Shown here: piece after piece, positions 1 through 43,042 of the stretch
Layout of the letters: each line of letters opens with the position of its first letter
How positions within the stretch are numbered: the stretch's first letter is position 1
Source: Cellvibrionales bacterium
GTDB lineage: Bacteria > Pseudomonadota > Gammaproteobacteria > Pseudomonadales > GM7GCV1
Assembly (NCBI GenBank): GCA_014323765.1
Contig: JACONM010000010.1
Location: forward strand, 15,447-58,488
Length of the DNA stretch: 43,042 nt
Direction: 5' to 3'
The notes under the pieces: generated by a model
Databases searched by the model: none
The model's input: the letters and a program-made list of their open reading frames with translations, nothing else
What the model was told of the DNA's origin: nothing
Made by a program: the position numbers and the translations under genes

Positions 1-168
1 GGGGGGCCCCCCCCCCCCCCGCACTGCATCGACGCTGTTTTGCAATGCTTCACGCGCCAAGCGTTCGGCTGCTTCCACACCGCTACCATTGAAGATTGAC
101 CTGAAGACTTCGCCGCCGGCACCACCGTTCACGGGTTCTTCTTCATAGTACCAGTTGCGTGTCTTCAT
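1..168 (-). CDS. GHKL-type ATPase, N-terminal fragment (runs off the window)
   Basis: An open frame starts at ATG 166-168 on the minus strand and continues to the window edge, about 55 codons. The visible protein begins MKTRNWYYEEEP and reaches a REALQNSVDA segment near residue 45. That segment resembles the N-box of GHKL (Bergerat-fold) ATPases, with the Mg-binding Glu/Asn and a following Asp. GHKL domains occur in MutL, Hsp90, histidine kinases and several stand-alone defence ATPases, and the rest of the protein is missing, so no specific role can be given. Directly after VDAVR the frame enters a run of 14 G and then six C at the window end. The G run would code poly-Gly. The neighbouring HEPN-like gene and broken nuclease suggest a defence setting, which is inference. 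Confidence 0.6.
   Translation of the reverse strand, partial: MKTRNWYYEEEPVNGGAGGEVFRSIFNGSGVEAAERLAREALQNSVDAVRGGGGPP
7..20. repeat. Poly-C(14)/poly-G tract at the window edge
   Basis: Fourteen consecutive C on the plus strand follow six G at positions 1-6. On the minus strand this is a G14 run inside the GHKL-like reading frame. Runs of this length slip during replication. The abrupt G6-C14 junction may itself be an assembly or sequencing artefact, since contigs often break in such tracts. Confidence 0.6.
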
Positions 169-533
169 CCCAAAAACTGCCTTAGGTTCCAAATTTTAGG
201 TAAGATTTTCTCTTCACCCGCTCAAGCAACCAAACATTGGTTGCTTATCTAGCGCGATTCTACCTTGTGAGGAATCGCGGAAAAGCCTGCGATTATACGC
301 ACAAACAGCACCAAGTAAAGTCCTGCCTAACGGAATACCTGCATACCTAAGCAAAGATGGTGGGGGCGGGTGGGCGAGAACCTGCGCAACCGAACAGCTA
401 GGCTAGTTGCGGGGTGGGGCGGCTGATATCGAACCAATACGGTTCAAGTCCCGATATCGTGCCGATCGGTCGCCCGATAAAAGCTATGACTGCCAAATCA
501 TACAGGGATAATACCGTCTTCGGGCATTAGTCT
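169..533. other. Noncoding stretch with three inverted repeats
   Basis: No convincing gene is seen. Three dyads are present. Arms 224-233 and 237-246 form a perfect 10-bp stem with a 3-nt loop, 56-78 bases upstream of the GHKL start, so they could be an operator or leader hairpin for that gene. Arms 253-260 and 272-279 form an 8-bp stem (CGCGATTC/GAATCGCG). Around 425-458 an outer pair GATATCG/CGATATC encloses an inner GAACC/GGTTC. None is followed by a clear T-run. The HEPN-like gene ends at 534, so the right-hand dyad could also act at its 3' end. Confidence 0.4.
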
Positions 534-1202
534 CTATCCTACCACCGGATAAAGTGGCTGGCCCCAGTTTTCTTGGGGGTTGTCCATCATTAGGTCGATG
601 AAGATGGGGGTTAGGAAGGCTAGTATGGCGGTGCCGTCGCGGACTTGAGCGCGGTTGACTTGGCTGTTCCAGGTGGCGCCGCCGTGGAGGAGTTGGTTGC
701 GTAGTACGTAGAGGCGGTCGAAGATGGTGGCGAGTACGCGCACGCTGTCGTTTCTTTGGAAGGCTTTATTAAATTGCCGTGCGGCTCCTTGAAACCATTT
801 TTTCCATTCTGCGTGGCCGGCGATGCCGTTGTGATGTTGCCAGAATGGGCTGTAGATGTAATGGTTTTTCATCAGTACTCGAATCGGGCCGGAAAAACGC
901 TGCCAGATTGCCTCGTAAATGCGGCGTTCGGCATCGTGTGCTACTAGCTTGGTGAAATAATCGAAAAATAGGGTGCGCTCTCTGGTTGTGGATGCGGGCG
1001 GTTGGAGCATGTTTTGATCGGCGTAGGCGGCGTTGAAGGCGATCCACAGGAAGATGAAACGGGCATCGTCGTCGTTGCAATCGTCGGCGCGACCGATCCA
1101 GCTGATGGATCTATGTACGCGCAGTCCTAGGTTTTCGTCAAAGCCGGCGCGGATTTTGCGCTGCTTTTCTTTTAATTGGGCGAAGGTTGGGCTGTCTGAC
1201 AT
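534..1202 (-). CDS. HEPN-like domain protein
   Basis: A 222-aa soluble, mostly helical protein. Two features suggest the HEPN fold. One is an aromatic FIFLWIAFNAAYA helix at about residues 49-61. The other is RNQLLHGG at 168-175, an R-x4-H arrangement like the catalytic motif of HEPN ribonucleases. HEPN proteins act as RNases in toxin-antitoxin, abortive infection and CRISPR-linked systems, but many are uncharacterised, so a toxin role here is inference. The start is supported by AAGAGGA about 7 bases upstream of the ATG. The gene runs in the same direction as the GHKL-like gene, 365 bases away. No antitoxin partner such as an MNT nucleotidyltransferase is adjacent. Confidence 0.6.
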   Translation of the reverse strand: MSDSPTFAQLKEKQRKIRAGFDENLGLRVHRSISWIGRADDCNDDDARFIFLWIAFNAAYADQNMLQPPASTTRERTLFFDYFTKLVAHDAERRIYEAIWQRFSGPIRVLMKNHYIYSPFWQHHNGIAGHAEWKKWFQGAARQFNKAFQRNDSVRVLATIFDRLYVLRNQLLHGGATWNSQVNRAQVRDGTAILAFLTPIFIDLMMDNPQENWGQPLYPVVG

Positions 1203-1449
1203 GGTTTTTTCCTCTTAAAAATTGCTGGGGGTGGCCTAGCTTGTGGGAGGGGTGCCCTGCCCTGCCGATCAAACACTAGGCTGGGGACAGTCGCGGGCAA
1301 CGCAACGGCGCGGGGCATCGCGCTGGCCACCGCCCGATCTGGCACACTAGCATGCCATCGGTAGGCGTTGGAAACAATAGTGCTTGCAACCGGCTGCAAC
1401 ATTCTGTACAAGCCCTTCTTGGGCTGTTGCAACCGTAGAGAGGCTTACT

Positions 1450-1912
1450 ATGCACCAAATTTTTGCTGATCTCGTCAAAGAGCTCGACCCCCTATTTCAA
1501 CATCTCGTCGACCAAGAACCTCATTCAACGCAAAGCATTGGTCCCGTATCGGGGGTCTATCTATTCAGCGAAGAAGGAAAGCATTTATACGTTGGGAGAT
1601 CGCGTAAAATTGGGCAGCGATACGGGCAGCATACACGCCCAAGTGCGCCACACAACCAAGCGAGTTTTTGCCTTTCTGATTGCAAAAAAAGCATTGGGGA
1701 TTAAAGATGCTAGTTACAAGCCCGGTAAAAAAAGCCGTGATGGCTTGATATCCGATTCAAGTTTTTTGTCCGCTTTCACAGCCGCAAAAAACCGAATAAA
1801 AGCGATGGAATTTCGCTTTATTGAGGAGACCAATGATGTGCGTCAAGCCCTGTTGGAGATATATTGTACCGTGGTTCTAAAAACACCCTATAACCACTTT
1901 CGTACCCATTAG
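1450..1912 (+). pseudogene. GIY-YIG nuclease family protein, frameshifted
   Basis: The first frame starts at ATG 1450 after a good GAGAGG site and encodes a GIY-YIG core: GVYLFSE, then HLYVGRS, with conserved Arg and His in QRYGQHTRPS. After PHNQASF it runs into a short nonsense tail ending in TAA near 1704. The C-terminal half continues one frame over, from AFLIAKKALG to the TAG at 1910-1912, and matches the usual C-terminus of this family. Removing one T from the T5 run at 1665-1669 joins the halves seamlessly. The family consists of small GIY-YIG proteins of about 150 aa with no clear known role. Either the gene is inactivated or the extra T is a sequencing error. The hairpin AGCCC/GGGCT at 1411-1425 lies just upstream of the ribosome-binding site. 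Confidence 0.75.
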
Positions 1913-2487
1913 GATCTCTGATCGCGATCCGGTGTATCGGATCGGCTGTTGTGTGTGTCTCTATTGCGTATTTCTTTCGTAAAGCCTGCTATTAGGTCCC
2001 ATGTGAATAGGGCGGATAAAGACAATAGCCAGAGGATAAAGATTAGAAGTTTGGCTAGAAAAATTATCGCGAGTGCTGTGGCGGCGATTAATAGGTAGAC
2101 GATCTGGATGTATGCTGCATTTTTGCCGCGTAGTTGTACCCCGGCAAACTTGACGGATGAATATTGTGGTTTTAGGAAATTGAAAGTGCCGGCTTTGTTT
2201 TTTACGGATGCGCTGAGACCGGTTTTGGATAGGTTGACATTGAGTGGGCCATTTTGCCAGCGACCGATTAGTTGGGTTCGGCCATTTTGTAGCGCGATTC
2301 GCATGCCATTCGACACCCGGGTCGATGCGCGCAGGCCCTTTGCGGTGTTGGCTGTCAGGTTAACTGGGCCGATTTTCTTTTCGGTGCGCAGTGCCACGCC
2401 GCCGGTGCGGGAGGCGCGGAGGTGTTTGCCGCGGTGTTCGATGCGGACTTGTTTGCCGTCTTTGTCTTTCTTGCCGATGCCGAACAT
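1909..2487 (-). CDS. Membrane-anchored protein of unknown function (DUF4236-like repeats)
   Basis: A 192-aa protein. Residues 1-120 are basic and glycine-rich, with repeated beta-like stretches such as NVNLSKTGLSASV, reminiscent of DUF4236 domains. Residues about 127-170 are strongly hydrophobic and probably form one long or two short membrane segments. The C-terminal tail is polar. The lack of a signal peptide with this C-terminal anchor suggests a cytoplasmic N-domain tethered to the inner membrane. Its 3' end overlaps the end of the converging GIY-YIG pseudogene by four bases. I do not recognise a specific function, and the DUF4236 link is only a resemblance in motif style. Confidence 0.55.
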   Translation of the reverse strand: MFGIGKKDKDGKQVRIEHRGKHLRASRTGGVALRTEKKIGPVNLTANTAKGLRASTRVSNGMRIALQNGRTQLIGRWQNGPLNVNLSKTGLSASVKNKAGTFNFLKPQYSSVKFAGVQLRGKNAAYIQIVYLLIAATALAIIFLAKLLIFILWLLSLSALFTWDLIAGFTKEIRNRDTHNSRSDTPDRDQRS

Positions 2488-2587
2488 GGTTTATCTTCCT
2501 TGGTCTATTTTTGGTTGCGCTAAAAACGTATTATTTGGAGCGGTTTGAATAAAAGCTTTTTATTGTTTCTGCTGTCGGGGGGCTTTT

Positions 2588-3493
2588 TTATAGCCCGTCC
2601 CACACTACGCCAATCCATTGTTCGGCACTAAACATTACTCCGCCCCAGTCTTTTTCAATATCGGCTAGGGGGGCGGCGGCTTGGGTTTGTTTTAGGGTTT
2701 TGCCGGCTTTTTTTAGGGCGGTTAAACGCTCGTGCGCTAGTTTTAGGGTGCGCTTGGTTTTTAATACCGTTGCGCGGTCTGCGAGTGGGCCGTGGCCGGG
2801 GATGATGCGGGTGTGTTTATCGGCCAGATCGGCGATTATGGTGAGTGCTTCGATTGCGCCGCTTAGGGTGCCGCCGTGTGCGGTGTCTATGAAAGGGAAG
2901 AAGCCGTTAAACATGGCGTCCCCGGTGTGAATTACATTGGCGCGGACGAAATGCACGATGCTGTCGGTGTCGGTGTGGGCGGCGGGGGCGTGGATGAAGC
3001 GTAGCGTCTCGCCATTTAAGTGTAGGGTGGACCCCTGCCGATAGGTGATGCGCGGTAGGGCGGCGGCGGCGGCGGGGGCGACTTCCATCCCGAAGGCGGG
3101 CAGGGTGTAGCCGGCGGCTAGACGCTCACGCACTCGGTCGTGCGCCATAATCAGGGTGCCGCGCTCGCCAAAAAACGCATTGCCGCCGGCGTGGTCGGCG
3201 TGATAGTGGGTGTTGAGCAGATATTTGGGTAGTGCGCCGCCTACTGATTTTAATGCGGCCAGCAGGGCCGGGCCATCGGCGGCGAATTTGTCATCGACGA
3301 TGAAGGTGCCTTCTGCGCCTAGCAAGGCGGCGACATTGCCGCTGTTGGGGCTGGTGAGCATGTAGAGGTTGTCGGCGACTTGGCTGACTGTTATGGCGGG
3401 CGGTTTATCGGCTTCGTGCGCTGCGGCCAGTGTGGCGAGGGTTAGCCCGACGGCGAGCGTCAGGGGGTGGAGGATTTTTTGGATGGGGTGCAT
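2588..3493 (-). CDS. Exported metallo-beta-lactamase-fold hydrolase
   Basis: A 301-aa protein with an N-terminal signal peptide (basic start, hydrophobic residues 10-25, AAA before the likely cleavage point near 25). The metal motif HYHADH sits at residues 96-101. It is followed by His173, an HTGD at 189-192 and a GHGPL His near 234, giving a complete two-metal site. Relatives are periplasmic MBL-fold proteins annotated as SoxH-like, quinoprotein-relay-associated or class B-like enzymes, and the substrate cannot be told from sequence. It stands alone between accessory genes and the Lrp-like regulator. A GGGCT/AGCCC dyad overlaps its stop codon and an A/T-rich dyad lies near 2549-2566, either of which could assist transcription termination. 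Confidence 0.8.
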   Translation of the reverse strand: MHPIQKILHPLTLAVGLTLATLAAAHEADKPPAITVSQVADNLYMLTSPNSGNVAALLGAEGTFIVDDKFAADGPALLAALKSVGGALPKYLLNTHYHADHAGGNAFFGERGTLIMAHDRVRERLAAGYTLPAFGMEVAPAAAAALPRITYRQGSTLHLNGETLRFIHAPAAHTDTDSIVHFVRANVIHTGDAMFNGFFPFIDTAHGGTLSGAIEALTIIADLADKHTRIIPGHGPLADRATVLKTKRTLKLAHERLTALKKAGKTLKQTQAAAPLADIEKDWGGVMFSAEQWIGVVWDGL

Positions 3494-3556
3494 GGTGGGG
3501 AGTATATACCTTTGCGCCTTTGCGCAACATTAGTTGGCACTTCCTAGTTGGGGATA

Positions 3557-3585
3557 GGCCGGCTGGCAGAAAATTGCCAGCGGCC
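3557..3585. repeat. Hairpin between the MBL and Lrp genes
   Basis: Arms GCTGGCA (3562-3568) and TGCCAGC (3575-3581) flank a 6-nt loop. The stem is extended by GGCC on both sides (3557-3560 and 3582-3585) with one bulged G. It lies downstream of the minus-strand Lrp-like gene and upstream of the MBL gene. There is no T-run on either strand, so it may be a weak terminator for the regulator or an mRNA-stabilising hairpin. Confidence 0.45.
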
Positions 3586-3677
3586 TTGCCGACTCAAGCA
3601 GCGGTGATATTGCGCCGTCAACTTAAGCCGGACCATTCTAACGGCTATGTCCGAGTGCCGGGGTGTATCGCTTCCCC

Positions 3678-4157
3678 TCATCCGTCATCCGCGCCGGGCA
3701 GTGGCAGGGCGGTCTTGTCGACCAGCTGGCGCAATACAAAACTGGTGTGGACGCCGGTGACACCAGCCAGCCGGGTCAGCTGGCCGAGCAAAAATTCCTC
3801 ATAGTGACGCATATCGCGCACCACCGCCTTGAGCAAAAAATCCGCTTCCTGCCCAGTTACGATGGCGCATTCGAGCACCTCCGGCAGCTGGCGCACCGCC
3901 TGCTCGAAGCTGGCGAAACGGTCCGGCGTATGGCGGTCCATAGCAATGCCGATGTAGGCGGTCAAGCGCAGCCCCAGCTTTTCGGCATCGAGCAGGCTGA
4001 CATGCCGGCGAATCAGGCCGCTGGCTTCCAGCCGCTTCACACGCCGCAGGCAGGGCGTCGGCGACAGCCCGACCCGCTCAGCCAGTTCCAAGTTGGTGAT
4101 ACGAGCGTTGTCTTGCAACAGCCGCAAAATGTGGCGGTCGGCGCGGTCTAGTTCCAT
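3678..4157 (-). CDS. Lrp/AsnC family transcriptional regulator
   Basis: A 159-aa protein of typical length. The N-terminal winged helix-turn-helix covers about residues 1-60 (LDRADRHILRLLQ, then LAERVGLSPTPCLRRVKRLE). The C-terminal RAM/AsnC ligand-binding domain covers about 65-150, with the usual G-x-x-D turn seen as TGQEADFLLK. These feast/famine regulators bind amino acids and wrap DNA as octamers. The start ATG has GGAG about 8 bases upstream. It is divergent from leuA across 181 bases, so control of leucine synthesis or of itself is a reasonable guess, but the ligand is not known. The GC-rich C-terminal tail is slightly longer than in Lrp. Confidence 0.88.
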   Translation of the reverse strand: MELDRADRHILRLLQDNARITNLELAERVGLSPTPCLRRVKRLEASGLIRRHVSLLDAEKLGLRLTAYIGIAMDRHTPDRFASFEQAVRQLPEVLECAIVTGQEADFLLKAVVRDMRHYEEFLLGQLTRLAGVTGVHTSFVLRQLVDKTALPLPGADDG

Positions 4158-4338
4158 AATGCAAACTCCAAGAACGTTTAAAAACTAGGAAAAATCGCTA
4201 AATAATCAGAATAAATTAGCCATTTATCGCTTATTTAAACCCAAATACACCGCACTTTGCAATCATTCTCTCCGGCAATTTTTCTATAGTGCATGCGCTG
4301 TCCACCCGCCAACCTGCCCAACAGAATGGTGCCGCCCA
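4158..4338. promoter_or_regulatory. Divergent lrp-like/leuA control region with A/T-rich dyads
   Basis: This is much more A/T-rich than the genes on either side. TAAATAA (4199-4205) and TTATTTA (4231-4237) form an inverted repeat with arms 32 bases apart, about three helical turns. A second pair, GCTAA/TTAGC (4197-4201 and 4216-4220), lies within it. A possible -10 for leuA is TATAGT at 4285-4290, without a well-spaced -35. Lrp-family proteins favour A/T-rich dyads, so autoregulation is plausible but not shown. Confidence 0.4.
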
Positions 4339-6003
4339 ATGTTTGACCACCGCAAATACACCCCCTTTCAGCCGCCGCACAAACCCGACCGCCGCTGGCC
4401 CGATCGCCGCATCGAAAAAGCTCCGATCTGGTGCAGCGTCGACCTGCGCGATGGCAATCAGGCGTTGATCGACCCCATGACACCGGCGCAAAAAATGCAG
4501 ATGTTCGAGCTATTAGTCGACCTCGGATTCAAGGAAATCGAGATCGGCTTTCCCGCCGCATCGCAAACCGATTTTGACTTCGCCCGCCAGCTGATTGAAC
4601 AAGACCGCATCCCCGCCGATGTCTGCGTACAGGTGCTCACTCAGGCACGCTCCGCCCTGATCGAACGCAGTTTTGCCGCGCTGGAAGGGGCGCACAGTGC
4701 CATCGTGCATCTGTACAACTCCACCTCGCCCACCCAGCGCGAAAAAGTTTTCGGGGCCTCGCGAGCGCAGATCAAGCAAATTGCGGTCGATGGGGCACAG
4801 CGAGTGGCCGAGTGCGCCGAGCGCAGGCCGCAAACCGCTTGGCGTTTGCAGTATTCGCCGGAAAGCTTCACCGCCACGGAATTGGAATTTTCTCTGGAGG
4901 TTTGCAACGCGGTCAGCGTAGTCTGGCAACCAAGCCCCGCAAACCCGGCCATTATCAACCTGCCAGCGACCGTAGAAGTGGCCACACCCAATGTCTACGC
5001 CGACCAAATCGAATGGATGAGCGACCATCTCGACCACCGCGATTGCCTGATCCTCAGCCTGCACACCCACAACGACCGCGGTTGCGGGGTGGCGGCGGCG
5101 GAGCTGGGCCTGCTGGCCGGGGCGGACCGCCTAGAAGGCACCTTGCTCGGCAACGGCGAGCGCACCGGCAACATGGACCTAGTCACCGCAGCGATGAACT
5201 TGTACAGCCAAGGCATCGACCCGCAGCTAAATCTGGCCGCTATGGACCGCATTATCAGCACGGTCGAATCCTGCACCCGCATCGCCACCCACCCGCGCCA
5301 CGCCTATGCCGGGGAGCTGGTCTTCACCGCCTTTTCCGGCAGCCACCAAGATGCCATCCGCAAATGCATGGCGGCGCAACGCGATGATGCCCCCTGGGAT
5401 GTGGCCTACCTACCCATCGACCCGCGCGATCTGGGGCGCACTTATCAGGAGGTAATTCGCATCAACAGCCAGTCTGGCAAGGGCGGCGTTGCCTGGGTAT
5501 TGGAGCAGGAATACCAGATTAAAATGCCGCGCTGGATGCAGATCGACTTCAGCGGCATCGTCCAACGCGAGGCCGAGCGCACCGATGCCGAAGTGCCGCC
5601 GGAGACCATCTGGGCATTATTTCAGGCCACCTATATGAGCCAAAACCCGGCCCTCGCCCTGCGCGATTACGAGCTAAAACGCCGCAACGGCCGCGACCAG
5701 ATTCGCGCCACGCTCACCCAAAACGGCACCGCCCACACCATCGCCGGCAGCGGACGCGGGGCCATGGATGCCTTTTGCAATGCCCTAGCCACCCACCGCG
5801 GGCACGGCATCTCGGTCATCGATTACAGCGAACACACCACCGGCCAAAGTGCCAAAGCCGAGGCCCTAGCCTACGTGCAGCTAGGCATAGACGGCCAACG
5901 CGCCTGCGGTGCCGCCCGCTCGGAAGACTTGGTCGGTGCCTCCCTACAAGCGGTGCTCAACGCCCTAGCCAACCAAGCGCAGGAGCAGGCCGCAGCAGCC
6001 TAA
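4339..6003 (+). CDS. leuA: 2-isopropylmalate synthase
   Basis: Catalyses the first committed step of leucine synthesis, condensing acetyl-CoA with 2-ketoisovalerate to give 2-isopropylmalate in the cytoplasm. The protein is 554 aa, the long (type 2) form that starts with a KYTPFQPP-like leader. The TIM-barrel catalytic motif LRDGNQ is at residues 36-41 and the metal-binding HTHNDRG at 242-248, followed by NGERTGN near 275. The C-terminal LeuA allosteric dimer domain, from about 420 on, normally binds leucine for feedback inhibition. The gene is monocistronic here and divergent from an Lrp/AsnC regulator. A direct-repeat region begins immediately after its stop codon. Confidence 0.93.
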   Translation: MFDHRKYTPFQPPHKPDRRWPDRRIEKAPIWCSVDLRDGNQALIDPMTPAQKMQMFELLVDLGFKEIEIGFPAASQTDFDFARQLIEQDRIPADVCVQVLTQARSALIERSFAALEGAHSAIVHLYNSTSPTQREKVFGASRAQIKQIAVDGAQRVAECAERRPQTAWRLQYSPESFTATELEFSLEVCNAVSVVWQPSPANPAIINLPATVEVATPNVYADQIEWMSDHLDHRDCLILSLHTHNDRGCGVAAAELGLLAGADRLEGTLLGNGERTGNMDLVTAAMNLYSQGIDPQLNLAAMDRIISTVESCTRIATHPRHAYAGELVFTAFSGSHQDAIRKCMAAQRDDAPWDVAYLPIDPRDLGRTYQEVIRINSQSGKGGVAWVLEQEYQIKMPRWMQIDFSGIVQREAERTDAEVPPETIWALFQATYMSQNPALALRDYELKRRNGRDQIRATLTQNGTAHTIAGSGRGAMDAFCNALATHRGHGISVIDYSEHTTGQSAKAEALAYVQLGIDGQRACGAARSEDLVGASLQAVLNALANQAQEQAAAA

Positions 6004-6007
6004 AACA

Positions 6008-6465
6008 GCGGCAAAAACCGTTACAATACCCATCAAACCCACGGATTCGGCCCCATCCGCTCACTATTTCGACGCTTTTAACCTATACATTACAAGCACT
6101 TACCCCAACCGTTCAAATAACATCAATAAATTGATACTACCCAAACATGGCAGAACCATCCAAAACAGACACCCTAGTCAGCCCGCACCGGGACAACCCA
6201 TGGCAGGCCAAACACTACCGAACGCGCAGGCCACGGCGACCCAAAAAAGCAGTGAAAAACCGGCACAATAAGCCCCAACCCCGCAGATTCACTCCCACCT
6301 CCCCACTATATCAACACGTTTAATCTATGCATTACAAGCACTTACCCCAAAAATCCCACTAAGCTCAATAATTTGATACTATCTCAACATGCTAGAAATA
6401 TCCCAAAAAGACATCCTAGACAGCCTGCACCGGGACAACCCGTGGTGGGCCCAAAACTACACCCC
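6008..6465 (+). repeat. Diverged 242-bp tandem duplication of a gene head and its upstream region
   Basis: Two copies, about 6008-6223 and 6250-6465, align with a constant 242-base offset. Shared blocks include AAAAACCG followed by ACAATA, the 16-mer CATTACAAGCACTTACCC, a TTGATACTA block about 15 bases before each ATG, and codons for HRDNPW. Copy 1 starts just after leuA. Copy 2 is the upstream region and first 25 or so codons of the intact AAA_14 ATPase gene. The copies are clearly diverged, so the duplication is not recent, and no transposase is present. Confidence 0.75.
6147..6323 (+). pseudogene. Remnant N-terminus of an AAA_14-type ATPase gene
   Basis: A 58-codon ORF whose first 24 residues (MAEPSKTDTLVSPHRDNPWQ and on) parallel the start of the intact ATPase at 6389 ([20 protein letters not shown]). 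After that it turns into Arg/Pro-rich sequence that simply reads through the second repeat copy until TAA at 6321. The P-loop and everything after it are absent. The simplest reading is that a paralogous ATPase gene once stood here and lost all but its head, probably through recombination with the neighbouring copy. It may still be translated as a short peptide, but no function is evident. Confidence 0.65.
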
Positions 6466-7846
6466 AAGATCCACAGAATACAGACTAAAAAGGGCCCAGT
6501 TCGCCCCCTTCGCCAAGCTGGTGCTCGACTGGAACGTGCGCCGCTCCGCCATCCTAATGGGGCCCCGCCGGGTCGGCAAAACCGTGATGCTACGCCAGCT
6601 GATTGACTGGGTGCTGTCCGCTGGCTTTCCGGGCACAAACATCCTTTTCGTGTCCGTCGATACCCCTCTCTACAGCGGCATGCCATTAGAGCGTCTCTTG
6701 TCTTTCTTTGCGGAACAAACAGGCCACGACCCCAAACAACGCCGCCTCGTCATCTTTGATGAAATACAGTACCTGAAGGATTGGGAAGTTCACTTAAAAG
6801 TCCTAACCGATCAGCGCCCGAACACACGCTTCATTGCTTCCGGTTCCGCGGCAGCGGCACTGAAACTAAAAAGCCAAGAGTCCGGCGCCGGCCGCTTTAC
6901 CGATTTCTTTTTACCTCCCCTGACATTTGCCGAGTTCCTAGCATTCCGCCAATGCGAAGACAAGTTAATCGAAGAAAATCGCAATGCCCAGAAAATAACA
7001 TACACCGCCAAAGATATAAATGCGCTAAATACCGAGTTTATCCACTACCTAAACTTCGGTGGATACCCAGAAGCCGTCCTTAACAAAAGCATTCAATCTG
7101 ATGTAAAACGATTTTTAGGGCGTGATATTATCGATAAAGTCCTACTGCGAGATCTACCGAGTCTGTACGGCATTCAGGATATCCAAGAACTAAATAGGCT
7201 ATTCACAAAAATCGCTTATCACAGTGGGCGGGAAGTCAGCCTCGATAAATTAGCGCAAAGCTCCGGTATCGTCAAAAACACGATTACCAAATACCTTGAC
7301 TATCTAGAAGCCGCATTCCTAATTGTCCGCGTCCGCCGAGTCGATGATACCGGCAAGACATTCAAACGCATGCGGAGCTTTAAGGTGTATCTAACAAACC
7401 CATCGATGCGCTCTGCCCTGTTCGCCCCGGTGCAGGATGGCGACGAACATATGGGGGCCATGGCTGAGACGGCCGTATTTAGCCAATGGTTCCATGCGGA
7501 TGTGCTAAGCAATATCCATTTCGCACAATGGAAGAAAGGCCGCTCAACCTTTGAGGTGGATCTGGTAAAAGTCGATTCCGCAGAATTGCGCCCCAGCTGG
7601 GCATGCGAGGTAAAATGGTCGGACCACTACGCGGGCAATCGCGCACGGGAATTGAAAGGACTCATCGAGATTGCCAAGAAAAATTCAGACATTGAAATGC
7701 CGGTCAGTGCAACGACAAAGACGATGGCTTGCGAGACAAGCATTGATGGTATCAACATTCAGCATTTTCCCTGCGCACTCTATTGCTACCAGATCGGTAA
7801 AGAAATCGCCGCATTTGACGGTTTAGGCGGGTTTCAATTTAGCTAA
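6389..7846 (+). CDS. AAA_14/DUF4143 family ATPase
   Basis: A 485-aa protein. The N-terminal AAA domain has Walker A GPRRVGKT at residues 58-65, Walker B LVIFDE at 120-125 and an ASGSAA sensor-like segment near 150. The C-terminal half (about 260-460) fits DUF4143, which carries a winged-helix segment and a PD-(D/E)xK-like part; an EVDLVK followed later by CEVKW fits that pattern. Proteins of this family are common in bacteria and archaea and mostly unstudied. They may be mobile or defence-related NTPases. The start matches the duplicated gene head upstream. The last 24 bases overlap the 3' end of the converging type III res gene, so the two could interfere with each other. Confidence 0.8.
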
Positions 7847-10800
7847 ATCTATCAGCGTTTTATAGCTATCTACGACATCGTACTTTATGCGCCCTGGATC
7901 AGTAGCGATACTTTGAAAAAATTTACGCGCACAAGCAATTTTCGCATCCTCTACCCCGCGCAACTGCATACTAGACAGGCTGCCCTTGGTTTCAGCGACA
8001 AAGTAAATGTGCTGCACGCTACCTTCCTTGAAAGAAATAGCCCAATCGGGGGTGTAATTGCCAACTGGAGTGGGGATCTGAAAGCCGCTCGGTAGCTTGG
8101 CGTAGACCACTACCTCGTTGCTTGCATCCAAGCCCCTTACGAACTCTTTCTCGATATTGGAATCAGAATCAATTTTTGCGTAGTCATAAATGTGCTTTTT
8201 CAAAACACCTTCCATGCGCGAGAAATCCTCACAAACCTGGTTGACGGTAAAAATATCGGCATCCTCGTGCTTTTCATTTATGACATCGTAAGTGATCTTT
8301 TCAATCATCATAGTGGCTTTTTGTTCATTGATAATACGCACTGCCTCTGATATAAACTGTTCTGGATTTTGCGGAAACTGCGCGAATACATTCTGGTCCA
8401 TCTGGTAGAGAATCTCCGCGGCAGTGCGGCGCGTTAATTGGGTGGGCCCGGCAACTTCATGTAGTAGGTCGTATTTAACCATCGATAAAGCGGATTTAGA
8501 GATCTCATTTTCGCTTTCCTTTACCTGAAACTCCATACCGGTCTGAATGCCGTCACGGCTCATCTCATCCGCCTGTTTGCCTTTTTCTACAATGTATTGA
8601 AAAGGCGTTACTTTGAGACCGTTAATAGCCGCAACGCACTTTGCAATTAGCTCTTCACTGCTAAAATCGACCTTATAGATCGCCTTGCGATTTATACGCT
8701 TCCATAGCTGTTGAAATTCTTTTTTGTAAAAATTTTGGTTGCGCCGGTTGATTTTGCGCTTGCGCCCGTTATCGGTCAGTTCCGCTAATGCAGCATCGCT
8801 AAACAGACTGTCGACGAGCTTAAATACTTGCTCCGCGTGGGGCCTTAAATCCTCCGGCAATTCCGCCAGTGCATCTGCAGATTTTGCCTCGTGATACGTT
8901 GCGACGATATTCTTGTGGCGGTCGACATAGCCGTTTTGTACCAAATAAAACTCCAGCCCAGCCGCCATGTCCGCGGTTATTGGCACCGCGCCTTTATCCG
9001 TTTGTAACGGCTTGTCTGTGAAGTACTTTTTAGTCGCCTGCCGCGGGCGCGATGCGAGGGTCTCGGCGATTTCCCGTTGCAGGCCGGCAACAAAATCCTG
9101 ATAGCCTTCATTGGCCACTACGGTCAATACATTGACTCGATGCACCTCGGCTTCCGGGCTGTCGATGCGCTCGCCACTTTGATTCACACTCAGCCGCAAA
9201 CCGCGCCCCACCTCTTGCCGGCGTGAAATTGTATTATCGCTGTGTTTGAGCATGCACATGGTAAAAACGTTGGGGTTGTCCCAGCCTTCGCGCAGGGCCG
9301 AGTGCGAGAAAATAAAGCGCACTGGCTCATCCTGCGACAGTAACCGTTCTTCATCGCGCAAAATCAGATCGTAGGCGTCGTTGTCATCAGACAGCCCCTT
9401 ATTTTCGCCGCGCTGCTGCACTTCAGGATCCACCAAACGTTTATTTTTATCGATGGAAAAATAGCCCTCATGAACTTGCTCCGCCGAGTCGGGTTCTAAA
9501 AATTGCCGATACGGTTTGCCCGTCAACATATCATCGATACATTCCTGTCGTAGCTGATTGTATTCCTCTTCAAACACCCGCGCATAGTCGCCCTTGCCAT
9601 CCGCCGCCTGATAATCGCGATACTTGGCGACCGTATCGATAAAAAATAGCGATAACACTTTAATTCCCCGCGCAAACAGTTCCTGTTCTTTTTGCAAATG
9701 GGCGCGAATGGTTTCCCGAATTTGAATGCGCCGCATGTGCGTTTCCGATATATCGCCGGTTGCATCGCCAGTCAGCAAGTCCTGCCCATTGGTGAACTCC
9801 ACCCGATCTTGGGCGGCATCGATTTGCGAGATGATATAGCCCTTATAGACTTGCAACCCGCCAGAAACCTTTTGCAAATTGTCGCCTAGGTTTAAGCGTC
9901 TTATTTGACGCTTTATCCGCCCGGATTTCAGTTTCACCTCTATTTCCAGCCGGGCGACCGGTGCTTTGTTAGATACGTCGATTCTTTCCAAATACATATA
10001 GGGGGCGGCACCACCTACGCCGCGGACTCGGATACCGCACACCGCAATTTTCTTTACCAGCTTCTGGTTATAGGCATCGAGCGCGTCCAGCCGGTGAATG
10101 CAGCAATGCTGGGTGCGGTGGGTGGCGGAATAGCGCAGGATAAATAGCGGCTTAAACTTCGGCAACGCTTGCATGGTGGCCTTGCCTTCCATTTTCTGCG
10201 GTTCATCTAGAATTAAAATCGGGCGGTTTGCGGCGATGACCTCTATGGGTCTGCGCGATTGAAAATCGTCTAGCTCGTCATAAATGCGGCGGTTGTCTTC
10301 CCCGCTGGCGTTGAACGCCTGGATGTTAATTACCATCACATTGATTCCGGAATTGGATGAGAAACTTTCTAGCTCGTGCAGATGCCTAGAGTTGTAAATA
10401 AAAAATCGCGCTTTTTTATTGTAATCTTGGTTGAAGTGGTCGGCGGTGATTTGCAGGGTGCGATACACCCCTTCACGGATGGCGATCGATGGCACCATAA
10501 CGATAAACTTTGACCAGCCGTAGCGTTTATTCATCTCGAAGATAGTTTTAATATAACAGTAGGTTTTACCGGTGCCGGTTTCCATTTCTATATCCAGATG
10601 TACATCGGTGGCTTTGATGGCTTCTCTTTTGTAAGCCGATTTGACCGCAACCCGCCTGCCGCGGGTGTCAACGGTCGTAAAGGCGTCCATCTGCTGCGAG
10701 ACGCTCAAATTCTGCCGTTGTTGAACTGCTTGGATATTTTGCAGAATTTGTGCATTGCTCAATTCAAGTTCGGCGTTTTTGCGACCATCATGTTCATTGG

Positions 10801-10945
10801 CGGCGCGTATGTGCTGGCCTGGCTTGGCCATGCCCGGATCAATGCGATAGCCGATACCATCCTTGCGCGGTTGGCCGGCAAAACAGTCGACCGTCGCTTC
10901 CACCGCCGCCGTTTGATATTTCTGAACTTTGAATTTTAGTTGCAT
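7823..10945 (-). CDS. Type III restriction enzyme, Res subunit
   Basis: A 1040-aa SF2 helicase-nuclease. Walker A is METGTGKT at residues 121-128 and the DExx box is ILDEPQ at about 245-250. Motif III/SAT-like ATH follows, and motif VI is QEVGRGLRL near 580. A C-terminal nuclease signature, YTPDW then AETKGS at about 975-1000, gives the D and ExK pair. Res subunits use ATP to slide or switch along DNA and cut about 25-27 bp from a type III site, but only in complex with Mod. The ATG has AAGGG about 6 bases upstream. It follows the split mod gene by ten bases. Because that mod is frameshifted, this subunit may have no working partner unless another Mod substitutes. Confidence 0.88.
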
Positions 10946-10955
10946 GTTGCGCCCT

Positions 10956-12799
10956 TCAAATCACCCTTAGGTCGGTGCTTGGCGAAATCTGTTTGAAAAT
11001 TTTCTCCGCGTTGATCTTATCCGAATCCGTGGTAAGGCCGCTGTCGCGGAATACCGCGCGCAGGGGTTTGCGCAGAGCAATGGCGGTAATTAGATCTTCA
11101 CTCAGATCGATGTCAAAGCAAGCCGCCAGATCGGTGCTATCGACAAAGAATACCCGTTTATTTTCGATAGTCTCGGATACGATCGGCAGGGTCAGGTCCA
11201 CCCCCCAAGCGACCAGCACCCCAAATAGCAGATCTTCGGGGGTACGCCCCGACACGATATTATCCACCCGATCGAGCAGGCCAGATTGCGGGGTCTCATC
11301 CGGGCGACGATGAACATTTCGTAGATTGGGCGAATCGATTTTGAGTACGCGGAAGCCAATATCGCCCTGCCAGTCGGGATGGCATGTATCTTGGCAGATT
11401 GCCTGACCGGCGCGGCGAATGCGCTCCTTACCAATCTCGGCAATGGTTTTGTAGCCCGCTTTGTAGGCTTCCTTTTTCTCGCCGCAGGCTTCCGGTAATT
11501 GCACCATAATAAACCGCCGATTGCCGCCGTCTTCGGCATTGAGTTTCATTACCGCGTGGGCAGTGGTGGCGGAACCGGCAAAAAAATCTAAAATGATGTC
11601 ATTTTTTCCAATCCACATTTTATCATTTTAGATAAATATGGCAATGGTTTTACTGTATCGAAAACTTGTGTTCCAAGCAATGCTTTTATTTCATCAGCTG
11701 CATTTGCAGCGTTAGATGAGTCTAGCCAAATTGTTTCGGGAATATCTCCCTTATATTCCGTAATAAATAATTTTCGATATACTTTATCACCATTAAATTT
11801 AAGTTTGTTTTCTTTATCTAGAATTTGCATGGTCTTCTTCCCAACAAGCCATTTTCGCTCCGAAAAGAATTCGCCTGTTTTGGATTGAAAAGCATAAATA
11901 GATCCGCCTTGAGAGCCGCGAGACCAGACACCTAACAATCGATAGTCACCCCGATGATCATTATCTGGATTTTTATATGCTTTTCTTGTTTCTTCTGGCA
12001 TATTTAACCGACTGAGTTGAGCATCAGCTATTGATCTTGAATAAACTATCAAATGCTCATGGTTACGACTAAAAAATTTTGCCGAATTATCTTTTCCACG
12101 TTTTCTCGACCAAACAATATTTGCAATAAAATTCCCCGCTCCAAAAACCTCATCACAAAGCCGCTTCAAATTGGCCGCTTCGTTGTCATCGATACTAATA
12201 AAAATCACCCCATCCTCGCGCAGCAAGTTACGCGCCAATCTCAGGCGCGGGTACAGCATGCTCAACCAGTCGGAATGGAAGCGGCCGTTGGATTCTGTAT
12301 TGGCGACTAGGGGATTGCCTGCTTCATCGGCCTGCCCGGAGTCGCGCTGATAGTCGGCATTGCGCTGGGCAAATCGGTCGCTGTAAATAAAATCCTTGCC
12401 AGTGTTATAGGGCGGGTCGATGTAAATCATTTTCACCTTGCCCAGATAGGTTTCTTGCAGAAGTTTGAGGGCCTCTAGGTTATCGCCCTCGATAAACAGG
12501 TTGCGGGTGCTATCAAAATCCACACTTTCATCGCGCACCGGGCGCAGGGTGTTAGCAGTGGGCATGTTGGCCGCGACCATGGCGGCGCGCTTGCCAGGCC
12601 AGTCGATCCGATAGCGTTCCTGCGGCCCTTCCACCAGCTCACCGCTCAACAGCTGCCGCAACAGATCAAAATCCACCGCCAAGCGCAATTCCCCAGTCGC
12701 CTCATCCCGCCCTTCCGTCACACACTCCGGAAACAGCTCGCGCAACTTAGCAATGCCACCCTGCCCCAGATCCGGGCTTTGCATTTTTAGCTTTTTCAT
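10956..12799 (-). pseudogene. Type III DNA methyltransferase Mod, split by a frameshift
   Basis: The first part (12799 down to 11588) has the catalytic DPPY at residues 128-131, and its real homology ends at YLSKMIK. The second part (11618 down to 10956) opens with [19 protein letters not shown], the SAM-binding motif I. This is the standard order for beta-class type III Mod proteins. Adding one base to the four-base T run at 11618-11621 (A on the coding strand) restores one frame of about 614 codons. As written, the N-terminal product lacks motif I and ends in nonsense residues CGLEKMTSF. The target-recognition region, about 11630-12150, is noticeably A/T-richer than the rest. Decay, a strain-specific off state or a sequencing error are all possible. 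The first ATG overlaps nothing and sits 11 bases after the small ORF upstream. Confidence 0.82.
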
Positions 12800-12809
12800 A
12801 GTCGTTGTT

Positions 12810-12980
12810 TTATTTGTCCATTAAATCAGAATGCGGTAAGTGGGCTTGCGGGGATGCATCGCGTTCATCGTCCTCGGCCCGGCTTCGATCGGCGGCATCT
12901 AGAAGCACTTCGACACGGGCGAGAGCGGCGGCATGGTCTCGCTCGGAGTGAATTGGCCGAACTTTGTTGCTACTCATCAT
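12810..12980 (-). CDS. Small ORF resembling the N-terminus of a HigA-type antitoxin
   Basis: A 56-codon ORF lying between the HTH antitoxin and mod. Its first 28 residues (MMSSNKVRPIHSERDH, then AAALARVEVLLDAA) resemble the leader of HigA-family antitoxins, which commonly start with a PI-x-TEADY-x-AAL pattern. The helix-turn-helix that should follow is absent, and the C-terminal half is an acidic low-complexity tail. It may be a truncated antitoxin, a linker peptide that keeps the operon translated, or a chance frame. It starts 6 bases after the antitoxin stop and ends 10 bases before mod, which favours translation within the operon. Confidence 0.45.
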   Translation of the reverse strand: MMSSNKVRPIHSERDHAAALARVEVLLDAADRSRAEDDERDASPQAHLPHSDLMDK

Positions 12981-12986
12981 ACTTCC

Positions 12987-13331
12987 TCAGGGCTCGGCAA
13001 TGGCGAGCGGCTCTCCCCCGGCATCCCCGAATCCTTCAATCGAAACAGGCATTCTATCGGGAAACTCCACCGTAATGTTCAGCTTCCCACCCATGGCTTC
13101 CACATAACTGCGCAACGTCGATAATAGCAGATCGCTGCGCTTTTCCATTTGCGCGATGGTGGCTTGGCGGATATTTAGGGCCTCTGCCAGCTGCGCTTGG
13201 GTGAGCTTTTTTGCCTTGCGTAGCTCTTGCAGTGTCAGGTATTCGGCGTGCAGGTGCTCGGCATCGGCTAGGATGCGCTTGCGCCGGGCGGCGGGTAGCT
13301 CGTTTAGTTTGTCGTCTAGGGATTTAGTCAT
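12987..13331 (-). CDS. XRE/HigA-type antitoxin
   Basis: A 114-aa protein with a basic N-terminus and a helix-turn-helix at about residues 35-75 (LRKAKKLTQAQLAEALNIRQ, then TIAQMEKRSD), ending in a beta-rich segment. XRE antitoxins neutralise a RelE-fold partner by direct binding and repress their own operon. The ATG at 13331 overlaps the toxin stop codon (TGATG), and GGAGG lies about 8 bases upstream. A GTG codon three bases earlier is an alternative start. Toxin-first order is typical of higBA-like loci. Confidence 0.82.
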   Translation of the reverse strand: MTKSLDDKLNELPAARRKRILADAEHLHAEYLTLQELRKAKKLTQAQLAEALNIRQATIAQMEKRSDLLLSTLRSYVEAMGGKLNITVEFPDRMPVSIEGFGDAGGEPLAIAEP

Positions 13332-13690
13332 CACTGTTTCCTCCGCTGTGTTGCAAGATGTTGGGCGAAACGAGAATCCGCCACGGCGATCAGCTTTCGG
13401 TAAAAGCGCTTTTCGCTCGTGCCTGCCTTATCGCCCGCCACTAGAAGAATCGCCTGCCGACCGGGGTCAAAGGCAAACGCGACTCGCCACACTCCGTCAT
13501 CTGCGCTAAACCTCAATTCCTTCATGTTCGTATGCCTTGAACCGTTTAGGGTATCCGCGTGGGGGCGACCCAAACTGGGGCCGATTTTTGCCAACAGGCT
13601 GGCCCTAGCCAAGATTGCATCCTGAACCGCTGCGGACAGGCGGTCGAACTCGCTCTCGAAATCATCGTGAAACGCAACCTTCCACCTCAT
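13331..13690 (-). CDS. HigB-like (Gp49/DUF891-type) RelE-superfamily toxin
   Basis: A 119-aa protein starting MRWKVAFHDDFESEFD, with KELRF near residue 57 and the WRVAFAFDPGRQAILL core strand seen in phage-derived Gp49-like and HigB toxins. The C-terminal KRFYRKLIAVAD contains basic residues expected near the RNase active site. Such toxins cleave mRNA on the ribosome. It is the first gene of a minus-strand operon with the antitoxin, the small ORF and the type III R-M genes. A strong predicted promoter lies just upstream at 13725-13753. Linkage to R-M genes could stabilise the island, which is inference. Confidence 0.83.
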   Translation of the reverse strand: MRWKVAFHDDFESEFDRLSAAVQDAILARASLLAKIGPSLGRPHADTLNGSRHTNMKELRFSADDGVWRVAFAFDPGRQAILLVAGDKAGTSEKRFYRKLIAVADSRFAQHLATQRRKQ

Positions 13691-13724
13691 GTTTCATGTT
13701 TCCATTCCATGCTAACCGCGGCAG

Positions 13725-13753
13725 ATTATAGCCTCAAAACTATATAGGTTCAA
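13725..13753 (-). promoter_or_regulatory. Predicted sigma-70 promoter of the toxin-antitoxin/R-M operon
   Basis: On the minus strand TTGAAC (13748-13753) and TATAAT (13725-13730) are separated by exactly 17 bases. The toxin ATG follows 35 bases after the -10. An 8-base palindrome, CTATATAG (13740-13747), lies in the spacer, a natural place for the XRE antitoxin to bind and repress. Confidence 0.6.
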
Positions 13754-13889
13754 CTGTTATTTTGTGTTTTTTTGCTGGCAGTGGCGGACGGGCGATCGCA
13801 CCGCAAATTCATAGCCAAAACCTATAAATTCCATCATAACAATCAATTTGTGATTATGGCGGGGGTGGTTTAGTTTGCGCGGCTAATAG

Positions 13890-16118
<2,229 letters not shown>

Positions 16119-16122
16119 ACAG

Positions 16123-16165
16123 CCCGCCCCCTCTCCCACTGCCGATTTGGTGTGGGGAGGGCGGG
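16123..16165 (+). terminator. GC-rich dyad after katG
   Basis: CCCGCCCCCTCTCCCAC and GTGGGGAGGGCGGG form an imperfect long stem starting just after the katG stop. There is no T-run downstream, so it would be an atypical terminator or an mRNA 3' hairpin. It also lies beyond the end of the converging AlbA_2-like gene. Confidence 0.4.
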
Positions 16166-16235
16166 TGAGGGCGAGGATTGAGCGATCGGCGGTGTATTGA
16201 AAATGGTCAGAATGCTGCAGTATATCGACTAGTTT

Positions 16236-17417
16236 TCACTGGCCGATATAGTTACCTTCCTCATCAAACTGGGGGCAACGTTCAAGACCGAAGGCATTCC
16301 AAAGAAAATGCATCTGCTCGGCAATGATGCTCTCATAGTTGCCATCGTCTCGATACGCCGTGATCATCGTGGATGGCAGGTGTAGGGTTTCTCGATCGTA
16401 GGATGGGAGAAAATCATCGGGGGCAAACATGTTCTCGTTCTCGCACATCTGTGCGCCCTGTATATTCGTTGCTGATATTTGCATTAAAATTGGTGGTGAG
16501 GATTCGAGTTGCCGTAATCCGTACAGGTAGCACTTGAGCGGATCTATGAAGAACTTGCGCAGTTGTGATGATTGAAATATCCTCGCACCCTTTGAGCTGT
16601 TATCGATTATTTCTACGCTTGTGGCTTCCAGCGAACCATCGCGAAACACTTGCGTATAGCTGCGACAGGGGTTGTGGAACCGATAAAAGCAGTAGCCTTC
16701 TAGATTGAATCTTCCTTGCCTGTGTCCGAACGATCCAATCGGATCAAACCGTTGGCAACGCCCAAAGGAATTCGGAAATTCAATCCGCCGTGCAGCCCCA
16801 AAGTCAGGCAGCGGTACCAGATGCATAACCAAAACCCCCTCAGAGACCGGAAGCGGGATAAAGCCATCATCGTCCTGAATACGCAAGAAACGCTCGCCGA
16901 TAAATGCCTTAGCGCGTTCTTCAATGCTGCGTTGCGCACCGAATAGCAGGCGCAAATCTTCCATTGATAACTCGCAGGCCCCCGATGAAGTGCGCCCATA
17001 ATAGCGATTGCTGTTTTTATATATCACGCGGTGCGGTGGATTAAAGCTTTTTGGAACATGAATCAGGATAAGACTGCCGCCCTCCAGATCAATGCGTTTC
17101 ATACGAAGACCAACAATGGCTGGCTCCACCCCAGTTCGGGCAATGCTTTCTAGCCTTTGGAGTTCTTTATCAACATCACATGCCAAGGGCGATAGCGCAG
17201 AGGCCGTACCATGCTCTTCATCCATGCCAATGATTGAGTGGCCGCCGAGTGTATTGGCAAATGCCGTAATGTCTTTTAGCATCTCTTTCTTATCGGCATC
17301 GGCATTGCCGTAAGTATCTCGCTTAAATTCGAGATGCACGGATTCACTTGCCCCGCCATCTATCAGTTCCTGCAATGTGGCGGAGTCAATGGCATCGAAG
17401 TTTTTGCCTAGGAGCAT
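16236..17417 (-). CDS. Schlafen/AlbA_2-domain protein
   Basis: A 393-aa protein from the chosen ATG, which has AGGAA about 8 bases upstream; a longer frame would need a TTG at 17456. The AlbA_2 (Slfn box) domain covers about residues 15-150. It is marked by ESVHLEFKRD near 25-35, the FANTLGGHSIIGMDE turn near 55-70 and HVPKS followed by YYGRTSSG. Eukaryotic Schlafens use this fold as an endonuclease, while bacterial versions are often called ATP-binding regulators and occur in defence islands. The remainder has no motif I recognise. It is the last gene of the nine-gene run, 63 bases after the DUF4276 gene, so it may be an accessory effector or an independent rider. Confidence 0.75.
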   Translation of the reverse strand: MLLGKNFDAIDSATLQELIDGGASESVHLEFKRDTYGNADADKKEMLKDITAFANTLGGHSIIGMDEEHGTASALSPLACDVDKELQRLESIARTGVEPAIVGLRMKRIDLEGGSLILIHVPKSFNPPHRVIYKNSNRYYGRTSSGACELSMEDLRLLFGAQRSIEERAKAFIGERFLRIQDDDGFIPLPVSEGVLVMHLVPLPDFGAARRIEFPNSFGRCQRFDPIGSFGHRQGRFNLEGYCFYRFHNPCRSYTQVFRDGSLEATSVEIIDNSSKGARIFQSSQLRKFFIDPLKCYLYGLRQLESSPPILMQISATNIQGAQMCENENMFAPDDFLPSYDRETLHLPSTMITAYRDDGNYESIIAEQMHFLWNAFGLERCPQFDEEGNYIGQ

Positions 17418-17480
17418 GGCCCGGTTCCTCGTAAAATTGCTTGCGATACTTTGCAATCATGGCGTTGTTTGAAAGGTTTT

Positions 17481-18077
17481 TCAACCCATCACCAATTTGC
17501 CAATATGAGCTTCCCATTCTTTACACAGCTTGCGAAATGAGGGGCTTTGTTGCCGTGCTTGCCGCATATCAAATTGAGCCGTGAACGCTGGTTGATCAAG
17601 CGTTTCGCTGTAGGAACCTTGCATTTGGGTCGCCAGCCACTTCTTGGCATTGCGTTTTTCTTCGGCCGGCACAGCATGCTGCGGATCAAAGCAAAACCCC
17701 CTTTTGCCATCCAGCGAGCGAGCGGCGGCGATAAACCATGCCTCAAATTCTCGCTTGGCTAGGACGACCGAGAAACGACGATGCGGAATATACTCTTGCG
17801 CCCGCTTTAAAATATCTTTACTCAATTCAGCCGGGCAGTCATCGTCCGCATCGAGCACTAACAAAATCCAACCGTTTTCACCGCACTTGGCGGCAGCCAA
17901 CAACATCTGCCGCTTGAATTCATATTCCTTTTTTAAGAATTTATCTCGATGCACTCGGATAGGGGGTTCGGCACGCACTTCAGTTTGTGGCTGGCTTATA
18001 TTGGCAAGTCGGCGAATTAAAATAGGCAGTGCCGCCACTTCACCATACCCTTCCACAATAGACACCACAGATAACAT
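17481..18077 (-). CDS. DUF4276/Toprim-like protein paired with an AAA ATPase
   Basis: A 198-aa protein. VEGYGE at residues 8-13 supplies the Toprim glutamate. LVLDADDD at 73-80 supplies the DxD metal-binding acidic cluster. KREFEAWFIAAARSL follows at about 107-121. This arrangement is that of DUF4276, a Toprim-related family. Toprim partners of ATPases in OLD-like, PARIS-like and RloA/RloB (AbiL)-like systems act as nucleases, so the most likely role is the effector of the ATPase encoded two bases upstream. The near-overlap suggests coupled translation. No catalytic residue seems to be lost, but the activity is inferred. Confidence 0.78.
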   Translation of the reverse strand: MLSVVSIVEGYGEVAALPILIRRLANISQPQTEVRAEPPIRVHRDKFLKKEYEFKRQMLLAAAKCGENGWILLVLDADDDCPAELSKDILKRAQEYIPHRRFSVVLAKREFEAWFIAAARSLDGKRGFCFDPQHAVPAEEKRNAKKWLATQMQGSYSETLDQPAFTAQFDMRQARQQSPSFRKLCKEWEAHIGKLVMG

Positions 18078-18079
18078 AG

Positions 18080-19279
18080 TTAGATCTCACCGAATAAATC
18101 GATTCTCGATTGTTGTTGCGCTTGTAGAGAAGTGCGGTCAGGATCCAGCTTATTCATCCGCAGCAACTCGCCCGCAGAAAAAAGGTGTTCTCTTAGCATT
18201 TGTCGCGAGGCTCCATCCAAAGGTGCCAGTTTGGTAGCCCCTTCCTCCGCAACGACAGCAATTATCGATTCCGCGTCGATGGCGAGGTCATCGAGTAGAT
18301 CCGGGCTATGACTGGTCACTAAAACCTGATTTTGTTGTGCAGCTTGGTTAAGCACTTCGCGCAGTACACCACTCGCAAAGGGATGGAGCGCAGTTTCTGG
18401 CTCTTCAATACCAATTAAGAGAGAGGAATTATTCGCGTTGCTTTGCATCAGTGCCGTCAACACCCCTAAGGCTCTCAGTGTGCCATCCGACATATTTTGC
18501 GCTAGAAATCGCCACGGGTGTTTGGCACCCTGAACGGCTTGCCGAAACTCTAAAGTCTCCATAGGGCCAACGGCTTTGCACTCCATGCTTTGCACCATGG
18601 GGGCCACGGTGTTTAGGTATTCATTGATCTGCCGTAATTGATCGGGTGCAGTGCGCTTCAAGTGGCGAATAACGCTCGCAATGTTTTCGCCAACAGGTTT
18701 CAGCAGGCGGCCATCTTGCGGCTTTTGCAACTCACGCATTACTTTCGGGTTTAGGTTGTAAAACCCCATGGCCGTCAAAGCATCAAAAACCGATCGAAAC
18801 GCAGTCAAGCCTGAAGCAGCCACTAAAGCCAGCCGGTCGGAAGTTACTGAAGGGAAGGGCTGTTCGCTTGAATCTATTAGCTTGCCTCGCTCAATTTTGA
18901 AATAAGGGCCAGATCCTTTGCCATCAATGGCGCAGTGCTCCTCCTGCACTTGATAAGATCCGCCCGCTAGAGCACTGACTCTGAACGCGTACCATGCATC
19001 GCGACCATCGCTCAACCGAAATTCCAAGCGGATAGCGATATTATTGGGGTGCCCGCTAGAACGGCGGCGCACTTCATCTAGACCGCCGCGCTCGCTCAGG
19101 GCATTGTCCAGCGAGTTAGCCAGCGCATCGCGCACAAAATGCAGCGCATCTAGAAAATTGCTTTTGCCGGCCCCGTTTTGTCCCACTAAGTAGGTCAGCG
19201 GGCGCAAGCGAATATCACAGCGGGCAATGCTCTTATAGCTGCGCAAAATAACGCGCTGAATGAATGCAGATTCCATCAT
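18080..19279 (-). CDS. AAA/ABC-type ATPase (AAA_21), partner of the DUF4276 protein
   Basis: A 399-aa SMC/OLD-like ATPase. Walker A GQNGAGKS is at residues 33-40, the ABC-like signature NMSDGT at 262-267, Walker B LLIGIEEPE at 287-295 and the switch TSHSPDLLD at 322-330. The middle (about 60-250) is a variable coiled or sensor region. The ATG has AGGA about 7 bases upstream, and a second ATG follows directly. It lies 37 bases after mod and 2 bases before the DUF4276 gene. Such ATPases usually sense phage or replication stress and license the nuclease subunit; that role here is inference from family and context. Confidence 0.85.
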   Translation of the reverse strand: MMESAFIQRVILRSYKSIARCDIRLRPLTYLVGQNGAGKSNFLDALHFVRDALANSLDNALSERGGLDEVRRRSSGHPNNIAIRLEFRLSDGRDAWYAFRVSALAGGSYQVQEEHCAIDGKGSGPYFKIERGKLIDSSEQPFPSVTSDRLALVAASGLTAFRSVFDALTAMGFYNLNPKVMRELQKPQDGRLLKPVGENIASVIRHLKRTAPDQLRQINEYLNTVAPMVQSMECKAVGPMETLEFRQAVQGAKHPWRFLAQNMSDGTLRALGVLTALMQSNANNSSLLIGIEEPETALHPFASGVLREVLNQAAQQNQVLVTSHSPDLLDDLAIDAESIIAVVAEEGATKLAPLDGASRQMLREHLFSAGELLRMNKLDPDRTSLQAQQQSRIDLFGEI

Positions 19280-19316
19280 GTCTTATCCTAAACAAACTAG
19301 GCGGATCCTATTCACA

Positions 19317-22300
19317 CTAAACCCCAAAAACCCGCATCACCTCATCCCCCAGATGATTGATGGCTTTGACGGCGATGCAGCCGCTATCAGGGCGGTCAAA
19401 CGGGCGGCTGGTGGCGCTGTGTAGGCTGGCCCAGGCTTCGGGGTCTATGTCTGCTTTTAGGGTGGTTTTTAGGGCTTTGTAGGGGCTGTCGGCACCGAGG
19501 AAATAGGCGTGGCGGACGAAGAAGGCCTCGTGGTTGTAGCCGGTGTCGATAAACCAGCAGGCGATGTCGCCGGTGTCGCCGCTGCGCACTTGGCCGGTTT
19601 GCGGGTCAAACAGGTCAATGCCCCGCAGGTGGACGCGCAACTTGTTTTCAGGCAGGTGCTCTATTTCAATATCTGGCTCGCCGAATATGACAAACAAATT
19701 GGCTTTGTCGGTTTTGGCGAGGTCGCCCGCCATATGCAGGTCGGCGTTCATGCGGGCTTGCAATATGGGGAGTCGGCCCAGCTTATTCAGGTCGGCGGCC
19801 CCCGCATCGTAATTGAAGGCGCAGGCGATCAGCACGTCAAAGCCGGACTCGGCAGCCTCACGGGCAGCGGCGGCGAGGTCTTGGCGACCCACGGTGCCAA
19901 ATTCCGGGCCAATAAAAATGGCGGCGCGCTTCTGGGATGAGTCGGCGCCCACAGCACCCGGTTCGGTATAGACCCCCTCGGCGGCAACCAGTTCGCCGGG
20001 CCAGTCGGTCAGCGAATCAAAAGCAATCCGCCCGCTGCGTTGCACCTGTTGGATACCGGCGATTTTTAGGTTGTCCAGAATCACCCGCACAAAATCCCCG
20101 GCACCCCCGGCATCGGTGCTGGCGGGCAATTCCATTAGCTCGCCGTTTTCATCGATGGCGGGGGTGCGGTGCGGCGATAGACTTTCCATTGTGAAGGGGC
20201 CGGCCACGCGCACGGTGTGGCGGTCCTCATAGGGTTTGTCGTGCAGGGTTTCATACTCGGCATTGCGAGCGATGGACGCATCGATGGCGTGCTGGCGGGC
20301 AATCCGCGCCTGCCAAAATTCTGCCAAGGCCGCCTTCGCCGCCGCCGGCCAGTCATCGGGTGGGTCACGGGGCACTTCCCATTCCAATAGTTCCCCGGCG
20401 GGGACGCTTTCGCCGCTTGGCAAGTCGGTTTTATCGGTGGCGGTGAAGTCGACCGCCTGCCCTTTGCGCCCGCCGGCTTGCACGGTGAAGGGGGTTTTGT
20501 GGCCTTTTAAGGCTTCATTTAGGGCTTTGAGTGCGCTTTCCACCGCCGGCTGATGTTCCGCCCACAGGCTGTCAATCTCGGCATTGTTGGCGATGGCTTT
20601 TAGGGTGATGTGCGGCACCCGTTGGCAGACAAACCCTTGGCAAATGTCGCCGCCGGTCGGGGTGGATGCGGGGGCTTTGTCGGTGATTTCTGCCAATTTA
20701 TCTTGCCCCGCTTTGCTGTCGGCCAGCAAATAAAAGGGATAGCGGGCACCCATAAGGCGGGCACGGGCCAGCACCAATGCCACTCGGCTGGTGTCTATCG
20801 TAATCCACCGCCGGCCCCATTGTTCGGCGACGTAAGCGGTGGTGCCGGAACCGCAGGTGGGGTCTAAAACTAGGTCGCCGGGGTCGGTGGTCATTAGGAG
20901 GCAGCGTTGGATGACTTTATCGGCGGTTTGGACGATATAGGATTTGTCGCCAAAGCTGGCACCAGTGTCCCCCCAAACATTAGAAAACCTGAGCAAGGGG
21001 AAGTCATCAAAAAAGCGGACGTAACTAATGCTTTGCGCGTTTCCCCGCAAACAAATTCGCCCAGCCTTGATTAGACGGGACATGCCTGCTTCGCTTGTTT
21101 TCCAGCTGCCATGAGAAAAGGCAAAATCCAGCCCGTTGAGCGACACCGAGAATTGGCCTTTTGCTCCCCCGCTTTGACTGCGTAAATTGTCGTAGCTAAA
21201 CAATCGGCCCCCCCCCCCCCCCGCTTCTATATCGTTCGCCTTGCAGACACTGCCATCTTCACGCATCAGGAATTTGTAGTTTTGCGATGTAGATGCCGCC
21301 CCCGATTTATCCTCATAAAGCTCCCGATATTTGCAGTGCTCGCGGCTTTTGGCATACCAAAGCAAATAATTGCTGGCTTGAGATAAAAAATTGCCGGCTC
21401 GCCCCGTTGTCGTTTTGTAGGCAATCTGCGTGATGCAGTTTTTATCCCCAAACACCTCATCCATCAAAACCCGCACCCGATGGACATTCTCATCACCGAT
21501 TTGCACAAAGCATGATCCCGACTCGGTCAGTAATTCGCGGCAGACGATCAGCCGGTCGCGCAAATAGGACAGATAGGAATGGATGCCATCGCGCCATGTA
21601 TCGCGGAAGGCTTTGACCTGCTCTGGCTCGCGGGTGATGTGTTCGGTCTTGCCGTCTTTCACATCGCGGCGGGTGGTCAACCATTGAAAGTTGGAATTGA
21701 ATTTGATGCCATAGGGCGGGTCGATATAAATGCACTGCACTTTCCCCCGCAGGCCCTCGCGCTCGGCTAGGCTGGCCATCGCTTGCAGGCTGTCGCCGAG
21801 GATGAAGCGGTTCGACCAGTTGGCCTCGTGTTGGTAAAACTCGGTGCGTTCCGCGCCATCGGGCAGGCCATTGAAGTCGGCAAATATATCGGGCACATCG
21901 CCTGCCTCTGGATTGGCGGCGCGAGATTGAACGGTCTGGCGGCGCAGGTCGTCAATCAGGGCTTTCGGGTGGATGCGCTCTTGGATGTAGAGGGGGGCGG
22001 CGGGGACGATTAGGGAGTCATCGGCGGCGGGATCGCTGGGGATATTTCCCTTTGCGGCGGCTGGTGCGCCGGCTGCGTTTTCGGCATCTGCTGCGCCCGT
22101 GGCTTTGGTGGACGGTGCGCCCGTGACGGGCGGGGTGGCGGGGGCGTATTTGCCGCGCCAGATCAGCTGCGGGTCTAGGTCTGGGTTCCGCGCCGCCCGG
22201 TCTGCCGCCAGCGTATCCTTTGTCCCATTATTGGGCTGCGCAAAACGCGCCGGCAGCGGTCGTTTGTCATCCTCATTCATGAGTGGTTGATGCTCTGCGC

Positions 22301-22382
22301 TAGGCAGGTTTTTGCGCGACGCCTTCTTGTGAGTCAGGGTCGCAACCTGCTTGGGGGTGGTTTTGCGGGGTTTCTTGGGCAT
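19317..22382 (-). CDS. Type III-like DNA methyltransferase with a phase-variable G tract
   Basis: A 1021-aa adenine or cytosine-N4 methyltransferase of the long Mod type. Residues 1-130 are low-complexity, rich in Ala, Pro and Lys. The catalytic DPPY is at 221-224 and motif I, LDPTCGSGTT, at 506-515, the beta-class order. The target-recognition region lies between them and contains a poly-Gly run at 388-392 encoded by 15 consecutive G (21208-21222). In this sequence the run leaves the gene in frame. Gain or loss of one G would truncate the protein at around 390-430 residues, before motif I, and abolish methylation. Its natural partner is the res gene at 26096-29158, with four other genes between them. 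GGAG lies about 9 bases before the ATG. Confidence 0.85.
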   Translation of the reverse strand: MPKKPRKTTPKQVATLTHKKASRKNLPSAEHQPLMNEDDKRPLPARFAQPNNGTKDTLAADRAARNPDLDPQLIWRGKYAPATPPVTGAPSTKATGAADAENAAGAPAAAKGNIPSDPAADDSLIVPAAPLYIQERIHPKALIDDLRRQTVQSRAANPEAGDVPDIFADFNGLPDGAERTEFYQHEANWSNRFILGDSLQAMASLAEREGLRGKVQCIYIDPPYGIKFNSNFQWLTTRRDVKDGKTEHITREPEQVKAFRDTWRDGIHSYLSYLRDRLIVCRELLTESGSCFVQIGDENVHRVRVLMDEVFGDKNCITQIAYKTTTGRAGNFLSQASNYLLWYAKSREHCKYRELYEDKSGAASTSQNYKFLMREDGSVCKANDIEAGGGGGRLFSYDNLRSQSGGAKGQFSVSLNGLDFAFSHGSWKTSEAGMSRLIKAGRICLRGNAQSISYVRFFDDFPLLRFSNVWGDTGASFGDKSYIVQTADKVIQRCLLMTTDPGDLVLDPTCGSGTTAYVAEQWGRRWITIDTSRVALVLARARLMGARYPFYLLADSKAGQDKLAEITDKAPASTPTGGDICQGFVCQRVPHITLKAIANNAEIDSLWAEHQPAVESALKALNEALKGHKTPFTVQAGGRKGQAVDFTATDKTDLPSGESVPAGELLEWEVPRDPPDDWPAAAKAALAEFWQARIARQHAIDASIARNAEYETLHDKPYEDRHTVRVAGPFTMESLSPHRTPAIDENGELMELPASTDAGGAGDFVRVILDNLKIAGIQQVQRSGRIAFDSLTDWPGELVAAEGVYTEPGAVGADSSQKRAAIFIGPEFGTVGRQDLAAAAREAAESGFDVLIACAFNYDAGAADLNKLGRLPILQARMNADLHMAGDLAKTDKANLFVIFGEPDIEIEHLPENKLRVHLRGIDLFDPQTGQVRSGDTGDIACWFIDTGYNHEAFFVRHAYFLGADSPYKALKTTLKADIDPEAWASLHSATSRPFDRPDSGCIAVKAINHLGDEVMRVFGV
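21208..21222. repeat. Poly-C(15)/poly-G tract in mod
   Basis: Fifteen consecutive C on the plus strand, G15 in the coding strand. It starts with the last base of an Ala codon and ends two bases into the fifth Gly codon. Long G tracts inside methyltransferase genes are the classic substrate for slipped-strand phase variation, as in the mod genes of Helicobacter and Neisseria. Confidence 0.9.
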
Positions 22383-22398
22383 GGTTTGGTTCTCCGGG

Positions 22399-22812
22399 TT
22401 AGGGGCAGAGGTCTGCGGTCAGCAAGTGTTTATGCTGCGCTGTTTGGTAGACGCTGCCTTTGGCGATTTCTTTGAAATCGGCATGCAGGGCTTGGTCCTT
22501 AGACACCAGAACTTTTGCCTTGGCAGCCAGTGCCAAGGCGATGATGTGCGGATCGTTTGATTGCAACTTTGGCAATGTCGCTTGCTCGGCTTGCACTTTA
22601 CGTTTATCTACCAATTTCGCCCTACCGGTTTTGGCAAGCTCATCGAGTCGGTCCTTGAAGCCAGTCCTCTTCCTAATTTCGGCATTGAATTGGGTAGCAT
22701 TAGAGTAAGCGATCTTGCCGCCTTTTTCCAACCAGAGATGGACGGGCTGCATGTTTTTATTTTTCTGGTTCATAAAATCACCCTGAACATTGGCATCTAT
22801 GATAATACACAT
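22399..22812 (-). CDS. PIN-domain protein paired with an AAA ATPase
   Basis: A 137-aa protein from the ATG at 22812, which puts the first strand CIIIDANV at the N-terminus as PIN domains require; a longer frame from 22899 would overlap the ATPase gene. Acidic residues expected for PIN nucleases are visible: Asp in DANV, Asp in SNDPHIIALA (about residue 88) and Asp in VSKDQALHADF (about 103). PIN proteins are metal-dependent RNases, often toxins. No small antitoxin gene adjoins it. Instead it follows an AAA ATPase gene by 19 bases and precedes mod by 16, so it may be the nuclease half of an ATPase-effector pair. Confidence 0.75.
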   Translation of the reverse strand: MCIIIDANVQGDFMNQKNKNMQPVHLWLEKGGKIAYSNATQFNAEIRKRTGFKDRLDELAKTGRAKLVDKRKVQAEQATLPKLQSNDPHIIALALAAKAKVLVSKDQALHADFKEIAKGSVYQTAQHKHLLTADLCP

Positions 22813-22831
22813 GGGCTTATGTCTTTTGCCG

Positions 22832-24175
22832 CTATTCCGAAAAACCAAGGAAACGGTCACTTTCTTGCAAAAAGAATTGCCCGTATTCTGGCGGTACATT
22901 TTCTATATTACCCTGCTCATCGAAGGTGATATTGTGCGTCTGCACACCCTTTGCATCTTTCTTTTCTAAATAAATAAGAGAGACATCATCGGGTGAAATA
23001 TGACCACGCCTGATTTCGATACGAGCACGTTTTAGCATGTAATCGCTATGAGTTTCGATAACGCAACCAGGCAGAGGATGAGGTTGCTTTTGATTCAGCC
23101 GTTGCACCAGTAGCGATGCCAAAGCCGCTTGACCGCGAGGGTGCAGGTGAACTTCAGGCTGTTGCACTAATAATATGTTGCGAGATCTTAGGACGTCCAC
23201 TACAATGGGGAGAGCTTGGCTTATTCCGTAGCCGGTATCAATTAGGTTGACTTCTGGACCGCTTACCTTTACTCGTATCTGAAACGGATTGCTGCCGGAT
23301 TTTCCGAGTTGCTTGACCTGTATATCTTTGAACAGACCAGAATCCTTGCCGAAACTAATCAGTTCCTCGCGTAACACCCGCCATGCTTCTTTGTATTCTC
23401 TGGCCATATTTATGAAATACATGGGTATATCAGCACCGGTGGCATCGGGCAATTCCGCAACTGGGTCATAAGTACGGCGTGGTTCAGCACGCACGGGAGC
23501 AATGCTTTGCATTGCTGTTAGGTTGATTTTCTCCATCCTATCAAGATCGAGATGTTCCACAAAATCAATAAATTCCTTTTGGCTGGATAAGATTGACTGC
23601 TCAGATCTCAGCAGGTGCCGCAATAGAATAGGGCGAACACTATTAATTACTCTGTCTGAATCCGATATAACGAACAGCGGGCACCCATCTTCTGTTCTTT
23701 GTTTTCTTTCGAATTTAAGTGGTTCGTTTTCAAATGGCGTTTTTCTTTGGCGCAGGTGTTGTTCAGCCCAATCGCTTGCCACCAATCGGATGCTGCCCTT
23801 GGAAAATCGCCACTCTTGGCTATCGATAACCGGTTCTGGTCCATCCCCGCGCTCCTTGAGGGTAATGCGGTATTGAACCGATTCTTTTCTATCGATTGTT
23901 AGGGTTAGGGCTAATGAAAAAGACTCCTTTAGCGGACGGCTTTTACGCACGATCTCCCGAAATGAACCCATCTTCCAAGGCTGTTCATTGAAATCCGGGT
24001 TATGAGAATAGCGCAAGTTTGCAGGATTCGTACTACCCATCGCTTGCATGCACCCAAGCACAGTAGATTTGCCCGTGCTGTTCTCCCCCACCAGAAAGGT
24101 AAGCGGACGGATGCGCAGGCGGTGCTCGCCGGCAAAGCAGCGCACGTCTTTGATGCAAAATTCGGTGATGTTCAT
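22832..24175 (-). CDS. AAA ATPase (AAA_15/DUF3696-like), partner of the PIN protein
   Basis: A 447-aa protein. Walker A GENSTGKS is at residues 30-37. A GYGISQALPIV stretch stands in for the signature, and HLHPRGQAALASL follows the Walker B strand. ETHSDYMLKRARIEIRRG is the switch region typical of DUF3696-type ATPases. The Walker B strand reads ILLVQQPE: both positions usually filled by Asp/Glu are Gln, where relatives commonly have one acidic residue (EQPE or DEPE). ATP hydrolysis could therefore be weak, which is inference. The gene is less GC-rich than the core genome. It starts 112 bases after the preceding PD-(D/E)xK-like gene, the widest gap in the operon. Confidence 0.8.
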   Translation of the reverse strand: MNITEFCIKDVRCFAGEHRLRIRPLTFLVGENSTGKSTVLGCMQAMGSTNPANLRYSHNPDFNEQPWKMGSFREIVRKSRPLKESFSLALTLTIDRKESVQYRITLKERGDGPEPVIDSQEWRFSKGSIRLVASDWAEQHLRQRKTPFENEPLKFERKQRTEDGCPLFVISDSDRVINSVRPILLRHLLRSEQSILSSQKEFIDFVEHLDLDRMEKINLTAMQSIAPVRAEPRRTYDPVAELPDATGADIPMYFINMAREYKEAWRVLREELISFGKDSGLFKDIQVKQLGKSGSNPFQIRVKVSGPEVNLIDTGYGISQALPIVVDVLRSRNILLVQQPEVHLHPRGQAALASLLVQRLNQKQPHPLPGCVIETHSDYMLKRARIEIRRGHISPDDVSLIYLEKKDAKGVQTHNITFDEQGNIENVPPEYGQFFLQESDRFLGFSE

Positions 24176-24287
24176 TGCATTTGACCTAGAGGCTTAGTCG
24201 GGGGCTTTGTGGTTGGGCGGCATTCTATACCATACGAATGGATCTTGGGCAATAGCGAGGCGATCATGAGGTGCTCCTTGTGCTGGC

Positions 24288-24848
24288 CTAACTCTTCGCC
24301 GATTTTACAAGATCATGGATGTGCATGCTCGACCTGTTTGCTATCTCTAAAACATGGTCGAAGTTGCGTTGATCTTGGCTTTTGGTTATGCCGGAGGTTT
24401 TGCGATGGACGGTGCCCTGCTTTTCAGATCCAGGCCGTGGGAACCAGATTAGTAGGCCGATGGAAATTGGTTTTTCTTCGAGATGACCGTGGCACCGGTA
24501 AAGCTGTATCAGCCAGTCGCAGAAGAGGCGACCGTTTTCCAGCTGGTGTTTGTAACTATCCTTGTGTTTCGTTTTCATCTCTATTGAAAACAGATAGCAA
24601 TCTCCGCGATGATGGCATGCTAGGATGGCATCGCACATTTTATTTACTCCGTGCGGTGGGCTGCCGCTGAAGAAAGCAAAGGGTTTTGGATTGGCACGAT
24701 CTAGAGAGAAAGCAAAAGAATGCCTATTTGCCAATCGAATTTCAACGGTTTTCCCATGTTCATGCAGCGTCCAAATCCTATCTTTTCTTTCCAGCTGATA
24801 AGCCGGATCAATCGTCTGTTGTAGCAATTCAGCTAGAGTATTAGTCAT
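24288..24848 (-). CDS. PD-(D/E)xK nuclease-like protein paired with an AAA ATPase
   Basis: A 186-aa protein I do not recognise as a named family. Residues 71-102 fit a restriction-endonuclease-like core: Asp73 in CDAIL, then a strand leading to Glu90-x-Lys92 (IEMKTKHKD), followed by a helix with HQLENGR around 101-107. The N-terminal 60 residues are mixed beta, and the C-terminus is helical and basic. Its start overlaps the end of the preceding ATPase gene by eight bases, a strong sign of coupled translation. An ATPase-controlled DNA or RNA nuclease is the simplest hypothesis. Confidence 0.6.
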   Translation of the reverse strand: MTNTLAELLQQTIDPAYQLERKDRIWTLHEHGKTVEIRLANRHSFAFSLDRANPKPFAFFSGSPPHGVNKMCDAILACHHRGDCYLFSIEMKTKHKDSYKHQLENGRLFCDWLIQLYRCHGHLEEKPISIGLLIWFPRPGSEKQGTVHRKTSGITKSQDQRNFDHVLEIANRSSMHIHDLVKSAKS

Positions 24849-26043
24849 TTTCTTGCTCTCGCCGCTCTTGCAAGCTGTAATAGATATCGTTGTTAACGCG
24901 ATTCAGATCGTCAATCACTTCATCGAAGGTGGAGGCGTAAATGCCGTCATCGGGAGTTACTTCGAATTCTTTAATTGTTCCCTCATCGAATAGATAGGCG
25001 GCGACCTGATCGGTTTTCAAGGTCTCGGCTTGGTCATAGGCATGCTTTTTTTGCAAATCTTCTGCCGCGGACTCTCCTAGCATCAATAGGGTGTTAATTT
25101 CCCGCACTATATAATCGCTGTGGGTGCTGACCACCACGCGCAGCCCAGCATTCACTAGGCGGGCCAGCAAGCGGGCGATGGCGCGTTGGTGACGCGGGTG
25201 CAGGCTTAGCTCCGGTTCGTCAATCATTAGCACATCGCCTTTTTTTGCCTGGTGTCTTAGATAGAACCAGAGCCCGAATAAGCTTTTCACGCTGCTAGCG
25301 GTGGCGTGTAGATCTAATTCTGGTGTGGTGTCTTTTTGCTTGGTTTGATGGGGTTTGAAAACAATGCTCCCGGTACCCGGGTTCATCCGATAGGCCCCGG
25401 CGGCAAGTGTCTTCTCTAGTATTTCGGCTAATTTATGAAAGTCCGCCGAATGCTGATTGGAGATTTCAAACAATCTGTTTAGCCAATTTATATATTCGGC
25501 GATAGGTGCGGCATAGGGCGAGCGGATAACATTGCGCAATAATCGCTCCATGTCGATTCCCTTGTGCGAGACTTGGTGTAACAGGGCGGCGCGACGGGCA
25601 CTTAGCTCACGAAAGAAAAGATGCAGCCCGTTGCGCTCGGCGGGCATTAGAAAAGGGCTTAGCACTCCCCAGTCGGCGATGATTTTTGGCAGACTAAGCG
25701 TACTCTCTAGGTAGATGCGAGGATTGGACAACTGTTCCTCGGGGATGTTGAATACAGTATTTTGTAGATAGCTGTTGCAGCGGTCGTTAAAGGCTTGCAA
25801 ATTTTGCGCAAAGAGAGGCTCTACTGCTGGCAGACTTGGTTTGCGCTCTTCTTTCCATGACCCCTGAGCTAAAAAGCTTAGACCGTAGTAACAGTGGTTC
25901 AGCGCATACATCACCCAAGTTTTTCCACTATTATTCGGCCCACAGAAAAGCGTTAGCGGCTTTGGGGTAAAGCTGCCGGAGCGTACGCTGCCTAGGTTTT
26001 CTACGCTAAATGTTAGATCGTTTGTCGCCGTGTCGTTTTTCAT
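24841..26043 (-). CDS. AAA ATPase (AAA_15-like), partner of the PD-(D/E)xK-like protein
   Basis: About 400 aa from the ATG at 26043, which has AGGAA about 7 bases upstream; another ATG at 26058 lacks such a site. Walker A GPNNSGKT is at about residues 35-42, Walker B DVLMIDEPELSLHP at about 270-283 and the switch VVSTHSDYIVRE at about 304-315. The region between has helical, probably coiled segments. Unlike the neighbouring ATPase of the PIN pair, its Walker B has both acidic residues. It starts 52 bases after res and overlaps the nuclease-like gene by eight bases, forming an ATPase-effector module inserted between res and mod. Confidence 0.82.
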   Translation of the reverse strand: MKNDTATNDLTFSVENLGSVRSGSFTPKPLTLFCGPNNSGKTWVMYALNHCYYGLSFLAQGSWKEERKPSLPAVEPLFAQNLQAFNDRCNSYLQNTVFNIPEEQLSNPRIYLESTLSLPKIIADWGVLSPFLMPAERNGLHLFFRELSARRAALLHQVSHKGIDMERLLRNVIRSPYAAPIAEYINWLNRLFEISNQHSADFHKLAEILEKTLAAGAYRMNPGTGSIVFKPHQTKQKDTTPELDLHATASSVKSLFGLWFYLRHQAKKGDVLMIDEPELSLHPRHQRAIARLLARLVNAGLRVVVSTHSDYIVREINTLLMLGESAAEDLQKKHAYDQAETLKTDQVAAYLFDEGTIKEFEVTPDDGIYASTFDEVIDDLNRVNNDIYYSLQERREQEND

Positions 26044-26095
26044 GGGGTGTTCCTGCATTTTGTATTGTCTCTAGTATAGCCTGTTGCTGCGGGGC

Positions 26096-29000
26096 CTATG
26101 CGGAGTTTTTCGGGTGAACGCTGCTTAGCATCCGCTCAAACTCAGCATCTACTCGCTCGGCGAAGTCTTCTTGTATAGTATAGACATCGGTAAATTCTGC
26201 GAAGGCCCAGCGGCCGAATTGGCCGCTGTTATTTATGCCTGGAATCCAATAGGTGTCCATGGTGAGTTTTTTGACTTTGGCATCTTCGCCGCGGTAGCCT
26301 TTTATTTCGACGATTAAATTAAGCGGGTCGTCTGCGCCCTTTCCATCGTCTATTTGCACGATAAAATCTGGGCGGTATTGGTGTGCGCTGCTGCCCTGGC
26401 GGTAGGGGACTTCCAGTCCTAGGTTGTGGTTTTTTACATAGGCTAGAACCTGCGGGTGGCGTTCGACCACGCGGCAGAATTCGGCTTCCCAGTTGCTGTC
26501 GAGAATTATCCGGTCGATATGGCAGCGGCGCGGGTCGGTTTTCCAGCGGTTGGTTTTGCTGGTGGTGAAGTTGACGTGGCGGGTGGAACCGCTGCGGTTG
26601 TAAGGGTCCAGCAACGCCTGCACCGCCCGGCCTTTGGCTTGCTCGGCGGTGGTGATGGCGGCACTGATGCGTTGCACGGCCCTTGCGGCTAATTCCGCAT
26701 ACATTAGCTGCGCCGGGTGGGTGCCGCCTTTGCATTTTAGATAATCGGCGAGCCATTGCCGGGTAATCTGTTTTAGCTGGCCGAACAGGTGCATTTTAGG
26801 CGCACCGTTCTGGTCGCGATAATGGTTTATTAACAAATGTTTGGTTAATTCGTAAGCCAGAGTGGAATCACGCAGATTTTTGTTTTCAACCGTGGTTAAC
26901 TCGATGGATTCGCCGATTAGCCCTGAGTTTTCAGTGATGGTAGGGCCGACCTTATCTGGGGTTAACTCCAACACCGACTCTTCATTAAAGTGAACGCTGA
27001 GTCGCTCGTCCGGTAATACGGTGCGATAACCGGTTACTCGTGGAAAGCAAATTTCCAGTGCATCGCGATCGGGGCGGATGGCTTTTACCCGAATGGTGTT
27101 GGGCGGTGGTTGCGGCGGGGCGACTGTGGGTTTGGCGGTGAAGTCGAAGGGGATGCCGAACACATCGGCATATTCCACATCGAGGCAGCCGGTATCCTTG
27201 TTTAGCTCATAAGACTGGCGGCGCAGGGCGCGACCGACGACCTGCTCGCACAGTAGTTGGGTGCCAAAGGCGCGCACGCCGAGCACGTGGGTCACAGTAT
27301 TGGCATCCCAACCTTCGGTGAGCATGGAGACTGAAACCACGCAGCGCACCTCGCCGCCGAGTTTGCCGGGTTTGCCGACGGTGTTCATAAGCTCGCGCAG
27401 CAAGTCTTGAGGTTTTAGGTTTTCTGCCGCTTGGCGATCGCCGGTGCGCTTGATGATTTCGTTGCGGTAGATCTCGATTTCCGCCTTGGCTGCCGCCTGA
27501 AAGTCTTTGCTTAGGCCCTCGCCGGATTCCAGCTGCTGGCTGTCGATGAGCACGGTTTTTGGGCGCGATAGGGGGTGGCCATGCTCGTCAAAATTGCGGA
27601 ATAATTCTAATGCGCCGTTTTGTACCGTTTTGCTGCCGTCTTCATTATCGCGCTCGAAACCGGCGATGTAGTCGTACACCAATTTAGAGGTGGCCGTGTT
27701 ATTGCAAACTACAATAAAACAGGGTGGGGCGGACATCTTTGCCTTGCGCGACATCTGGAAAGTTTTTTCATAGTGGTCGTAAAGAGCTTTTAGTGCCCTT
27801 TGTAATTGAAGCGGAATTTGGAGCGGGTCCAGCGGGCCAGCTTTACCGCGGCCCTTTTTCGGCATATCAGAGCGGATGTGCTGCCACAGGTTGCGGAATA
27901 GCGGTATTTCCGAACTGGGGATATTATCGACCACCGGCACCCGCGGTAGTTTGACGATGCCGCATTCGATCGCATCCATGAGTGAAAAGTCGCTCATGGT
28001 CCAAGGGAAAAGAGTGCCCTCGCGATAGCCGGAACCGCTCAAGAAAAAGGGCGTGGCGGACAGGTCGAAAATGCGGCGGATGCCGAGTTTGCGGGCCACG
28101 GTTTCCAACCCGGAAATCCACAGCCGCGCCGCCTCGCGGTTAGTTTCGGCCTCTTGACGGGCCTCGCCTTTGAGGGTGGGCTCTTCGGCTTCTGCAGCGG
28201 GTTTTTCCCGGTAGCAGTGGTGCGCCTCGTCATTTAAAACTAGGATGTTTTGCATCCCCATCAGGTCGCCGATAACCCGTTGTAGCATTTGGCCTTCGGT
28301 CTCCGCCGTTTGCGGTGCCTTTCCATGCGGGCCCTGGATAAGGGCGCGGGTGCCTTTGGACAGTTCCAGCCGCTCGCGGTGTTTGAAAGCGTGGTAGTTG
28401 GTGATGATGATTTTGGCGCGTTCTAGGTCGCGCAACATGTCTTGGGGGACGAGTTCGCGGCTTTGGTAGTAGCTGTTTGGGTCGTTGGGTTGTAATACGC
28501 GCAGGCGGTCTTTGATGGTTAGCCCCGGGGTAACCACTAGAAAACCGCGAGTGAACGTTTTGCTGCCCGGTTTGCGCACGGCATTCAGGGTTTGCCAGGC
28601 AATCAGCATGGCCATGACCGTGGTTTTGCCTGCGCCGGTGGCCAGCTTGAGGGCGAGGCGCGGTAGGCCCGGGTTGGCCTCTTCATTGACCGCTTCAAGG
28701 GGGTCGAGAAAGGCCCGGCGGGTCTGCGCCCGCTGCGGGGCGACCTCGGTTAGCCAAATAGCCGCCTCCACCGCCTCAATTTGGCAAAAGAACGGGCGGA
28801 TGTCGTTAAATGCATGCTGCCGCCAATGCCGCAACAGCCTTGCGGTTGTGGGGCTAACCCGCCAGTGTTCCGCAGGCCGCTTGCGCCATTCGTCCAGAGC
28901 GTCGCGCAGCTGGTTGATAATGGGTATTTCGCTGTAACGGTGCGCTTCGCCTTCCAGCATATCCTGCGATTGGGCATCTTTGCGTTTCTTATTTTTGGGC

Positions 29001-29158
29001 ACCGGGGTGACGTATCCGGCGCGACGGCGCGAGCCTTCCCGTTGACCGGTCGGCTGGCCGTCTTCGTCCAGCTGCCAATGCGCGGTTGGCGGCTCGTAGG
29101 GCGAGTTCAGAATAGGCCGGGTGAAAAAGCTGTCTGGATCTGGGTTTTGTGGCGACAT
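26096..29158 (-). CDS. Type III-like restriction enzyme Res
   Basis: A 1020-aa SF2 helicase-nuclease. The N-terminus (residues 10-40, FFTRPILNSPYEPP and WQLDEDGQPTG) is that of the long Res proteins found next to 1000-aa Mod proteins, the type sometimes named BPTD_3080 family. Walker A-like ATGAGKT is at about 173-179, a LNDEAHH box at about 310, SATPF near 370 and VGRALRRQSY near 650. A C-terminal nuclease core has YRPDFIVQ, then VEIKGYRGE at about 960-985, giving D and ExK. It is the first gene of the nine-gene run. No clear ribosome-binding site precedes the ATG, and 161 bases separate it from the broken NYN gene. Confidence 0.86.
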   Translation of the reverse strand: MSPQNPDPDSFFTRPILNSPYEPPTAHWQLDEDGQPTGQREGSRRRAGYVTPVPKNKKRKDAQSQDMLEGEAHRYSEIPIINQLRDALDEWRKRPAEHWRVSPTTARLLRHWRQHAFNDIRPFFCQIEAVEAAIWLTEVAPQRAQTRRAFLDPLEAVNEEANPGLPRLALKLATGAGKTTVMAMLIAWQTLNAVRKPGSKTFTRGFLVVTPGLTIKDRLRVLQPNDPNSYYQSRELVPQDMLRDLERAKIIITNYHAFKHRERLELSKGTRALIQGPHGKAPQTAETEGQMLQRVIGDLMGMQNILVLNDEAHHCYREKPAAEAEEPTLKGEARQEAETNREAARLWISGLETVARKLGIRRIFDLSATPFFLSGSGYREGTLFPWTMSDFSLMDAIECGIVKLPRVPVVDNIPSSEIPLFRNLWQHIRSDMPKKGRGKAGPLDPLQIPLQLQRALKALYDHYEKTFQMSRKAKMSAPPCFIVVCNNTATSKLVYDYIAGFERDNEDGSKTVQNGALELFRNFDEHGHPLSRPKTVLIDSQQLESGEGLSKDFQAAAKAEIEIYRNEIIKRTGDRQAAENLKPQDLLRELMNTVGKPGKLGGEVRCVVSVSMLTEGWDANTVTHVLGVRAFGTQLLCEQVVGRALRRQSYELNKDTGCLDVEYADVFGIPFDFTAKPTVAPPQPPPNTIRVKAIRPDRDALEICFPRVTGYRTVLPDERLSVHFNEESVLELTPDKVGPTITENSGLIGESIELTTVENKNLRDSTLAYELTKHLLINHYRDQNGAPKMHLFGQLKQITRQWLADYLKCKGGTHPAQLMYAELAARAVQRISAAITTAEQAKGRAVQALLDPYNRSGSTRHVNFTTSKTNRWKTDPRRCHIDRIILDSNWEAEFCRVVERHPQVLAYVKNHNLGLEVPYRQGSSAHQYRPDFIVQIDDGKGADDPLNLIVEIKGYRGEDAKVKKLTMDTYWIPGINNSGQFGRWAFAEFTDVYTIQEDFAERVDAEFERMLSSVHPKNSA

Positions 29159-29319
29159 GGCGGCGACCCGGCGGGGCTAGAGTGGCGATGGCAGTATGGT
29201 ACCAATAAGCGGCGCAACCGGGATGCACGAACCGCACCGACAATGCCATTTTCCAGCGCGGCGGGCAATTTTCTGCTGTGTGGGAGTTTGCGGCTTTATT
29301 TTGAATGTAACGCAACGCG

Positions 29320-30098
29320 CTATTCTTGCTCTATCGGCTGCGTGTTTCTGGGCGGCGGTTTAGGAAACCCGCTGTATAGGCCATCGATGTGCTCATGCAG
29401 ATTTTTGTTGACCTGATGCCAGAGCGGGTCGAGCACAAAGGTGATGCCCTCGCGGCGGGCGAGTTTGGCGGCGGGCACAAAATCGCTATCGCCCGCTACC
29501 AGAATGATAATGCTGGCCTGCCGCTTGAGCGCGATCGAGGCAATATCGAGACCGATGCGCATGTCGACGGCTTTTTGCCGGAAGGTCGGGCGATAGTCGG
29601 CATCGGTGAGGGCGGAAAATTCGCGTGTTTGCTTGCGTAGGTCGCGCAAAACGGCGGGTTTAAGTTCCCACAGGCTGTCCGGGTCGCGGCGCACCTCGCC
29701 AAGGCGGACGGCCATGTTGGGCATGTGCTTCAAGGTGTCGTGCAATGCCAAGCGAAATTTGGCTTGCTCGGTCTTAGCGTAATGGATCGCCCGATTACTG
29801 ACCGGTAGATGACCGCGGTCGAGGTAGGGGTGCGCATCGTAGAAGAAGGCCCGATACAGCAAGGAGTAAGGTTTGGCCGCAGATTCGGTCTGGTTGATAT
29901 GCTTTAGGTGGCTGCCAACGAGTTGCTCAATAGCCTTGCGGACGACTCTGGCTCTATGCGCAACCTGAGCATCAATGCCATCGGCATGCCATCGGTATCG
30001 GATTCGATGGGGCGGAGGAAAGAATGGAGATCTCGGCGGACGGAGCGAATACGCTCCAGAAAATACCCCCCATCAATCAGAATCGCGACTTTGCGCAT
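29320..30098 (-). pseudogene. NYN-domain (LabA/DUF88-like) nuclease, broken by an 11-bp duplication
   Basis: The first frame starts MRKVAILIDGGYFLERIR at 30098 and holds the first catalytic strand. The rest of the NYN domain continues in another frame: VDMRIGLDIA, then IILVAGDSDFVPAAKLARREG and FVLDPLWH. The frames part inside a perfect 10-base direct repeat at 29975-29995. Deleting one 11-base unit restores a single 255-aa frame reading ESDTDGIDAQVAH across the join. NYN proteins are PIN-like RNases, some involved in RNA decay or defence. As written, the protein is truncated after about 64 residues, although the second frame could in principle start at an internal codon. The gene lies upstream of, and in the same direction as, the res-mod operon. 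Confidence 0.8.
29975..29996. repeat. 11-bp tandem duplication in the NYN gene
   Basis: ATGCCATCGGC followed by ATGCCATCGGT. The second unit differs only in its last base. The length, 11, is not a multiple of three and explains the frameshift exactly. Confidence 0.85.
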
Positions 30099-30190
30099 AC
30101 CCTCCACCCTCAAATTAAAAAGCCCCAGGGGGTCGGCGTACCCAGAATCGCGAGGGGCAACGCGTACTGCCAAGGGGCGGATGCGGCTAT

Positions 30191-30219
30191 TCTATAACGA
30201 AAAATTGAGAGATTCGCAA
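30191..30219 (-). promoter_or_regulatory. Predicted promoter of the NYN gene
   Basis: On the minus strand TTGCGA (30214-30219) and TATAGA (30191-30196) are separated by 17 bases. The NYN start at 30098 lies about 93 bases downstream of the -10. The rest of 30099-30318 holds nothing else I can identify. Confidence 0.45.
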
Positions 30220-30318
30220 ATAGTTGGATATTTTTTACCGACAAGGGGCGGCTTGTTGGAATGATAGGCGGCAATATAACTCGGCGGGTACGGGCTAAGC
30301 GTTCTCGGCGGCAATCGC

Positions 30319-31206
30319 TCAGAGATATTTTTGCCCGCCAGTGTAGCGCGGTAGCCCCGCTAAATCCTGCCGGCAGCTAATCTGGCGGAAACCGCCCGCT
30401 TGCATACCGGCGGCCACCGCTTCCGCCTGCGTGGAGCCGTGTTCTAATAATAGCCAGCCAGACAGTCGCAGATACGCCCCCGCCTGCGCACAGATAAGCT
30501 CGATATCCGCCATGCCGCCCTGCGCCGCCACCAGTGCCCGGCGTGGTTCGAAGCGCAGGTCGCCCTGTTGCAGGCAGTCGCTCGCCGGGGCCACATAAGG
30601 TGGGTTGGCGACAATGAGGTCGAAGTGTGGCTTTTCTTGCCCGCCCGTGCGCCCCGCCTCTCCAGCCCAATCCGCGGCCAGCCCGGCAAACCAGTCGCTT
30701 TCCGAAATACGGACATTGCGCAGCCCGAATTTGCGGCGGTTGCGTTCCGCTAGGGCCACTGCCTCCGCCACCGCATCCACCGCCAGAATGCGCCAGTCGG
30801 GCCGCTCGATGGCCAATGCCAGCGCGATAGCTCCGGTGCCGGTGCCCAAGTCCAACACCTGCGCCGCAGCGGGCAGATCCAGCTGCAGAGCCCAGTCCAC
30901 CAGCAATTCGGTTTCTGGGCGCGGAATCAGGGTGCTGGTGTCGCACTCCAATTCCATGCTCCAAAACTCGCGTTGCCGCAGAATATGGGCGATGGGTTCG
31001 CCGCGTTGCCGTCGCGCCAGCAGGGCGCGGAATTGTCGCTCATCCGCCGCCGTTACCGACCGGTCGCCCCATGCCAGCAACCAAACTCGCTCCTTGCCGA
31101 GTACTTCCGCCAGCAGCAGCTGGGCATCTAAAACGGCGGAATCGGATTCGCTCAGCTGGGCGGCGGCGTGGCGCAATAAGGCATAGATGGTCGCCCTTTT
31201 ATTCAT
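30319..31206 (-). CDS. prmC: Release factor glutamine methyltransferase
   Basis: Methylates the glutamine of the GGQ motif in release factors RF1 and RF2, using SAM, in the cytoplasm. From ATG 31206 the protein is 295 aa, close to family length. A longer frame begins with GTG at 31293 and overlaps the prfA stop (GTGA); its extra 29 residues look unstructured, so I prefer the ATG, though translational coupling makes the GTG possible. The SAM-binding LDLGTGTGAIAL is at about residues 113-124 and the catalytic NPPY at about 203-206. The prfA-prmC order, substrate first and modifier next, is the usual one in gammaproteobacteria. Confidence 0.9.
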   Translation of the reverse strand: MNKRATIYALLRHAAAQLSESDSAVLDAQLLLAEVLGKERVWLLAWGDRSVTAADERQFRALLARRQRGEPIAHILRQREFWSMELECDTSTLIPRPETELLVDWALQLDLPAAAQVLDLGTGTGAIALALAIERPDWRILAVDAVAEAVALAERNRRKFGLRNVRISESDWFAGLAADWAGEAGRTGGQEKPHFDLIVANPPYVAPASDCLQQGDLRFEPRRALVAAQGGMADIELICAQAGAYLRLSGWLLLEHGSTQAEAVAAGMQAGGFRQISCRQDLAGLPRYTGGQKYL

Positions 31207-31289
31207 CGCCTCTTTACCGGTCGCCTCCTCAGCCGCCACCCCCGCACCGTCCACCGATTCGGCGGCCCGCCCGCGCCTATTCCCCGCCT

Positions 31290-32378
31290 TCACCCGCCGA
31301 GCGCGGCCAGCTGCTCGGCCTGATGCTGGGTGCCCAGAGCCTGTACCAGCTCCTGCAAACCGCCCCCCTGCATGATTTCATCCAGTTTGTAGAGCGTCAG
31401 ATTGATGCGGTGATCGGTCACCCGCCCTTGCGGAAAATTGTAAGTGCGGATGCGCTCGGAACGGTCGCCGCTGCCGACCAAACTGCGGCGGGTGTCGGAC
31501 TGCTCACGCGCCCGCTGTTCCTGCTGCGCACTGCCCAGCCGCGCCTGCAACAGAGCCATGGCTTTGGCACGGTTTTTGTGCTGCGAGCGTTCGTCTTGAC
31601 ATTCCACCACCAAACCGGTCGGCAGGTGCGTCAGGCGGATGGCCGAGTCGGTCTTATTGACGTGCTGGCCGCCGGCCCCGCTGGCGCGGAAAGTGTCCAC
31701 CCGCAGGTCGGCTTTGTTGATCTCGACCGCTTCCAGCGCATCGGCCTCCGGCAAAATGGCGACCGTGCAAGCCGAAGTATGAATGCGCCCCTGCGACTCG
31801 GTCTCCGGCACCCGCTGCACCCGGTGCGCCCCGGATTCAAATTTGAGCCGGGCGTAGACCCCAGCCCCGACGATGCGGGCGATAATTTCCTTATAGCCGC
31901 CCTGTTCGCTGGGGCGTTCGGAGACTGGCTCCACCCGCCACCGCTGCCCCTCGGCAAAGCGGGCGTACATGCGGAACAGGTCGCCGGCAAAGATCGCCGC
32001 CTCATCGCCGCCAGTGCCAGCGCGAATTTCCAGAAAGACATTTTTGTCGTCGTCCGGGTCTTTCGGCAACAGCAGCTTTTGCAATTCCAATTCCAGCGCG
32101 GCGCGGCGGTGCTCGGCTTCGTCTATTTCCTGCCGTGCCAGCTCGCGCAACTCCGGGTCCGCCTCCGCATCCAATAGCTGCTTGGCATCGGCCATCGCGG
32201 CGAGCACCTGCGTGTGGCGGGCAAAGCACTGCGCCACTGGCTCGATTTCGGCGTATTCGCGGGCCAATGTCTGAAAGCGCGGCTGGTCGGCGATCACCGA
32301 TGGTTCGGCGAGCAGGGCGGCGACCTCGCGATAGCGGTCGCACAGTCGCTCGAGCCGCTGGCGGATGGCCTCTTGCAC
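31290..32378 (-). CDS. prfA: Peptide chain release factor 1
   Basis: Recognises UAA and UAG and triggers peptide release on the ribosome. The protein is 362 aa, the usual length. The stop-codon-reading tripeptide region is VPETES near residue 190 (P-x-T), with GRIHTS following. The catalytic GAGGQHVNK is at about 234-242, with Gln238 the target of PrmC. It starts with GTG, nine bases after the hemA stop, with no strong ribosome-binding site, so it is probably translated by coupling to hemA. Its stop overlaps the possible GTG start of prmC. Confidence 0.95.
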
Positions 32379-32387
32379 GGGGTGCGA

Positions 32388-33665
32388 CTAATCGGCTTCC
32401 TGCTCGGCAGTTTCAAGTCCGAGCAGGCGGCGGGCGGTGTTAAGTTGCCCGGCCTGATCTTCGCTCAGCAGGCGGTTGAGCTGGGTGGTGGGGTGGTGAA
32501 TTAGTTTTTTCGTCAGATTGCTGGCCAGCCGTTCAAGCACTTTTTCCGGCGGCTCGCCAGCACTGAGAGCGCGCTGCGCTTTGTCGAGCTCGGCATCGCG
32601 AGTGCTGGCGGAACGCCCGCGATAGAGGCGGACGATGTCCACCCGGTCCGCGCCGCGCACATCGCGCTCCCAATGGGCGGCGCATTCGGCGATGATGGCA
32701 TTGGCTCCCTGCGCGGCCGCTTGGCGCGAGCGGCGGTTTTGCTCGACCACGCTGACCAAGTCGTCCACGGTGAACAAGCGCACCGCGGGCAATTCCGCGA
32801 CTTCAGGTTCGATGTCACGCGGCACGGCGATATCGACCATAAACAGCGGCCCGCTGGCAGTGCGCTTTTTTAGTGCCGATTCGACCGCGCCCTTGCCCAA
32901 AATCGGCAGCTGACTGGCGGTGGAGCTAATCAGAATATCGGCGCGGTGTAGCTGTTGCGGCATATCCGACAGCAGCCCCACCTCGACCTCCGCCGCCCCG
33001 CCAATTTGCGTGGCCAGCTGTTGGGCGCGGCTCTGGGTGCGGTTGAAAATGAGCAGCCGGTTCACCCCCTGTTGCACCAAATGCTTGCTGACTAGGCGGA
33101 CCGTCTCGCCCGCGCCGACCAGCATGGCGGTTTTGGCGTCCAAATCCGTGAAGAGCTCACGTCCCATGCGCACGGCAGCGCAGGCCACCGACACCGGATT
33201 CTGCCCGATGGCGGTCTCGCGGCGGATGCGTTTGGCGGCGGCAAAGCCATGCTGAAAGACTCGGTGCAGTGCCGAGCTAAGCGTGCCGGCATCGAGCGCA
33301 GTCGCGTAAGCCGATTTCAGTTGCCCTAGAATCTGCGGCTCGCCCAGCACCATGGAATCCAGCCCGCTGGCGACTCGCATCAGGTGCTCGATCGCCGCCC
33401 GCCCGCTGTGGTTGTAGCTGGCCGCAGCCAAGGGTTCGACCTCCATCTCATGCCAGCCAGCCAGCCAAACCAAGGCTTCGGCGGCACTCTGGCGGGTGTC
33501 CAGATAAAGTTCGGTGCGGTTGCAGGTGGAGAGCACCGCCACCCCGCGATGGCCTTGCGAGTGCGCCTGTTGCAGGGCGGCGACCATTTGCGCAGGGTCA
33601 AAGGCCACCCGCTCGCGCAGGCGCAACGGGGCAGTGCGGTGGTTGATTCCTAGAACGAGAAACAC
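32388..33665 (-). CDS. hemA: Glutamyl-tRNA reductase
   Basis: Reduces glutamyl-tRNA(Glu) to glutamate-1-semialdehyde, the first step of haem synthesis by the C5 pathway. From the GTG at 33665 the protein is 425 aa and starts MFLVLGINHRTAPLRLRERV, matching the family's usual N-terminus. A TTG at 33689 would add eight residues. The catalytic cysteine is in VLSTCNRTELY, near residue 48. The NADPH-binding MLVGAGET is near 185, and a C-terminal dimerisation helix is present. It heads the hemA-prfA-prmC operon and is divergent from the TPR lipoprotein gene. No ATG start or clear ribosome-binding site is seen, so expression may be modest. Confidence 0.93.
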   Translation of the reverse strand: MFLVLGINHRTAPLRLRERVAFDPAQMVAALQQAHSQGHRGVAVLSTCNRTELYLDTRQSAAEALVWLAGWHEMEVEPLAAASYNHSGRAAIEHLMRVASGLDSMVLGEPQILGQLKSAYATALDAGTLSSALHRVFQHGFAAAKRIRRETAIGQNPVSVACAAVRMGRELFTDLDAKTAMLVGAGETVRLVSKHLVQQGVNRLLIFNRTQSRAQQLATQIGGAAEVEVGLLSDMPQQLHRADILISSTASQLPILGKGAVESALKKRTASGPLFMVDIAVPRDIEPEVAELPAVRLFTVDDLVSVVEQNRRSRQAAAQGANAIIAECAAHWERDVRGADRVDIVRLYRGRSASTRDAELDKAQRALSAGEPPEKVLERLASNLTKKLIHHPTTQLNRLLSEDQAGQLNTARRLLGLETAEQEAD

Positions 33666-33689
33666 GGCAATGGGACGGGTGCAATCCAA

Positions 33690-33910
33690 CCGCTAAGGAT
33701 AGCCGAAAACGGGGGTGCCTGACCACCCGTCCGACTGCTCGCGGAATGGTTCAAGGGCACTTTTCGCCGCAACTGCCCCCAGCGCGGGGCAACGCAAGCA
33801 GTCCGGGCGCACAGTGAGCGGTCGGTCTATAATCCGCCCCCAGCGCAACCCTGCGCCCCGCCAACCCAGCCAAAGCCAAACCCACCGGCCACAGCAACCC
33901 CATAAACACC
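33690..33910. promoter_or_regulatory. Divergent hemA/TPR-lolB control region
   Basis: A perfect TATAAT at 33828-33833 on the plus strand lies 78 bases before the TPR lipoprotein ATG and could be its -10, but no good -35 sits 16-18 bases upstream. No clear promoter was found for hemA. The rest is C-rich, without visible dyads. Confidence 0.3.
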
Positions 33911-35689
33911 ATGCCCCGATTTCCTTCCCCGCGCATTCTCGCCCTGCTACTGGCGTTAATAGCCCTCCACGGTTGCGCCACAAAGCCCGCGCAACCCCTG
34001 CCGCCCGCCGAAGCTAGGGCGGTGGCTCTGGCTGATCAAGTCGCCGTGCTATTAGCACACCCGCTCGATGCCCGCACCCGGGCGCAATTACTGGTCGCCG
34101 AGACGCAGCTGTACCGCCGCAACAACGACGCGGCCCTGGATATTTACCGCAGTGCCGCCGAACAGACCGCCGACCCCTACATTGCCCGCCGCGCCGCCGA
34201 GATCGCTCTAGCCGGACGCGATCGCTTCCAAGCCCTGGATGCCGCCCTAGCCTATCTGGAACTGGCCCCGGCAGACCCGCATGCGGTGGTGGTGGCGGTG
34301 CGGTCCCTGGTGCGCAACGGCGAGGTGGAAGCAGCTTGGGAGCTCCTCAGCACCACACCGGGTAAAACCCTTGAAGTACGCCTGCTAACCGGCGATGCCG
34401 TGCGCTTAGCCGGGCAGATGCGCGACAATTTTCAGATCAAGTGGCTGCACGAGCAGCTGGTGGGCACCTACGGTAGCGACCCCAAAAGCGCAGAAATCCA
34501 ACTCGCGCTGGGCCTAATACACCGTCAACTCAACGAATGGCAAGCCGCCGCCGACTACGCCGCCCAAGCCTTTGCGCAGATGCCGGACAACGCCGCCGCC
34601 CTGCGCCTGCATGTCGATATGCTCTTGCGCTCTGGCAATGAAAGGGAGAACAAAAGGGAGGAAGCCGCCGCCGCGATGCGCACTTGGTTCGCCCGCAATT
34701 CGGGCGATCTGGCCACCCGCATCGAGATTGCGGAATTACTGGCGGAGATCGACCCGGCGGCAGCCCTGCCGGCCCTCACCAAGATGAACGCACAGTACCC
34801 TTGGTCCGGGCGGGTGCTGTGGGCTCTAGCGCGCCTGCATCAAAACGCCGGTGCGCCCGACCAAGCCCTGCCTTATTACCAGCAGATGGCGGAGTTCACC
34901 GACGACTTTCGCGCCCTAGCCCTGTTCAATCTGGGCCGGATTTACGAGCAGCAAAAAGACCTGCCGCAGGCGGCGGAAAACTACCGGGCCTTATTGGCCG
35001 GCGATCTGTCGCGAATCAGGCCAGAGATCGTCTTTTCCGCCCAAACGAGTCTAGCCCGCATCGCCTATCAGACCGATGCCGGCACGGGCGCGGCCCTCTT
35101 CGCCCAGCTGCGCGACCGCTACCCGGACGAACGGCGCACTCTATTCCGCGAAGAAGGCGCAGTGCTGGCCGAGCAAGATCGCCCCACTAAGGCCATCGCC
35201 ATTCTGAGCGAAGGGTTGGCCGACTACCCCGATGATCGCTCCATGCTCTACACCCGTGCCCTAGCCTATGAGCAAGCCGATAAGATCGCCGCCGCCGAGG
35301 CCGACCTGCGCCGCATGCTGGCATTGAATGCCGAGGATGCCACCGCCCTCAATGCGCTCGGCTACACTCTGACCGACCGCACCGACCGCCACGCCGAAGC
35401 CCTCAAACTCATCCAACGCGCCCTAGCGATTGAACCCGAAAACCCCGCCATCATCGACAGCATGGGCTGGGTGCTCCACCGCTTAGGCCGCCACGAAGAG
35501 GCCCTCGCCTACCTGCAACGGGCGCATGCCGCGCTAGTCGATGAAGAAATCATCGCCCACCTAGCCGAAGTGCTCATGGCACTCGACCGCCGCGAAGAGG
35601 CAAAAGCCATCCTAGAACAGGGCTTAAAAGACCTGTCGGACAGCACCCTGCTGCCGCAAACCCGCACCCGGCTGGGCCTCGACCCCTGA
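33911..35689 (+). CDS. TPR-repeat outer-membrane lipoprotein
   Basis: A 592-aa exported protein. The signal peptide (residues 1-21) ends in a lipobox LHGC, so Cys22 should be lipidated. The rest is alpha-helical with many tetratricopeptide repeats, clearest at about 100-180, 290-360 and 430-560 (for example ALNALGYTLTDRTDRHAEA and AIIDSMGWVLHRLGRHEEA). TPR proteins are scaffolds for protein complexes. A large TPR lipoprotein immediately upstream of lolB is common in gammaproteobacteria, but its exact role is unknown. The lolB frame begins by overlapping this gene's stop, so the two are co-translated. Confidence 0.85.
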   Translation: MPRFPSPRILALLLALIALHGCATKPAQPLPPAEARAVALADQVAVLLAHPLDARTRAQLLVAETQLYRRNNDAALDIYRSAAEQTADPYIARRAAEIALAGRDRFQALDAALAYLELAPADPHAVVVAVRSLVRNGEVEAAWELLSTTPGKTLEVRLLTGDAVRLAGQMRDNFQIKWLHEQLVGTYGSDPKSAEIQLALGLIHRQLNEWQAAADYAAQAFAQMPDNAAALRLHVDMLLRSGNERENKREEAAAAMRTWFARNSGDLATRIEIAELLAEIDPAAALPALTKMNAQYPWSGRVLWALARLHQNAGAPDQALPYYQQMAEFTDDFRALALFNLGRIYEQQKDLPQAAENYRALLAGDLSRIRPEIVFSAQTSLARIAYQTDAGTGAALFAQLRDRYPDERRTLFREEGAVLAEQDRPTKAIAILSEGLADYPDDRSMLYTRALAYEQADKIAAAEADLRRMLALNAEDATALNALGYTLTDRTDRHAEALKLIQRALAIEPENPAIIDSMGWVLHRLGRHEEALAYLQRAHAALVDEEIIAHLAEVLMALDRREEAKAILEQGLKDLSDSTLLPQTRTRLGLDP

Positions 35690-36303
35690 CCCGCCCCGCC
35701 CCCGCATCGCGCCGTCCGGCCAGCGGCAGGCTATCTCTCGCCGCGCCGCTCATCGCAATATTCGCACTATTGAGCGCCTGCAGCCGACTCGACCCGCAAC
35801 CGACTCCCGATTCCCCCACCACCGCCGACCACTGGCGCGCCAAGGGCAAGTTTGTCTACCGCTCCGCCGAGCGCACAGAAAGCGGCAATTTTGACTGGCG
35901 GCAACACGGTCAACAGTACGAATTGCGCCTCTACGGACCGCTCGCCCTAGGCACGGTGCGCATCACCGGCTCATCCAACACGGTGCGCATCCGCAGCCGC
36001 CAGCAAGATCTGAGCTCCGACCAACCGCAGCACCTGCTAAAGCGCGTCACCGGTCTCGCCCTGCCACTGCAAGCCCTGCCCGCTTGGCTAAGCGGCCAAC
36101 CCGCCTCCCCGCGCACCGTCATACTGCAAATCGACCACCAAGGCCGCCCGCTGCGCTTCACTGAGCAGGGCTGGCAACTGCGCTACGAAGGATTTCAGGC
36201 CGGCAACCCCGCCATACCGGCAACCATCCTCGCCACCGCCGACGGCATCCGCCTACGCCTGCTGGTCAAGAGCTTCACAACGCAACCGCCCGCCCCACCG
36301 TGA
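35686..36303 (+). CDS. lolB: Outer-membrane lipoprotein receptor LolB (probable CTG start)
   Basis: LolB accepts lipoproteins from the carrier LolA and inserts them into the outer membrane. The mature part shows the typical HWRAKGKFVYRSA strand, GNFDWRQHG, LYGPLALGTVRI and later WLSGQP. The reading frame extends upstream of the first TTG (35770) through a perfect signal peptide, APLIAIFALLSAC, whose Cys is the lipidation site; the TTG lies inside that lipobox and cannot be the start. No ATG, GTG or TTG exists further upstream in frame. The only near-cognate codon in a sensible place is CTG at 35686, overlapping the TPR gene's TGA (CTGA). This gives a 205-aa precursor. The stop overlaps the ispE GTG (GTGA). 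Confidence 0.85.
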   Translation: MTRPAPASRRPASGRLSLAAPLIAIFALLSACSRLDPQPTPDSPTTADHWRAKGKFVYRSAERTESGNFDWRQHGQQYELRLYGPLALGTVRITGSSNTVRIRSRQQDLSSDQPQHLLKRVTGLALPLQALPAWLSGQPASPRTVILQIDHQGRPLRFTEQGWQLRYEGFQAGNPAIPATILATADGIRLRLLVKSFTTQPPAPP

Positions 36304-37247
36304 CCGCCGCCGCCAAACCCTGGGTGCTGGACGCGCCCGCCAAACTCAATCTGTTTTTGCGCCTCGTCGGTCGGCGGGAAGACGGCTACCACCATTTGGA
36401 AAGCCTGATCCAAATCCTCGACTGGGGCGACCGCCTAGAATTTACGCCGCACCCGACGCTCGATGTCGCTGCCAACCCGCCCATCGACTGCCCGCCTGAG
36501 CACAACCTAGTCCTACGCGCCGCCCGCACCCTGCAAACGCACAGCGACTGCCGCCAAGGTGCCCGAATCCATCTGCACAAACGGGTGCCGAGCGGGGCCG
36601 GCCTCGGCGGCGGCAGCTCGGACGCGGCCACCACCCTGCTGGCCCTCAACGCCCTCTGGAAGCTGAATCTGGATCTGGCCACGCTGGCCACGCTGGGGCT
36701 AAAACTCGGTGCCGATGTGCCGCTATTCGTGCGCGGCTACAGCGCATTGGTGCGCGGCATCGGCGAACGGCTGACTCCCCTACCCCTGCCCGCACGCTGG
36801 TTTTTAGTGCTGGTGCCGAATGTTCGCAGTCTAACGGCGGACATCTTCGCCCACCCCGACTTGCAGCGCGACAACCCCGCCCTATTCGCCGATCTCGATA
36901 CGCCCTTATTGACAAGCCCCGCCGCGATCCGCAAAATACGCGCCCGCGCTGACCGCCATGCGCAAAACGATTGCCAAGCAGTGGTCGAGCAAATGCATCC
37001 GCCCGTAGCGCAGGCCCGCCGAATGCTGACCGCGGTCGCTGACGGCGGTCGGGTCGGCATGACCGGCACTGGTTGCGGCCTGTTTGCCGAGTTCCCCGAA
37101 CAGGGCGCAGCGCAGCAGGCGTTACATCGGTTGCAGGAGCGATGGGCACAGCAAGGCGAGCAACCAGCTCAAATGCGCATCGCCGCCGGTATCGACCGCT
37201 CGCCCGTCCATGCGCAGCTGCAGCGTTTGCAGGCGGGGCGCGGATAA
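36300..37247 (+). CDS. ispE: 4-diphosphocytidyl-2-C-methyl-D-erythritol kinase
   Basis: Phosphorylates CDP-methylerythritol in the MEP pathway of isoprenoid synthesis. The 315-aa protein is a GHMP kinase, slightly longer than usual at its C-terminus. The N-terminal APAKLNLFLRLVGRREDGYH is followed by the ATP-binding PSGAGLGGGSSDA at about residues 98-110. The third GHMP motif, MTGTGCGLFAEF, is near 247-258. It starts with GTG, overlapping the lolB stop by four bases. The tRNA-Gln gene follows six bases after its stop, so the tRNA is probably processed from the same transcript. Confidence 0.95.
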   Translation: MTAAAKPWVLDAPAKLNLFLRLVGRREDGYHHLESLIQILDWGDRLEFTPHPTLDVAANPPIDCPPEHNLVLRAARTLQTHSDCRQGARIHLHKRVPSGAGLGGGSSDAATTLLALNALWKLNLDLATLATLGLKLGADVPLFVRGYSALVRGIGERLTPLPLPARWFLVLVPNVRSLTADIFAHPDLQRDNPALFADLDTPLLTSPAAIRKIRARADRHAQNDCQAVVEQMHPPVAQARRMLTAVADGGRVGMTGTGCGLFAEFPEQGAAQQALHRLQERWAQQGEQPAQMRIAAGIDRSPVHAQLQRLQAGRG

Positions 37248-37253
37248 CACAGT

Positions 37254-37328
37254 TGGGGTGTAGCCAAGCGGTAAGGCAGCGGGTTTTGATCCCGCCATGC
37301 GGAGGTTCGAATCCTCCCACCCCAGCCA
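37254..37328 (+). tRNA. tRNA-Gln (TTG anticodon)
   Basis: A full cloverleaf can be folded. The acceptor is TGGGGTG/CACCCCA with discriminator G and an encoded CCA at 37326-37328. The anticodon stem GCGGG/CCCGC encloses TTTTGAT, giving anticodon TTG at 37286-37288. The T-arm GGAGG-TTCGAAT-CCTCC is perfect. Position between ispE and prs is conserved in many gammaproteobacteria. No integrase or attachment-site duplication is seen near it. Confidence 0.97.
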
Positions 37329-37430
37329 TCTTAAGGGGTCGCCAGCGGCGGGGGCATTCGTCCAGCCGCCAGCGCAGCAATTCACAGGTCTAAAAGCCAC
37401 ACGCAGGTCTAGGGGTCAAAAAACACAACC

Positions 37431-38375
37431 ATGGCGAACCTGATGGTCTTCTCGGGCACCTCCAACCCAGCCCTAGTGGCCACCACCTGCGCCCATCTAG
37501 GAGTGCCGCAGGGCGGGGCCGAGGTGGGCAAGTTCTCCGATGGCGAAATCGCCGTCGAGCTGCGCGAAAATGTGCGCGGGCGCGATGTCTTTATCGTGCA
37601 ATCCACCTGTCAGCCGACCAGCGACAACCTGATGGAATTGCTGGTCTTAGCCGATGCCGTCCGCCGCTCGTCCGCCTCGCGCATCACCGCCGTCATCCCC
37701 TATTTCGGCTACGCCCGCCAAGACCGCCGCGTACGCTCGGCACGGGTGCCGATCACCGCCAAAGTGGTGGCCAATATGATCGCCGCCGTGGGGGTGGACC
37801 GGGTGCTGACCATCGACCTACACGCCGAGCAAATCCAAGGTTTTTTCGACCTGCCGGTAGACAACATCTACGGCGCACCCATCCTGATCGAAGACATCGA
37901 GCGGCAAAAATACACCGATCTCCTAGTGGTCTCGCCCGACATCGGCGGGGTGGTGCGCGCCCGCGCCATCGCCAAACAGCTGGGCACGGATCTAGCCATC
38001 ATCGACAAACGCCGCCCGCAGGCCAATGTGGCCGAAGTAATGAACATTATCGGCGAAGTCCAAGGCCGCACCTGCCTGCTGGTAGACGACATTATCGACA
38101 CCGCCGGCACCCTCTGCACCGCCGCCGGCGCGCTCAAAGATGCCGGCGCCAAAGCGGTGGTGGCCTACTGTACGCACCCAGTGCTCTCCGGGCAGGCGAT
38201 CGCCACCATCAGCGACTCGCCGCTCGACAACCTAGTGGTCACCGACAGCATCCCGCTCTGCACGGCGGCCCAAAACTGCACGAAAATCCGCCAGCTCAAC
38301 CTCGGCAAAATGCTCGCCGAGGCCATGCGGCGGGTGAGCAACGAAGAATCCATCAAGGCCATGTTCCCCCACTAG
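37431..38375 (+). CDS. prs: Ribose-phosphate pyrophosphokinase (PRPP synthase)
   Basis: Makes PRPP from ribose-5-phosphate and ATP, feeding nucleotide, histidine and tryptophan synthesis. The protein is 314 aa, the normal length. Motifs include [12 protein letters not shown] near the N-terminus, [10 protein letters not shown] at about 96-105 (ATP and catalytic loop), the metal-binding [12 protein letters not shown] near 130 and the PRPP-binding [12 protein letters not shown] at about 216-227. It begins 102 bases after the tRNA. A GC-rich region with partial dyad symmetry lies in that gap but is not a clear terminator. Confidence 0.97.
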
Positions 38376-38399
38376 CCCCCTGCATCAGGAGTTTGCACA

Positions 38400-39062
38400 A
38401 TGTCTGACTTTGAATTGAACGCGCACAGCCGCGCCGAGACCGGCACCCGTGCCAGCCGCCGCCTGCGCCGCGCCAACGGTGAAATACCGGCGATCATTTA
38501 CGGCGGCAAAAAACAGCCGACCAAGATCGCGCTGCCGCACAAGGACCTCGCCCAAGCTCTGGAAAACGAGGCGGTCTATTCACAAATGATCAGTCTCTCG
38601 GTCGATGGCAAACCGCAGGATGTGATCCTGAAAGACCTGCAACGCCACCCGGCCAAAGCGCAGCTGCTCCACGCCGATTTTCTGCGGGTCAACAAAAAGC
38701 AAAAGCTGACGGTAAAAGCCCCGCTGCACTTCATCAACGAAGACAGCTGCGTGGGGGTCAAAGCCCAAGGCGGGGTCATTTCACGCAGCCTAGCGGAGCT
38801 AGAAATCAGCTGCCTGCCCGCCGATCTGCCCGAATACATTGAGGTCGACTTAGCCGCGGTCGAGCTCGACCAAATCGTCCATATCTCGGACATCCGCCTG
38901 CCCAAGGGGGTAGAAAGCGTCGCGCTCGCCGCCGGCGAAGGCCACGACCTACCGGTGGTCGCCATCCACAAAGCCAAACAGGCCGAGGAAGAACCGCCGG
39001 AGGGCACCGAGGGCGACGACGGCGAGGCCACCGATGCGGCAGAAACCAGCGAGGGCGAATAG
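38400..39062 (+). CDS. rplY: Ribosomal protein bL25 (Ctc/TL5 long form)
   Basis: A 220-aa 5S-rRNA-binding protein. The L25 domain spans about residues 1-95, with GTRASRRLRR and IPAIIYGGKK binding 5S rRNA. The Ctc/TL5 C-terminal beta domain spans about 100-185. The tail is strongly acidic (EEEPPEGTEGDDGE). AGGAG lies about 9 bases before the ATG. The prs-rplY-pth order is conserved in gammaproteobacteria. Confidence 0.95.
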   Translation: MSDFELNAHSRAETGTRASRRLRRANGEIPAIIYGGKKQPTKIALPHKDLAQALENEAVYSQMISLSVDGKPQDVILKDLQRHPAKAQLLHADFLRVNKKQKLTVKAPLHFINEDSCVGVKAQGGVISRSLAELEISCLPADLPEYIEVDLAAVELDQIVHISDIRLPKGVESVALAAGEGHDLPVVAIHKAKQAEEEPPEGTEGDDGEATDAAETSEGE

Positions 39063-39092
39063 CAACAACCATCGCAAGCGCGGTGACGCGGG

Positions 39093-39698
39093 GTGGTGAC
39101 ATCGACAGCAGCGGAACCCCTGCGGCTAATCGTGGGGCTAGGCAACCCGGGCCCCCAATACCGCAACACCCGCCACAACGCCGGCGCGGACTTTGTGGAA
39201 GCCTTAGCCCAACACCTAAACGCCCCGCTCACCGCCAATGCCCGCCACCACGGCCGGCTCGGCGAAGCGCGGGTCGAAGACCGCAAAATCCGCCTGCTGA
39301 TACCGCAAACCTTCATGAACTGCAGCGGCAAATCGGTCGCCTCCCTCGCCGGGTTTTATCGCATCCCGCCGCCGGCCATGCTTGTCGCCCACGATGAATT
39401 AGACCTGCCGCCCGGCACCGCCCGCCTAAAGTTTGCCGGCGGGCACGGCGGGCATCAGGGCCTCGCCGACATTTTCGCCGCACTCGGCAACCGCCGCGAC
39501 TGCCACCGCCTGCGCCTCGGCATCGGCCACCCCGGCGCGGCGCAACAAGTGGTCGGCTATGTGCTACAAAAAGCCCCGCCGACCGAACGCCAGGCCCTCG
39601 CCGCCAGCATCGACCGCGCCCTGCAAATCATGCCGGACTGCCTGCACGGTCGCTGGCAAACCGCCATGCAAACCTTGCACAGCCAGACCAGCCCCTAA
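39093..39698 (+). CDS. pth: Peptidyl-tRNA hydrolase
   Basis: Releases peptides from prematurely dropped peptidyl-tRNA, recycling the tRNA. The 201-aa protein is the usual length. VGLGNPGPQYRNTRHNAG at about residues 14-31 contains the catalytic His of the family. FMNCSGKSV follows near 73, and HDELDLPPG near 99 contains the conserved Asp. The start is one of two adjacent GTG codons (39093 or 39096), without a clear ribosome-binding site. It sits 30 bases after rplY and 12 bases before ychF. Confidence 0.94.
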   Translation: MVTSTAAEPLRLIVGLGNPGPQYRNTRHNAGADFVEALAQHLNAPLTANARHHGRLGEARVEDRKIRLLIPQTFMNCSGKSVASLAGFYRIPPPAMLVAHDELDLPPGTARLKFAGGHGGHQGLADIFAALGNRRDCHRLRLGIGHPGAAQQVVGYVLQKAPPTERQALAASIDRALQIMPDCLHGRWQTAMQTLHSQTSP

Positions 39699-39710
39699 AC
39701 GGCAGACAAC

Positions 39711-40811
39711 ATGGGCTTTAATTGCGGCATCGTCGGCCTGCCCAATGTGGGCAAATCCACCCTGTTCAATGCGCTGACCTGCGCTGGTGCTACGGCAGCC
39801 AACTTCCCCTTCTGCACCATCGAACCCAACACCGGCCTAGTGGCGGTGCCCGACCCCCGCCTCGACCAACTCGCCGCCCTAGTAAAACCCGCCAAATGCA
39901 TCCCCGCCAGCATGGAATTTGTCGACATCGCCGGCCTAGTCGCCGGTGCCTCCAAAGGCGAAGGGCTAGGCAACCAGTTCCTCGGCAACATCCGCGAAAC
40001 CCAAGCGATCGCCCACGTGGTGCGCTGCTTTGCGGACGCTGGCGTGGTGCATGTCGATGGGCGCATCGACCCGGTCGCCGACATCGAGACCATCAACACC
40101 GAATTAGCCCTCGCCGATCTCGCCACGGTCGATAAAACCGCCCAACGCGCCGCCAAGCAGGCCAAGGGCCAAGACAAGCCCGCCAAGCAAGCCGCCGCCC
40201 TGCGCGACCTGTGCGCCAAAATCAGCCCGCACCTAAACGCCGCCCAACCGGTGCGCAGCCTGCCACTCGATGCGGCAGAACGCGCGCTCCTGCAACCGCT
40301 CGGTCTACTGACCGCCAAACCCACGCTCTACATCGCCAACACCGATGAGACAGAGGGCGCAACCGGCCCAGCAGTCGAAAAGCTGCGCAGCCTAGCCGCC
40401 ACCGAGGGCGCGCCCGTGGTGGTTCTCTGCAATAAACTGGAAGCCGAAATCGCCGAACTCGACCCCGCCGACAAAGCCGAATTCCTCGCCGATGCCGGCC
40501 TAGAAGAACCCGGCCTAAACCGCGTCATCCGCGCCGGCTACCAGCTGCTCGGCCTGCACACCTACTTCACCGCCGGCCCCAAAGAAGTCCGCGCCTGGAC
40601 CCTCCCCCAGAACGCCACCGCCCCACAAGCGGCCGGCAAAATCCACGGCGATTTCGAAAAAGGCTTCATCCGCGCCGAGGTCATCGCCTACGCCGACTAC
40701 ATCGCCCACCAAGGCGAGGCCGGTGCCAAAGAAGCCGGCAAATGGCGATTGGAAGGCAAGGATTACGTGGTCGCCGACGGCGATGTAATCCACTTCCGCT
40801 TCAATGTTTGA
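39711..40811 (+). CDS. ychF: YchF/OLA1-family P-loop ATPase
   Basis: A 366-aa protein of the Obg-related TRAFAC class that prefers ATP to GTP and associates with the ribosome. G1 is GLPNVGKST at residues 9-17. G3 is [18 protein letters not shown] at about 72-89. The specificity motif is CNKLE, in place of NKxD. The TGS-like C-terminal domain includes [13 protein letters not shown] and [12 protein letters not shown]. Length and order after pth are standard. The 149 bases after its stop, before the converging hemB, are C-rich with no clear terminator. Confidence 0.95.
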
Positions 40812-40960
40812 GCACCGCCCACCGCCACCCATCAGCCCACAAATTGCCCCAAGCCAAAAACCGCACCCCGATTCACCGCCCCGCCACCCCAATAAACCCC
40901 AGCGGACGATGCGCCGCCAATGCACCCGCCACCGCCCACCGTGTCCCGCGCCGCCCCCAA

Positions 40961-42094
<1,134 letters not shown>

Positions 42095-42163
42095 CTAGCA
42101 CAAGGATCTAATCCCGTTAGCCGCCCACCGCAGAATCAGTGCCCGCCTATCGCTTTCAGGAAA

Positions 42164-42195
42164 GTTTTGCGGGGGCCAGTAGACCCCCGCAAAAC
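42164..42195 (-). terminator. Perfect 12-bp hairpin after the CsgG-like gene
   Basis: GTTTTGCGGGGG (42164-42175) and CCCCCGCAAAAC (42184-42195) pair perfectly around an 8-nt loop. On the minus strand the stem is followed by TTTCC, a short T stretch. It starts 20 bases after the lipoprotein stop and lies 82 bases before hemB, so it most likely ends the lipoprotein transcript. Confidence 0.7.
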
Positions 42196-42214
42196 CAGAC
42201 GCCCAAGGCGCAGA

Positions 42215-42937
42215 TTATCGCGACGCTCTGCCCTGCAAAGTCGTAACCAGCTTATTGTGCGCATCCATAAACGCCGCCGACACAATTTTGCCAATATCGG
42301 TGCTCTCGTAGGCACCACCTGCTCCGGCCACTCCCGACCCTCCGCCACCACCAATAAACCCAATGTCATTTTTCTTTGCGCTACCTTCCGCTACAGCCTC
42401 CTGCACGCCAGTGCGGACATTTGTAGCAGTCAGCTGAACTTGGGCCTCAAGCCGGTTGACTGATATCAAGCCAGCTACTGGAACGAAAAGAGCCAGGAGA
42501 CCAGCGCCTCCCGCATTAGAGTCTTGAAAAATGATGTCCGGAGTGATCAAAAAATCCGCCGTCACCATCTGGCCTTTGGCGGTATTAGTTTCATCCGCCA
42601 ACTCACCCTGCGCCGCCAACTCGCGTTCCTGTTGTAACGCTTTTGAAGCTGCTCCTCGGTCAACGACTAGGAAGCAATTACTCCGCGCCATCATCAGTTT
42701 CAGTAGAGGAATGGGGCTTGGCAGCTTGTATTGGGCCAGTAGACTGGAGTAATCCGACTTGGCGGATTCCGGCTCAATCAGTGCGGCCACGCCCAAAGGC
42801 TCGGTGCATTTCTTCAGGCTAACGTCGGCAGATCCGCCGACCGTGTCCTTGACATTGCCTTGCTGCACAGAAGAATTGGGGATTGCGCCGCATCCAAACA
42901 AGAAAATGGCCAGTGCCATAAGTAGCGTTATCTTCAT
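42215..42937 (-). CDS. CsgG/HfaB-like outer-membrane lipoprotein
   Basis: A 240-aa exported protein. The signal peptide, residues 1-15, ends in a lipobox LFGC, with Cys16 the lipidation site. The mature part resembles the CsgG/HfaB family: a GVAALIEP strand, then LLKLMMARSNCFLVVDRG near residues 78-95, then ADFLITPDIIF and a Gly-rich loop GFIGGGGGSG that could be a membrane-pore hairpin. CsgG forms a secretion pore for curli. This shorter relative lacks csg neighbours and is more likely a stand-alone envelope or stress lipoprotein. GAGGAGG lies five bases before the ATG, one of the strongest ribosome-binding sites in the window. Nothing else was identified in 42950-43042. Confidence 0.75.
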   Translation of the reverse strand: MKITLLMALAIFLFGCGAIPNSSVQQGNVKDTVGGSADVSLKKCTEPLGVAALIEPESAKSDYSSLLAQYKLPSPIPLLKLMMARSNCFLVVDRGAASKALQQERELAAQGELADETNTAKGQMVTADFLITPDIIFQDSNAGGAGLLALFVPVAGLISVNRLEAQVQLTATNVRTGVQEAVAEGSAKKNDIGFIGGGGGSGVAGAGGAYESTDIGKIVSAAFMDAHNKLVTTLQGRASR

Positions 42938-43042
42938 GTTTTCCTCCTCAGGAAAAGTGATGAGTTGATAGATTCAAACAAACAGCGAGCCAAGCTGAAG
43001 AGCCTCTCATTTGCCCCCTCAGGCCAGTCTCAAATGCGTTAT

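Follow-up and report, generated by a model that had tools for sequence, protein, structure and literature searches.

A candidate phase-variable poly-G tract in the recognition domain of a type III DNA methyltransferase from a Cellvibrionales bacterium

The 43,042 bp stretch of Cellvibrionales DNA analysed here, referred to as the window, carries a run of 15 G within mod, the methyltransferase gene of a BPTD_3080-type type III restriction-modification (R-M) system. This tract is best interpreted as a contingency locus, through which mod would be randomly switched ON and OFF by phase variation, and a probability of roughly 0.8 is assigned to this reading. It is favoured because the source genome contains approximately 43 poly-G loci that are enriched in surface and R-M genes, are present in a mixture of frame states, and include tracts in promoters and between target-recognition domains (TRD), and because no match to MutS or MutL was found. 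Phase variation of mod had been put forward as likely in the first-pass annotation of this DNA, and on the genome-wide poly-G evidence it stands as the best reading. Slippage at the mod tract, the ON/OFF phenotype, and any associated regulon or polar effect are presumptive.

The mod tract and the type III locus

The features of the locus are listed in Table 1. The tract was assembled without a gap and has unique coding sequence on both sides. As originally described, it is in frame within the target-recognition region of Mod, with the DPPY motif (221) before it and the SAM-binding motif (507) after it. The open reading frame of mod is retained only when the tract length is a multiple of three, at 12, 15, and 18 G. 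With 13 or 16 G, translation stops at 394–395 aa, and with 14 or 17 G at 436–437 aa. A one-base slip was also said to truncate the enzyme ahead of motif I and this is indeed the case, the products being 395 aa (+1) and 436 aa (-1) against a motif that begins at residue 507. The tract is thus placed where a one-unit change shifts the frame, as in phase variation mediated by simple sequence repeats (SSR). Within the window there are 14 overlapping matches to G or C runs of at least 9 bases, compared with a mean of 0.88 in shuffled sequence, and none of 100 shuffles reached 14. Under a first-order Markov model, 0.015 G or C runs of at least 15 bases are expected in the whole 1.88 Mb genome. An exact search of viral contigs with the sequences flanking the tract returned zero matches.

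Table 1. Positions within the window of mod, its poly-G tract, and the neighbouring genes.
Feature	Position	Strand	Remarks
G15 tract (C15 on the + strand)	21208..21222	-	encodes Gly387-391 of Mod; proposed slippage site
mod, type III DNA methyltransferase	19317..22382	-	1021 aa; in frame (ON) as assembled
Motif IV DPPY, aa 221-224	21711..21722	-	invariant in homologue alignment
Motif I DPTCGSG, aa 507-513, SAM binding	20844..20864	-	lost in both off-frames
TAG met after +1 slip	21196..21198	-	395-aa product
TAA met after -1 slip	21071..21073	-	436-aa product
Res subunit, BPTD_3080 family restriction endonuclease/helicase	26096..29158	-	1020 aa; NF046055 1321 bits; ResIII + RE_endonuc
PD-T4-4_A-like ATPase, between res and mod	24841..26058	-	PADLOC 314.7 bits
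PD-T4-4_B-like partner	24288..24848	-	PADLOC 47.5 bits
NsnB / PDC-M55A-like ATPase	22832..24175	-	PADLOC 139.1 and 106.9 bits
166-aa protein directly upstream of mod	22399..22899	-	no family match
HEC-01A ATPase	18080..19279	-	PADLOC HEC-01A 579.6 bits; possible polar target
HEC-01B (DUF4276)	17481..18077	-	PADLOC 278.5 bits; PF14103
AlbA_2/Schlafen-domain protein, final gene of putative operon	16236..17456	-	PF04326

Mod matches PF01555 (E=4.5e-31) and the PADLOC MTase_III model PDLC03632 (1139 bits), and its closest solved structures are the Mod of 6k0w and the EcoP15I Mod, 4zcf. The order of its motifs, with DPPY followed by the TRD and then motif I, is that of a beta-class type III Mod. 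The Res partner has an SF2 helicase and an endonuclease domain, and its score is well above the NF046055 cut-off of 800 bits. In 71 of the 80 homologous loci Res and Mod occur as neighbours, often separated by other genes. Neither the same-genus genome (G001) nor the same-family genomes (G002-G004) contain mod. The 1.88 Mb source genome has 19 methyltransferase-like matches to Mod, an unusually rich set of DNA methyltransferases. A second type III mod is present in the window at 10956-12799 (-), where the frame is broken near an A6 run so that the gene falls into two ORFs; a Res of its own (7823-10945) lies downstream. This second mod may be a pseudogene, the result of an indel error, or a poly-A switch.

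No G run longer than 7 was found in the mod genes of 80 homologues, which are from other species of many phyla and are 43–58% identical. This suggests that there is no conserved protein-level need for the run of glycines. In the alignment of these homologues the tract is located in a gap-rich stretch of the TRD, just before the sequence R-x-F-x-x-D-N-L-T-S-Q, where the homologues have loops that vary in length. An AlphaFold model of Mod residues 150-570 has a mean pLDDT of 70. The tract glycines are residues 238-242 of this model, where a helix ends and a loop leads into a strand, with local pLDDT values of 74–90. Given its gap-rich position in the alignment and its placement at a helix end and loop in the model, in-frame changes in the length of the tract would probably be tolerated.

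Switching is proposed to arise through slippage of DNA polymerase on the G15 tract during replication. Tract lengths that are multiples of three would yield full-length Mod, which would methylate and, jointly with Res, restrict (ON). At other lengths translation would end within the recognition domain, at 395 or 436 aa, before the SAM-binding motif is reached, and no Mod would be made (OFF). By analogy with type III systems, in which Res acts only in a complex with Mod, the OFF state should silence restriction as well, and switching would therefore not be self-toxic. A clonal population would then be a mixture of cells that restrict and cells that do not, and their methylomes would differ.

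The minus-strand gene order is Res, the PD-T4-4-like pair, the NsnB/PDC-M55A-like ATPase, the 166-aa protein, Mod, HEC-01A/HEC-01B, and AlbA_2. The Mod stop codon is separated from the start of HEC-01A by 37 bases, therefore slip-driven polar effects on the downstream HEC-01 and AlbA_2 genes are possible. Scanning the operon for promoters and terminators was uninformative, as the counts were the same as those in shuffled sequence. Linkage of mod with HEC-01 as a general rule was rejected, there being a HEC-01A-like neighbour in just 3 of the 80 loci. A search of the literature collection used here found no paper on BPTD_3080 or on HEC-01/DUF4276. A broader proposal is that the single mod tract switches a multi-layer defence operon as a unit, with type III restriction turned off, the HEC-01 pair and AlbA_2 lowered by polarity, and cells alternating between defended and undefended, and that the ON lengths of 12, 15, and 18 G, each one glycine apart in the recognition-domain loop, may in addition tune specificity. 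This wider role is tentative and, on balance, doubtful.

Poly-G tracts in the source genome and its relatives

The source genome (G000) is a 1.88 Mb assembly of 40 contigs that is 91.6% complete. It contains 74 G runs of at least 9 bases and only 4 such A runs. In 246 kb read from this genome, a sample made up mostly of stretches picked around G tracts, G or C runs reach 30 bases and A or T runs are no longer than 8. About 43 independent loci have at least 10 G, where 8 are expected under a first-order Markov model, and 15 loci are at least 14 long, where the same model predicts 0.05. Across 95 related genomes there are 0–16 runs of at least 10, with the maximum of 16 being in a 4.2 Mb genome, and there are 0–2 such G runs in the same-genus and same-family genomes. 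The tract is therefore both commoner than chance and confined to this lineage, as is typical of SSR-mediated phase variation.

Some of the shorter loci with at least 10 G belong to a G-rich repeat found between genes (CCCCCCTGACAAGGGGGG...) and probably do not act as switches. Members of this repeat family (AAGCCCCCCTGACAAGGGGGGTTTGGGGGGTTGG and variants) are found in L113, L114, L115, L116, L131, and L134, and a copy of the GGGGGGTTT-type is present in the window at 41568-41645. Scaffold gaps of 20 N coincide with long G tracts, inside them or at their end, in at least 8 cases. The two sides of one of these, at C1:3708-3766, read G14-CAGC and G21-CAGC, giving two apparent lengths. This is consistent with more than one tract length in the sequenced material, and PCR or sequencing slippage would look alike. 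A C14 at the edge of the window (7-20; G000:C10:15404-15466, L119) forms one end of a longer G tract, which contains a 20-N gap and is located close to the N-terminus of a 619-aa PDC-M33A-like gene; another PDC-M33A-like gene, L128:824-2785, has a tract as well.

Of 19 genes for TonB-dependent receptors, 8 carry a tract against an expected 1.1, a 7-8 fold enrichment (P about 2e-5). As assembled, the receptor genes at C34:38154, C10:213467, and C17:2656 are in frame, while C10:251170 and C34:48372 hold out-of-frame (OFF) ones, a mixture that is as expected from a random sample of switching loci. The TonB-receptor pieces have no close orthologue in the same-genus genome G001 or the same-family genomes G002-G004. 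In two porin-like OMP_b-brl genes, L120:2548 and L120:8772 (G000:C10:107654 and 113908), a long G tract directly follows TTGACA, where it would form the spacer of a putative promoter. A type I HsdS (L129:9557-10691; G000:C12:276711) has G14-N20-G18 exactly between its two recognition domains. In a 905 aa N6-methylase at C38:22693 the tract is near the C-terminus and the gene is out of frame as assembled. Tracts are also found in genes for RTX proteins, a sulfatase, an S41 peptidase, and a PKD-domain protein, and in genes near a GT92 glycosyltransferase.

Searches for MutS_V (PF00488) and MutL_C (PF08676) found no match in the source genome. MutS was found in 50 of the 57 genomes searched, including three of the same family, and MutL in the same-genus G001 and the same-family G002-G004; G001, which is 86% complete, has MutL and is without MutS. 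Since neither gene was found in the source genome while its relatives have them, this species has probably lost mismatch repair; at 91.6% genome completeness, the absence is likely rather than certain. As a sufficient cause of tract growth such a loss was rejected, because genome G045 lacks both genes and has no tract of at least 10.

Once mismatch repair had been lost, G runs might simply have expanded wherever a gene tolerates them, in which case the mod tract would slip without any adaptive role. The missing MutS and MutL matches, the apparently non-essential nature of the majority of the tract genes, and the many shorter tracts held in intergenic repeats all fit with this. However, the A runs of the genome show no growth and the repair-less G045 has no tracts. 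Neither the 7-8 fold enrichment of TonB receptors nor the position of tracts at functional switch points, such as promoter spacers, signal peptide or plug regions, and between the HsdS TRDs, would be expected of neutral growth, which is therefore considered unlikely. It is very improbable that the mod run or its length is an artefact of assembly or sequencing, such as a homopolymer miscall. Several of the tracts do contain 20-N gaps, some are followed by odd bases, and the second mod in the window, broken at its A6 run, is possibly an example of an indel error. The mod tract, in contrast, is gap-free, in frame, and flanked by unique coding sequence, and the 74 genome sites fall into coherent gene classes. 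Generic homopolymer error, or 454-like miscalling, was rejected, since this would affect A and T equally and the long runs are of G or C only. It is scarcely credible that the glycines are a fixed structural linker of the recognition domain, kept at the protein level and never switched. At this loop some homologues carry G-G-R or G-G-K, but no homologue has more than a short glycine pair. Furthermore, all five glycines are encoded by one codon run, where a mixture of codons would escape slippage, and there are out-of-frame tract genes elsewhere in the genome.

Comparison with known poly-G switches

A contingency locus in mod would have its nearest parallel in modH of Helicobacter pylori, a type III phasevarion in which a poly-G tract of 9-15 determines the ON or OFF state and strains are found in both states (PMC3230613). 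Like modH, the gene described here is a type III mod whose frame is set by a poly-G tract and which has a res partner. It differs in belonging to another Mod subfamily, in having its tract of 15 G inside the TRD, and in the presence of further defence genes, both between res and mod and beyond them. Phase variation and a regulon are demonstrated features of modH and presumptive ones of the window mod. In Campylobacter jejuni the type IIG R-M gene cj0031 has a mid-gene poly-G tract (position 2573 of 3732), switching of which alters methylation and phage restriction (PMC4889913). Both are R-M genes split by a mid-gene poly-G tract; however, cj0031 encodes a single-chain type IIG enzyme with 9 G and the system in the window is a two-subunit type III with 15 G. 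The poly-G tract of the Neisseria gonorrhoeae NgoAV hsdS lies between two specificity halves and alters specificity rather than switching the system ON or OFF (PMC9577141). This layout is shared by the HsdS of the source genome and not by the window mod.

Beyond the R-M genes, poly-G tracts are found inside the ORFs of the Neisseria haem receptors hmbR and hpuA (PMC3786947), and in Neisseria porA a G tract is located in the promoter of an outer membrane protein (OMP) gene (PMC3639595). The TTGACA-adjacent tracts of the two OMP genes found here have the porA arrangement. Campylobacter genomes have dozens of poly-G tracts, mostly of 9-10 G (PMC6321876). The source genome resembles these contingency loci of Neisseria and Campylobacter in having G tracts in TonB-receptor ORFs and OMP promoters, and in having dozens per genome. 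Unlike those host-associated pathogens, it is from another lineage and is uncharacterised, and its tracts reach 30. The mechanism proposed for mod would be the same as that of the known poly-G switches; the differences lie in the Mod subfamily, the position within the TRD, the tract length, the defence cassettes around it, and the uncharacterised host.

It is above all in host-adapted pathogens that phase-variable methyltransferases are known. In its poly-G repertoire this bacterium is similar to Neisseria or Campylobacter, with approximately 43 loci that include receptors, porins, RTX proteins, and R-M genes of the type I, type III, and N6-methylase kinds, and the repertoire apparently arose after the loss of MutS and MutL. 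With same-family relatives that keep both MutS and MutL, a same-genus genome that keeps MutL, and 0–2 tracts in each, the lineage offers a natural comparison for the evolution of contingency loci. It also carries a warning that an R-M gene that seems 'intact' or 'broken' in a metagenomic assembly may just have been sampled in one of two states between which it can switch.
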